Shown: one piece after another, positions 1-64,000 of the stretch | How positions within the stretch are numbered: the first letter of the stretch is position 1 | Layout of the letters: each line of letters begins with the position of its first letter | NCBI GenBank assembly: GCA_015039465.1 | Contig: MU130364.1 | Coordinates: 272,346 to 336,345, forward strand | Length of the DNA stretch: 64,000 nt | Direction of reading: 5' to 3' | Origin: Phlegmacium glaucopus | Taxonomy: Eukaryota > Basidiomycota > Agaricomycetes > Agaricales > Cortinariaceae | Position numbers and translations under genes: made by a program | The notes under the pieces: model-generated | What the model was told of the DNA's origin: nothing | Databases searched by the model: none | The model's input: only the letters and a program-made list of their open reading frames with translations

Positions 1-1287
1 GTGACAGTATCGTTTTCGTTCAGCTTAACCTTTAACAGCAGCAGCTTCACCTTAGCGGTTTAGGAGACGTCTACCACTGTTACATTAGGCACCTTATTTG
101 TGATGAAAAGGTCGTTTGGCAAGTAGAGGTGAGTACTAAGATGTAAAATCGTGAGAAGGAGACTAAAGGTCATGGGAATTGGAACAGGGTAACGTTTCAG
201 GAAAACTTCGTAGGTTTAAAGCTTCGTCGTATTGACCTGTAGGTTGAAAGTCAAATTCTACACGTTCACCTTCACTTGAACTCTGGTTACTTAAGTCTAT
301 GAGACCGCTTATACCGACGTTGAGTAAGTAGGGAAGTAGGCTGTTGAGGTGTCTCAGACGTGAGTTATCGTGTACAAGAAGAGGTCCCTTTGCTAAGTTA
401 TAGAGAAGTAAGTTTAGGACTTGTGATAGTAAAAACGTTCGTTCTTACGTAGACAGGTTCTTCATGACCAGACTAAAGAGTGGTAGGAGTTAAGGTCCTA
501 TTTGAAGAAGGTGGTTCCTCAATTAGCTTATCAGTCCCGTCTACTACGGGACACCTTAGAGTTAGCACAGTCTGAGTAGGTCAGGTCATGGAGGTGGTTG
601 TAAATCGTCGGTTAAACGTTTGAGGACGTAGAGACCTCTAACAAGTTCTGCGTATAAGAGAACCTCCATTACTTAAAGTTGTAAGACGGTTTCACCCGAA
701 GCAGACTATCTACGACGGTGTTGGACGACAGATGACGGTACTCCCTAGTGACCTTCACAAACAGATTTCAGTGGTGGTTTGTTTTGTCACTAAGGTGGTT
801 TACCTCGTAGCTATGGTTCTTGTAGGGCTTCACAAGATAGGTGTCGTAGTTAGTGTACGAACACAACGTAACCGTGAAGTAGGGCCCATTATTAACTACA
901 AACGACCTATTGAACCTTGTATACACTTAAGGCCGGTTATGACGTCTTACTCCACAGCAACTAAACTTATCCTTAAAACTTTGACCTCACTCGTCAAGAC
1001 GGTGGAAGTTCTTCTTCACTACGATACGGACTACTACGTTGTGTTTCTCGATAGAAAAGAACTCGTGTGTGTCGTCGTCGTTAACATAATGTCTGTTTAC
1101 AAAAAGGTGTTGGTGGACGTGACACGTTTTTCTTGTAAAACGATAATAACAACACTTATCAGAGGTAGTGACGTAGTATATGACGGGAGACAGACAGCAA
1201 CTTGTCTCGTCATAACCGACACTAGGACCGTCAGTAGAGAAGTTACAATATTAGTTCGACGAGTAATTCTTCAGACAAAGGTGGGTG
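1..1287. other. Backwards (reversed, not complemented) block encoding Helitron Pif1-like helicase
   Basis: Read right to left on the printed strand, without complementing, this block is one open frame of 429 codons. It carries the Helitron helicase landmarks: Walker A GGCGKT at 1116 down to 1099, then ASSGIASLLLEGGRTAHS near 1045-990, the DEVPMQHKH box near 870-845, FGGDFRQTLPV near 785-745, and PIRLAFAMTV ending at base 1. The next residues expected, NKSQGQS, begin at 1288 in normal orientation, so reversing 1-1287 in place restores a continuous gene. The helicase would unwind donor DNA during rolling-circle transposition. Normal forward or reverse-complement translation of this stretch gives no recognisable protein. 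No recombination event reverses DNA without complementing it, so I infer a data or assembly error. The Rep (HUH) part of the element lies outside the window. Confidence 0.93.
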
Positions 1288-1482
1288 AACAAGAGTCAAG
1301 GGCAGTCATTGAAGCATGTAGGATTAGATTTACGGTCTCCAGTTTTTTCACATGGGCAATTGTATGTAGGACTATCTAGATGTACATCAGGAAACCGATT
1401 AAAGGTACTACTAAAAGAAGAGTCAGGAGGAAGAACAGCGAATGTAGTATACAAAGAAATACTTACTGGATTGCAATTGTAA
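1288..1482 (+). pseudogene. C-terminal end of Helitron helicase (normal orientation)
   Basis: The frame starts [20 protein letters not shown] and contains [20 protein letters not shown], the last two conserved motifs (V and VI) of Pif1-type Helitron helicases; SRCTS carries the arginine finger. It ends at TAA 1480-1482. It has no start codon of its own because its upstream part is the backwards block 1-1287, to which it joins without losing a base. The type is given as pseudogene only because the frame is broken in the printed sequence; after correction the helicase end looks intact. Confidence 0.9.
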
Positions 1483-1662
1483 TGATAAGATTTGTTGATT
1501 CTATTTTTCAATAAGAGTGTTCACTGTTAGGATATAAGACTGAGTCCACTGTTGCGATGCAGCCAGGGGTCCAGGGGGCGGAGCCCCCGGCAAGCCCTGA
1601 ATCCGTGCTGGAGGTCGGCAAAGCGGAGCGGCGCCGTGCCGAAGGCACAGGTTCATGGCTTG
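1483..1662 (+). mobile_element. Helitron 3' flank with GC-rich hairpin
   Basis: Just downstream of the helicase stop is a perfect GC hairpin, GGGGGC-GGA-GCCCCC (1574-1588), in otherwise AT-rich DNA; a second inverted GC word lies near 1630-1650. Fungal Helitrons end a few bases past such a hairpin, usually in CTRR. I could not place the exact terminus because no clear CTRR end follows at the usual spacing. Confidence 0.5.
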
Positions 1663-1999
1663 TACTTAAGAATGTGATGGGCAAAGTTGAACGCTCACAG
1701 TAACACTAGTGACTGGAATGCTTACATCTGGCTCATTGATCACCGAGGCGGAAACCAAAGTAGAGACTAGGTCATGAGCAGCCTGATCGATGACGATGGT
1801 TAAATACTTAAGGATGTGATGGGCAAAGTTGAACGCTCACAGTAACGCCAGCGACTGGAATGATTACATCTGGCTCATTGATCACCGAGGCGGAAACCGA
1901 AGTAGAGACTAGGTCATGGGCAGCCTGATCGATGACGATGGTTAAATACTTAAGGATGCGATGGGCGGAGTTGAACACTCACAGTCACGCCAGCGACTT
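1663..1999 (+). repeat. 142-base tandem repeat, about 2.4 copies
   Basis: Units begin with TACTTAAG at 1663, 1805 and 1947, spaced exactly 142 bases. Each unit contains GGGCAAAGTTGAACGCTCAC and CTCATTGATCACCGAGGCGG, with only a few substitutions; the third unit is cut after about 53 bases. It may be the terminal part of the Helitron or captured host DNA. Confidence 0.9.
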
Positions 2000-2840
2000 G
2001 AATAACTTGTGCGCTTGCAGCCGCAGTATTAGCGGGAACGGAGAGTATGTGATCAGCGGTGCTTGCTTTGATGGTTGATGTCGAAGTTGCTGGTTCGGAG
2101 CTTGAACCCAGAGCATCGTTGATGGTCTGAGACGAATATTTTGATTTTTTGCGCTTGAAATTTTTCTTAAAAATGTGCTTCATATCGTTACACAGTGAGT
2201 TGTGGTGAGCGATGAAGGTTGGGTAATGAGAGTCGGAAACAAAGATGCTCTCGATTACATAAACAGCAATCCGACCACTTTAGGTTCCGACAACCCGCCA
2301 AACTACATACAAGTAGACTTTTACGCACTGTCGTAGAGCTCCCTAACTTCAAATGCATCTCCACATTCTAGCACTCATATCAGTATCTATTGAAATATAA
2401 CATGCAAATACGCTACGAAACCCATAAGCGCCCAATACGGAAACGCCGTCGTTCTCCGTAAATACGTACGATTTCACCTTTATGATTACCGTTTCATTTA
2501 TTCGCAATGGCCTGCGGTGCATTCCACACCGCCGCCAATATACTCTTGATTTCACAAGCATTGTGCTCGCATTTTCTTATCCTTTCTTGTACCGTTTTAT
2601 TGTCTATCCATAGCCTAACTATTAGCAGGCACAAACGGAATGTGCCTGCTCATTTCGTATATAAACCTTGTAGTCAATACGAGCCTGAGCTCACTCAGTC
2701 ATTTGCACAGCAAACAACTGAGGTGAGCATAACTTCATTCTTCGTTATTACAATTTCTTATTGTCTTTTACCTAGCTTCGTATTCTAGGTGTGTAGTATT
2801 AATAAATACTTAGTCGTTTGCACAGCAAACAACTGAGCTT
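2000..2840. other. No confident gene; short local duplication
   Basis: Two words are repeated: GCACAGCAAACAACTGAG (near 2706 and 2820) and GCTTCGTATTCTAGG (near 2774 and 2836). One open stretch on each strand is under 100 codons and unlike any family I know. Confidence 0.5.
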
Positions 2841-4234
2841 CGTATTCTAGGAATCCAACAGTATCACCACCTGTACACTCGCTACAACGTTGTTCGTCAA
2901 TCTTCTACCCGGTTCTTCCTCCTCATCTCCAATATCACTTCCTAGGAATCACCAATCAAAACGCCATCAAATACATTGGCATCAGACGAGCCTCGTCACC
3001 CCTGAGTTTGCCCCCTGGACAGGCTTCTCCATCTCAGAGTGCGAAACCTCCCTCTGCGGGTCCCTCACCGGTGGTACGTAAATTAATAAAATTTTGATCC
3101 TTAACTGACGCGTAGTAAACTCGCAGCCTGCAGGCGATGATCAAGAACTCCAAAATTATGCGTAAAATTCTGCGTTCTGAAGTCCGACGAGCAGAGTACG
3201 CGAAACTCATGTGAGGCCTCAAAGCTTTAAGAACCTGGATCGCAATCATTCCTTCCCAAGCAAGCCAAACCCAGAAAACTCCAGGCCGAACTTACTGATG
3301 CAAATAACAGTAACCATAACTCCCTGAAAATTGCCTTGTTGATGCATAAGAACAGCTGGAAGTGGTCGTGTTAGATAAGGAAATCGCGGGAGAGAGGGCA
3401 GAGATGGGACAGAGTTGAAAGAACGTAAGGGGAAATTGTCTGGTGCGAGCAACAAAATGAATGACTCAGTCAGACTCTCATGGTATGGGGTTTCTTATCC
3501 CGATCGGTAATCCACCATATAACCTTTTTGGATCTCAGGTTGCGAGACGCAACGCAAGAACTGGGTCAAGAACATCGTAAACGGATATGCAATAACGATT
3601 TTGTCACTGTTGAGAAACTTGAAGGTCTGTTTACCTTCTCTCTCCTGATTCATTGAAGTTGTAAACTGATGCCTTGCAGCATCATCAATAGCATCTTACC
3701 AAAAGACTCTTATTCAACTTGCCAATGCGGACTTCGAAGTCGAATGACTGAAGGATTAAGGTTAATGGAATGCAACTTCATTGTCTGGCAAGGTATATCT
3801 TCCGTTCCTAGCTTCCCTATTTCTTCCTTATTATTCTTGTGTATAGAATATCGAGGATATGTGAGTTATCGTTGAAGATCTTGAACCTCTCAGAGAACTC
3901 TCCGATGAGAACCATGTAGAAACAGAGAAACAACTCCATGAAGCCCTTGGTCCGTGATAGCATTATTCTTGTGACGCGTAACCATCGTCGCCGGACCAGA
4001 CATCAAGGACACCCAAATTCGCGACCAACTTCCAAAGATTGAAGATTTCAATGATCATCATTCATGTCAGAATTTGGAACAACATTATCAACCAATTCCG
4101 AGAACTACCCCAGATTGTACCACAGTTCGACAACTCGATGAATTCAGCTGCCAGAGATAAGCAACCAGGTTCTCGCCTACAAGGCAAGTCGAGAAATCTC
4201 TTGATTCCTATTTTAATGTTATTGATTGACGTAG
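2840..4234 (+). pseudogene. Decayed dynactin p150 (Glued-like) gene
   Basis: Pieces in shifting frames match the central coiled coil of fungal dynactin p150: a Ser/Pro-rich stretch ending PPSAGPSPV (2990-3075), RRAEYAKLM (about 3180-3210), KLQAELTDAN (3275-3310), QLEVVVLDKEIAGERAE (3350-3405), LRLRDATQELGQEHRK (3535-3585), SYQKTLIQLANADFEVE (3695-3748), VEDLEPLRELSDENHVETEK (3869-3930) and IKDTQIRDQLPKIEDFN (4001-4055). The DLE-x-L-x-ELxDExxENHVETEK signature is typical of p150. In the living protein this region links the dynein cargo adaptor complex to microtubules. Several stops sit where the family has Arg or Gln (TGA for CGA, TAA for CAA), the CAP-Gly N terminus is not seen, and about 30 residues are garbled after 3750. 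I conclude it is a relic, although some breaks may be introns (for example about 3950-4000). Confidence 0.7.
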
Positions 4235-4762
4235 GCATTTGAATGCAAGCATTACATCCCCAGAAGCTCTATCTGTCCTCCAAATCTCCAGAAGACAAAC
4301 TCCGCCCTTTTCAAGGAGCTCTCGCGTGATTCGTCCGCCTCCAATGACCTTGAAGGGACGATATATAGAGGAGCCAACGTTTTCGAGGATGCTAGTGATA
4401 TTCCTGTCGACGTCATCAAGAGGCCCATCGCATCTGGGTCTGTTGACGATGGGTTTCTTGTTGCCGCAGTCTTCTTCGAACATTCGCCGAGGATGTCGAG
4501 TTTTGACCAAGAGGAGTCGCATGGTTCACTCGTTCTTTCATCTGAATTTGAATCGATAGCTTTTGTACAGGTCATTATAACTGACTTTAATAGTTGGTTT
4601 ATGCCGATCGCGAAGGTTTGTCCAATGAGGCACACCGAAAGGATTATATACTCCACGCCTGCCATCAAAATGTGTATATTGGTTGTGAAATTTGAACTGC
4701 TAGCTCCCAAACTCACGTTCCGGAAAGCATTGGTCCAATGCAGCATAATGTGGATAATTTGA
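4235..4762 (+). other. Open frame of 175 codons, unrecognised
   Basis: The frame is open from 4235 to a TAA at 4760-4762. It reads like protein (acidic start with NDLEGTIYRGANVFEDASD, then VDVIKRPIASGSVDDGFLV and a hydrophobic C terminus) but I recognise no domain. It follows the dynactin relic directly and could be a further decayed exon of it or an unrelated remnant. A frame on the opposite strand is equally long, so coding status is uncertain. Confidence 0.3.
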
Positions 4763-5783
4763 AGGAAGAGACAGACACATGAGAAGGCGAAGGGGATCTA
4801 CCATGAATCAGATAGAAAGCTGAGAGGAATGAAATGGAATCTAGTCGAGAAAGATAATGGAGATGACTTGCGTTAAGCTTAATCCCTTCACTTTAATCCG
4901 CAACAAGCTTATTGTGGTATCCAACTGGAGGCATCCATAGTTGAGCCAGATGATGGGGAAATGAAACGGCTTGAATGAGGTTCGGAACTTCGGAATTTGG
5001 TGGGTTGGGGAGTTATTAAATAATATCCGCATTTCTATTCGTGAGACAGCGCGTACAGGTGACCGATAAGAGGCCCATTTGGAGAAAATACCACCCAATT
5101 ACAACACATTTCTGTCAAAGAGTAATATTGTAACTTCATTTATGTGCACAATGCCGCGTCTTCGTCGTTCGACTAGTTCGTTGTTCGTAAGTAATGGTTG
5201 ATCTGTTTTCAACGCAAGTCACTGGCAAATGTTGAATATCACTGGGGGCTCCGTCTTTTCGACTATTGGGAAGGAAGGTATGGTTCCAAGATCAAGCTTC
5301 ATGCCACATTAGACCTAGAGTAGAAATGGTGTCCATCGTCTCTCAGGACCTTCGATGGGTTCATGTCACCTTACAATGCGAATTTTGTCAACAATTTGAG
5401 TTCCTTCCCTCAAATGATGAAGGCATTGCTCGTCCATCTTGAGAGATATTGGTAGTGCTTTCCTCCTATCTCTTTCAATGTGTAATTGCATACTATTGTT
5501 ATGGCCAGCGTTTTCGCTTATTGAGACCATTCCTCTCGATATCCCGAATGGTGTACTACCGAGTCACAAACCCCTTCTGCTATACTCCTGCCGCTTTCCT
5601 CCATCCCCGAGGTATTAGTGTCTGACGACAGTAGTCCTAGTAGCCCCATTCAACCTGCCAATCGGTGTTCGCACTATCCAGTATCCTATCAATGCAGTCG
5701 AATGACTGCCACGCGATTACGACTCTGACTCCACATGGGTGAGAAGCGTCAAAATTCCAGTTTCGAATCAATGGTTCATGTCT
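4763..5783. other. No gene recognised
   Basis: Moderately CG-containing DNA with only short frames on both strands. I see no repeat, splice pattern or family match. Confidence 0.5.
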
Positions 5784-8700
5784 TTACCCGACGCCATATA
5801 CCAATATCCACCAAGTGATACCTGGAGTCTTGTATGGCTGCCTGCGCAGGAGCCTCAAATTTCGTAAATAGTCGCCAAAAGTGGTCCACAACCGACGGAT
5901 AGAAAAGTGAAGCATAGGAAGTAAAGCCGATGCTGATTTGTTGCCTGCTGTTGTTGCTGATGACGATGCGACGACGATATGTAGAGCGTTATCAGTTCGG
6001 CTTTTGAATTCATTAAATCTGCCAGGAGAATTTGTTGGCTGGGTATGAATATTCATGTCTATTGCAGGTGGTGAAAGCGAAGGGCTTGCTGGCCCATAAT
6101 GATCGTCAGACCTCGACCTCGATACAGAACCTGATTCTGAAGGTGGCGACCTTGAACCCATAGCAGATACAGCTGGTGTCGCTAACGAACTCCAAATCCA
6201 CCTCTACTTCACCATTTTGACGCGAAGGTTAGGATAAATATACAGATAGGAGTTGAAAAGTGAAGAATCATCATAACCGTGTACTTCCGCATCCACGACG
6301 CCACCGCCTTCCGCATATAGGTAATCATAAACTTTGCATCACGTATCACCCATCTCAGACAAAGCCGGAGCTGAAGCTGAATCGAAGTCCGTAGCATCCG
6401 TCGATGGAAGCATCCATTACCTTCAAGGATTGACGACCGTGGTATCAGGTGGGTCGGTGGTGGAGACCCGGGAGGTGATCTCAACTCAGTTCCTTATTGC
6501 ACTCCCACTACTCCTAGTACAACTATCACACCCATAAACAACTCCAACCTCCGACCCGAGCGTCAATATCTGACTTGGCAATAGATGTCTGTGACCCAGA
6601 GAGATAAGTTGAAAGGTAAAGAGGCTAGAGCCAGCGAGGCACTGAGTGGTAGATATGTGCTTGTATGCGTCTTTGTGTCTGAGGAGGATGAAGCGGTGAT
6701 GGAAGAAGTAGGACGCCGAAGAGCCGGCGAAGGAGGGGAAGACATTGATAACTCTTGAATCCAGATCTGACTCCTGCCAAGACAGAGAGGCCGACTTCAT
6801 TATAGAAGGCAGAGGCAGAAATCGACCTCGAAACCGAAACTGAAGTCGGCAACGGTGGCGGTACAGCTCCTCCTGTTCCTTCTTCACCTCCCAATGCCAA
6901 CACCAGTCCCTTCTCCTAGCAAAACAGGCGATGTTTCGCCGGACGAACTTATGTCCTGAATCCACATCCACACCACTATCCGAGTTATTCCAAGGCTCAG
7001 AAGGAACCTACTTTTTCCTTTACGGACCTAACGAGTAGTTAGTGTTGGCTCTTCTCCCAAACATAAAAGAAAAAGAAAATCAACCTTGCTAACACCAAAC
7101 CCAGCTCCAGATACGAAATTCACCTTGGCGAGGATATCTAAAGAAGGTAAAGATGGACGAAAAATGCTGGGAATAGCCGATGTTGGGTGTGGGTGTGGTT
7201 GATGAGGGAATAAAGGAGGTCGAAAAATAATCAAAGATGGCTGAGAAAATGTCCGTGGAATGGCAGGTGGTGAGTTAGGTGGTTTTCCAGGTGCTTGAAC
7301 CATTTGAACTGTCGGAACTATCTGACCCACTGCACCGTTTTCATCTCCGTCACTGCCGCCGCAGCCGCCTCTATCACCGTATTTGATGGTCGACTCCCAC
7401 TCCCATTCCGCAAAAGATCGTTAAACCTAGCTAAATCTTCATCCCAAGTAGGTATCTTCCTCTGAGCTAGAACCATAGTTGTGAATAAATCTTTTCTTGA
7501 TTTTGACTTGGGTTTCGATTCCGTCTGGTGTTCCTCTAAGAGCATGAACATAACTTTCCTCTTCCAGAAGTCGAAGATGAGAGTCGTTCAACCCCTCCGT
7601 CTCGAGCTCGTAGATTGGGAGTACTGGCGGCTCCCATCCATCCGGCACTACCTTTCTTTGTGCGGTTGTGGATATTGGCATTGGCATGGGGATGCAGAAC
7701 AACCGCGAACCATCCTTGGTACGCGAAGTATGAAGTCGTCTTCTTCGTCTTCATCCTCTCCGCCATCCTCCTTCGTACTCTCCTCTGGGCGATGCACCCC
7801 TCGCTGCTGCTGACGATCGACATCTTCCACAGTGATAACCAAACCGGTCTCCACCCTCATCTCTCCATCTACCCCGCGATCACACTCTTCCACCTCCTCC
7901 CCATCCACCGCTTGGGACGAACTCTGATCCTAACACCAATAAAGAAGCCTCGAAGAAGCCTCAAAGTATTTCGACCCCCCGACCACGCTCACCACTCCCC
8001 CGGAAAGTCGACGCTGGCGACGAAGAAACGGGCGGAAGAGGAGGGAGAGTGCACAAATGGCTTCATCAAAGGTAACAAAGTTCCAATCTTGTTCGTTTTG
8101 GTTTTGGTTTTTAGCTTTCGCTCTCCCATTGTCTTTTGTGCTAAACACTCGTGTCTTGCATTCGAACCACTAGCGCTTTGCTAATAAAAGCAGAATCGAA
8201 TTTTAGTTCTATTCCTCGTCATGAGAGAGGGAGGTGGGTGGGAAGGAAGCTTTCTTGGCGTTGGTTTTCACTCTTTTTCTCCGTCATCGGGTGTGCAGGT
8301 CCCAGTTGTTGATGTAGACGCAGGTATAGATACGAGTTTTGGATCCAGCAGCGTGACTAAGATTAGGTTCTACACCCAGAGGCATAGACGAAGACAGAGA
8401 TTCCAGGTTGACAGGTAAAGCTGAAGGAACAGGAAGTGTGGGCATTCCTAGGAAACCCCGAGGTAAAAAGCTCACTCTGGCTTTTATCCTCTCTCGCCCT
8501 CCTTTCGTCTGGAACCGCCGCCGCTGGTATTAACACTAGTGTTGATGTTGGTGTTTGGTGTTGGGATTGATGCTAGGATTCGTGTCATCGCTTTTTGACG
8601 CGCCTTGGGAAGATTATGTGACTTGGGGAGTTGGACTAGTAGGATCCTGTTTACACTCCAACGGAATATCACTGTCAACTTCAACAGGAATAGAGTCCCC

Positions 8701-9509
8701 GTCTTCAACTTTTTCCATTTTCTACATCTTCCGAATTTCGAGTCTGGCGTTTGATTCCGGTATGGACGAGTGACACAACAACCCACTCTCCCTCTTATAG
8801 AACTCCTTTTAGAATTTCTCCTAGATAAATCCTCGAAAATCGCATTGAAAATCACATCCGCTACCGCGAACGACTTGTCTTCCAACTCCCACATTGTCTC
8901 GGTATTGGTGTCGTAGGAGTGGAGGTAGAGATGTGCGATCGGGTATGGATGTTGGGAAATCGTCGTTCCTCCCTCCCTCGGTCATCGTCGCTTTTAGTCC
9001 TTGATCAGAACTAGAAGGAGAAGCAGAAGTGGAAAGTGGAAGCAAAAGATGGAAACCGGAGCGTATAGACGTAGACGCCCTGGTTTTTGGTGTACAGTGC
9101 CAATCGCAGGTTCCTTCCGCAGACCCATACTAGCCACTAACCACTCTTAGCTCGACCTCGATTACGATTCGCCGACGGATACAACGAATGGTAAACGTAA
9201 ACCTAACAAATGACTTTTTTTTGGCGAACTCAGGGATTCTGGGGAAGAGCCAGCGACGACAAGAGGCGCATCAATCGTCAAAACCAACCGAATCAGGTTA
9301 AACACCAGGACCAGCAGTTGCATCCGGTAATCTCTGTGAGACGGACACAGGAGGGTCAGGTAAAGGAGGTGGTGGAGAGCTAAGAGCTGGGAGCTGCTGC
9401 TGGGTGGATTGATTTCTTTGATGGATGACGATTTAATGGACGTTGGAAAAGAGGAGGGGGAGGAGGAGGAGGAGGAGTCTATAAAAGTATCAGTTTTGAA
9501 TGGATACAC
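5784..9509 (-). pseudogene. Unrecognised host coding relic, Ser/Pro-rich and acidic, frame-broken
   Basis: A 3.7-kb tract reads like protein on the minus strand, but the likely frame changes repeatedly. Pieces include a Ser-rich start (SSSSSSPSSFPTSIKSSS, near 9470), MWELEDKSFAVADVIFNAIF (8894-8835), an acidic run EDGGEDEDEEDD (near 7770), DGWEPPVLPIYELETEGLND (7660-7600), KIPTWDEDLARFNDLLRNGS (7455-7395) followed by SNTVIEAAAAAVTEMKTV, a Pro-rich stretch (7300-7100) and SRSPPSESGSVSRSRSDDHY (6155-6095). Overlapping frames each stay open for 60-160 codons. Either a low-complexity nuclear-type protein gene has suffered indels, or small introns that I could not resolve join the pieces. No catalytic domain is visible. 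Confidence 0.4.
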
Positions 9510-10489
9510 GAGAGAACAAGAAAAACTTACTCTCGGACGGACATGTCACGTACTCTTCCCCCGTCCAGACGAAACAGAAACTTCCCAGCTCGATTTCCTT
9601 CGACTGCGTATACGCCGTTCTTCTTCCATATAAGGGGGTCAAAGATCTAGGTAAAGAGTATTCGCTGATACTCCTTACTACTCAAGGACATGGGCTCTCC
9701 TCAATATCATCATCGTCTGTTCTGAAGAAAGAAGGCAGATAGGTGTGACTGGACCCTCTTGAAGATGTGGATGAAGTTGGCAATGGGGGTTCATTGGGCA
9801 GAAACGGTCTTTATTCGTCGGACTCTGGTTCTTCATTATAGTCAATGAAGACAAAGGAAGGAGCCGAAGAACTATGATTTGACCGTGAATACTGTTGATC
9901 TCGACGGTATATAACGTAGCTAGGTAGACTATTAGGCTTTGGTATGTTATAGTATCCTGGATAACGTACCTCAGTCTCAGGAAGGTGATGACAATTGAGG
10001 GAAAAGGATCAATTTGAGCCAGTCACATGATGAAAAAGAAGTTCGTAATACATAATGCTCTAACGCTTTAACTTTTAATAAAATTATGCTTCATGCTTCG
10101 ATATCCCGTTTACTCGATCTACTTTGTGCATCATCTGACCCAGAAAATGTCGTGCTAGGTACGGTGTCTGTTAAAGGCACGTTATAAACATTCGTGTTCA
10201 TAGAGACCGTCTGGTTTGAAATCCTCGTCATTTCGGGATTCGTGGTCGAGAAAGAGCGTTGCTAATGAAGTTTATTGAACAAAAAAGGTAGGAGACAAGT
10301 CATAGAAGAATGAGTCTCACAGTTTGATCGAAGACGATATCCGGAATTTGCGTCCTTTCAAGCTGTGTGCGAAGAGCCTTTCGTTTGTTCAGGTTCTATT
10401 TTTGAAGTAAGTCGTATCAGAACTCCTCGAATTTCAATAGAAACATTACGTACCATGAGAAGCGTATTACTTGAATCCAAGACATTATG
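9510..10489. other. Intergenic; no gene recognised
   Basis: Lies between two minus-strand genes, so it holds the downstream flank of the DUF6534 gene and the upstream flank of the relic. A GGA microsatellite borders it at about 9454-9477. No other structure was seen. Confidence 0.5.
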
Positions 10490-11768
10490 TTAGACTCTCG
10501 AATGGGGGAACAGGAACATGGCGTACGTGTATATTCTTCCCATAGGCTAATTTTTTTTTGTTGACAAGGTCATTAGTATCAGGTCACAACTTCAAAGGTC
10601 GTAAGACACCCACAAATGCGAAGATGACATGGAAATTTGTTCGCTGCAGGGCTGTCTGTTCTACGAGTTCAGAACGACGAAACGAAACAAGGCGGTTCGA
10701 GGCAATTACTCACAAAAGTGATGAGATCCATGATCTATAAGGAAACCTCAATGAGTTGAGGTTTCATTTGACCATATATGCGCACTCACACAGAAGAAAG
10801 CACCGATTGCCGCAGTTTCTACGGAAGAAAGAATCAGACGAGTTATAACGTTGTCACTTTCTATTTTGAATCGACAAAAATCAGCTTTTCAAATATCAGA
10901 AAAACAGGCAGAGAGACAAACGTTTCAACCCAGTTCGACTTCTGGAAAGATAATACCATAATAGAATGCTGTAGAAGATTTCGAAATGAGACTGTTGAGA
11001 TATTTAAAATTCAAGGAATAAAGACTTACGTTATACTTCCATCGGCTGCTACAGCGAGTATCTCCCAGGCATCAACGAATGGAATGAGTTCGTGATACTC
11101 TATAATGCTAGCCGAAGGAAAAAAGAATACAAGTGAGAAATTTTTATCTCAACATCCGAAGGAAGAAAAAAACTCACTCGGGTACTTGATAAGCCGCGAT
11201 GGAGCAGGTGATACCGAGAGATGCCTGAGCGGTAGCCAGCAGCATGAGATAGAAAAAAACTAGTCGGGAATTCGCAAATTGTTTGACGCGCCACGAAAGA
11301 TATACTTGAATCGGGAAAGAAGTCCTGTAAAAAAATTAATAAAGTCAAAACTCTTCGATGTGACCTCAAGAAAAGGCAACAAAACGGGAACCGTACATGG
11401 TTGTCACTATCGGGGTTGTGGAGAAAGGCCATAAAACCGTCCATAGGAAGGATGGATTTAAGAGGTTATCCACAACATAGACCCAGAGCATATAGATAAG
11501 CGCAGCAGTATGAAACGTATCAAGCAGGAAGGTCCATCCAACAAGGAGCCTATAATCAAGAAATCAACGAAAATGATGGCAAACATGGAAGTGGGCTATC
11601 GCACTTGATGAGATATGAGTCATTCCATTTGGATGTCCAATACGTCGTGAACTGCAGGAAGCATATGCCGTAAACGAAGGCATTAAAGATTATAGCAATC
11701 AACAAAGGACCCAGAAGGAGGTCAATGTTGGGGGGCGGCGATTGGATTATTGAACTTTCCACTGGCAT
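10490..11768 (-). CDS. DUF6534-type seven-helix membrane protein, nine exons
   Basis: Hand splicing gives complement(join(10490..10546, 10614..10655, 10714..10734, 10790..10884, 10922..10968, 11030..11097, 11186..11324, 11397..11549, 11605..11768)), 786 bases, 261 residues, with every intron GT..AG and all phases compatible. The protein opens with NIDLLLGPLLIAIIFNAFVY and continues through LLDTFHTAALIYMLWVYVVD, WPFSTTPIVTTM, YLSWRVKQF, LMLLATAQASLGITCSIAAY, LSRSRTGLK, VITRLILSSVETAAIGAFF, TNFHVIFAFPMGRIYT and a short tail. These are hallmarks of the DUF6534 family of Agaricomycetes: seven hydrophobic helices, plasma or endomembrane location, biochemical role unknown. Family members usually have a longer tail. 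The 21-base exon and introns of 37-88 bases fit basidiomycete genes. The least certain junction is the donor of exon 3 (11186), where GTACCC or the GTGAGT a few bases downstream could be used. It appears intact and is the clearest host gene in the left half. Confidence 0.85.
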
Positions 11769-13525
11769 AGTCGATGTTTTGAACTTTGAAGCAATGAGGG
11801 GGGGAACGAGGGGAACATACCATGGGCCTCACGTCCTATGTACGCTGGCAGCCTCGTCAACGATCCTTGCGTTCCCCGATGACCGAGGTTGAGTTTAAAT
11901 TGGGGGGAGTCTACGATCGTCAAGAATTAAGGATGGACCCATTTTAGGGTAGCAGAAGGATCGTAAGAAGCTGAGTTCAAAATGGCATCATCTCCGACCA
12001 TGTCGGGTAAGTCGAACTGTAGAGTTAGGCGCCGTTCCTAATCGGCCAGATTTTCAATTCATCTATTATTATATACAGGACCCTGAGACCTACCGATGAT
12101 CGATGATCACAAGTGTATAATTGAAATTCGTGACAAATAGGCGATTGACACAAAGGAATCTCGAAGCTATCTACGTTCGGTGTTCGTATATATACCAGAA
12201 AGTAGGTAACTAAAAGATTTCGACGTGATAATAAAATGAAGGAATGTGAGTTCATATAACGGCTAAACGAAAAGCCAAAGAATGAAACGATAAATAAAAT
12301 AAACGAGAGGTGATCGTGTGACGACATAACGTTACACAACTTGTGACAATAAACTTGAAATAATCTTCAATTGTGTTCGCTGAGACACCGGGCTGATGAA
12401 GAATGCAGCATCCAGTCCGAGTGAGATCTTTCAAGTTCGACTCCGACTTTGGCTTTGGCCAAATCCGGATACAGGTGTTCAGGGAGAAGTTCAGGGAGAA
12501 ATAACTTCGGGCGAGACACTTATGGCAATTCGATTCGTGGTTGATGGAACGACTTCATACTGTCTCACACATATGAAAGTCGACGCAAAGAAGTGTTGTC
12601 AATTCAGCTATGCAAAACGACCAACCGATGAAAAATGGGGTACAATGAAGGCTGCTTTCGCATTGAAGAAAATGTGCCGAAGACATGTCGACCTTATGAC
12701 TAGTAGTTCGTTATCGATTATCTGCGGAAGGCACTGAATCAGTTTCGAAGCCATATGTTTTTAGAAGAGAAGTATTTTCGAGCCCATACGCATTCAAGTG
12801 ACACTGGGATGAATGTCATCACTTCTACGATGTGATTAGATGCTCCGTAGCAAGTGGATCCATCGAGACCCGATCTCACTGACCCACTGTTTCGCGGGAT
12901 AGACAAGGTAGGCGCTAGAGACAAAGCTAGATCAATTATATACGAAAAAAGAAAGAAAGAAAGAAAGAAACAGATTACTCCCAAGAGACGTTTTGGTACT
13001 TGTTCCACCAAAGGTGTTAATCAAAAGAAGGGCCTAGAGAAGGATCATTTTAAAATGTTGCAGTGTACATAAGAATTAACTGAAAAGCCTGAATTCCAAC
13101 GGAGAGTTGATAATAATGGACAAGTTCTTCGTCTGTGAGGTCAGACAATCTTTTCGGACAGCATCATTATGAAAAAACTGCTTGCAAGGTGTCTGCGGGT
13201 GCGACCGAGAGAAGATGTCAAGATTATCTCGATATTATTTTTTCTGAAAAATGGGCATACATTGACCGTGTCGATCAAAGTTAAGATTCGATAAAGCAGC
13301 TCCAACCAAATATCAGCCGTTTGAAATGTAAACTTGAAGGAAAAAAGGCAGCTGTGAGGGGAGCCGACGACGCATCCGATTCCAATGAACGTCGCACTTG
13401 AAAAACAAAGTAAGTCTAGATTTTGGTATGAAATATTCCTGGCCCACCCTCGTTTTGTCAAGACGTCCCACTAATTGGCCCACATCGAAGTGTCCACAAA
13501 CGATCATCCATAACTTCTGAGAACA
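11769..13525. other. No gene resolved; AAAG microsatellite
   Basis: Upstream flank of the DUF6534 gene. An AAAG/GAAA microsatellite lies at about 12944-12970. Frames near 12400-12740 (plus) and 12740-13460 (both strands) are open for 90-115 codons and some look protein-like (basic, coiled), but stops interrupt each and I recognise no family. Confidence 0.4.
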
Positions 13526-14397
13526 ATGGTGGCTAAATTTACTGAGGAGAACATAAAGGTGAGGTGGTTGATCGAGGACCCGCAGTTTTTAAGAAATTAA
13601 AATGACTGCTTGTTATTTCACAGGTTGTCCGTGAAAGATATGATATGTATCAAATCATCACGTTATTTAACGAGCTATGTCTAAGTTCGTTGACAGTTTC
13701 CAGTACCGTCGGAGGGTTGTCAGCCGGCGAACAATTGTCAGGTAAGGAATTTAATCTGATTCATGAGGTGGTATGAGTGTGAGAATATAAAAAGTGGTCA
13801 TCACACCGGCGGACACAACCATGACCAGGCTCTCGGAGCTCAATGCCATACTCTGAACTTTGCAACTTGAAGGACTCCACTTTTAAGGAACATTGGGCTA
13901 GGCATGGGTGCAATGTTGACTGACTGTGACATCCACCAGCTGGCGTCAAGATTTAATGTCGAGGTTCAAGAAGAAGCTTCCGTCGCCTTGCATTATATCT
14001 GGAGAGACGACCCCGCAAAGTCCTCTACCTCTTGCCTGCTTGTGTCACTGCTCTGACCGAAGACGAAGAACTCTATCGAGTATTGAAACTAGCTCATGTT
14101 CATGGAGTGTACGATGTGGTTCGTAAATGGGAACGTAGTGCGTTTTCGTCACCCATTATTCTACATGACAAATTTACCTAACAGACTGGTCTTATCTGAG
14201 CAGAAATTCCATTGCCGCTGTTGACACCCAAAGCTACGGCAGTGAAGGCCGACGTTCATAGATGCTTGACTGAACTACAACCAACAATACGGAAACTAGT
14301 CGTTGGCGACATTGTCCTTCCACCGTGGTCCCCTTCTGGTGATTATCTAGAGCCCGAGACTATTGCCCATTTGAAAGGAAAGCCTAACATGACCTAG
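13526..14397 (+). CDS. Putative multi-exon gene, unrecognised
   Basis: The first two exons are credible: ATG at 13526, exon 13526-13558 followed by a GTGAGG donor, then exon 13624-13741 after a CACAG acceptor and before GTAAGG. Together they encode 50 residues including ENIKVVRERYDMYQIITLF and SSTVGGLSAGEQLS, with matching phase. Further pieces downstream look coding but are not confidently joined: TDCDIHQLASRFNVEVQEEA (13925-13985), TEDEELYRVLKLAHVHGVYD (14055-14115) and RKLVVGDIVLPPWSPSG (14290-14340). I do not recognise the protein. Frame changes after 13.9 kb mean it could be a decayed gene. Confidence 0.35.
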
Positions 14398-14740
14398 GCA
14401 GTTTTACCCTCGATACCCTACTAGAAAAACCATTGAAAAATATCTTCATGCCCATACTTCCCCCTGCAAACCGAAGCAGGGACACTATTGCTTGACCTAG
14501 TGCGGTACTGGTTGCATGGGAGGTATGTTAGCTTTCATGTTTGCCTTACCATTGATAATTGACAGGGTCTTAGGCATCGTTTTACAGCTGGCTATCTCGA
14601 CGCATGTGTTCGACGCTTTACAGATTTCGAGATCACTCATGCTTCGATGTTGTTAAAGACGAAGGCTCGGATGCGTTACCCTTACTGTCCCACTACAAGC
14701 TTGATTTTTCAAAGTTGATGAAAAATTTGTCTGGTGATCT
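14398..14740 (+). other. Possible further exon, unassigned
   Basis: An open stretch at about 14568-14710 (GLRHRFTAGYLDACVRRFTD) may belong to the preceding putative gene. No splice model could be closed. Confidence 0.25.
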
Positions 14741-14992
14741 TTGTTTTGCCCAAAGGTGTCAACGACTAATTCTATAAACGTAGACACCAACATGCTCACT
14801 ACCATCCACCAACACTATCTCATGCAGTCTCCTCCGCATACCCTTGGCAAAGACGAAGCGACATATGTCGAATACGGCTTTGTCCGGTTTGTCGATGCCG
14901 AAACAATGAAAGCTGCAGTTGACGAGGCAACCTATGTCGAATACGGCTTCGTCCGTTTTATCGATGCAGAAACAACCAAAAGTTTCCGTTGA
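14741..14992 (+). pseudogene. RRM (RNA-recognition motif) fragment with internal duplication
   Basis: The 83-codon frame contains YGFVRFVDAETMKAAV and a second copy YGFVRFIDAETTKSF, 69 bases downstream and in frame. YGFVRF matches the RNP-1 strand of RRM domains, which binds single-stranded RNA. The two copies (starting near 14853 and 14922) differ mainly at third codon positions, so the protein sequence was kept while the DNA diverged. Only the C-terminal half of one RRM is present; RNP-2 is missing, so it is probably an exon or remnant. Confidence 0.45.
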
Positions 14993-15313
14993 CGAACCTC
15001 TTGTTCTCCTGGCTGCTACGCATTGCATCAAGGGTAAGCATCGGACGAGCTACAAAATCTTTGCTAAGGAGATTGAAACCAGAGAACAAAGCTCGAGAAC
15101 TATATAAGGGATGTAGGGACGTGGGTAAATGCTGGAGGTACAGGACTAATACTATCAAAATTAGAGTTATTGCAAGTGCTGACTTTTGGCAAATGATGAT
15201 TTAACTTAACAAAACTGTCACCTGACACCATGGTCAGTCACATGATTATTTACATACTAGCACGGGTACTTGCTGAAAGAGCATTTTATTAATTTTATAT
15301 TATATGTGGACTA

Positions 15314-16914
15314 CAGTCGTGGACAAGCAAAGCCCACTAATTTGGTATCTCGGCAAGGAGTGTATGTAGGGGTGAAATTTTTTCAGATTCTTGTTCAAAT
15401 TGACGAAATGCATCGAAAAACACATCTCTGTTCCCACGACGTTTTGGCCATGACAAGTTTTTAGGCCCAAAAACCGCAACATTTTGTTGGGCAAAACCAA
15501 GTTTGGATAGGTTTAGGTGGTGACATATGTACATTAAAATTAAAATTGGGCTAAGAACCCATTAAGAACGGTATCCAAATGTGTCATGGCAGCCTTTTTG
15601 TGACCTTTTTGCTTGTGTACAGCCCTTCCTGTGAGTCCCATGCGGTATGCCAACATTGATTACCTCAACAGGACACGTGTTAAGAGCGTTCTCAACAGTG
15701 TTTTGAACATGTATGATGATACTGCTTGATAGTAATGTTTAACCCATCCCCAATACTACAGTTGATAGAAAATAAGTCACTGAATATCTTAATACTACCA
15801 AGCACAACTAGGGTTACCAAAGTTCAGTTCAGTTCAGTTCTTCACCTCCTCAGCCTGAACTGAACTGAACTGTTTGCATACGGTCCTGAACTGAACTGAA
15901 CCATTCAAGAACTGGTTCAAACTGAACTGAACTGAAGAACCATTATAAAATCTGAAATTTTATCTTTTTCTGAAAATTTATTGTACAAAGACCTTCCTTA
16001 GCCCTTAGCCACTTGATTTCCACTTATATATGATCTCAGAACTCCTCTAGAACACAGAAAACCATTGATTTATATTTTTTTCCCTAAATAAGCAGTACTA
16101 ATCTATGCTGACATAATAACATCACATATCAAGTCTGGCCATTACCTCCTTCCTTAGCCATTATTTCATGCTAAAAAGGACTGCCAAACCATTCCAATGT
16201 TCATAAATTACTGAAGGATCACTTTCCAGAAAATGTTAAGTCAAAAGAAGAGAATTGCCTGGCCTTCTAGGACCTAACAGTTCAGCAGTTCAGTTCAGTT
16301 CGAACTGCATGAACCATAAATTTCTAAATGCCTGAACCTGAACTGAACTGAACTGAATTATCAGTTCAGTTCAGTTCAGTTCAGGTTCATGAGTCAGTTC
16401 TGAACTGAACTTTGGTAACCCTAAGCACAACAAGCTCACCATCTCAATTGGGTTGAGTTCACTGTGAAATTTAGGCAAGAAAATACACTCTCATGGGTTC
16501 AAGCATAGAAATTTGATTCATAATCTCCTCTTGCTTGGTGAGAAGGTGGGCCATGCAACAATTATCATTCTCGAAAGGGTACTAGACTGTGGGAATATTT
16601 TGTACCTGAAAGTTAGGGATTTTATTGTGGGGCAACCACTCGATGATATTTTTTGAAAATGTAACAAACATATTACCCTCAATGAAAGGAAGCGATTCCG
16701 CACTTTTTCATAAATTTTCCGATTTTTTTTGGGTGTACCTGCCATAATCTCAAGGTCACTTTCCTTATATGGTCATTTTCTCAAGAACGGCTTGTGAGAT
16801 CTGGGTGAAAATTGGTCACAAACTTGCCTTGACCTATCTGCATGTTTTCCAAGTATTTTTTTGGCCATCAAGGAATTTCCATTTTTATTAGTGGGCTTTG
16901 CTTGTCCATGACTG
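15314..16914. mobile_element. Tc1/mariner-type non-autonomous element, TA target duplication
   Basis: Terminal inverted repeats begin CAGTCGTGGACAAGCAAAGC at 15314 and end with its near-complement, closing CTTGTCCATGACTG at 16914. Both ends are flanked by TA (15312-15313 and 16915-16916), the target duplication of Tc1/mariner elements. No transposase frame with a DDE/D pattern was found inside, so it would depend on a relative elsewhere. A hAT-type MITE is nested in it (15809-16423). Confidence 0.75.
15809..16423. mobile_element. hAT-type MITE with CAGTT-word arrays
   Basis: The ends are TAGGGTTACCAAAG and CTTTGGTAACCCTA, flanked by an exact 8-base duplication AGCACAAC (15801-15808 and 16424-16431), as expected for hAT elements. 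The subterminal regions are arrays of the word CAGTT/GAACT in both orientations (15820-15930 and 16280-16410). There is no coding capacity. Confidence 0.88.
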
Positions 16915-16933
16915 TAAAAGAAAGAGATGTAAG

Positions 16934-17511
16934 TGTTAAGTTTAAAGCAAAAAGGAGAAGTCACGTCGGAGTTACTCCGGAACGGAACCGGAACAGTAAC
17001 CCGGAAAGGACGTTGGCCTCAGCGTATGTGCTGTGCTGCCCAGCTCCTAAGGTGTCCTGATTTCGGAACGGAAGAAGTAAGTAACAAGTCGGAAGACCTC
17101 AGTGACTTAGAGGGAAAACAAGAGGAGGGAAACTAAGTTGATATTCAAACTAAGGGAAAACATACAAGTTCGAGTACTTTAAATATAAAAAGAATTGCAA
17201 CCGAAATATAGAATATAAATATAAGTGCTGCGTTCTGCTCCCGGGAAAGGTCCTGCATTCTTGGGTGAATAATCCATGGCTGGTGTGCTGACTGATGATG
17301 GGAAAGATGATGACAAAGAATAGTGGTAGTGGCGAAGAAGTGATAACGGGTTTGGAGTATAGTCGGAGGAACCGGAATGACATGGAGAAGTCTCGGAGTT
17401 GAACATAGAAAGAGTAGTTCGGGATATAAGGGAAGGCACTGTACGGAGTATGGACTACCGGAAACAGCTCCGACGGAGCTGGACCGGAGTAATGTATAAC
17501 AGAATGTAACA
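16934..17511. mobile_element. Solo LTR, family A (copy 1)
   Basis: This 578-base unit starts TGTTAAG and ends TGTAACA, flanked by the exact 5-base duplication GTAAG (16929-16933, 17512-17516). It is over 95% similar to the copy at 32583-33169. No internal retrotransposon part adjoins it, so it is a solo LTR left by recombination. It contains many CG dinucleotides compared with its surroundings, suggesting recent insertion. Open frames inside it are incidental. Confidence 0.93.
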
Positions 17512-17516
17512 GTAAG

Positions 17517-18446
17517 AATGAATGAGAATTTTGTTAGTTTTATGTTATACACAGACTAAAGGAAAAATGGGGAAGGGAAAATATATGTAGTGAATGAAAT
17601 GCAAGATGTATTTGTTGAACTGTGCGAGTTTCAGTCGTTGATTGTTATTTAAGTATCCGTTTATCTTATCATTCATTTGTTTATTGTTCGCATTATCTCG
17701 CGTATTACATAATTACTTTCTTTTAGTCACGGAGTTCCCTTTATTACAAGTCTCAACTTTATTCCAAAGTTGAGACGTGAGTGCATTCATTTTATTTCAT
17801 TCACTACATTAGCTAACTATTACCTAGTCATTACTATTTGCTCTAGCTGCGAAATTATCTCAACAGTATTTTGGATATATTCTGGTTTTTTTTTCATTGT
17901 CATGGAAAGCTGTTTGTTCATCATTTGAGAATTCAATATATTTTCTTTTACCTTGACTTTTGGAAGATTGAGTTTGTTGAGAACTGGAGGGTGAGTTATT
18001 GTTATTGTGACTCTTTGTGAGGTGTGGCAGTGGAAGGATTGTCATAGTTCCATTGTGTTTGAGAGGATGTTGTTCAAGTTGTGGTTCCTATGGAATAAAA
18101 TTGGAATAAGTGAGGGAGGGGAAAGTAAATGAAAGAGAATGCATTTATGGTTAGGACTAGGGATTCTGAAGTTCAGTTTGGTTTGGTTCAGCACCCATTG
18201 ACAGAACCAGAACCAGAACCAGAACTGAACCAACAGAACCAGTTCTACTAGTTCAGTTCTGGTTCAGAATGTTAAGTTATAGGAAAATGTTGGACAGAAT
18301 CTGGAACAGGATATGAACATTTATATGCACAGACTCATGGGATTACCACCCACCTGTTAGGGCAACTGTGGTACTGACTTAGTCAGACTAGCAGGGGATC
18401 CAAAGTTAATAATATTATAAGTAATAGGTTACATCAACTCACCTAG
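17517..18446. other. Repeat-rich spacer
   Basis: AT-rich DNA without a gene. A hairpin of TCTCAACTTT/AAAGTTGAGA lies at about 17752-17774. A GAACCAGAACCAG word array (18175-18270) next to ACTAGGGATTCTGAAG resembles one end of a hAT-type MITE, but I found no partner end. Confidence 0.45.
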
Positions 18447-19015
18447 CAGTAGTGTTTAAAAGTCCGGTCCGGTCTGGTTTTTGACCCTCAGGGCCTTTAA
18501 CTGAGACTGTAACCAGTCCACCTTGGTCCTAGGACCTCAAAAGACTGGAGACCAGTTTACATCGGTTTTTTCTGGTCCTAGGACTGGTCCTGGTCCTAAC
18601 TGGTCTTAACCAGTCTGCAACTGGTCTTCTGCTCACAAATATATATTTCTGTATCAGAAACAGTTGTTCAGTTAAGTAATAGCTTCTGAACGAGCCTAAT
18701 AACGTTAAATTCCGTTAGGACTTGTATTTTCTACAGTAATATTGGTAAAATGTCTTATTTTAGCGAATATTTTAGACTATTTTACAGATATATTTATTTC
18801 TCAGCCAGGTTTTATTGGATTTTTATGATCTTAGGCTCGTTGGAAAGGGGTAAATTATGGCTACAACTTTGTTGGTTCAGACCGGTCTCAAATGCAAAAG
18901 ACCCGTTAATCAAGACCAGTCTTTTTCCGGTCTTTGATTCTCAAAAATCAAAAGACTGGATGACTGGTCCAGTCTTTTTCCAGTCTTGTAACCAGACCTT
19001 CAAACACTACTTTTG
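18447..19015. mobile_element. MITE-like element with GGTCC/AGTCT-word arrays
   Basis: The left end reads CAGTAGTGTTTAAAAG and the right end is an imperfect inverse (CTTCAAACACTACTTTTG). Just inside each end the sequence is built from the words GGTCC, GGTCT and ACCAGT in both orientations. The layout matches the hAT MITE at 15809, but no clear 8-base duplication was found; the right side abuts repeat family Y. Confidence 0.5.
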
Positions 19016-19382
19016 CATAATGGGAGATGTAGCTGATGTGTCCATAAACAGGCTGTTCTTGAAATGATGGGCCATAGGATATGATCAAATGCAAGCCAAT
19101 GACTGATGTGAATAGTGGATTGATTGTTTTGTTGTATTGCTAGCCAAGGAATAAATGGATGGTAGATGTGCAGGATCATGTTGATAGTGTAGACAATAGG
19201 TAGCATGGTGAAAGACATTGTGAATAAGATGAGTGATGAGGATGATAACATTGAATGAATGATTTTTTGACCAGGAATGTGATTCAGGGCCACTTCCAAA
19301 ACAGGTAAGTGAATTCAAAGTCCGCTTTATTTAACTTTTTAAGCTTTTTACCCACACTACCAATCAGTATTGGTGCACGATG
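19016..19382. repeat. Repeat family Y, partial copy
   Basis: Matches 47657-48036 in the same orientation and the inverse of 50912-51300, ending at CAGTATTGGTGCACGAT. Only the right third of the family is present. Confidence 0.8.
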
Positions 19383-19771
19383 ATAGGACCCAGGAGACGT
19401 CTAGGGATGTAAACGCACCATTTTCGCGGTTTCACAACCTTTGCAGTATACTTGCGGATGCTCACATATCGTTGCGGATACTTGCAGATCATCGCAGGTC
19501 ATCGCACATACTCGCACATACTCGCAGCTCATTGCAGAACACTTGCAGATCATCGCAGATGCTTGCAGTCATCACCAACATTCACATTATCATTTGCAGT
19601 TGCCAGCTGTTCTTGCAATCATTAAACACAACTCAAACAAAGGTCACTCAGGTGACTGTATTACTCATCACCTTTATTTTTATCTTGTCTCCTTTATTTG
19701 GCTCTTATCTCCTATGTTTCATTACCAATTTACCGGATCCATGTGACTCCGCTTTAACCCACATTTTACAT
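19383..19771 (+). mobile_element. Left end of hAT transposon (normal orientation part)
   Basis: TAGGGATGTAAACG at 19402 is a typical hAT terminus, followed by words such as TTGCGGAT and TCGCAGATC. The region aligns with 43711-44275 (plus) and the inverse of 53580-53960. The continuation of this sequence is found at the right-hand edge of the backwards block, reading down from 23762. The right terminus of the element was not found, so no target duplication could be confirmed. Confidence 0.65.
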
Positions 19772-19774
19772 TCA

Positions 19775-21360
19775 AGCTAATACTTATACAGCAGGTAGTA
19801 ACGAACTTTGCACCGTCCCCTCAACGTCTCAGGCTTTTTGTATTGACACCCAAACTTATTAGGAAACAACCAAAACTTTCGACGAAAGGTAACCAGAGAC
19901 AGAGCTTACGCATGTAACAACATTGGGGTAGCCTACAGGTCAAACCACTTCATAAACCGCGGAAACTCAAACAGTTACTCAAGCCTCTACTCCCCTTCAC
20001 CCATCCATAAGAACTAACAAGGAAGCAAATTGCAAGCTATCAGAACACATCCCGCATGAAAAGGTAGAAAAAACAACTGCTTCTTCTTACCACTACGGTA
20101 CCCCCTAAACCTACCAGCATATATCGGAAATAGCTCCAAAAGAAACTCCTTAAACAGGTCAAGCCGAACAAGGCCATCACACTCACCCATCTGGAACGTC
20201 AGCGCTCCATACTTTAGCAGAAATTCCAGCTACCGTACTAGCATCCCAGAACGAGGTCCCTTAGCAAGACGCCAAAGGAACAGCTTCTATGCGGTCATTA
20301 GGTATTCAAGGCTACCATAGTAAAGAAGGTCTCAAAAGAGCAGAAAGAAACGTAAAACAAGTGAACGATTCCGTCATCTCTGTAACCAAAACAACTGGGT
20401 CTCAAGCAACAGGTACTGTACCAATTATTTTCGCCGCTGGTCGAGCCAAAGCGACAGCAGCTCCAACTCAAGCTACCAAAGTAAAAGCAGCAGGTTAAAA
20501 TCCTCACAACTTAACTCCCCACTAAGGAGCAGAAGCTGAAGAAGATAACACCGAAAGCCTTCTCAACCTCAAAGCCCCTAGCACCACTGAACAAGAGAAA
20601 AAGAGGTTAGCCCCCTTAGTGAAGAAACATTAAACCAGAAGAAGAAAGAGAAAAGAAAGGTAAAAAGATAACAAAGAAAGTAAAGAAGGAGATGAACCAA
20701 CATAGCACAAAGTAGCTAAAGGTAGGACAAATTCCACCACCACACCCGCAAAACGCAAAGGACATTAGCAACAGCTAAAGAAGCTAACATTCAGTCCCGA
20801 TTAACCACAAAAGGGTAACCTTCTACGTAAGCAGGTCAAGGGGTCAGATAAACCCCAAATACCCGAACCTTGGTCCCCTCAGGTTTATACTGTAGCCGCG
20901 AACGATAACACTGTTGTACCTCAGCAAGGTAGTAGGTCGACAGCGGAACAACTATAGACTAGGTCCACATTACACATTAAAAGGGTAACCTTAATCCCCT
21001 AGGCAGACGTAAAGCCCCCTCATAGCCAAATAGCTCCCCCATATCTTCATAAACCACAGCAAACCGTTTCGGCCGCAAGTATTTCTCAGGAGGACGAGGA
21101 CACAGGTATTCTTAAGCCCGCAGTTGCTAAAACAAGAGAAAGAGTCAAAACGTGCACTATCCCCAGACATCTTAGTATCTAACAAAAGGGTAGAGCCGAT
21201 GATTATGTCTTCTTTAGTAGTCGCTGTGTCTGCAACTTTGACACACGAACGGATTTTTAGGACCAGGAACTGATGAAGCAGATAGTTGAAGAGAAAAAGA
21301 AGACATAGGTATAGAAGTTGATCCAACGCATAGTACCGAGCCCGCCACCACCGACAGAAA
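19775..21360. pseudogene. Ty3/gypsy protease and reverse transcriptase (inside backwards block)
   Basis: Right to left the frame carries the aspartic protease site ILMDTGAGGLFM (about 21112-21078), the pre-RT signature EKTLEEMIPSELMDYWRIFD (20340-20281), ERFPGARPYDHAIDLK (20269-20221), and RT motifs IKNTYPLPLI, KYFTKLDIRWGYNNVRI and GLCNSPATFQAMMDD, ending near 19775. RT copies the element RNA into DNA; the D of FTKLD is one of its three metal-binding aspartates. The YxDD box and about 60 further residues that should link this part to the RNase H region are missing: after correction the frame runs into a stretch of 25 A. Confidence 0.85.
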
Positions 21361-21369
21361 AACTTAGGC

Positions 21370-22560
21370 AACTTAAAGAACATTGACGACAGCAAACCAA
21401 ACTGTATCAAACCCAAACACAAACCCCGCAACAAAACGAACCTCGCCGTAAGTGCCCGTTTCACAGGATAGAACACCGTCACCTTCGTAGAAGCAAGAAA
21501 GTACACAACAAGCGCAAGAAGATACCACTCCGCTAGTTAGAGCCAACACAGCTATAGGTATCGTAACCCTAGTACTACTACTAATTGTATCGCACCGCGT
21601 CCTATTCAAAAGAACCGGACCCCCCACAAAGGCCAAAAAGCGACTCAATAAAGGAACGTAGCAAACATAACTTCTAGCTTAGCTCTCCGAAATCGCATGG
21701 TTAGAAACTACCGACATCCCCCCAAAAGCTCAGGTATCTAAAAGACATTTTCTCTCCACACCTAGGGAAGACTCTTTATCAGCTATTCTCAAAACAGCAG
21801 AAACTAGAACCTAGAAGGGCGCTCCTAAGACTTAACACGCTACATTAGCAGATGACTCAACCAAGGAACAGACTCAACCGCATCAACCCGAGACCGAAGA
21901 GGAAGCCGCAGCCGCCGATTCTTACGAAGAAACTCAAAAAACTACTTTGGCCGTATACAAGGTTTCAGACCCCCACACCATCGCTCTGTAAGCAGTTCCT
22001 TCCGAAGAAAGGTCTAAAATCGTCAAGGCGGTCACTCCTTACTCTCCTATTTCTACTAAACAAACCGGAGTCTCAATATCTAACTTAGTAACTCTCTCTC
22101 CATATGAGCTGTCAGGACCTCCTTCCTATCCTCAGGCAGAGCTAGAGGCACCATACCGACGCCCCCCAACTACGCATGAAGAAAACTGTAAAACAGCAGC
22201 AATAGAAGCACCAGTGATCAATATAGGGTTAGCCTAAAACCGACAACTCGCCCACAAAGTCCAGGTTTCCTCCATCTACCATTACCCCGCCCACAAACCT
22301 TACCCCTCCCTCGTTGCCCACCACACATATGACCCCAAAACTGAAAAGGACTCCATTAGCCACAGACTCCCTGACCAACCAGACAACGCCAACAAGCTCC
22401 CAAAGAAGGATGAGCAAGAACAGAACCAACACAACATCTCGACACCGAGTACGCAAGACCGAGCCCTTCAAAAAGAAGCTCTCCAAGAAGCAACAGCCAC
22501 AGCATAACTGACGAAGGCCAACACAGAAGAAGACTACTACTACTGAGCCATCCCCGAACC
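21370..22560. pseudogene. Ty3/gypsy gag (inside backwards block)
   Basis: Right to left, an open frame runs from an acidic Ser-rich start (near 22560, with an ATG at 22451-22449 giving MSHSSTTQ) through a Pro/Thr-rich linker, a capsid region (IIFILSFLTGGTA near 22045-22010, then LRQLRQGTNSVDDYI near 21875-21845 and YFSEGIHTSLLQKIYG near 21780-21735) to a zinc knuckle CFHCHKIGHFAREC near 21485-21445 (CX2CX4HX4C). Gag forms the virus-like particle and packages element RNA. The frame appears intact apart from the reversal. The true start is uncertain. Confidence 0.85.
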
Positions 22561-22785
22561 ATAAACGGGAAACTGCAGCACCACATAATAGAGAACTCTA
22601 GGCAACCATAGCCGCTGGTGTGCTAGAAGAATACTGAGGCAACTATATCCGCTAGTGTGTTCAAGCCCAATGCTCCTATTAGGTTCATTGACGACCAAAC
22701 AACCGATCACGCACAAAGCAACCCGAGGTCTTCCATTCCAAGCAGACACGAATCTCTTCGCCTGCGTTCTCATCAAATCTGGAAA

Positions 22786-23222
22786 ACAATGCCGCTGATA
22801 TTCGAACGTGAGCGCAAGCCACGACCCGGCTATCTGGTTTATTGATCCCTGAATCATGTTGACGTTAGCACAAGTTGTTCAGAATCTGACTTCTGCCGCC
22901 TAAGACTCGTTCGTCCTATCTAATCTTGGCATCACAATGTTTCCAGATTTGATTCCCAGTACCGATACCCATACCGAGAATATATATGATTCCCCAGCTC
23001 AGTCTCTATCCCTTACCAGGCACGACCCTCATCCTCAGTTATGCTCAGTCTCTATCCCCTCTGCCTTCGCTATCGATTCATATCATGTACCTTCCAAGTC
23101 CCGTCTCCCACTTATCCCTTGTTCCACCACATTTCTCTCTTGCTACTTCCTTCTATACTACATGTTATCTCTTTCCCCTCTTTTTCCTTACCCCCGGTAC
23201 GCGCATGGTCTGCAAATATTGT
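22786..23222. mobile_element. 5' LTR of Ty3/gypsy element (inside backwards block)
   Basis: Right to left it starts TGTTATAAACGTCTGGTACG at 23222 and ends GCCGTAACA at 22786, 437 bases. It matches the 3' LTR at 27799-28235 and the solo LTR at 53967-54397. The 5-base flank GATAT (23227-23223) equals the flank after the 3' LTR. Confidence 0.92.
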
Positions 23223-23227
23223 TATAG

Positions 23228-23456
23228 TGACGTTGTATCCGAAACAACAATCCCCTCCAGGTACGTAGGCACCGCTTCGACTCCCACGGTAGTACGAGGA
23301 CAAAAATCAAAACCATTCACATAAAACGGAAATTTAATTAGGGTTGACTAGGGTGGACATTGTAAAACCGTTATACAAACGTGTCTGTTTATGTAAAAAG
23401 TGTAGGACACTCTGACAAAGACGACTTCCATACACTATAAGACCGACTGGACAATA
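23228..23456. pseudogene. hAT transposase, N-terminal exons (inside backwards block)
   Basis: Right to left, 23456-23356 encodes YHIPSAETVSQDVKNVFV and, after a one-base slip, AKMLQ, then a GTGGGA donor. After an AACAG acceptor, 23298-23228 encodes EHDGTLSFATDAWTSPNNKA and YVAV. This is the N-terminal catalytic region of fungal Ac-like hAT transposases; the FATDAWTS aspartate belongs to the DDE set. The gypsy element interrupts it at GATAT, and the protein resumes at 29593 with VTVHFYNDG. Confidence 0.8.
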
Positions 23457-23758
23457 GCAACTACATGGACGCCACCCCTGTCTGGCGTTCATCATGTGTC
23501 AAGTACCCCAACTACATCAAGAGAAGTCATCCACTATCACTCCAAAATACTCCACGCTTCCAAGCGAAATTTCACGCTCTATTACGCGTCTTTTTCGCTT
23601 CGGACGTCCTACTAAAAACTTCCTCACGTTCTCATCGAATCATGTTGCAAGGTTTCCACCCTAGTTTTCACACCATTAAGCAGGCAAGAGGGGAGAGAAA
23701 TGGGATGAACGATGACGATTATTATATCATTGATCGTTATCGATTCACGCCTTTCCAC

Positions 23759-23764
<6 letters not shown>

Positions 23765-23789
<25 letters not shown>
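23765..23789 (+). repeat. Run of 25 A at a block junction
   Basis: An uninterrupted poly(A) tract sits exactly between the backwards block and the RNase H region, where about 180 bases of RT coding are expected. It may be gap-fill error rather than biology. Confidence 0.8.
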
Positions 23790-25911
23790 CTCGCTATGGA
23801 CCCGGTAAAACTCGCTGGAATCGCTGACTGGCCTGCACCTACTTCAGTACACGAAATCCGCTCATTCCTAGGTTTTGGGAACTATTACCGACGATTCATC
23901 CAAGGATATGGCAATATGACAAAACCATTGAACGACCTACTCAAGAAAGACACCAAATTCGAATGGACACCCGAACGAAGCCAAGCTTTCGAAATGCTAA
24001 AAAGGAAATTCACTGAATCCCCAGTTCTACGAATGCCTGACGCAACAAAACCCTTTGAACTCGAAACAGACGCCTCTAAATACGCATCAGGAGCAGTACT
24101 ACGACAACAAGACAACAATGGAGACTGGCACCCTTGTGGATATTTATCCAAATCATTCAACAATACGGAACGAAACTATGAGATCTACGACCGAGAACTT
24201 CTAGCTATTATTCGAGCCCTCAAAGAATGGCGACACTATTTGATGGGAAACCCATACCCAGTCACCGTACGCTCTGATCACAAAAACCTGACCTACTTCA
24301 AAACCGCTCAAAAACTCAATCGACGACAAGCTCGATGGAGCCTTTTCCTCTCCGAGTTTGACATTCACCTCACACATGTACCCGGAACCCAAATGGTTCA
24401 ATCCGATGCCCTTTCACGACGAGCCGACCTTACGGTTGGAATGGAAAATGACAATGAAGATCGCACATTACTCCCCGATAATCTTTTCGTTAACGCCATT
24501 GACATGGAACTCCAAGAACTAATAACTTCTACAAAACAAATGGACGATGTTGTCAAAACTGCTTTACATGCGATACTCCATGGTGGACCCCTCCCTATGT
24601 GCTCTGCCCTTAGTGACTGGCGAACCGATGGCGACCTGGTTTTCTATAAAAACCGTTGCTACATACCCGACAATATGGACTTACGCCGTAACATCGTTCA
24701 AAAACACCACGACTCTATCCCTGCCGGACACCCTGGCCGTCTTGTTACCCAAAACTTAGTTCAACGCGACTATTGGTGGCCTGGAATGGCTACATTCATT
24801 CGACACTATGTTGATGGCTGCGCCATCTGTCAACAACACAAGATAAACCGTCACCCTATTTCCCCGCCTTTACAACCTATCCGTTCCGAACAACTCCGCC
24901 CGTTCTCTCTGATCACTATGGACTTCATCACAGACCTCCCTCCCTCCGATGGCTTTGACTCTATCATGGTCGTGGTCGACCACGGGTCTACGAAGGGGGT
25001 AATTCTAACCCCATGCCACAAAACAATTGATGCCAACGGAACCGCCTCTATCTTACTTGATTCGCTCTACAAAAGATACGGATTACCAGACAAAGCTATC
25101 TCCGACCGCGGCCCCCAATTCGCCTCTCACGTCTTTTGGGAATTAGGACGACTTCTTGGTATCAACCTAGTCATGAGCACAGCCCATCACCCACAAACAG
25201 ACGGCGCTACCGAAAGAGCAAACCAAGAAATCGAAGCTTATCTATCCATCTTCTGCACAAATAACCCTGACCAATGGCGACAATACCTCCCCACCCTTGA
25301 GTTCTCTTACAACACCAAACCACATGCTACACAAAAAGAATCTCCCCTATTCCTCCAAATGGGCTATAACCCAACCGCTATCCCCACTGCGTTCCCTAGA
25401 ACCAACATCCCTGACACCCAAGAACGCCTTATCAATCTCCAAGAAGCACGGAAAGAAGCCAATGCGGCCCATGAACTCGCACGACAAGTCATGACCGAAC
25501 GTATTACCCGAGGTTTCACCCCATTCAAGATAGGAGATAAGGTGTGGCTCGAGTCACGATACCTTAAACTGCGATACGAAACCAAGAAGATGGCACCTAA
25601 ACGAGAAGGCCCCTTCAAAGTCATAGAAGTTCTAAGTCCCCTCAGCTACCGCCTGGAACTACCTCACTCCTGGAGAATTCATCCAGTCATTCATATCACG
25701 CTACTTTCCCCTTACAAGACAAATGGAGTCTATGGCGATAACTTCCCACAACCACCTCCTGACCTTATCGAAGGCCAACCGGAGTACGAAGTCGAGTCAA
25801 TAATTTCCCACAGACGACAGGGAAGAGGATACGCTTTCCTTATAAAATGGAAAGGATATTCAACTGCAGAAAACACCTGGGAACCCGAACGAAATGTCAC
25901 CAATTCACAAA
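23790..25911 (+). CDS. Ty3/gypsy pol: RNase H, integrase, chromodomain (partial)
   Basis: The frame reads LAMDPVKLAGIADWPAP and continues open to the assembly gap. RNase H follows with ELETDASKYASGAVL, YDRELLAI, VRSDHKNLTYF and SDALSRR. The integrase has the HHCC zinc finger (HHDSIPAGHPG ... CAICQQHK), then catalytic ITMDFITDLP, ISDRGPQFAS and GATERANQEIEAYL (D, D, E), the GPF module (KREGPFKVIEVLSPLSYRLE) and a chromodomain (YEVESIISHRRQG ... FLIKWKGYSTAENTWEPE). Integrase inserts the cDNA; chromodomains of this clade target heterochromatin marks. The N terminus (protease, RT) is in the backwards block and the C terminus is cut by the N run. All catalytic residues seen here are intact and CG content is high, suggesting a recent insertion. 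Confidence 0.95.
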
Positions 25912-26078
25912 NNNNNNNNNNNNNNNNNNNNNNNNNNNNNNNNNNNNNNNNNNNNNNNNNNNNNNNNNNNNNNNNNNNNNNNNNNNNNNNNNNNNNNNNN
26001 NNNNNNNNNNNNNNNNNNNNNNNNNNNNNNNNNNNNNNNNNNNNNNNNNNNNNNNNNNNNNNNNNNNNNNNNNNNNNN
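25912..26078. other. Assembly gap, 167 N
   Basis: A run of 167 N separates the chromodomain end from the third backwards block. The pol stop codon and the start of the next ORF should lie here. Confidence 1.
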
Positions 26079-26900
26079 CCCCTCAGCTGTTGATCGTGTC
26101 ACAAGACCAAGAACAGCAGCAGCAAACCCCTCTCCCCGAAACAGAAGAAGAAACAAAAACCCCGTTAACGATCCGGTCACAGGTCCCCGGTGAGCAAATG
26201 TTCTCCCCGTAGACATCCGCGGCGTAAGAACAAACGCTACAGGTTCCCATGGCGTAACTTTCGTAAAACCAGCCGATCACCCACGAGCACAGCACATACC
26301 CTATCTAGCCTACTCTCCCTATAATCGGAGTCTGCCAACAGCTCATTCACCAACCCCTGCTTATGCTCAAGGTCAAAGAAGTCTTCCCAATGATTCTCCT
26401 TATAACAAACCCTTTCACTGTCCTCTTAATCCCCCTCGCCCCTAGGTTTCCAACTGTCAACCTTAACAATCTCAGTCTCAGACAAGCTAAGCAAACGAAT
26501 TAGGTAATTAAAGTTCCGCCCCCTACTCAACAGCCTATAATACAAGAACTCAACGTAAACAAACAGCATTAAGAACACGGTAAAACTATTCCGAACGACG
26601 GTAGAAAAGATTCCATAATCGAACACCTTCATGGTCAGCTACCACCGTCATCCGCTACAGCTTACAAAACTTCAGCCTCAGTACCCAGGTTAGAGCTTCT
26701 ACCAGAGCATACATCCAAGCCATTACCCTTATACACCCCTTAACTCTCAGCTTATAAACCTAATATAGAACTTAAGACTTAACAACTAACCATCATCATC
26801 TAGAACGTCCTTTCCTACCCCCCTCACCCTTAACACATCGTTTCTTACATCACACCTGTAACTCCCCAAGCAAGAGTTCCTATCATCGTTCCTCTTCTAC
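26079..26900. other. Backwards (reversed, not complemented) block encoding post-pol CCHC ORF
   Basis: Right to left the block is 822 bases, exactly 274 open codons. It begins HLLLATILENEPLNV and includes YSHYRTYIRDHLRDWTHDSD, FDIAYCHHRLVLPQANTLEK, RLEINGLSKRIEQ, the knuckle CFQCGTLGHRKQEC (CX2CX4HX4C) and a second Cys cluster YRCPSCKRVAPGHWPSNC, and ends EHCASCRLP at 26079. The frame continues without a break at 26901. This is a DNA/RNA-binding type protein, distinct from gag, which has its own knuckle at about 21485-21445. Similar CCHC ORFs of unknown role are familiar to me from agaricomycete genomes. It lies between integrase and 3' LTR, the position of env in retroviruses, but has no signal peptide or membrane helix. 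Confidence 0.88.
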
Positions 26901-27056
26901 GATCACGTCGCTTGGTGCCGAGGACAGACGGATGGTAACACCTGCCGATGCAAATCTAAAGTCAAAAAGGAAGAAGATTGCGATCCCGACATCTACGGAA
27001 CCGGATTCTACGACATTGACGGAGATGAAGATGGTAACCTTACCGGAGAACACTGA
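26901..27056 (+). pseudogene. C-terminal end of post-pol CCHC ORF (normal orientation)
   Basis: Starting at 26901 the frame reads DHVAWCRGQTDGNTCRCKSK, VKKEEDCDPDIYGTGFYDID and GDEDGNLTGEH before TGA at 27054-27056. It adds a further Cys/His cluster (C..C..C) and an acidic tail. The frame is in phase with the 274 codons of the backwards block, giving a protein of at least 325 residues plus whatever lies in the gap. Marked as broken only because the printed sequence breaks it. Confidence 0.8.
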
Positions 27057-27176
27057 ATCATGCGATAAGAACATTCCTATTTATATCCATGACTCCTCTC
27101 TATCTTTGACTCCATCTCTCCCTATAAAGAACTCGCAATCCAGCCCTTTCCCTTTCCTCATCATTCTCTTTCTATA

Positions 27177-27782
27177 ATGGCCCTCGCATCTGCTGCTCAC
27201 ATTACCACTGCCCATATGAACTTCAATACTGCCACCGCTATGCGAGAAGATATCGACCAATTTCACGATTATATCGAAGAAATCACACCCGATAATGGAA
27301 TCCCCATCTTCCGACCTGGTCAACTCCCTCCTTTACTTCGCATCGCAGGCGGTTGCCTATTCTTCCAAACCGAACACATTCGTTTCGTAGTCCACCGATA
27401 TTTCTTTGACCGAGAATCTATATGGCTTGCAGAACGGATGACATCCATCGACAAAGACCTCGCCGATGGACAGACTGAAGCACAATCCAAGAACCGAGGA
27501 ACCAATATATTCAACGCCATCGAACTCCCCGGAATCACAGCTCAACAATTCGCCTCTCTTCTTTGGGTTATCTACAACCCCCGTTACGGAAGTCATCAAG
27601 CCGATACTCGTACGTGGAAGGATATCAACACGGCTGCCCAAGCACTCAAGATGGCACAAATCCGTACCCTCTCCGAACATAAGATCAAAATCAGCCAACG
27701 ACTCGACCAACAACAAGAAGAACAACAAAGAAAAGACTTAGCCGAATATTTCGAGAATAACAAAATCGAGGACGATCTTTAA
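27177..27782 (+). CDS. BTB/POZ-like protein carried inside the gypsy element
   Basis: The 201-residue frame starts MALASAAHITTAHMNFNTAT. Residues about 60-130 resemble the BTB/POZ fold of agaricomycete proteins: LLRIAGGCLFFQTEHIRFVV, HRYFFDRESIWLAERM, then FNAIELPGITAQQFASLLWV and IYNPRY. BTB domains mediate dimerisation and can recruit Cullin-3 ligases; the partner here is unknown. The C terminus is a charged helix (SEHKIKISQRLDQQQEEQQR). It lies 120 bases after the CCHC ORF stop and 16 bases before the 3' LTR, so it is inside the element bounded by GATAT duplications. Base and codon use match the rest of the element. It is intact. It could be a captured host gene or a standard accessory ORF of this lineage. 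Confidence 0.75.
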   Translation: MALASAAHITTAHMNFNTATAMREDIDQFHDYIEEITPDNGIPIFRPGQLPPLLRIAGGCLFFQTEHIRFVVHRYFFDRESIWLAERMTSIDKDLADGQTEAQSKNRGTNIFNAIELPGITAQQFASLLWVIYNPRYGSHQADTRTWKDINTAAQALKMAQIRTLSEHKIKISQRLDQQQEEQQRKDLAEYFENNKIEDDL

Positions 27783-27798
27783 GCTAACAGTGGGCTAA

Positions 27799-28235
27799 TG
27801 TTATAAACGTCTGGTACGCGCATGGCCCCCATTCCTTTTTCTCCCCTTTCTCTACTGTACATCATATCTTCCTTCATCGTTCTCTCTTTACACCACCTTG
27901 TTCCCTATTCACCCTCTGCCCTGAACCTTCCATGTACTATACTTAGCTATCACTTCCGTCTCCCCTATCTCTGACTCGTATTGACTCCCACTCCCAGCAC
28001 GGACCATTCCCTATCTCTGACTCGACCCCTTAGTATATATAAGAGCCATACCCATAGCCATGACCCTTAGTTTAGACCTTTGTAACACTACGGTTCTAAT
28101 CTATCCTGCTTGCTCAGAATCCGCCGTCTTCAGTCTAAGACTTGTTGAACACGATTGCAGTTGTACTAAGTCCCTAGTTATTTGGTCTATCGGCCCAGCA
28201 CCGAACGCGAGTGCAAGCTTATAGTCGCCGTAACA
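27799..28235 (+). mobile_element. 3' LTR of Ty3/gypsy element
   Basis: 437 bases from TGTTATAAACGTC to CGCCGTAACA, followed by GATAT (28236-28240), the same five bases found outside the 5' LTR. A TATA-like box (AGTATATATAAGAGCC, near 28031) marks the U3/R promoter. Confidence 0.95.
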
Positions 28236-28240
28236 GATAT

Positions 28241-28833
28241 GGTATAAATATGTATATGCATGGATATACTTATTTTTCAGGAAATATCCCTAATTTAAAT
28301 AATTAAAGCTAAACTATTAATGCAATCTGGCACAGTAAAGGATCAATGGTATCGACTATATTAGTTGATTAAAACAGATATTGCAATGAATAATTCATAA
28401 CATAAGGCTGGAGATATATTATGGTGTGAATTTACCTAATTGTCACACTGTCTATTAGAACTGCCTGACTAAAACCATGAATACCATGACAGCCATCAAG
28501 GAATACATTGCAATATTATGGAATTACTAAGTCTACAATAAAGAAGGGAAACAATCCATGCATCAAAACCCTATGTCTAAAGGCAGAAGACAAAGACTTG
28601 TACTTTAACCAAAGTAAAGTCACAAGTGTTACAAAAAGAACACACAAGTAAATAAAGAGAGCTGGGGTACTGGATGCAAAACCAAAAAGGATATTTGTGG
28701 AACAGTTACAAATAATTAGCCAGAATAACAATAAGGACAATAATGGGTTGCGGAGGGACCAATAATGGGTCACAGCAAATCCAAAACAATTACACAAAAG
28801 AGTTTATTGTTTTATTTTGTATAAGTAGAGTAC
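28241..28833. other. hAT intron or insertion DNA, no gene
   Basis: Directly after the gypsy TSD the hAT gene shows an intron-like stretch with an acceptor TTTTTCAG near 28281, but no transposase follows until 29593. AT-rich, CpG-poor DNA fills the interval. Confidence 0.4.
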
Positions 28834-29174
28834 TGTTAGAGGATGTGTAGACCTGGGAATCAAGTTGAATACTAAGGTGCTTATCTTTGATAAGCACCTT
28901 ACGCCCATATACTACAAGAATGGGAGCTAATACAACTACATACAGCTAGTACATTATCTGTACATAATAGAAGGTAGGGCATGGTAGATATCAAATATAG
29001 ATGTGACATTGGTTACAATGTCATCGGCAAAGGGACGACGACTACTACAACAATAAGGAGTGTACACAAGGTGCAGGATATAGGTAATGCAGTATGGAAT
29101 ATGATCATAGAGAAAGTGAAAGTAAATACATACTAAGCATATGTAGGGGCGGATACAATGAGTATCCCCTGACA
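28834..29174 (-). mobile_element. Solo LTR, family E (copy 1, inverted)
   Basis: 341 bases from TGTTAGAGGATG to TCCCCTGACA, matching the inverse of 32328-33254 without its nested insert. Flanks AGTAC and AGTAT agree at four of five bases. A hairpin AAGGTGCTTATC/GATAAGCACCTT lies near 28876-28902. Confidence 0.75.
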
Positions 29175-29592
29175 AGTATGACAACTTGTAAATAAATCAT
29201 CAGATTGTAACTTTCTTACCACCCACCAATTTTAAGTTGGTGTTAAAGAAATAAAGTAACAAGCCTTTTGAACCAGAAGTAAAAAGAGAATTAGCATTTG
29301 ATTCTGTGTATTGGTTACACAGACAAAATTGCATTTGTCACTGAATTTTGTATTTGGAAATATTGAAATTGTGACATTTAAGTTAGTGTATTGGTTACAC
29401 TATTGGGTTATCAAAGTTGGTCTTTGATAGTTGAATAAAATATACAGGTTCATTCACACTTACAAAGTGAATATTATTATTGTGTGTTAAATCAATAAAT
29501 TGGGATGGCTATACTTCCTAGGAAGCCCGTATCACAATTCCAAAGAGTTTTAGTTGTGTTTTATTTCACTTATATCACAACCAACCTATCAG
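29175..29592. other. Intron remainder of hAT gene, no gene
   Basis: AT-rich stretch ending in the acceptor CTATCAG at 29592, which opens the next transposase exon. Short hairpins (ACCAATTTTAAGTTGGT near 29225-29241) are visible. Confidence 0.4.
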
Positions 29593-30779
29593 TGGTTACT
29601 GTGCACTTTATAATGATGGTGTCGCCATGTCGATGTTGCTTGCTGTTGTTGAGGTTGCCAAGTTGCACTCAGGAGTCAACCTGGCACTCGCATTTGCCAA
29701 AATCCTTGATGACTTCAGAATCAGTGGCAAGGTAAGTAAATATTGCTTAAGAATTAATGAGGCACTCACTTTTCATACAGATCTCCTTAGTGTAGCATGC
29801 GATAACACATCCAAATTTCTACACATTTTAGATTTGGTTGTAAAGAGTATTATTAAACAATTTGACTTACTGAAGGCCCGAGGGGACATACTTGGCAAGG
29901 CAAAGACTGAGCTTTTCAATTTGGCAGGAAATATTCAACTAGAAGGACTACAGTCACAACAAGAAACCAATAGTGATGAAGATGATGATAACACTGAGGG
30001 ATGGGTTGATGAGTGTGAGGAGATGACAGCTTGGGAGCAGAAAGATCTTGACAAGAGTGTGGGACCATTAAGATTGATGTTAACTAAGGTAAGAAACATT
30101 TCAATTGGAGTTTAAAATCTTATCAGATTGCACAGCTTCACAAAACAACCTTCACAATCAAGAATTCTACAACTATTATACTGCCAAAATGGTTTTCTAT
30201 TCTTGAAGACTTAGGACTTGCTGCTCATATGATGCTCCGTGATGTAACCAAATGCTGGAACTCCACATATGATATGCTTGAATTTGCACTCAGCTACCAT
30301 ACAGCTCTGGAGAATGTAACAAGTGATCATGAAATGAAGCTGAGGCAATTCAAATTGAGTGAGGAGGATTGGGGTATTGCAGCCCATTTGCGTGATGCCT
30401 TAAAGGTAAGTATGTGAAACCTGCCATTTTTTATGTTAAACTAATGATATAAAACTTACAGATGTTCAAAGATGCTACCCTTTTTTTTTCATGTGGTACA
30501 CCAAACCTCGCTATGGTGATTCCTGCCATGGATCATAACAACCAACACCTCACCACTTCTGCCACAGATGGCAATTACCTGATAGCATTAAAAGCTGCTC
30601 TTGCAATAAGTAGGGAAACTCTTGACCAATATTATGACAAAACAGACCATTCTGAGGTCTACTGGATTACCATGGGTATGTACCAGAGTTTTGATTTTAT
30701 AATTATTGATTTAACATTAATCTGTACAGTGCTCCATCCCAGACACAAGCTCAAGTACTTTGCAAAGGCTGGCTGGAAC

Positions 30780-31200
30780 GAGGACTTTACTCTCCCCCAC
30801 ACATTCTGAGCAGATCTGAGCACTCCTTGAGTGTATTCTGAGCAGAATTTGCTTGGACCCACTCAGATCTGCTCAGACTGCTAGGAATGGAACCTATATA
30901 CCTCCCCAATCTTAACAAAGCCCTAACAAAACCTTAACAAAACCTTAACAAAACCTTAATAAAACCTTAACAAACTATATACCTCCCTAACGTTAACACA
31001 ACGTTAACAAAAACCTTAACAAAACCTTAACAGAAGTATTTTCCCAATAAATTTGTGTCTTATTTGCTTGGATCTGCTTGGAATCTGCTTGGAATCTGCT
31101 TGGAATCTGCTTGGACCTGCTTGGAATCTGCTTCTATCTGCTTGGACTGCTTGGATCCACTTGGATCCGAGTGGAATGTGTGGGGGAGAGTAAAGTACTG
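30780..31200. mobile_element. hAT-type MITE nested in the hAT transposase
   Basis: 421 bases with ends GAGGACTTTACTCTCCCCC and GGGGGAGAGTAAAGTACTG, flanked by the exact 8-base duplication GCTGGAAC (30772-30779, 31201-31208). The interior is arrays of AACAAAACCTT and of GCTTGGAATCT. It shares its ends with 58963-60459. Confidence 0.9.
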
Positions 31201-31456
31201 GCTGGAACCCTGAATGGATTCAAGCAGCCTGAGAAATACTTTTCACCAAATATAAATGGTCATACACTTCACAAGATATTGACCCAAACTTAGAGACCAA
31301 GGAGTCTCATGCTGTGAGTTGTTATCATTAACCATTCAAACTATTAAAAATCAATTATTTTTTAGTCTAAACCTTTGAACTCAGAAAATATATTTAACAA
31401 CCTTTCTTCACTTTGTGCACCTCTAAATGGGGTCCAGAGTGAAGTAGAGATGTATC

Positions 31457-31893
31457 TGTCAGGGGATCTCCCTTTTATCCTACCCTACGCCTCCCAGTCT
31501 ATGCATAACACCACCTGTCACCTCGATCTCACCCATCATACGACAACCCTATGTTATCGCCTAGGCCTATGGCACTACCCAACACCCTCTGTCACCATGT
31601 GATGTCCCATCATGAGCTTACTACCTTAGCACCTACCCTTACCCATCTCCTGGACCTAGATCTGTAGTCTTAGTCATTATGCCTTAGTCATGAGGCCGGT
31701 TAGCTATCCGCTTAGTAGTTTAGTATTACTCATGGCTGATTCTTATCACTACATACATAAGTACAAACAAGTGCACAGACCATGTAAAATTAGTATAAGT
31801 AGTTAAGGTCAATAACAATGCTTACAGGGTTCTCCACTAGCGTGACTGATTGAGTGGCTGTCTTGGTTTAACCTTGGCAGTCATTCCCTAACA
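31457..31893. mobile_element. Solo LTR nested in the hAT transposase
   Basis: 437 bases from TGTCAGGGGATCTCCC to TTCCCTAACA, flanked by GTATC on both sides (31452-31456, 31894-31898). Removing it and one duplication restores the transposase text between EVEMY and EHVTD. No internal retroelement sequence adjoins. Confidence 0.88.
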
Positions 31894-32327
31894 GTATCTG
31901 AGTACAAAAATGGAACATGTTACTGACATTCTTTTATGGTGGTTTGAACATAAGCATGTATACCCCCGTCTCTCTTGTATGGCTCACAATTATTTATCTA
32001 TTCCTGGTAAGCATTATTTTGTGATGTTTCAAATTTAATTCTTACTATATTGTCTAATTATTCAGCCACATCTGTTGATGTTGAACATGTTTTCAGCCAA
32101 GACTGACTCCTTCTTTCACATGTTTGAAGCTGGCTCTCTATTCAGCCAACATGAGCTCTTATGTGTCTTTGACAGTGGAGTAAACTGGGATATGTCCAAG
32201 ATTCAGATGTTCTGCCAACTGCTTGCTACCTTGCCAGAGGTGTGTGGTGAAGAGGATGAACTTGGCTGTGATTAGGATAATATATAGAAGTAATTACCAT
32301 ATTAAATTGCTATTTTTATAATCAACC

Positions 32328-33254
32328 TGTCAGGGGATACCTATTGTATCTGCCTCTATGATTGCTTAGTATGTGTATACCTTCACCTTACTCTATGATC
32401 ATATCGCTACTGCATTCCCTTATCCTGCACCCACCCCCATCCCTTCATCATTGTAGTAGTAGTCCCTCTGCTGATGATGTCCCTGACTGTGGTCACACAT
32501 CAATGTCTATTCTTGTTATCAGAACACACCTCATGCCTTCTATCTGTACTAGCCATATTTAGTTGTAGCTTCACATGCTTGTTGTTAAGTTTAAAGCAAA
32601 GAGGAGAAGTCACGTCGGAGTTACTCTGGAACGGACGGAATGGAACCGGAACAGTAACCCGGAAAGGACGTTGGCCTCAGCGTATGTGCTGTGCCGCCCA
32701 GCTCCTAAGGTGTCCTGATTTTGGAACGGAAGAAGAAAGTAACAAGTCGGAAGACCTCAGTGACTTAGAGGAAAAACAAGAGGAGGGGAACTAAGTTGAT
32801 ATTCAAACTAAGGGAAAACATACAAGTTCAAGTACTTTAAATATAAAAGGAATTGCAACCGAAATATAGAATATAAATATAAGTGCTGCGTTCTGCTCCC
32901 GGGAAAGGTCCTGCATTCTTGGGTGAATAATCCATGGCTGGTGTGCTGACTGATGATGGGAAAGATGATGACAAAGAATAGTGGTAGTGGCGAAGAAGTG
33001 ATAACGGGTTTGGAGTATAGTCGGAGGAACCGGAATGACACGGAGAAGTCTCGGAGTTGAACATAGAAAGAGTAGTTCGGGATATAAGGGAAGGCACTGT
33101 ACGGAGCACGGACTACCGGAAACAGCTCCGACGGAGCTGGACCGGAGTAACATATAACAGAATGTAACACTTGTAGTATATAGGTGCAAGGTGCTTATTG
33201 AAGATAAGCACCTTAGAATTCTACTTGATTCCCAGGTCCTAACATCCTCTAACA
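32328..33254 (+). mobile_element. Solo LTR, family E (copy 2), interrupted
   Basis: Starts TGTCAGGGGATACC and ends CATCCTCTAACA, flanked by exact CAACC duplications (32323-32327, 33255-33259). A family A solo LTR with its own duplication is inserted inside; without it the unit is about 335 bases and aligns with the inverse of 28834-29174. Confidence 0.9.
32583..33169. mobile_element. Solo LTR, family A (copy 2), nested in LTR family E
   Basis: 587 bases from TGTTAAG to TGTAACA, flanked by CTTGT on both sides (32578-32582, 33170-33174). Nearly identical to 16934-17511 and in the same orientation. CG-rich against a CG-poor host element, so it is younger than LTR E. Confidence 0.95.
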
Positions 33255-34983
33255 CAACCCTCCTGTTCAACCCACCTGGGGTTTTGTACCCACCTAACCT
33301 GCTGAACCTATGACCCCAACCTGTGCTAACCCATACCCACAGAGGTGGGTACAGGTTAGCACAGGTTGGGGTAGGGGTTGCCCTGGGATACCCCAGGGTT
33401 ACCCCAGGGTTACCTCTGCCAATCCCTAGTCTCTGAGTAGATTACTATCACACATTCCTAAGAATGTGTGTATTTACTTTACTATTACATGATAATTATC
33501 AGGGCTTAAGGGTAGTTTCCTAGGTCCTTCTGTATATAAGGTAGCAGGTGATGTCTGTAGATGACACTTTTGTATTACTAGCGACCTTATCTTCTCTAAG
33601 TCTACAGCTGTAGTGGATTATCCATCGCAACAGTAAATGTTCCCTAACACTTTCCAAAGTTCTGAATTTCATTTCAACTGACACACACAACAACAACAAT
33701 AATTTGGATCAATTTAAGGATGATCAAACTTTTAAGTATTTTGCAATTTATGGCTTGCGCCAACAAATCAGTAAAGAATTCCTAAGACTTTTCTGATTGA
33801 AATGTGTACACACAAGTCCAAGACTCTGTTATTACTTCACAAATATTGTATACACTAGAAGACTCCAAGACTTCTGCCATGACTTCAACAAAATTCACAA
33901 TTATTGAAATAAATCACCAAAACAATGGGGAACTGATTTTGTATTTAATTCCCAAGCTCAAAAACAAGTGTTCAAGCTCAATGTCAGCAATGATGAGCTG
34001 CACTAGGTTTAAAATGAGGAGGAAAGAAAGAATCCAATTTTCTACCTATTTACAAAAGTCCAGGGGTATTTTATACAATTTACATGCTTTAAAAATAAAT
34101 AGTAGTCCAAAAATTAGAACACCAGTCCATGGCACCCTTAATTTGGTTCTGGTACCATGTGCACTCATTTGTGCCTGAAAATACAAGAGAACAAACCCAC
34201 AAAGGACATTTTCCCTATATTTAGCCTTATGTCACTGTGGTTTCCACCATTTTTGATGGTAACTGTGCCTCCTGTGCTTGGAAATGATCATTTTTGATCA
34301 CTTCCTTCATTTTTGATCACTTCCACCATTCCTGATCAGCCCTGATCATTTCAGATCATTTAATTCCCACCTGATCACATTGTGGTTATTTTTTACTCCT
34401 ACTGTTGCTAGGGCACCAATTCCCCCTGAATATTTAATAAATATTCTGTTGCTCCACAATTGCACCACATGACATTTGCTAACCCAAATATATTTATTTA
34501 ACTTTTCCTGTGCCAAGTCTATAATTTTTTTTATGGTTTTATTGGTTTTAATCCAGACATGCAATTTGTAGCATAACAAATAACAGTCCCTTGACCATAC
34601 TTGTTAACCACATGCATTTAAGTCACACAGTAATAGGTTTAATCAGCAGTTGTAGGGTAGGCAACTCTTATTTATTCATCAGCGGTATTGGCTATTTTTG
34701 GTGCATTAATTAATATTTAATAATAAACAAAAATTGCAAAAACCATGCTTATGCAAATTTAAGTCATATCAGCAGATAGTGATAGCCATGCCTTACTACT
34801 GTAGCAATAACAAGAACAGCACTAACCACATATTAATGGACTACCATACCTGTGTCACATCACAATTTTATTGCCAATGGATTCCTCTCATTTTTATGAA
34901 CATTTTGGCACAAAATACATTTTATTAGCCCTTCAGGAAGTGCCGGAATGTATTATTTAGTCAAGAGGGAAGGATATATATGT
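33255..34983. other. Repeat-derived spacer, no gene
   Basis: 33285-33430 is an inverted array of ACCC/GGGT words (such as CCCCAGGGTTACC). About 33435-33650 is the inverse of a TGTTAGGG-type LTR also seen from 36126. 34270-34380 repeats TGATCA words. The rest is AT-rich with almost no CG and no coding signal. Confidence 0.55.
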
Positions 34984-35405
34984 TGTAAATATCTACAGTA
35001 ACCATTGAAATTGGTTCCTACAAATAACTTTTTTTTGTTGTTGTATTTTACCCCAGTAATTCCTACCTTAACAGTTATAATTTTCTTCTTAAAATTACAT
35101 TGCTTTCTACTGTAAATAACCACAGTAATCATAGGAATTAATTCCTACAAATAACATTATTTTTTCTTGTATTTTACCCTAGTAATTCCTACCTTAACAG
35201 TTGTAATTTTCTTCTTAAAAGTTACATTGCTTTGCATTGTAAATAAATACAGTAATCATAGGAATCAACTCCTACAAATAACATTGTTTTTTCTATTGTA
35301 TTTTACCCAAGTTATTCCTACCTTGATAGCTGTAATTTTTTTCTTAAAAATTGCACTGCTTTCCATTGTAAATATCTACAGTAATCATAGGGATTAATTC
35401 CTATC
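34984..35405. repeat. Minisatellite, unit about 127 bases, 3.3 copies
   Basis: The word TGTAAATA-x-CTACAGTAA-type start recurs near 34985, 35112, 35239 and 35367. Each unit has a T-rich tract, ACCCYAGTAATTCCTACCTT and TTTTCTTCTTAAAA. Units differ by scattered substitutions. Confidence 0.85.
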
Positions 35406-36125
35406 ATTAATGTTGTAATTTCAACTTTCTCAAAATCACCACTTTTTTTGGTATTATTTCCTTATTCCTACCTTTTTGTCACAAATTACCATGGCTCTGG
35501 TCTTATAGTGGCTGCCCTGCCTTCATCCTCTTTCTTCAGCTCAAGCATTGATGGGAGGGTACCTCTAGAATATTCTGTGGCTTTTCTGTGGCTTTAAATC
35601 ATTTCAGTAGAAACAATTTGTTATCAACACAATCACCAATCCAATCTTAACCTCCTCAATGGCATGAAATACCTTCCATCCTCTCCCACTGGGTGTGGTG
35701 TAATAGAAGAGCTTTGGCAGAACTGGGAATTGAAAGTATCTCTGGAGTGGTGCCTCCAAATTGGAATGGGAACACTGCAGGCAGACAAAGCTTGTAAATG
35801 GTGGGGGTGGGGATGTAAGGAAGAGTGGTTGGTTAACCCATTAAAAACATCTTCATCCATTCCATTGGCCCTACTTTTTGTGATTGTACTTTGTAGTTAG
35901 AACCTACAGTATGACCAGTGTTGTTACTGTACTCTTATAAACTGCTAAATATCCTTCAATGTTGTTTATTGAGCTGCAAGGTGATAATGATGGTAGAAAG
36001 ATACAATTATGATCTGTAATTTATTCAAGGTCAAGCTCTGTGGTTAAGTCAGTTCATGAATGTAGAAATTTTATACTAGTAACCCACCTTTTGCTTTGAA
36101 TTCAACAGTCAAATCAGACCTGTTT
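35406..36125. other. CpG-free spacer, no gene
   Basis: No CG dinucleotide occurs from 35041 to 35700. A frame at 35664-35900 is open but shows no family signal. Confidence 0.5.
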
Positions 36126-36560
36126 TGTTAGGGGATATAGGCTAAGCATAAACACTCTGCCAACTTAGAGAGAAGGATATCACCAGTAACCAAGTTTATA
36201 ATAAGGTGTCATCTACAGACGACACCTGCTACCTATATACATAAGGACTCAGGTAACTACCCTAAGCCCTGATAGCCATCATGTGTATGTAAAGTAAATA
36301 TAGAGGGAACATTCATGAGGAACATTCAATAAGCATCTACTCAGGGATGCACATGTGTACAGTTACTAAGTAATGAGTGGCAAGTGGTAATCTCATTAGT
36401 CCACATGCAATACAGTTCATGTACAATACCATAGGAGGGGGATGGAGTCCACAGGCATATGTGTATGTACCTACATAGTGTTCCTCTAACATGTTTGGCT
36501 GGATAATTCCATATCCTTTGCTTTATGCATAGGAGATACAATCTGGGGGCCAATAGTAGG
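36126..36560 (+). repeat. LTR-like repeat (TGTTAGGGG start)
   Basis: From TGTTAGGGGATATAGG it aligns with the inverse of about 33435-33650, sharing GGTGTCATCTACAGACGACA and CCCTAAGCCCTGATA. The right end is not clear. Probably a degenerate LTR family. Confidence 0.5.
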
Positions 36561-36779
36561 CTGCTGAGTATAGTGTAGCATGCTTCTTTCCTATTGCTTT
36601 GAGACTCTTTAAGATCTTTTTAATTGATTGTCAATATGCTTCTGATAAAGTTAATATGAGATATCTGATTATTTTGACAAATTAGCTCACCCTCAACATT
36701 TGGCATTTAGTTTCTAAAAATAAAACACTACCATCTGATAGCTCATATATGGCCTCTCATTCACTAATGTCCTTTCCTG

Positions 36780-37200
36780 CCCCATTCCTGATTACTCTTA
36801 GCAATTCCACAGCATCTGGATCTTGACCTTCCAAAAAACCCTCAAAAGGAACCCCGGCCTTGGCCCAAAAACCCCACACCTGCTCCCTTGACAACCCTTT
36901 TTCTTGATATGGCAACTGTCCACTGGGATATTGTAAGTGATATTGAAATCAATCAGGTGGATCTGATAGGAATAAATGGTGTTCCCATTTTCAGGGTCCA
37001 TCAAGAATTTCTGTTCCATCAGGAATATGGCAATGTTTTCTGTTGATAAGAATTCCAGCAAAGTCCCAGATAGGATATTGAACATGTAACATCACAGGGA
37101 ACTTAATCTTAGGGGTATTCTTGGCCTGAATATAGCAGATGGTGTAGTGGACATTGTGTGGAGCATGCTGAGCATGACAGGTGGCAGCATTGGATGACAC
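36780..37200 (-). pseudogene. Relic of an unrecognised repeated ORF
   Basis: Minus-strand frames read KFPVMLHVQYPIWDFAG and, one frame over, LMEQKFLMDPENGNTIYSYQ followed by IHLIDFNI. The same protein is seen on the plus strand at 49631-49818 (KFPVTLCLIWDK ... KKNLMDPKTGQAALPHQIHK). Two divergent copies in one window suggest a transposon-associated or multicopy ORF. I do not recognise the family. Confidence 0.45.
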
Positions 37201-38150
37201 AAGTCAAGTCCTGTCAAGTCCTTGTATTCCAATCTCCATTTCAAATACAGGATCAATCATTTGTTTGCCTCACAAGCTCATTACTCAAGCCTCAGGCCTC
37301 AGGTCTGACCATTATCTCATTTTAGCTAACTAATTATGCAACAGACATGGCAAGGCCAACTACACACTTGATCATATCTACTGAAAACACAATAGTAGTC
37401 AAGCTGTTGCACCTTCCTCCCTTCCTCTGCCTGTTGCCTTTTACAATGCCTGAACTCTTGCCTCTTTGAGGCTATGACCTTTGCTTTTCACTTTGTAGCC
37501 TTTCTTATTTTTATTCTAATAATAAGAATAAAAAGCAGAGGCAAGAGAAAAACAAAGGCAAAAGGCAGAGGAAGGTGCTGGCCACAGGGAGTATATGTAG
37601 GTAAAAATAAGAATTAAAAAAAGCAGAGGGACAATGGGAGTTGGGGCTGTGAGACAGTTTAACAGCAATGGACTATTTCAAAATAAAAAAGCCTAATGAT
37701 TAACAAAGCCTACTTCTTTTGGTGATAGCCTTATTTGTTCCATATTAGAAAGCAATTGGCTAAATAGTATTTAAAGAGATTTTAACAAAGAGTCATTTAT
37801 TTGTGGTTTCAAACTATTAATTGTATTAAGTTACAGATTAAAAATGAAATAAAGGGGCTTGAATATAAGGACCTTTCAATTAGGATTATAATATACAATT
37901 TACATTACTTTTGCCATTTAAATTTTGGTACAGATGGAATCTCTCTTGATTTTGTTTTGTTTTATTAACAACTTTTGTAACACCAATTGCTTTGTTATTG
38001 AATTATACTAATATTACTAAAAGTTCAAAATTAATATATAGTTACAAATTTTTTACTTGAATCTAATTTTTAAGTTATTTTAATTCTTTTTAAAATTAAT
38101 ATTGTAAATTAATATAAAGCCTTTGAAAAAAAAAAAAAATTCAAGATTCC
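37201..38150. other. AT-rich spacer grading into mitochondrial-like DNA
   Basis: Contains an inverted pair (AAGAGGCAAGAG-type words near 37455 and 37530; related text near 38755). From about 37700 the composition becomes strongly AT-rich. No gene was seen. Confidence 0.4.
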
Positions 38151-38159
38151 AACTGTACA

Positions 38160-38502
38160 TTAAGCAAGTTTAACTTGTTTTGTGAAGTAAGATCAAATGA
38201 AGATAAAAAATTATTGTTATCAAAGATTCAAAAGCCACCAAGCTTTTTATAATTATTCAATTCAGGAAATGAGATACAGCTACCATATGATTATGATAAT
38301 TAAGATGATGACATAGTCTGAACTTACTTGTGAAAGTAAGAAGTAATAATTAAAAAAATTATGGTAACATAACTTTATATCTGGATTCATTGATGGTGAT
38401 GGTAGTTTTTTTATTTCATTTCAAAGAGATGGAGAAATTAAAACTCATTTCAATATAACTAATGATTTATTTTCTAAACCTTTATTAGAAACTATTTTGT
38501 AA
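38160..38502 (+). pseudogene. Nuclear mitochondrial insert: LAGLIDADG homing endonuclease fragment
   Basis: The frame near 38371-38502 reads FISGFIDGDGSFFISFQRDG then EIKTHFNITND and stops. SGFIDGDGSFF is the metal-binding helix motif of LAGLIDADG intron endonucleases, which cut intron-less alleles in mitochondria. Just upstream, AAGATGATGACATAGTCTGAAC (split here: AAGATGATGACATAG, TCTGAAC) resembles the 3' core of a group I intron. Only a fragment is present and the surroundings are nuclear repeats, so it is a dead transfer. Confidence 0.65.
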
Positions 38503-39223
38503 TTGTCTTTACTTCTCCAGCCCTTTTTATATTTGGTTGTTCTAATGTAAACTCAACAACTTTTTAATGTTATAATAACAGCTCACACTTTCATTATGAT
38601 ATTTTTCATGGTTAGAAAACACTAGATAAAACTAAAAATAAAGCAAAAATTGTAACTGAATCTTAATATATACAAGGGAACAGTCGTCATGGTAATGATG
38701 GACAATGACAGAGTGGCAATGACTAAATTTAAAGTAGAATTGAAAGGCCTGCACCTTCCTCTGCCTGTTGCCTTTATAATGCCCAAACTCTTGCCTCTGC
38801 ATTTTTATTCTTATTATTAGAATAAAAATAAGAAAGGCTATGAGCAGAAATCCTCATAGTTAAGACCACTATTAACCAAATTTATAGTTCATATTATTAT
38901 TTAATATTTTAAACCCTGCTAATTTTTAAAACTAGATTTCTAGTTTTATAATTTGATTTTGTAGTCAGCTTAGTGTACTCTTGTGTTTTAATTGTATTTT
39001 TAACCCCTTTTTCTGCCATAGCCTCAGCCACCATAGCCTTCACAATATTTACCATCATTACCATTTTCATCTTTGTCTAAGTCACCTTTTGCCTTTTCTT
39101 TTTTATTCATTCATTGCTTTTTGTCAAGTAATACCTTACTTTAAACACCCTTGCATTAGTCTGCATCTCAGGCATGTTGTGATATTCTAAATCTTGAATA
39201 TACTTGATAACCAATAATATTTT
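38503..39223. other. Mitochondrial-like AT-rich spacer
   Basis: AT-rich sequence between two mitochondrial-like fragments, interrupted near 38745-38850 by non-mitochondrial repeat words also found near 37420-37560. No gene was seen. Confidence 0.4.
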
Positions 39224-39427
39224 TTGATTTTTCAATCCCAACAATTTTTTACACAATTTTTCACAACTAGTGGCCTAGATAATACTGATTTGGGTTGGTT
39301 TTTAAACCAAAATATTATTTTTGAAGTTTTCACTTTCTTTTCAGTATTTTGGGCTTTCTTTCATTCTAGTTTATCACCTGAAATTGAAATAAATATTGAG
39401 GGACATTTAAGATTATTAAGTTTTTAA
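39224..39427 (+). pseudogene. Nuclear mitochondrial insert: cox3 fragment
   Basis: The frame contains FEVFTFFSVFWAFFHSSLSP EIEI (WAFFHSSLSP), the invariant core of cytochrome oxidase subunit 3, the mitochondrial inner-membrane respiratory protein. The preceding NTDLGWFLNQNI and following residues do not continue cox3, so the fragment is about 25 codons within a rearranged insert. Confidence 0.6.
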
Positions 39428-39447
39428 TTAAAGCAAATGTGAGAGAT

Positions 39448-39720
39448 TTACTTCTTATTTCTATTCCTCTTGCCTTTTTTCCCTGCAGCCAATATTCTAT
39501 ATAAAAATATAAGTTGGTAATAATTAATAATGTGAAGAATAGTAGTTTTATTGTAGGTAACCACTGCAGAATATGTTTTCTTATCCATTACATTCATATG
39601 TAGAATTTTTGCAATTCCTTCTAGAACAATTTGATCTTGTTTATTTTTTAAATTAAATAAAGTTTTATGAATATTTGAATTTGAACCTAATGTAGTGGAT
39701 GAACCTTTAAAAGAGGTCAA
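39448..39720 (-). pseudogene. Possible second homing-endonuclease fragment (mitochondrial insert)
   Basis: The minus-strand frame reads NLKNKQDQIVLEGIAKILHM and TYSAVVTYNKTTILHIINYY, like the C-terminal half of LAGLIDADG proteins (Y-x-V-x-V-x-N-K-x-x-I-x-x-I-I-x-Y). No LAGLIDADG helix motif is seen, so the assignment is tentative. Confidence 0.35.
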
Positions 39721-40849
39721 TTTTATTCTTATTTTCCTGTGCTCTAGCCTTACAAAGGCCAGGGAGAATAAAAATAAGAATAAAGAAGAGCAAAGGTTAA
39801 AGGTTAAGAAAAAAAATTAAAAAATCAAAAAAAATGAGCCCTTCCAGATTCACAACTCTGATAACAATTAGATACTCACTGTTATTTGATTATGGAAGGC
39901 TTAGCCTTAGACTTGTAATGCACAGAGATAGGAGGAGAGGGTAGAGGATGGTAGAAGAGAGAGTCTTTGGATAAAGACTATAGTGAAGGGTGGATAGATT
40001 GACATATGGACTGCATCATTCTGTATATAAAAGAAGACAATTTGTTGTACTCAGCAAGAACCAATTCCATATGTCTGATCCTATATCATTAAAATGATCA
40101 GGAATGAATTCAACAATATTCGGCTGCATCCTCTATGGTTTGTTGTCCTTTTGCAATGCTGAAAAGCTCTTTCTAGATAAACTGTTCAAATTTTAAAATG
40201 ATATCAGGTCAGCCATTACCAAGCACTTTTGAATACTATATAAAAATTGTGAATATTGTTAATAAATGACACATGATAGATGTTAATAAATGCCAGATTA
40301 AAATGAGGACAACCAACCTGAGAAATTTACAAGCAAAGTCTGTCTGGCAACAATGAAGCAGTAAATAAAAGGCAAAAAATGGCAAATGCCCCATGTTGGT
40401 CCTTTATAACAACAATTGGTGAGTTGAACTTAGAGATTCATAGTGACTTTTATGACTGACGGTATTATCTATAGCGATCATCGTCACAGTGTTCTGTTTG
40501 TTTGTGACAATTGATGATTGTGATAATTGTACTTTACAAATTTGGTGGCTGTATAAAGTGCATTACACACTCAAAGCAATAATGAAGGAAATTCAAACTT
40601 TACATGGTGGAATTATATTTCTTAGGATGTACCAATGTAATATGAATCACTTTCTCTCTCCAAGTTCTTGATTGACGGGCTTTAGAGGGTGCCTAAAATT
40701 GAACCTTGCCTGTGCCAAGACTTAGGTGTCACATCTGTCACATGGCAATGTGATGATTCTCCATCCTTCCTGATATATGATATTATCCCTTGTTTGGAGA
40801 CCATAACAGATATTTATCAAATTTACAAACTCTGGAAATTTACCACATC
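39721..40849. other. Repeat spacer, no gene
   Basis: CpG-poor sequence with LTR-like text (GAGGATGGTAGAAGAGAGAG and following, 39925-40030) related to repeat family Y. Short frames only. Confidence 0.4.
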
Positions 40850-41430
40850 AGGAAAAACATTTTTGCCCTAGGACAGTCTAAGGACACTCTAAAATACTCT
40901 AAGACACCCCCAGAGCTCTTAGAGCCTTAGAGCTCCAAGAGTGCTCTAAGAAGGTACTATTCCAATGTCTTTTTTTTTGAAAACTCAGAGGGTGTCCTAG
41001 GTATGTCCTGGGTATGTCCTGGGGCAACCTGAGAGCATCCCTGAGGCAGCCTTAGTCCCCTTATATCTGATGCTAGGACCAGATATTTGAATAGTCTCAC
41101 ACAACAGAATTATAATAATATAATAAAATAATATTCAATTATTCTAAACATCATATATACTAGTAATAAGATAATAATAAAATAGTGATACAAAGTTATA
41201 TACTAGTACTATAATACTGGGGGAAGTAGGAAATAAGAAAACAAAATTGTCGGTGGTTTATATATCTTTTGGATGGCGCACAGACCATTGGTCACATGAT
41301 CACAGATAAGCATGATTTCGAGCATATGGTGCTGGGTCAGGGTAGATTACATAAAATTCCAAAAAAGGAAATTTTTTTTAAAGGTGGTAGAGAATTGTTT
41401 TAGGACCCTGAATATGTTTAAATTATATTA
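40850..41430 (+). repeat. Left arm of a long inverted repeat
   Basis: Starts ATCAGGAAAAACA and contains arrays of CTCTAAGA/TCTTAGAG words (40870-40960). It aligns with the inverse of 48838-48415 and, continuing, of 46700-46545: about 580 bases per arm. No matching target duplication flanks the pair. Confidence 0.75.
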
Positions 41431-41484
41431 ATAGCAGCTCTCCTTATTGAGAAAATTGCAAAATACCTTTCTGGACATGGTGGT

Positions 41485-41653
41485 TCATCAGGAAAATCAC
41501 TTTAGCTCTAAGACACTCTAGCTACTCTGGGAGTCTCTCAGACCAACCTCAAAAAATAAATATGTTTCAAATGCATTTTTTTAGTGATTTGTACACTTAA
41601 ATTTTTGAGGTTGCTCTGAGAGACTCTTAGAGCCAAAGTGTTTTTCCTGATGA
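41485..41653. mobile_element. Palindromic MITE, 169 bases
   Basis: Ends TCATCAGGAAAA and TTTTTCCTGATGA; the arms (CTCTAAGACACTCTAG and CTGAGAGACTCTTAGAG) fold back on each other. It shares its terminus with the long inverted repeat at 40850 and 48838, so it is likely a deletion derivative. Confidence 0.7.
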
Positions 41654-43130
41654 GCTCATCAGCAAAATGAAAAAGACAATGTTGATTCTTGACCAGAACA
41701 TACCAATGATGTGATCTGGATCAAGAAGACCCTGGGTTTGATACTGATCATAGAGCGTGTTGGGAACAAAGGCTTGTAGTGCACCAAAAGACCTTAACAT
41801 ATCTCTCCATATACAATGTGTTGGAGTTTTCATTGAAGGCAAAGGGATTGTTGATATTTGGTGAGGTCGAAACTAAGCGATGCAATTCTGGGTCAGAGAA
41901 TTGGGATTGATATGTGTAGATCAAATCCTTGAATTTCTCGTAGTGTTTGGAATCCTGACAGATTATATGGGCGGGGGTTCCAGGGAACATTGTGGCAAGG
42001 TAGAGGAAGTCATTTGCTGTGTGTCGACCAAATCCAGCAAAAGCTTCAGATTTATTGGTGCAGATCTCATGGATAATTCTATGGGTCAGAGGTGGATCCA
42101 TTTGAACCTTTAGCCTCCCATCTTTGCTAGCAAATATTAACCATTGTCAGGTGATGCATGAACAATAAAAAGGAAGAGTGAGCTCACATAAAATAACTAT
42201 CAATTTGAAAAGTTGAATGTTTAGCCTTTTTCAATGTTTCATATTCAACAAGCACATCTTGGCACCAGCTTTCCAAGTACCAGTCAGGGCCACCTTTGAA
42301 ATGGTTGAAGAGATGCCAGCCCTGAGAGTAAAAAGGAAGAAATTTTTTTTATTGAGGTTTATATTTTTGAAAGAGAAAGAGAAAAAGTTACTGATCCTCC
42401 AATCTCAAAATCTGACCCATCCCATGGCTTCTGGCGACTTGTTACATGCATCCTCACTAGTCCAGTGAAGTCATTAATACCCCAGACCCACTTCAGGGAG
42501 ACAAAGATGGCATATAATTTGATTGTTCAGGGGTAGTTGATGAGGAGTGTGGGACTATGAATTCCTTGGGAATATGAAAGTTACTGATGGATTCACTCTT
42601 GCTGGTGTCAGGGTTAGGACCAGGGAAGTCTTCAGAAACTATCTCATAATATACTTCAGGCGTCATCCCGATGATATTAGCTTCCAGGCCAAAATTTATC
42701 ACACAGGCATGGTGTCCAGCAGCCATGAGAACCAGTTTGCCACGAGAAACACAGATGAGGGGGCCAGGAGGTGATTTTCCCATAAGGTACAGGAAATCCT
42801 CTGTGACTGCACATTGAATCCAGTGTTCTGGAGCTTCAGTCCATGTTGTTGACACTGAGGGATCTGCAATATATTGATGAATGTGGTTGGGGATTGCAAA
42901 GTCATTGACAGCTGAGGTTAATGTCTTGTATTTTCATTTAGCCGAGCCCATTGAATGTGTGATAGGGATGGGAACAAATGAAACTGAGTTGATGTTGAGC
43001 AAATAATGGACACATCCATCCATTCATAAGCTCACTCACATTCGAGATTCTGAATTTCCCCAGGAGAAAGACCTGATCCTTTTACAAACTCCACAATCTT
43101 TGTGATTGCTTTTCCCTCTGGAATTTCCAG
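41654..43130 (-). pseudogene. Unrecognised protein gene relic (several exons)
   Basis: Minus-strand pieces in order: LEIPEGKAITKIVEFVKGSG (about 43120-43060, followed by a GTGAGT donor), IPNHIHQYIADPSVSTTWTE (42895-42840), HWIQCAVTEDFLYLMGKSPP, VLMAAGHHACVINFGLEANI (to about 42670), MTPEVYYEIVSEDFPGPNPD, then GWHLFNHFKGGPDWYLESWC (42325-42265) and MDPPLTHRIIHEICTNKSEA (42101-42042), FGRHTANDFLYLATMFPGTP, SKHYEKFKDLIYTYQSQFSD. The pieces look like one protein of more than 350 residues with internal repeats of an ITEDFLYLM/ANDFLYLATM theme. I do not know the family. Stops and frame changes between pieces indicate decay or unresolved introns. Confidence 0.45.
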
Positions 43131-43137
43131 CATGTAA

Positions 43138-43615
43138 CACTGCTGGCACTGGGTGGTGTTTCCCTTAGAAAAATTTATTTTTAGAAATGTTTTGTCATTT
43201 CCAAATAATTTCTCTCATGAAAACACAAAAAGTATTTCTGAAGGAAAAATTCTAAAAATACATCAGGTGTTTCTCATGTGTTTCCCAAAGATAAATTTTA
43301 TGTTTTTTAAAGGGTTTCCTTTCAGAAACAGCAGGGAAACACCTATTCCACTTAGTGATAAGTGGAAACAGCAGGGAAACACCTATTCCACTTATCACTA
43401 AGTGGAATAGGTGTTTCCCTGCTGTTTCTGAAAGGAAAACCTTTAAAAAACATAAAATTTATCTTTGGGAAACACATGAAAAACACCTGATGTATTTTTA
43501 GAATTTTTCCTTCAGAAATACTTTTTGTGTTTTCATGAGAAAAATTATTTGGAAATGACAAAACATTTCTAAAATAAAGTTTTTCTAAGGGAAACACCAC
43601 CCAGTGCCAGCAGTG
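43138..43615. mobile_element. Long palindromic Tourist-like MITE with TAA duplication
   Basis: 478 bases that fold almost completely on themselves: arms of about 230 bases, from CACTGCTGGCACTGGGTGG at 43138 to its complement at 43615, centred near 43376. TAA flanks both ends (43135-43137, 43616-43618), the duplication of PIF/Harbinger elements. Because the arms match, mirrored 82-codon frames occur on both strands; they are by-products of the palindrome. Confidence 0.88.
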
Positions 43616-43710
43616 TAAGGAGCAGCAGTGTAAGGAATGAAGAACTTACTGACATGGATTAACATCACATGACTCAGACTCAGTGGCACCATTGTTAGAC
43701 CTGTATAGCA

Positions 43711-44560
43711 TTGATAGGATCCATATAACCTCTAGGTTCATAAACTGGTTATTTTTGCGATTTAACAACTTCGCAGTATATGCGGATGCCTCACGGGTAC
43801 CAACTTTATTTGCACTCTCATTTGCAGCTCTCGCACATCCTTCACACCTCACACAACATAATATAGTCCTCGCATGACCTTCACACATCACTTCTATGAC
43901 CTTCATAACTATCCAAAGCACCCTCATTTCTCTTTGCATTTCATACTTCGACATATCTTCAGTTCTCTCAGTCAATATTTGGACTTAATCATTTCATCCT
44001 TTCGCAACCACACCTTTGCACAGCCACTATCTAATCTCGCGGTCTTTCATGGCTCGCATACGCATCCCTTTCACTGGTTTTATCATGGTCTGTGTTGTTT
44101 TCAACTTACTTTCTTTTGACTTTCCATATATATAATTTTATCATCTCCTTCGAAACAGGAGGTCATTCAACTGGCCTCCTTACTCATCACTTTTATTTTT
44201 ACTTTATCTCCTATTCCTTTGTTACCAAACTACTGGGTTCATGTGACCTTGCATTAGCTCAATTTTTACATTACTGTTTTGCATATCCGCACCCGGTTAG
44301 TTACAACTCTTGTATTAAGTATCCATAGCAAGTAGGAGGGAAGGTGAACAAGAGATGGCCAGAGTTTTGATCCCATAAGCTTTGCAGCAATGTTCTAAGT
44401 CAATAGTCTCATCCTTTAAGCTACTTCGCGTACCATGTTATCGTTCGCGAACTTCGCTATCTTCGTGGTCTACTTGTCTTGCGTATTTCAATACCACAAA
44501 TACTACTTGCGGTCTGATCCCACCACAGGTACATCAGCATAGAATACAGACATAAAATAT
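43711..44560 (+). repeat. hAT left-end related repeat (copy 2)
   Basis: Aligns with 19383-19771 and then with the backwards block read down from 23762 to about 23465. Begins near TCTAGGTTCATAAACTGG. No transposase follows, so it is a truncated copy. It served as the independent template that located the lower join of the backwards block. Confidence 0.7.
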
Positions 44561-45123
44561 GATCTATCTTTACCCAACTCTAATCTTCTATCTAAGTCTT
44601 CTATCCCCTTACAAACTCGCATCAATTCAATTACTACATCTGGAGCCCAAGGGGGTAGGCATCTTCAACCCTATTCCTTCTGCCCCAAGATCTATCCACT
44701 ATGAAACAGAAACATCACTCTGCCACTAGCCCTATCCACTATGGAAAAAACACCATATCAGTAACAGAAGACACCCAAGACGACACCAGTCCTATTCCTA
44801 TTCTATTCCAAAACTGCATCAGTAACCAAAGACAACCAAAAGATGATGCTTTACCTGTTCAAGTACCTGCTAGCACCGTGAGAAGTCCAAGTGAGGGCAA
44901 AACAATAGAGGATACCTGTGAAAAGAAAGAGTTAATCAGAAAGAAGTTGAGATGAAAAGATTATGACTCAAGATATATCCAGATGAGCTAGAAGAGTTTC
45001 TTGAAGAACTTGAAGAGTTGGCCCAAAGGAAGGAGCTGACCTCAAGAGAGAAGGCTACCAATGAAATCAGAAAATGTGACTGCTAGGTATCATACATTTG
45101 GCGGTGTACAGGACTTGAAACGG
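44561..45123. other. Low-coding spacer
   Basis: A frame at 44701-44955 (Thr/Ser/Lys-rich, ending CEKKELIRKKLR) is open for 84 codons but has no family signal. Related text (GCCCTATTCC, CCACTATG) is repeated locally. Confidence 0.35.
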
Positions 45124-45870
45124 TATAAATCATTGTTTGTGTTGTTATAAAACACCAACCAGAGAGCAGTGGACCAGTCTTTAGGTCAAGAGACTCCCTG
45201 TTGTCCGTTTAGGGAAGGTGTAACCTTGACTTGTAACACACAGAGGTAGGGGGTGAGAATAGAGATGAAGGAGGATGAGAATGAATGAGAAAGAGTCTCC
45301 AGTAAGACTATAGCAGTTGACAGTTGGTTGACAGTGAGGGACTGAAAAAGCGAACTTAGAGGGATTAAGAAAGAGGATGAGGAGGAATAAGAAGGAGTCT
45401 TCAGCAAGACTATAGCAATTGATATCAGGGGACAGTAACAGATAAAAGGCTGAAAAAGCGAACTTGAGGGAGGAATTCACTGGAATTCCACTGAGAGGAT
45501 GACTGTTGGGGGGTAAGAATGAATTGAGATAAACTACCTATCCTGGTACAAAAGAGCAGTATTTATACCCTAAGGATGAGGCTATGTAGAACAATAAAAA
45601 AAGAAAGAAGTATGCGCTGTCAAAGGAAGAATGATGAAGAGAGGACAGCTGCAAGAAGAAAAGAACAATGGAAAAGAAAAAGGAACAATAAAAGAATCTG
45701 TAAAGTGTCAAAGTGTGAGAGAAAAGAAGAGAAGGCAGTGTACATAGTCCAATAGCAAAAATATATCGGCTCCATAGGTGTGTGGTCATGTCAAATATGT
45801 GAAAGGTCCTGAGTCAACACTTGAAAGGCGCAGCCTTGCTCCCGAGAAAATACTACTTGCCCATGATCCC
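45124..45870. repeat. Repeat family Y, left-half copy
   Basis: From TATAAATCATTGTTTGTGTT it matches 46821-47370 (same orientation) and the inverse of 52303-51560. A TATA-like box and TTTATACCC text lie near 45560 on the minus strand. The right half of the family is absent. Confidence 0.75.
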
Positions 45871-46544
45871 ATGATACATGTCGTTAGTCATCATCATCAA
45901 CATGGTTATGCTCTACCAACTGGAATTGTTTGCATTTGTGTTTGTCTGTGTTCATTTGTGCTTGTTGTTGTTATTGTACATTGTACTCCTGTTATAATGT
46001 GTTATTAGTGGAATAAATATCCCCTCATGAAGGGGGGTTACCATTGCTGGTTGTGGTCCCTGTTGTTATGGTGGCTGTCAAAATGGGCATTGTGGTGGTG
46101 ATGGTGGTGTGAGAAACAAACAACAAACTCAACAAACAGTGATGACCACATGTGATGTGGTCACATGATCACACCCCACGCACTAAACAAAATAAATGAT
46201 CTTGATAGCAGCATGCCATTGCCACCAAGTCTTGGTATATTATATAATTTAGCATAAGTATACTATTTTTTTAGTAAAGTCAGGTGATTCATTTCCTAAG
46301 CTTGCAACTCAATTCTGCTCAGAAATTGGTCAGATTCTGGTTGAAAATTGGTCAGACTTGGATCTGATCAGATCTGATCAGATCTGGTCAGATAAATTGG
46401 CTCTGTTACTGCTATTTGGGGTGGTAAAAATTCTCACTGGAATCTGATCAGATCTGGTGGATCACAGCAAAGACCTCCATTTTTTAATTAATTAATTATT
46501 ATCATATCATTCCTTTATTTATTATTAGTACTTAAATACCCCTC
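45871..46544. other. Spacer with GATCTGATCA array
   Basis: 46320-46465 repeats the palindromic word GATCTGATCAGATCTG, like the subterminal arrays of the hAT-type MITEs in this window. A C-run/G-run hairpin (CCCCTCATGAAGGGGGG) lies at 46021-46038. No gene was seen. Confidence 0.45.
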
Positions 46545-48838
46545 AGCCTAGCAGGGTCCTAAAACAATTCTCTACCACCTTTAAAAAAATTTCCTTTTTG
46601 GAATTTTATGTAATCTACCCTGACCCAGCATATGCTCGAAATCATGCTTATCTGTGATCATGTGACCAATGGTCTGTGTGCCATCCAAAAGATATATAAA
46701 TTTGTTTCTACAGCAAAGCGAGGTACAAGCAAAGAGATAGAATTCAGTCTTTGAGAAGACAAGAAGTGCATCACGTGCACATTCTCCTCTTTCTCTTCAT
46801 CCTCGCTGGCATAGAAGCGCTATAAATCATTGTTTGTGTTGTTATAAAACTTAAATACCAACCAGAGGGAACTGGACCAGACTTTAGGTCAGAATATCCC
46901 CCTGTGTTCGTTTAGGGAAGGTATAACCAGAGACTAGTAAGCACACTTGGTAAAAAGAGAGTAGAGGAAGAGGAGGATGATCAAGGAAGAGTCTTTGGTG
47001 AGACTATAACGGTTGACAGTAGGGGACAGAAACAGATAAAAGGCTGAAAAAAGCGAACTTGAGGGAGGAATTCACTGGAATTCCACTGAGATGATGACTG
47101 TAGGAAAGTAAGAATGGATTGAACTGAACTACCTATCCTGGGACAGCTGCAAGAAGAAAAGATCAATGGAAAAGAAAAAGGAACAGTAAAAGAATCTGTA
47201 AAGTGTCAAAGTGCGAGAGAAAAGAAGAGAAGGCAGTGTACACAGTCCAATAGCAAAAATATATCAACTCCAAAGGCATGTGGTCATGTCAAATATGTGA
47301 AAGGTCCTGAGTCAACACTTGAAAGGCGCAGTCTTGTTCCTGAGAAAATACTACTTGCCCATGATCCTATGTCGCGCAGCCTTGATAACACTTGACACAC
47401 TGCAAGAATAATCCTCTGCTGCTGATTCATCTGCAATTCCTGCTTAATCGTGATCCTCCTGGACTTCCTAAATTGTCATAAAGAGGGTGGGAAGGCTTCA
47501 GGTACTGCGTGAATGATGGTTTTGGCAGTGAGTGATAAGATAAGAGGTAGATGAGTGAGGATAGGGGACTGAGTGCGATCCAGGAGCGAGGTATGGCAAG
47601 ATAGATGGCTGAGGTGAAGACTTGTGGGTCCATAGCCACAACAACGATGACAAAGCCTTTGACATAATGGGAGATGTAGCTGATGCATCCATAAACAGGC
47701 CGTTCTTGAAATGATGGGCCATAGATGCGATCAAACGTGAGCCAATGACCAATGCAAATAGTAGATTGATCGCTTTGTTGTATCACTAGCCAAGGGACAA
47801 ATGGATGGTAGATGTTAAAGAGCATGTTGATAGTGTAAATGATAGACAACATAGTGGAAGACATTGAGGATATGATGAGCGATGAGGATTTTATCGTCAA
47901 ATGAATGATTTTGTTGACCAGGAATGCAATTCAGGGCTGCTTCCAAAATAGGTAAGTGAATTCAAAGTCCGCTTATTTTCATGATGGCAACTTTTAAGCT
48001 TTGTTCTCATGCTACTAATCAGTATTGGTGCACGATAGCGCTCAACAAGAATCCCGGGTCGAGCTCCTATGGCATTACTCCTTTTCCTTTTCACCCACCC
48101 TCCTCTCCCTTAGCTTCGGCTTGTCAACAAACAACAGTGCCTTTTGATCTGAAAAGACCCAACAACGATTCAACCTCTCAATGCTTCATGGTCAAACCTT
48201 ATACCAAAGCGTGGCCCACCCACCCACGCATCTCATATCAAGACCCTTATCTCGCTGTTGGATTTTTCCAGGTTTGGAACACACTTCATGTGTTTTCACC
48301 CAACTAGCTTACATAGCCACCGTAGTCTTAGCCACAACTTAAATTAAAACATTAGGCATACACTTTTAATTTCAGTTGTCTCAACCAGTCATAGCACTGG
48401 AAGTCGTAACGCAAAGACCACCCACAATTTTGTTTTCCTATTTCCTACTTCCCCCAGTATTATAGTACTAGTATATAACTTTGTATCACTATTTTATTAT
48501 TATCTTATTACTAGTATATATGATGTTTAGAATAATTGAATATTATTTTATTATATTATTATAATTCTGTTGTGTGAGACTATTCAAATATCTGGTCCTA
48601 GCATCAGATATAAGGGGACTAAGGCTGCCTCAGGGATGCTCTCAGGTTGCCCCAGGACATACCCAGGACAGACCTAGGACAACCTCTGAGTTTTCAAAAA
48701 AAAAGACATTGGAATAGTACCTTCTTAGAGCACTCTTGGAGCTCTAAGGCTCTAAGAGCTCTGGGGGTGTCTTAGAGTATTTTGGAGTGTCCTTAGACTG
48801 TCCTAGGGCAAAAGTGTTTTTCCTGATGTCAAGACCTC
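46545..48838 (-). repeat. Right arm of the long inverted repeat, split by family Y
   Basis: 46545-46700 and 48415-48838 together match the inverse of 41430-40850. The 1.7-kb insert between them includes a full family Y copy. Confidence 0.75.
46821..48036. mobile_element. Repeat family Y, full copy
   Basis: About 1.2 kb from TATAAATCATTG to TTGGTGCACGAT, flanked by AGCGC on both sides (46816-46820, 48037-48041), a possible 5-base target duplication. The minus strand has a 157-codon frame (MSSTMLSIIYTINMLFNIYH, and so on) that is also open in the 50912-52303 copy, but it has no known domain. The class is unresolved; a long LTR is possible because the family has TATA-like sequence. Confidence 0.6.
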
Positions 48839-49630
48839 ATGGTTATCTTTGATAACCACCTTAGAATTCAACTTGATTCCCAGGTCCTTACATTCTCTAA
48901 CAATTACAGATTCAGCACCAGCAATTGATATTATATAAATACTAAATGTTTGTCCTATATTATCATCAAAGCCATAGGACATATTCTGCTTAAGATTTTA
49001 TGTTATGTTTTAAGCCAGGTTGTTAGTAATTTTAACCACAAGAATAGTGGAGAGAAGACCTTTTTTATTATTTTTACCTCTTCTCAAAGCCTCACTATTA
49101 TTTAGAAATTTTTTGAATAGAAAATCAAAAATATCGAAATATATCAAAAATAAAGAAGTTGAATGTATTAATAATGAAAATGTAAGTTTAAATAGAGCAT
49201 TTAATACTGTAGATGAATATATAGATTTTACAATTGTATTTATATTTATATGTTTATTTTGTGAGGCTAGAGTGCACTTGCACTAGGGAAATAATTAAGT
49301 GGTTAATCTTCCCAGCAACCAGGCTGGCTTACCAAGCTCTCATTTCCAACACAAATTTCATCAATTTCTCACATCTTCCTGAGCTCCCTCCTCAGGGTCC
49401 CATGTCAATTTACCTGGGATTTACCAGCCCCATAAATTTGGCAAAATATCTCTACTTATACAATGCTTACCAAGCCCATCAAACTCCCATCCCCATGTCT
49501 TAGATTTGAAACAGAGACTAGAATTCCAGGGACTTGACTTGTGTCATCAAACACTGTTCTCAACATGTTTTTCCACAGAATCTCCACCAGTGCCATCTAG
49601 ATCTGCTATGCTGGGACCAAAACTACACCT
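48839..49630. other. LTR E fragment and AT-rich spacer
   Basis: 48836-48903 matches the 3' end of LTR family E (hairpin GGTTATCTTTGATAACC, then CTCTAACA). 48960-49290 is very AT-rich with an 88-codon frame and could be another mitochondrial or plasmid-derived insert. No gene is identified. Confidence 0.45.
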
Positions 49631-49818
49631 TTGATTAAAAAGTTCCCAGTGACATTATGTCTTATCTGGGACAAGCCTACTTCATATGAATTCTCATCAG
49701 CCCAGGATATAACCACATTCTTAGGCTCAAAACCAAAAAAAAATCTGATGGACCCTAAAACTGGACAAGCTGCTCTTCCTCATCAGATCCACAAGATTGA
49801 TCCTGATGTTGTGTATGA
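49631..49818 (+). pseudogene. Relic of the unrecognised repeated ORF (copy 2)
   Basis: Frame IKKFPVTLCLIWDKPTSYEF, DITTFLGSKPKKNLMDPKTG, ALPHQIHKIDPDVVYDV is cut by the copia element at TATGA. The sequence resumes at 52869 with TATGATGTTGG. Homologous to the minus-strand relic at 36780-37200. Function unknown. Confidence 0.5.
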
Positions 49819-49957
49819 TGTTGGAATAAAAACCATGACAGGGCAGCATGGTGGTGAACGAGCAATGAGCTATGAATTTGAAGTCAAGTTTTATTGTTGT
49901 TTACTGCGGAGTATTAAATAAAATTATGTAATCTATGGTATTGGCAGGAGTCATATT

Positions 49958-50894
49958 TCAACACACCCCCTGAGTCCTGACACCCCCATATTGTAACAAA
50001 ATAAAAATAGAAATAATGAATGTGGTATATGTAAAATAATATATACAAAAAGGATGTGAGAGGTAGGGAATGAGGAAGGATTGCAAAAGAAATAATAAAT
50101 TAAAAACTAAAAGAATCATGCTCACATTTCTTGGAGTGGCATCTAGGATGGCGATTCTTCTTGATCTTTGGTTCCACCAAAGTAGGGTTTGATTCTGGGT
50201 GAGATAAGGATGGAGGGATGGGGTTTGGTTCATCAGAGTTATCAGAAGTGGTTGTGATTTAGTGAATGCAAAGAGAGTTTTCATAGGGTCATCATTGATG
50301 ACAGCAACAATGGCAGAGTCAGAATGATTGAGTGTCTTACATTTGACATCTTCTGGCATGTTTGTGACGCAGAATCAAGCTTGATGATTTGGTTGTCCAC
50401 ACCTATAGCACACCCCCTCACAATTCTTTGAATTCCCCCAATCAAAACCTTCATCCTCATCACAACTGCAATTCCTCCCTTTCCACTTCAATTCACCCCC
50501 TTTTCCTCTGGCATATAACACTGAATCACCATACTCTTTCTTCACCACTATTTCCACTGCCCATTTGTTTGCCTCATATTGCTGGAGGGCTGAGGTGATT
50601 TTGTCAATGGTTGGGGATTTTGGCTGAAGCATAAGAGTAGTATGAACTGGAGCCCAGGATGAGTCTAGACCAATGAGGATCTTGTCGCTAACCTCAAGAT
50701 CATCAGGTTTGTGACTGATGGCATCAAGTTTTCATACAATCAACAATACATTATTGGTGAATTTGGATATGGGAAGGGAGGGGTCGTGAGATGGAATAAA
50801 ATTGTTGACAGAGACAGATTCAATTTGTGGCACTATCCTTGTGGTATTCAGAGATGAGTTTAGCCCAGGCTTCCTTTCTGGATTTGGTGGTGAC
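49958..50894 (-). pseudogene. Copia gag, C-terminal part with zinc knuckle
   Basis: The frame resumes with KEAWAKLISEYHKDSATN, then KLDAISHKPDDLEVSDKILI, GLDSSWAPVHTTL, ITSALQQYEANKW and the knuckle CYRCGQPNHQA-stop-FC near 50400-50360. The stop is TGA where CX2CX4HX4C copia knuckles usually have Arg (CGA). Other stops (for example after DSATN) also replace Arg. The protein would have formed particles and bound RNA. Confidence 0.8.
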
Positions 50895-50911
50895 AATCAG
50901 GGAGCAATATC

Positions 50912-52303
50912 ATGCACCAATACTGATTGGTAGCATGAGAACAAAGCTTAAAAGTTGCCATCATGAAAATAAGTGGACTTTGAATTCACTTACCTATTTT
51001 GGAAGCAGCCCTGAACTGCATTCCTGGTCAATAAAATCATTTGTTCAACATTAACATCCTCATCACCCATCATATCCTCAATGTCTTCCACTATGCTCTC
51101 AATCATTTACACTATCAACATGCTCCTTAACATCTACCATCCATTTGTCCCTTGGCTAGTGATACAACAAAGCGATCAATCTACTATTTGCATTGGTCAT
51201 CGGCTCACGTTTGATTGCATCTATGGCCCATCATTTCAAGAACGGCCCATTTATGGACACATCAGCTACATCTCCCATTATGTCAAAGGCTTTGTCATCG
51301 TTGTTGTGGCTATAGACCCACAAGTCTTCCCCTCAGCTATCTATCTTGCCGTACCTCACTCCTGGATTGCACTCAGTCCCCTATCCTCAATTATCTACCT
51401 CTTATCTTATCATTCACTGCCAAAACCAACATTCACGCGGTACCTGAAGCCTTCCCACCCTCTTTATGACAATTTAGGAAGTCCAGGAGGATCACGATTA
51501 AGCAGGAATTGCAGATGAATCAGCAGCAGAGGATTATTCTTGCAGTGTGTCAAGTGTTATCAAGGCTGCGCGACATGGGATCATGGGCAAGTAGTATTTT
51601 CTCAGGAACAAGGCTGTGCCTTTCAAGTGTTGACTCAGGACCTTTCATATTTTGACATGACCACACGGCTATGGAGCTGATATATTTTTGCTATTGGGCT
51701 ATGTACACTGCCTTCTCTTCTTTTCTCTCGCACTTTGACACTTGTACAGATTTTTTTTATTGTTCCTTCTTCTTTTTCTTGTTCTTTTCTTCTCACAGCT
51801 GTCCTTTCTTCATTCCTCTTCTGACAGCACATACTTCTTTCTTTTTTTTATTTGTTTTACATAGCCTCATCCTTAGGTATAAATACTGCTCTTTTGTACC
51901 AGGATAGGTAGTTTATCTCAATCCATTCTTACTCCCAACAGTCATCTTCTCAGTGGAATTCCAGGGAATTCCTCCCTCAAGTTCGCTTTTTCAGCCTTTT
52001 ATCTGTTTCTGTCCCCTACTGTCAATCACTATAGTCTTGCTGAAGACTCTTCCTCTATCATCCTCATCCACATCCTCTACTCCCTTCACTTTTCCAGCCT
52101 TTTACTTGTCACTGTCCCCTACTGTCAACCGCTGTAGTCTCACCAAAGACTCTTCCATATTCATCCTCATCCACCTCTATTCTTGCCCCCTACCTCTGTG
52201 TGTTAAAAGTCAAGGTTATACCTTCCCTAAATGAACAACAGGGAGTCTCTTGACCTAAAGACTGGTCCACTGCTCTCTGGTCGGTGTTTTATAACAACAA
52301 CAA
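50912..52303. mobile_element. Repeat family Y, inverted copy inserted in copia gag
   Basis: Inverse of 46821-48036 and of 45124-45870, but longer (about 1.39 kb) because it keeps a middle part lost elsewhere. It carries TATAAATACTGCTC near 51878 and paired GGAATTCC words near 51955-51975. Ends are approximate and no exact target duplication was found here. Confidence 0.7.
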
Positions 52304-52528
52304 CAATTTATAGTGGTGGTTGGGATCAACTAGGAACCAGATTGTGGCATATACCTTCTGGTCTTGGTCCTTGGACCTCCCATTCCAAAGCTTTCTCACC
52401 TTAGGTTTGGTACTAGCCAGATGCCTCCCACAACCAATCAGCATGAGGTAAGTCTCAACCTCCTTTTTCCATTCAAAGCAGTTGTTGCTAGTGAGTTTGG
52501 GAAGGGAGAGGATAACAGCACAATCCAT
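52289..52528 (-). pseudogene. Copia gag, N-terminal part
   Basis: From a possible ATG at 52528 the frame reads MDCAVILSLPKLTSNNCFEW, KKEVETYLMLIGCGRHLAST and TIWFLVDPNHHY. This is the DUF4219/UBN2-type gag start of copia elements (LPKLTSxNxxEWK...FLVDPxxH). It ends at the family Y insertion; the remainder is at 50894-49958. Confidence 0.8.
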
Positions 52529-52873
52529 GTTGCCAAGGTAGGGTACTAGACAAGTATATATGGATGTGGAGGTAGTTCTTGACACAATTTGTTGACAGAA
52601 AATGCAAAAATGGCATGAAAAAGACACAGAGAAGGCCAGAAAAACACAAAAATGCACGTAAAAGGCTCAGAAAACGCGACTACATGGACTCAAAGAGATC
52701 AGTTGCAAGTGGGGCCCATAACCTGTTGAAATAAAAACTGTGATGAGGCAGTGCGATGGTGAACAAGCGACAAGCTACAAATTTGACATCAAGTTTTATT
52801 GTTGTTTACTGCGGAGTATTAAATAAAATTATGTAATCTATGGTAGTGGCAGGAGTCATATTTCAACATATGA

Positions 52874-53038
52874 TGTTGGAGGCTCTGGTTGTCCAGGCTG
52901 GCCTTGTCATGAGGCCGTGCCATTGATGTACCAGCGGTGAGGTCAGACTGCAAGTTAATACATAGGTTCATGGGGTTAATGTAGAATTCCTTGATAGAAT
53001 GCAGGAGTAGTTCACAGTATTGAAATACACAAAGAGAG
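52874..53038. other. Short spacer, no gene
   Basis: Unique-looking DNA between the copia element and a 19-base repeat; no feature seen. Confidence 0.4.
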
Positions 53039-53049
53039 TAAACCGCAAA

Positions 53050-53157
53050 GATAGTGAAGTACACAAACAATAGTGAAGTACACAAACAATAGTGAAGTAC
53101 ACAAACAATAGTGAAGTACACAAACAATAGTGAAGTACACAAACAATAGTGAAGTAC
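53050..53157. repeat. 19-base tandem repeat, about 5.7 copies
   Basis: Unit AATAGTGAAGTACACAAAC repeats without change from about 53050 to 53157. Confidence 0.95.
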
Positions 53158-53966
53158 CTTATTGACTTAGAACAATGCTTCAAAGTTTATGGGATCAAAA
53201 CTCTGGCTGTCTCTTGTTCGCCTTGCCTCCTACTTGCTACAGATACTTAACACAAGAGTTGTAAACTAACCAGGTGTGGATATGTGAAACAGTAATGTAA
53301 AATTTGAGCTAATGTGAAATCACATTGACCCAGTAGTTTGTTGGAAGTGTCGAGTTCACTCCAGGTAGATAAGCTGATAAGAGAACATTATGCCAGAGGT
53401 CAAAGATAAGAATAGTATTTTTATTATCATTCCTGTACTTGTATAAATAGTAGTTACAACTGGAGTAGTTCTTTAGTTGAATAACTAGTGTTTTATCTGG
53501 TTAACACCAACCATCTTAAGCCTCCATTTTATTGTCACTCTCAACATTTATTACCCGTTATTCACCTAAATCCAACATAGTTTGGTAACAAAGGAATAGG
53601 AGACAAAGTAAAAATAAAGACAATGAGTAAGGAGGTCAGTTGAATGACCTCCTGTTTTGAAGGAATGATAAAAATATATATATGGAAAGATGAAAGAAAG
53701 TAAATGCAAAACAACATGGACCATAATAAAACCAGTGCAAGGGACGCACAGAGAGGTAAGGAATGCGTACGTGAACCATGAAAGACCACGAGATTAGATA
53801 GTGGCTGTGCGAAGGTGTGGCTGCGAAGGAGTGAATATGGCTAAGTCCACTGCAGCTAGTGAGAGCTGTAGATATGTTGAAGTATGAGGTGTGAAGAGGA
53901 ATGAGGGTGCTTTGGATAGTTATGAGGGTTGTAGAAATGATGTGTGAGACATGTGCAAAGAGTAGG
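53158..53966 (-). repeat. hAT left-end related repeat (copy 3, inverted), interrupted
   Basis: Inverse of 43711-44390. It is interrupted by the solo LTR at 53339-53577 and ends at the gypsy solo LTR 53967. Truncated, with no transposase. Confidence 0.7.
53339..53577. mobile_element. Solo LTR, family H (copy 1)
   Basis: 239 bases, TGTTGGAAGTG to TAAATCCAACA, flanked by TAGTT on both sides (53334-53338, 53578-53582). A TATA-like TGTATAAATAG lies inside. Inverse copy at 57741-57978. Confidence 0.9.
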
Positions 53967-54397
53967 TGTTATGAATGTCTGGTACGCTCATGACCCCTCT
54001 ATTCTATTTCTCCTTATCTTTCCCCTTTTCCTTCATTGTTCCCTTCTTGCACCACCATTCCCCAATCTACCCTTTTCCCTGAGCCTTCCATGTACTATAC
54101 TTAGCTATCACTTCTGTTCCCTTATCTCTGACTCATACCAACTCATACTTAGCATGGACCATGGGCATTGCCCCTATCTCTGACTCAAGCTTCTACTATA
54201 TAAGAGCCATACCCATAGCTACAGTTCCTTAGTTTAGACCTTCTGTATCTTACGGTCATAATCTACTAGCTTGCTCAGAACCCGATGTCCTTAAGTCTTA
54301 CCTGTGGGAATACGATTGCAACTGTACAACAGTCCCTAGTTACTTGGTCTATTGGCCCAGCACTGAACGCGAGTGCAAGCTTATAGTCGCCGTAACA
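53967..54397 (+). mobile_element. Solo LTR of the gypsy family
   Basis: 431 bases from TGTTATGAATGTCTGGTACG to GTCGCCGTAACA, flanked by GTAGG (53962-53966, 54398-54402). Similar throughout to 27799-28235 but more diverged and with fewer CG, so an older insertion of the same family. Confidence 0.95.
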
Positions 54398-54402
54398 GTA
54401 GG

Positions 54403-54853
54403 TGATATCGTAGGACATGTGAATGATAGTGTGAGGGTTACTGACAACCGCAGACGAGAGTGCATGTGATAATGGTAAGCCATAGATCTCAATGAAAATG
54501 TGGCTCACAGTATGGCACGGTAGATGGCCAACACTTCACCATAGATACGGCATCGGCATGCAGCCCTAGTGCTCACTTTGAAGAAGGTTTTGAATGTTGA
54601 AGATCCAAAGACCATAGAATTGCCAAGAGTGATCAAGAATGCAGCAGGAGAAGAGGTTAGTGAATGGGTAGGGAATGTCATAGGCTACCCTGGGGTTTTC
54701 CAGGGCAACCCACACCCATACCCATCAAAACCCGTACCCACATCCACAGGTGCAGGTTTTGCAAAAACCCAAGGGTATATAACCTGTGGATGGGTACATG
54801 TCCAAAACTGACAGGGAGAATACTAGTGATGTTCAAGGGTTTCAAAACCCTTA
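54403..54853. other. Repeat spacer with ACCC/GGGT words
   Basis: 54680-54850 is built of inverted ACCC and GGGT words (such as GGGTTTTGCAAAAACCC). The same words continue on the other side of the Harbinger element from 58264, so the transposon split an older word-array element. Confidence 0.5.
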
Positions 54854-55003
54854 GAGCTAGTTCGGATGTGCTGTGTGGTCAAAACTTTAGGTTGTGGGAG
54901 GGGTTGTGCCGAAGTTGCTGGTGACCGGAGTTTGAAGAGTGTTATCGCATCCATCATTATCAATCGACAATCTCATTCTCTCTCTCTCTCTACAGCGTAA
55001 CAC

Positions 55004-56377
55004 ATGGACGAAGACGATTACCAAGTGATATGGTGAAGGGATTTGGAACATCTTCACCAATATATAGGTCTTTTTGTTGCCATCTCACTCAATGGTACTT
55101 CTAGTCTACTGCTATCGCTCACAGAACGGGAACCATATCATACTTCCATCCTCACTGGCCAAGGGTGGGTAATGGAGTTATTGGCTGGCCATCCCAGGCG
55201 CATCCGCTGCGAGTTAGGAGTCCATCGGCATGTATTTTTGGAGTTAATTCAGGAACTACAGCGACTAGGTCATGGTAGATCAAAATATTTATCACTCAAA
55301 GAACAACTCACAATCTTCCTCTATATCTCAGTCACCGGGATGACAATCAGACACACAGGGGAGCGCTTTCAGCGGTCAAATGAGACAATATCACGGTGAG
55401 TACTGTGCTCTGTATTGTGACAAATTACATTAATATATAGTTGAAACTTAGTTATTTCCGACAAATTCTTTTTATCTTCTCGTCTGCACCCTTCTACACA
55501 AAATATGTCCGCCTACCCACAGCTGATGACTCTGTCCCACCTGAGATCCATCAGAAACTGAAATTCTGGCCGTATTTTAAAGATGCGCTTGGGGCATTGG
55601 ACAGTAGCCACATCCACAGCTCTCCTCCTGCATGCGAGCATGCTTCCTATCGAAATCGCAAAGGCTCTATGTTGCAGAACTGTCTCTTTGGATGTTTGTT
55701 TGGTCTTCAATTTGTCTTTTCCTATACTGGGTGGGAAGGGTCGGCAACGGATGCAAAAGTATATGAGAATGCCCTTTTAGATGGTTTTGATATCCCCTGA
55801 GGGCAAATACTACCTTGCGGATGTGGGTTTCCCATCTTGCAACCAGCTTCTTATTCCCTATTGTGCAGTACGTTATCACCTGGCTGAATGGGGTCGCGCC
55901 AACACTAGGTATGTTTCTTAATTTATTACTATCAATCCACAAATTCATGTTGTTTATAGGCCAAGAAACAAGGAAGAGTTGTTTAACCTTCATCATGCAT
56001 CAGCTTGCAACGTCATCAAGCGCATTTTTGGGGTTTTAAAATGCTGTTTCCAGATCCTTCTCCTTGCTCCTGAGTACAGTTTACAGATCCAGGCTAGAAT
56101 TCCCACAGCGCTATGTGCCATCCACAATTTCATTCGTTTACACAATCCAGCTGAAAATGAAACTCTTGCAGATAACGACGATACAGAGAATGATACACAA
56201 GTGGACCATGACCATGAAGCTTCTGCTGCTGTTGCTGCTGAGATCAATACACCATCAACGAAACAAGATCATATTGCTCAGGCCATGTGGGACGACTACC
56301 TAGCAATCTGTCAAGAAAGGGCTATCAATGACGAGGATGACTCAAGAGACAAATCAGATGCAGAAGTTGATGATTGA
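55004..56377 (+). pseudogene. PIF/Harbinger transposase (DDE_Tnp_4), damaged
   Basis: Exons 55004-55396, about 55456-55912 and 55959-56377 encode RDLEHLHQYIGLFVAISLNG, ELGVHRHVFLELIQELQRLG, SLKEQLTIFLYISVTGMTIR, RYFRQILFIFSSAPFYTKYV, GALDSSHIHSSPPA (first D), GCLFGLQFVFSYTGWEGSAT with DAKVY (second D), EGKYYLADVGFPSCNQLLIP, YHLAEWGRANTR, NKEELFNLHHASACNVIKRI and ALCAIHNFIR. The enzyme cuts at the inverted repeats and TWA sites. Damage: an in-frame TGA at 55034-55036, one extra C in CCCC at about 55796-55799 that shifts the frame before EGKYY, and Lys where the family has the catalytic Glu (NVIER reads NVIKR). It is probably inactive. Confidence 0.88.
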
Positions 56378-56529
56378 GCGGTCGGTGACAAACTTTTTTT
56401 CGTACATGTCTTATGCCTTCCCCCCCAATACAAGTGTTTCGGAATGAACATTGAAACCAGTGAGATAAAATTGTGAGAAATACAGCATAGGTACAACATA
56501 TACTAGTAACAGCGATGATATACAAGTAA

Positions 56530-58165
56530 GATGGACATTGAGAACTAGCCCTGCAACTCCCATAGCTGCTTTTCTAACCATGGCTGCCTAAGCTCGTCGT
56601 GTTTGAGGAGTGCAACATAGGTTTGAACGGCTGCGTAATCTGTCCAAAATAAGTCAATTAAAGCAATCTTATCGGTGGCTGAGAGACCGTCATCTCTGTC
56701 TGACATGCAATGGATAGCTTCCTGTCGAAGTTTAGCAACAGGGTCAGTCGGTCCAGACTCTCATACAGCTGAAGCAAGTGAGTTAATTGAGCCCTGTATT
56801 TCATGAGCAATGATAGTAGGTGTCATTTTGGTGCTTGTCGACTGTACTCGCGATGGCTGAGAGGATTGGGAAGATGAAGTGTTTCTGGATTTAGGTAAAG
56901 ATCTAGGTAAGCTGGAAGTCTTCTTTTTAGCTGGTCCCCTAGACACAATAGGGGAGAAAAGCTTCAATGACGGAGGGATGGGATTCTCAGATATGGTGGT
57001 GGTCACAGCGTTCAGCTCCTCATCAGATGTGATGACATCAAGTTTATGTTTACCAAAGGAGTTGGAAGTGAAAATAGAAGTGGTGTCGGACTCATGCCGG
57101 TCAATGTCCATCGGGTTGATAAGAGTATTTCCAGTGCTATTGTTTGTGCTCATCTCATCTATGGTAGCTTCACCAAGATCGAGTGTCTCATTGAGTGGAG
57201 CAGGTGGAGCGGTTTGCATTGCCGAGAACGCATTGGCACCCCTTGCGGAAGCATTGGGAATGATATCTTGAAAATTTTTGAAATATGGCCAGCCCTTGTT
57301 GCGAAAGGGGGAGATGAGCTTGTTAGACTATATGACAACAGTACCGTAAGACGACAGATGATAAGATTAACAACTCATGGACTTACCTTTGATGCATTGA
57401 TATAATTGTTCCACGCAGACACTGCCGCATTGCCCTCAATATTCACACCTTTCTGACCATCCCAATGAGTTCCAGATGTAGTATCTTTATATGTTATAAT
57501 TGTTCGAAAGGTAGCCTTGAGCTGCAAATAATATCAGTTTTATCAAGATTAAACTTGAAGATGATAAGATTGGACTGACTCACTGCATTGTACTTTGTTT
57601 TGCACTGCTTTGCAGTCTTGGCGGGTCCTGAAGTCAAGAGGTCTGCTATACAACCTGGTATAGCATTGAATGTCATGTCCTTGAAAGTCCCTCCATCACC
57701 ACTCTCAGCCCTGTGTTCCCAAAGATAGTTGACAAGCACCTGTTGAATTCAGGCAAATAACAGGTAATAATGTTGAGAGCGACAATAGAGTGGAGGCTTA
57801 GGATGGTTGGTGTTAACCAGGTAAAACACTAGTTATTTGACTAAAGAACTACTCTAGTCGTAACTACTATTTATACAAGTACAGGAATGATAACAAAAAT
57901 ACTATTCTTATCTTTGACCTCTGGCATAATGTTCTCTTATCAGCTTATCTACCTGGAGTGAACTCGACACTTCCAACAGCGCCTCTACCTCCTTTTCGTT
58001 CCAAGATGCCTTTTCCTGGTGCAGGCTAGCCATGAGAAGAGATGTTACAAATTGAGCACCAAGAGCTGTTAAAGACACAGCAGAATTTAAGAGCTTTTGA
58101 CATTCAAAAAGAGGACGGTACCCTGCCATATCATCCATATCATTGATAATCAGGAAGTTGATACA
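56530..58165 (-). pseudogene. PIF/Harbinger Myb/SANT-like protein, interrupted by a solo LTR
   Basis: Minus-strand pieces read LGAQFVTSLLMASLHQEKAS, WNEKEVEALL (about 58010-57980), then after the LTR LVNYLWEHRAESGDGGTFKD, ADLLTSGPAKTAKQCKTKYN (57735-57590), an intron, WNNYI, GWPYFKNFQDIIPNASARGA (about 57310-57240), a Ser/Thr-rich linker and RQEAIHCMSDRDDGLSATDK, ALIDLFWTDYAAVQTYVALL (56720-56600). This is the trihelix Myb/SANT protein that partners PIF/Harbinger transposases and helps them bind DNA. The family H LTR splits the Myb domain, and a TGA at about 56760 stands where Arg is likely. Confidence 0.82.
57741..57978. mobile_element. Solo LTR, family H (copy 2, inverted)
   Basis: 238 bases, TGTTGAATTCAGG to CGACACTTCCAACA. 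Flanks GCACC (57736-57740) and GCGCC (57979-57983) agree at four of five bases. It lies in the Myb/SANT exon of the Harbinger element. Confidence 0.85.
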
Positions 58166-58263
58166 TAGCTGAATATTCATATTCAGACTCCTGCCACCGG
58201 CAACTTCGGCACAACTTCAACATGACCCAAAGTTTTGACCACACAGCGCATCCGAACTAGCTC

Positions 58264-58962
58264 TTAAGGGTATGAGGGTAAGGGTAAGAGGGGTAAGGGT
58301 GAAGGTCAGGATTTTCATACCCTTACAAAACCCTTACCCATGACAAAGGGTCAGGGTTTTTGCAAGGGTTGTTCAAGGGTTTTTTTTAAATCAAAAGCCA
58401 TATATTATGGTTACCAAAGAAGATATTTAGCAGAAAAAATGATAATTTCCACTATCTGGATTATTTTTCATCCTTTTAGCCTATTACATCAGTATTCTGC
58501 TCTCAAAAAATGAGTGATAGCTATTATACTGTCCACAATGTTATTTAATAATCAACCCTCAGCCCTAACCCTCAAAGGGTTTTCTACCCTTGAACTCTCC
58601 ACTTACCCTTAACCATACCCTTACCCTTGGAAAGGGTCAAGGGTAGAGGTGGGTAAGGGTCAGGGTCAGTCTGGTAACACCCATGGGTTACCCATGCCCA
58701 TCACTAGGGAATACATTATAATTATTAATTTATTATTTACTGGTAGTAAATCAACCGCAGGTGACTTAATCACACTGACCAGCAAATCCCAGGACACCTG
58801 TCAAACCTGTGTCACAGGTACAGGTTAGGCAGGGGTTACAAAGTTGCAACCTGTGGTACCAACCTGTATGGGTTTGTAAACCCGTGACATTCCCTATGAA
58901 TGGGAGGCAGTCTATCAATTGAAACACATGTCAGAGAGTTTCATTGCTATGGGAAAGCCAGA
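58264..58962. repeat. AAGGGT-word repeat element, right part
   Basis: 58266-58400 and 58555-58690 consist of AAGGGT/ACCCTT words in both orientations around an AT-rich middle. 58790-58890 has a similar CAGGTTTGTAACC-type array. It resembles the hAT-type MITEs here but the ends are unclear. No gene was seen. Confidence 0.5.
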
Positions 58963-60459
58963 GAGGTCTTTACACTCCCCCACATCTTCCTGGAGGATTT
59001 TTGGTGGATTCCTACCTATTCTGGGAGGATTCCTACCATTCCTGGTAGGAATACCAGGATTCCATGGGGAATTTTATACCAGCCAATTCCCCCTGAAATT
59101 GACATTCCTGGCTCTTCCTAATCCAGGAGGATTCCAGGAGGATTCCTGGTGGATTCCTGGTACTCAAGGAAATTGATACCAGGATTCCCGGAATTCCCTA
59201 GGAATCCCTAACACAGAATCCATCCAGAATTCTCCTGGAATCCTGGGAATTCCAGGGATGAACTCAACTCTTACTTTTAAATATTATTAAAAATAAAAGA
59301 ATCATATATAAGTCAATAGTAATTTAAATATACATAAGTTAACTGTAATTCATATATGTGTGGTGGCAATGCCTTGCTGCCATTCAAATTTTGAATTTTG
59401 TTCAGACCACAAGGTGTGATCATGTGACCTCACGTGACGCACATTTCAGAAATCAACAAACGGTAACATTTCACAACTATCACAACCGCCACCACCACCC
59501 CAGAACCACAAATACACAACAACAACAACAAATGACGATGGCGATGGACGATGACGACAATGATGGATGACAGTGACGACAGCTACCCCCCTAACCAGGG
59601 GGTTTTTTGTTTTTGTTTTTGTTTTTTAGTTTAATTTCAATTCACTAACAACTACCAGCAGCATACAACCACAACAACCACCCATCCTCCACCATCCTCC
59701 ACAACACACCACCGTCACCACAACACACCACCTGCACCTTGACATGCACCGCCGGCACCTTGACAGCCGGCACCTTGTCACCCCCCCTTCACCAGGGGGG
59801 TTTTTCTTAGTTACGGTTCAAACGACGATGGTTACCCCCCCACATCTGGGGGGGTTTGTTTTATTTCAACGGACACCGAACACAACAACAACAACAACAA
59901 TGATGATGCCAAACAATGACAAAGATGGCTACCCCCCCTCCAGGGGGGGTTTTTTTGTTAATTTTTTATTGAATGTCTGCTACCCTCCCCTAGTGGGAGG
60001 GTTTTTTGTAAATATTTTACTTTTTAACCATGATCTATGTCAAACTATGCCTGGTTTTTTTAAAATATATATATATATATAGTTTATTAGATTAAAAAAT
60101 GTATAATTAATTATGAATGATGATATAGCTACCCTCTTACCAGGGGGTAGTATTAAATTAAAGAAATTAATATATTACAAGAAAACTCTAAGGAAATTTG
60201 ATTGAAATAGTGGTGTAGAAATAATAATTCCATACTAGGAATACCAGGAATACCAGAAATCCACCAGGAATACCAGGAATCTGCCAGGAATCAATTAGGA
60301 ATCCACCAGGAATAAACTAGGAATCCCAGGAATCCACCCGGAATCCGTGAGGAATATTCTCATTTATCAGGAATTCCTGGATTCCTGGAGGATTCCTCCA
60401 GGATTCCGGGCAGTCCAGGCGGATTCCTGGAGGAAGATGTGGGGGAGTGTAAAGTGTTG
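58963..60459. mobile_element. Non-autonomous hAT-type element with C-run/G-run hairpins
   Basis: 1497 bases with ends GAGGTCTTTACACTCCCCC and GGGGGAGTGTAAAGTGTTG, flanked by the exact 8-base duplication AAGCCAGA (58955-58962, 60460-60467). Subterminal arrays repeat AGGATTCCTGG words. The middle holds six hairpins of C-run, short loop, G-run and T-run, and CAACAA/ATGACG microsatellites. No transposase. Same terminal sequence as 30780-31200. Confidence 0.88.
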
Positions 60460-60477
60460 AAGCCAGACTGCATCAGC

Positions 60478-60548
60478 AAACCTTGGTGTGACCTACAGTC
60501 ACTACGGGTCACTACAGACTGTAGTGACTGTAGGTCACACCAAGGTTT
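60478..60548. repeat. Perfect 28-base inverted repeat
   Basis: Arms 60478-60505 and 60521-60548 are exact complements (AAACCTTGGTGTGACCTACA and onwards) around a 15-base loop that itself repeats GTCACTAC. Predicted to form a strong hairpin. Confidence 0.9.
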
Positions 60549-60927
60549 GTGTATTTGGCAGCTTATTATTGGCCTTGGTATGAAGATTGTGTTTCCTATG
60601 CATATGACAAAGAATATGGGGTTATCATGCCATATTTAACTGTTCATCTCAAGGCAAAAGGTGGGTTAGAGTCTAGACTAGTACAATTTTTATGTATCCA
60701 TGAACTGACTGATTAACCAGAGCTGCATCTTAAATAGATTCCAGATTGTATTTACTATTTCTTGCTTCTAAACATATAAATATGTTGGCAATTATTATGG
60801 AAGCATATTAACAAGGTAAAAGGTCAGTACAAAGTACAATCACAAAAAAAAGTTGGGCCATGGAAAGGAAGATGTTTCCAATGTCCAACCAACCACTCTT
60901 CCTCCAACCTCATTTTACTCTATCATC
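60549..60927. other. Downstream flank of the FCP1-like gene
   Basis: AT-rich DNA without coding signal; presumed to include the 3' untranslated region of the minus-strand gene that ends at 60928. Confidence 0.4.
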
Positions 60928-63358
60928 TCACACACCCCCTGAGCTTTGTCCACCTGCATAATTCCCATTCTGACTTGGAGGCGCCACTCCAGAGATGATT
61001 TCGATCCCCAATTCTGCCAAAGCCCTTCTACCATGCTGGGCCCAGTGGGAGAGGGTGGAAGGTGTTTCGTACCATAGAGGAGGAGGTTGGGATAGGGTTG
61101 GTGATTGTTTTGATAATGAATTATCGCTACCGAAATGAGTTGAAGGTACTCCCATCAACGCTTGAGCCGAAGAAAGAGGGGATGAAGGCGGGGGCGGCGA
61201 TGAGGAGGATCTTTTGGACGTCGTCGTCATTTCCGAATCCGAATCTAACTCTAAAGCCCGTTCACCAGCAACCGAAACCGGATCCATCTCAGCATCTGAA
61301 GAATCGATGACGTGCGTTAACCTCCTGCGTTTTGAAGGGCCTCGGATAGACATTATGGAACCGTCTCGTTTGGTACTAGGTGAGGGAGGCGTGATAGTCG
61401 TTGGTGGATGTGGTATTGGTATCGTCGTGGTCGTTCTTGTCCTTGTCGTTACGGTTGTCCCCGCCTCCGCGTTTTCTGATAGTGGCGCGTGCGTTCTAGC
61501 ACTACCATCGATAGCGTTTGATTCGAGTATTTTCTCTTGATCACCAACAGCGTGAATTAATCCACCACTCCTCATCCACCCCGCTACATTCCCTTCATGC
61601 TTTAGCCTGTCCAAGATACCAATCACAGCCAACAACGTTGCGTCATAGCCTTCATCCTCCTTCGCCTGCGCTTCCAATTGCTGCTCCTTCGCCAAAAGAA
61701 GTTTCTCCTTCTTCAAAAACTTCTTTTCTTTTCTCTTTCGTTTACGTTCCGCTTCTTTATTCTCCAAGTCGTTCTCTTCGCTCGACTTTATAGCCATATC
61801 TTCATTGGTAGCTGCATCTCCCGTTCTATTCTCTCCATCCGCTGTCGTCTCCAAGCTTGACGACTCCTTTGCACGCTCTCGTTCAGCTAGCCACATTCGC
61901 TTTAATTCCCGCTCAGCAGCATCGATATCTGACTTCCGCGTTTCTGCCTCATATTCAGACACGCATAGATGATTCCAAGGTTGTAATACCGCCTTTAGAG
62001 GAGAATCGTCCATTAATATGGTGGTCAGTGCTGAGTGTTCTTGTTGCTGCTGCGGTAGTAAGACATGACTATCCACTTCAACCTCGGAACTGGAGTTCTT
62101 CGAAGCAGAAAGCGATTCGGGAGGGGATTGACTGTGGGAGGGATTTGGTATGATGGAGGGTATCTGCGCCCAAGGTTTGGCCAGGTCTTTTGTCGTCTGC
62201 GTCTTTTTAACTATATAACAATATCGTCAGATCAATTTTATTACATCACCTGTCTCCAAAGAAAGAAGTCCAAAACGAATTACACTCACAGTACTCATCG
62301 CTGCGTAATCCAAGCGTATCTCTTGCCCAGATAGCTTTTAGCTGTTCTTTATACGTGCCGAAACATTTCTCCACCATGTCATTCACGCTATGCGGTTGCG
62401 CCGAGCTCCAAACCATGGTATCGAGCCATTGAAGGGTGGTAGGATGGAAGAGGTAAGCGCAGAAAGAAGGGATGTAGGGACGTGGGTATATGGTGCGTGG
62501 TGCGGGGAAAGGATGTACGGAAGAAGGCGTGGTTCTAAGACGTGTAGGGGAAAACTGTGAAAGCGTATCGGCAGAATGACGAACACGTGGATATGACGGT
62601 GGGGGTGCACGACGACCGGAGTGAGTACTGCGTAGGAGGAGGGTACCGTTTAGATCTAGTACAAGTAATTTACGTGAGGCTGTTGGGTCTTCGAGAGGGA
62701 GTGAGGATTGTAAAGATAGTTTCATGTAAGATTCGGTAGGCGAAGTGTGCTTTTCTGGAGCGAGGGCTGGTTGTATTGCTATGGGTGGGGATAGCGAGCG
62801 CAAAGATTCTGTTTTCTGAGTCGCCGTTGTGACCATCGTCCTTTCCCCACAGCTGACCAACAACCTCTCCATAGACGCTGATCTAGGCCTTAGAAACCGC
62901 ATAGAACTGGAATTGGGTCCCACAATATTAAGTCTGGTAGTATGAGCGAAAAAACTGCTGTCGTCCATATCGTAGCCACCATAAGGGGACATGAACCTTT
63001 CTGGTTTTGAGCCGAACGCAGACGCAGATGTGGATATTTTGTGGGCCTGTGATCCTGCCGCCCATGAATCGTAGCTAGCCAAAGACTTTTTTCCTTGAGC
63101 TCTGAGAACATTAGTGTATTCATCATATATAGACGGTCCTCTGCGCTCTGCCCCCAAGAAATGTTGTCCACGTTCTTTGTCCTCTAGTTCAGGCAGCTCA
63201 TCTCCCGGTCTGCTGCTTCTAAATTGACGGTTAGGAGATGCAGACGCAGAACCATCCCGCACTCCTTGATGGCTAGGATCCATACCCAAATTCGCGTCGG
63301 AGTAACGACCTAGGTTGATATGGACCCGATGCCGGTGATGACGACCGCGATAAGACAA
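60928..63358 (-). CDS. FCP1-like (NIF-type HAD) phosphatase domain protein, two exons
   Basis: complement(join(60928..62210, 62290..63358)), 783 residues; the 79-base intron has GTGAGT and TATAG ends and joins DEYF to KKTQTTKDL in frame. Residues 1-225 are Arg/Ser-rich and probably disordered. The FCP1/NIF homology domain starts about residue 228 with RKLLVLDLNGTLL, then RPYIPSFCAYLF, LDTMVWSSAQPHSVNDMV, LGLRSDEYF, KKTQTTKDLAKPW and ILMDDSPLKAVLQPWNHLCV. The C terminus is a basic, Lys-rich coil (ERKRKRKEKKFLKKEKLLLA) followed by Ser/Pro-rich sequence, suggesting a nuclear protein. The nucleophile Asp of DxDGT is present but the second Asp is Asn (DLNGT); I recall the same form in fungal relatives. 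Related enzymes act on phospho-Ser/Thr, for example of the RNA polymerase II tail; the substrate here is unknown. It appears intact. The ATG chosen gives the longest frame. Confidence 0.88.
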
Positions 63359-63778
63359 CCGTTGAGAGGGTCCGTAGTGGTAGAAGAGAAAAAGACGAGG
63401 GGTTATAAGGAGAGTCGAAATTTTGGGCTGAGGGGCGATGGCAGAGGTGCGGCAAGACCAAATTTCCTTTTCGAGGATCGTGCCAGACTAGCGCTGTCGA
63501 TCGTACTTGCTCATCGATGCCCTCACGAAAGTCTGATCATTATCTTATTACATAACTACGCGACAGCTGGCACTCTTATATGCATCTCCTCTTCAAAGAC
63601 CTCATTGATCTGTTCATTTTTCGTGATGATCCTAACACCGCCATCGGGATACGGCGATGAGCAAGAGTTGCAATAGATTTCCCAATACAATGGTAGTAAC
63701 GTATTGTATTGAAAAGCATCTGCACAGAAAATAAAACAACTGGGCACCGTGTAACCGTTATGTAACGAGAAGCCAAAG
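63359..63778. other. Intergenic between two minus-strand genes
   Basis: Should hold the promoter of the FCP1-like gene and the 3' flank of the next gene. CG-containing, no repeats; no motif stands out. Confidence 0.4.
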
Positions 63779-63911
63779 TCAAAGGAGTTCTTCTCCTTCC
63801 GACTCAGGGTCCCTCATGATACTCACAGGCATCTGAGGATACTGGTCCATGCCCCACGAGACGTTCCTTCGTCTGCGTTTTTCTGACCGTGTTGGAAATC
63901 CTTGACGACGC
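63779..63911 (-). CDS. Last exon of an unrecognised minus-strand gene (partial)
   Basis: After an acceptor-like ACAATAG, the frame from 63911 encodes RRQGFPTRSEKRRRRNVSWG, MDQYPQMPVSIMRDPESEGE and ELL, then TGA at 63781-63779. The basic then acidic tail looks like a genuine C terminus. A GTGAGT within it could instead be a donor. The rest of the gene lies beyond the window. Confidence 0.4.
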
Positions 63912-64000
63912 CTATTGTAGATGACAAGTACTACATGTCAGGTTTGTGAGTCCTTGTGGTATAATGACAAGGTTCCAGGATCCCCAGCCATCGCGTTGCA

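Follow-up and report, generated by a model that had tools for sequence, protein, structure and literature searches.

Why should a stretch of about 4 kb inside a retrotransposon make sense only when its letters are read from right to left, without complementing, and does this reflect the biology of the organism or the way in which its genome was assembled? The question arose from a preliminary description of the window (the whole 64-kb stretch of DNA analysed here, C132:272346-336345), and we have addressed it by searching the window and the complete genome assembly (60,534,613 bases, 259 contigs). The block, at 19774-23764, is indeed readable sensibly only from right to left and uncomplemented. 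It and similar blocks elsewhere are almost certainly an artefact of genome assembly that came from a fault in gap filling, a data error and not biology.

A block reversed in place

A search within the window aligned the letter-reversed block with the LTR at 27796-28235, on the plus strand, for 440 nt at 99.1% identity; the block as printed, searched against both strands at E 1e-3, had no further match there. The contrast at genome scale was equally sharp for the piece of the block that carries reverse transcriptase (RT; 19772-20571): as printed, the sole place found was the piece itself (1 candidate), and with its letters reversed all 40 scored places, of 167 candidates, matched, the best at 98%. 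Most copies among the matches listed span positions 1-798 of this 800-nt query, and the block therefore begins at 19774; at the other end, copies start at reversed 23764 or 23763. The edges of 19772 and 23762 given in the preliminary description are thus two bases off, and the block itself exists as described.

To locate the left join, the printed flank at 19400-19773 and the start of the reversed block were searched in the genome as separate queries. At 12 of the 12 loci common to both sets of listed matches, position 19773 abuts reversed 23764 with 0 nt between them, and a scripted join search gave a reference gap of 0 with loci L042, L043 and L046 and of 1 with L044. As the two pieces abut gaplessly in genome copies, the reversal took place in situ, over exactly this block.

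The right edge is different. Among the 40 listed RT matches, 32 have a match to the start of the remaining pol (23790) less than 1 kb downstream (8 are unpaired), and the spacing between the two is exactly 192 bp in 30 of these copies, 189 in one and 605 in one; where the copies carry these 192 bp, the window has exactly 25 A. Reversal of the block does not by itself restore the element: the gene stays interrupted after the block is flipped because 192 bp are missing at its right edge. Judging from their position and from RT anatomy, the missing bases probably include the RT catalytic motif, and with 192 bp absent at the gap the element as printed holds no complete RT.

A retrotransposon interrupted at two gaps

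Reading the block in reverse reveals the 5' part of an element that we take to be a Ty3/gypsy retrotransposon of the chromovirus type (Table 1). Its two LTRs are 437 nt each and identical at 434 positions (3 mismatches; reversed 5' LTR against 27799-28235), and GATAT stands before the reversed 5' LTR and after the 3' LTR. Two open reading frames of the reversed string, 444 aa and 514 aa in length, gave Pfam matches to Retrotrans_gag (5.6e-11) and RVT_1 (5.6e-16), and none of the five printed-frame ORFs of the block matched a Pfam family at E 1e-3. Downstream of the placeholder, the normally printed 23790-25910 encodes RNase H, integrase and chromodomain families by Pfam, its pieces having been searched apart. 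Gag and RT, which had been read from the sequence alone together with a protease, are thus upheld by Pfam; no Pfam protease family was matched in the ORFs of the reversed block, and the protease in the 514-aa ORF is therefore a presumed one, named from a motif. The longest printed ORF (23709-26093) crosses the 25-A placeholder, so that a false poly-lysine stretch precedes pol, and automatic gene models may take it in.

Table 1. Features of the reversed blocks and of the sequence around them (positions in the window; a dot marks features given no strand).
Feature	Position	Strand	Details
Repeat, normally printed	19400..19773	+	joins reversed 23764 gaplessly in copies
Reversed block, putative left gap extension	19774..23764	.	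3,991 nt, printed reversed without complement; reversed-string matches and joins
Protease-RT ORF (protease presumed)	19774..21315	.	514 aa, RVT_1; reversed string only
gag ORF	21255..22586	.	444 aa, Retrotrans_gag; reversed string only
5' LTR, reversed	22786..23222	.	437 nt; LTR alignment
GATAT target duplication, reversed	23223..23227	.	
Upstream flank within reversed block	23228..23764	.	earlier 'hAT exons'; hAT unconfirmed
Run of exactly 25 A	23765..23789	+	placeholder for 192 missing bp
Remainder of pol, normal print	23790..25911	+	RNase H, integrase, chromodomain; Pfam
N gap	25912..26078	+	167 bases
Second reversed block, putative right extension of N gap	26079..26890	.	26079-26676 by matches
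3' LTR, normal print	27799..28235	+	437 nt
GATAT target duplication, normal print	28236..28240	+	

Beyond the GATAT, the reversed block ends in an upstream flank, the outer ~308 nt of which belong to another genomic repeat that continues from 19773. This flank had been described as two hAT exons, and its alignment with 44275-44560 had been counted, with the equal LTR lengths and the GATAT duplication, among three signals fixing the reversal. The latter two hold. The hAT alignment is weaker than stated, amounting within the window to short stretches at 44319-44566 (tblastn E 0.002) and, at the nucleotide level, to 36 nt at 91.7%, and copies of the other repeat place the left join more securely. 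The name hAT found no support in Pfam or the PDB: window 29522-30112 and two flank peptides matched no Pfam family, hAT included, and PDB matches were at E 8 or worse, these being short fragments for which such results are weak evidence. The claim of an in-place reversal without complementing is borne out, by the reversed-string matches, the LTRs, the GATAT and the left join, and the proposed check of reversing the block as a string gave aligned LTRs (434/437), RVT_1 and matches at all 40 scored places.

A second reversed block, which the preliminary description does not mention, lies in the same element. To the right of the 167-base N gap, 26079-26676 matched locus L010 at 92.5% only when reversed, with L008 and L033 in agreement over shorter lengths. 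Reversed 26079 ends, and forward matches restart with 26891, on one and the same base of each reference (2837 in L010, 597 in L008, 284 in L033). As this join falls at one reference base in each of three copies, we infer that 26079-26890 is the right-hand extension at the N gap, printed in reverse; 26677-26890, which has no reference of its own, would belong to it by virtue of where the forward matches restart.

Recurrence at gaps across the genome

Other blocks were found at gaps elsewhere. The reversed letters of the LTR occur at 8 places in the genome, the window's own included. Among the loci that matched reversed letters of LTR, pol or repeat queries, 16 of 20 hold a run of at least 25 A or a run of N in the stretch fetched, compared with 4 of 17 control loci matched by forward letters, one of these four controls being L006, where reversed sequence adjoins the N run. 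The four other reversed-letter loci comprise two with a run of 25 A at ~2.3 kb (L058) and ~3.5 kb (L067), one with an N run at ~2.5 kb (L059), and L057, which has a weak reversed match of 69% and no run in the stretch examined. Left joins were found at 7 sites, with a best reference gap of 0 at the window, S21, S28, L031, L032 and L033; at S22 it is 7 nt. Another 8 sites had reversed matches but yielded no left join against the reference set used. On contig C237 (S28), reversed extensions lie on both sides of a 36-A run, and the right-hand join overlaps by ~25 nt. The pattern at these sites runs from left contig through reversed left extension, gap and reversed right extension to right contig, though one of the two extensions may be lacking.

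At least one stretch of non-transposon sequence is affected too. At L012 (contig C5), a 228-aa ORF of ankyrin repeats, at 1527-2210, exists only in the reversed string and begins directly after a run of 25 A; reversed, this stretch matches the Pfam Ank family at 6.8e-48, and the printed ORF gave a single match below the curated cut-off.

The runs of A themselves are distributed very unevenly between the strands. Exactly 25 A occur 157 times on the plus strand and once on the minus strand, exactly 24 A zero times and once, and 26 or more A 141 and 13 times, so that runs of 25 or more sum to 298 on the plus strand and 14 on the minus strand. The 25-A runs look like gap placeholders, and because the strand on which a contig is deposited is arbitrary, the bias points to the assembly process. 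The sole minus-strand run of exactly 25 A (C82:25316-25342) and a 44-T run at L050 (C6) are possibly natural poly(A).

As an unselected sample we took the first 22 plus-strand A-run loci in contig order (15 with 25 A, 7 longer). A reversed stretch was present at 7 of the 22 (L012, L019, L021, L022, L049, L051 and L052), a lower bound and not a rate because the reference set is small; at 8 neither orientation matched, and 7 had forward matches only, which in 0 of these 7 touch the run on both sides. To the right of the 25 A at L020, an ORF in normal print encodes a Tet_JBP oxygenase domain (Pfam 1.4e-17). The right part of L022 matches L003 1939-3107 at regular offsets of ~126 nt, which suggests a tandem repeat in L003.

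Composition scans support the reversal reading weakly. Order-3 scores of 750-nt pieces were negative, that is reversed-leaning, for 7 of 15 pieces left of a 25-A run against a baseline of 6 of 36, and pieces to the right (3 of 15 negative) had no reversed lean; the most negative kilobase of the window (1-1000, -48 to -54 millibit per base) is distant from any gap, and such scores are too weak for single sites and cannot map blocks. Rfam and tRNA scans of the window gave 0 matches. In the region 40845-57978 of the window, long repeats with 82-98% identity are numerous, both inverted and direct, and this repeat nest may be a cause of assembly gaps.

Origin of the reversed blocks

A chromosomal inversion of half the element would likewise have disturbed the order of gag and RT relative to the remaining pol. 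An inversion, however, gives the reverse complement, which a BLAST search of both strands can match, and the printed block has no match in the window and the printed RT piece none in the genome, so that we regard this explanation as vanishingly improbable. An error in which the letters kept their order and were complemented without reversal looks like a plain reversal if strand and order are ignored, but it predicts that the end of RT should lie beside 19773 and the upstream flank beside the gap. The copies show the opposite, 19773 leading to reversed 23764 in 12 of 12 and RT lying, in 30 of 32, 192 bp ahead of 23790 and in the same orientation, and such an error is extremely unlikely. Both candidates were rejected on the non-matches of the printed block and the joins in the copies.

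A reversed copy might also be made naturally, by non-complementary ('inverted', 3'-to-5') polymerisation, which has reportedly been proposed by Seligmann, to go by titles cited in PMC5591391. We know of no accepted enzyme that copies in this way, and the reversed stretches track assembly gaps and placeholder runs on one strand, which would be invisible to chemistry; we consider this origin vanishingly improbable. A reversal introduced only once the assembly had been deposited, while this data set was being handled, and so absent from the published assembly, is very unlikely, given that the pattern depends on the positions of gaps and recurs over contigs of the genome.

The searches themselves establish that the letters are reversed, where the first block joins on the left and the second on the right, that 192 bp are missing, that the A-runs favour one strand and that reversed stretches recur beside other gaps. 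We infer that these stretches were added by a gap-filler whose smallest permitted gap was 25 bases. In the mechanism that we propose, a gap-filling step would lengthen contigs at their ends, into the scaffold gaps. Each extension that failed to meet its counterpart would be put in the correct place but with its letters simply reversed, and what was left of the gap would be filled with 25 or more A or stay N. In the window, two extensions would have been reversed in place in this way, a left one at 19774-23764 and a right one, belonging to the next gap, at 26079-26890. The fault itself would appear to be one of careless letter handling, with reversal performed without complementing and N written as A, and a fault in PBJelly, in another tool or in later processing is the likely source of both. 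In open-licence PMC, none of the matches listed was a relevant published description of such a string-reversal fault.

Implications and comparison with known systems

Reversed letters evade ordinary checks, as base composition is kept and ORFs are still present, and there are simply no matches. In this genome the 298 plus-strand runs of 25 or more A are places to check, and strand-wise counts of 25-A runs together with reversed-string searches would bring the same fault to light in further assemblies. Sequences that resemble non-complementary copies may have a mundane source in this fault. It is possible, if rather doubtful, that all of this reflects an undescribed and repeatable tool fault, recognizable by reversed extensions and one-strand runs of at least 25 A, that is present in other public genomes, corrupts their gene and repeat annotation and could feed claims of naturally inverted, non-complementary nucleic acids.

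The element shares with Ty3/gypsy retrotransposons of the chromovirus type its LTRs, 5-bp duplication, gag, RT, RNase H, integrase and chromodomain, and RT is followed here, as in those elements, by RNase H, integrase and then the chromodomain. It differs from them in print only, with its 5' half reversed, 192 bp gone within RT, an N gap and a second reversed block. The tool PBJelly, as described in the excerpted text of its paper (PMC3504050), treats 25 or more N as a gap, gives unclosable gaps extensions of their flanks and keeps the reduced gap as N. The 25-base minimum and the extensions on one or both sides of a gap are PBJelly-like in this respect; the remainder here is A and not N, and the extension is reversed, on which the same excerpted text is silent (PMC3504050). 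The blocks also resemble the 'inverted' or 'swinger' sequences, as these are presented in the excerpted text of PMC5591391, in being related to a known sequence by a transformation other than the reverse complement, and differ from them in that the cause here is tied to assembly gaps and needs no biological process.
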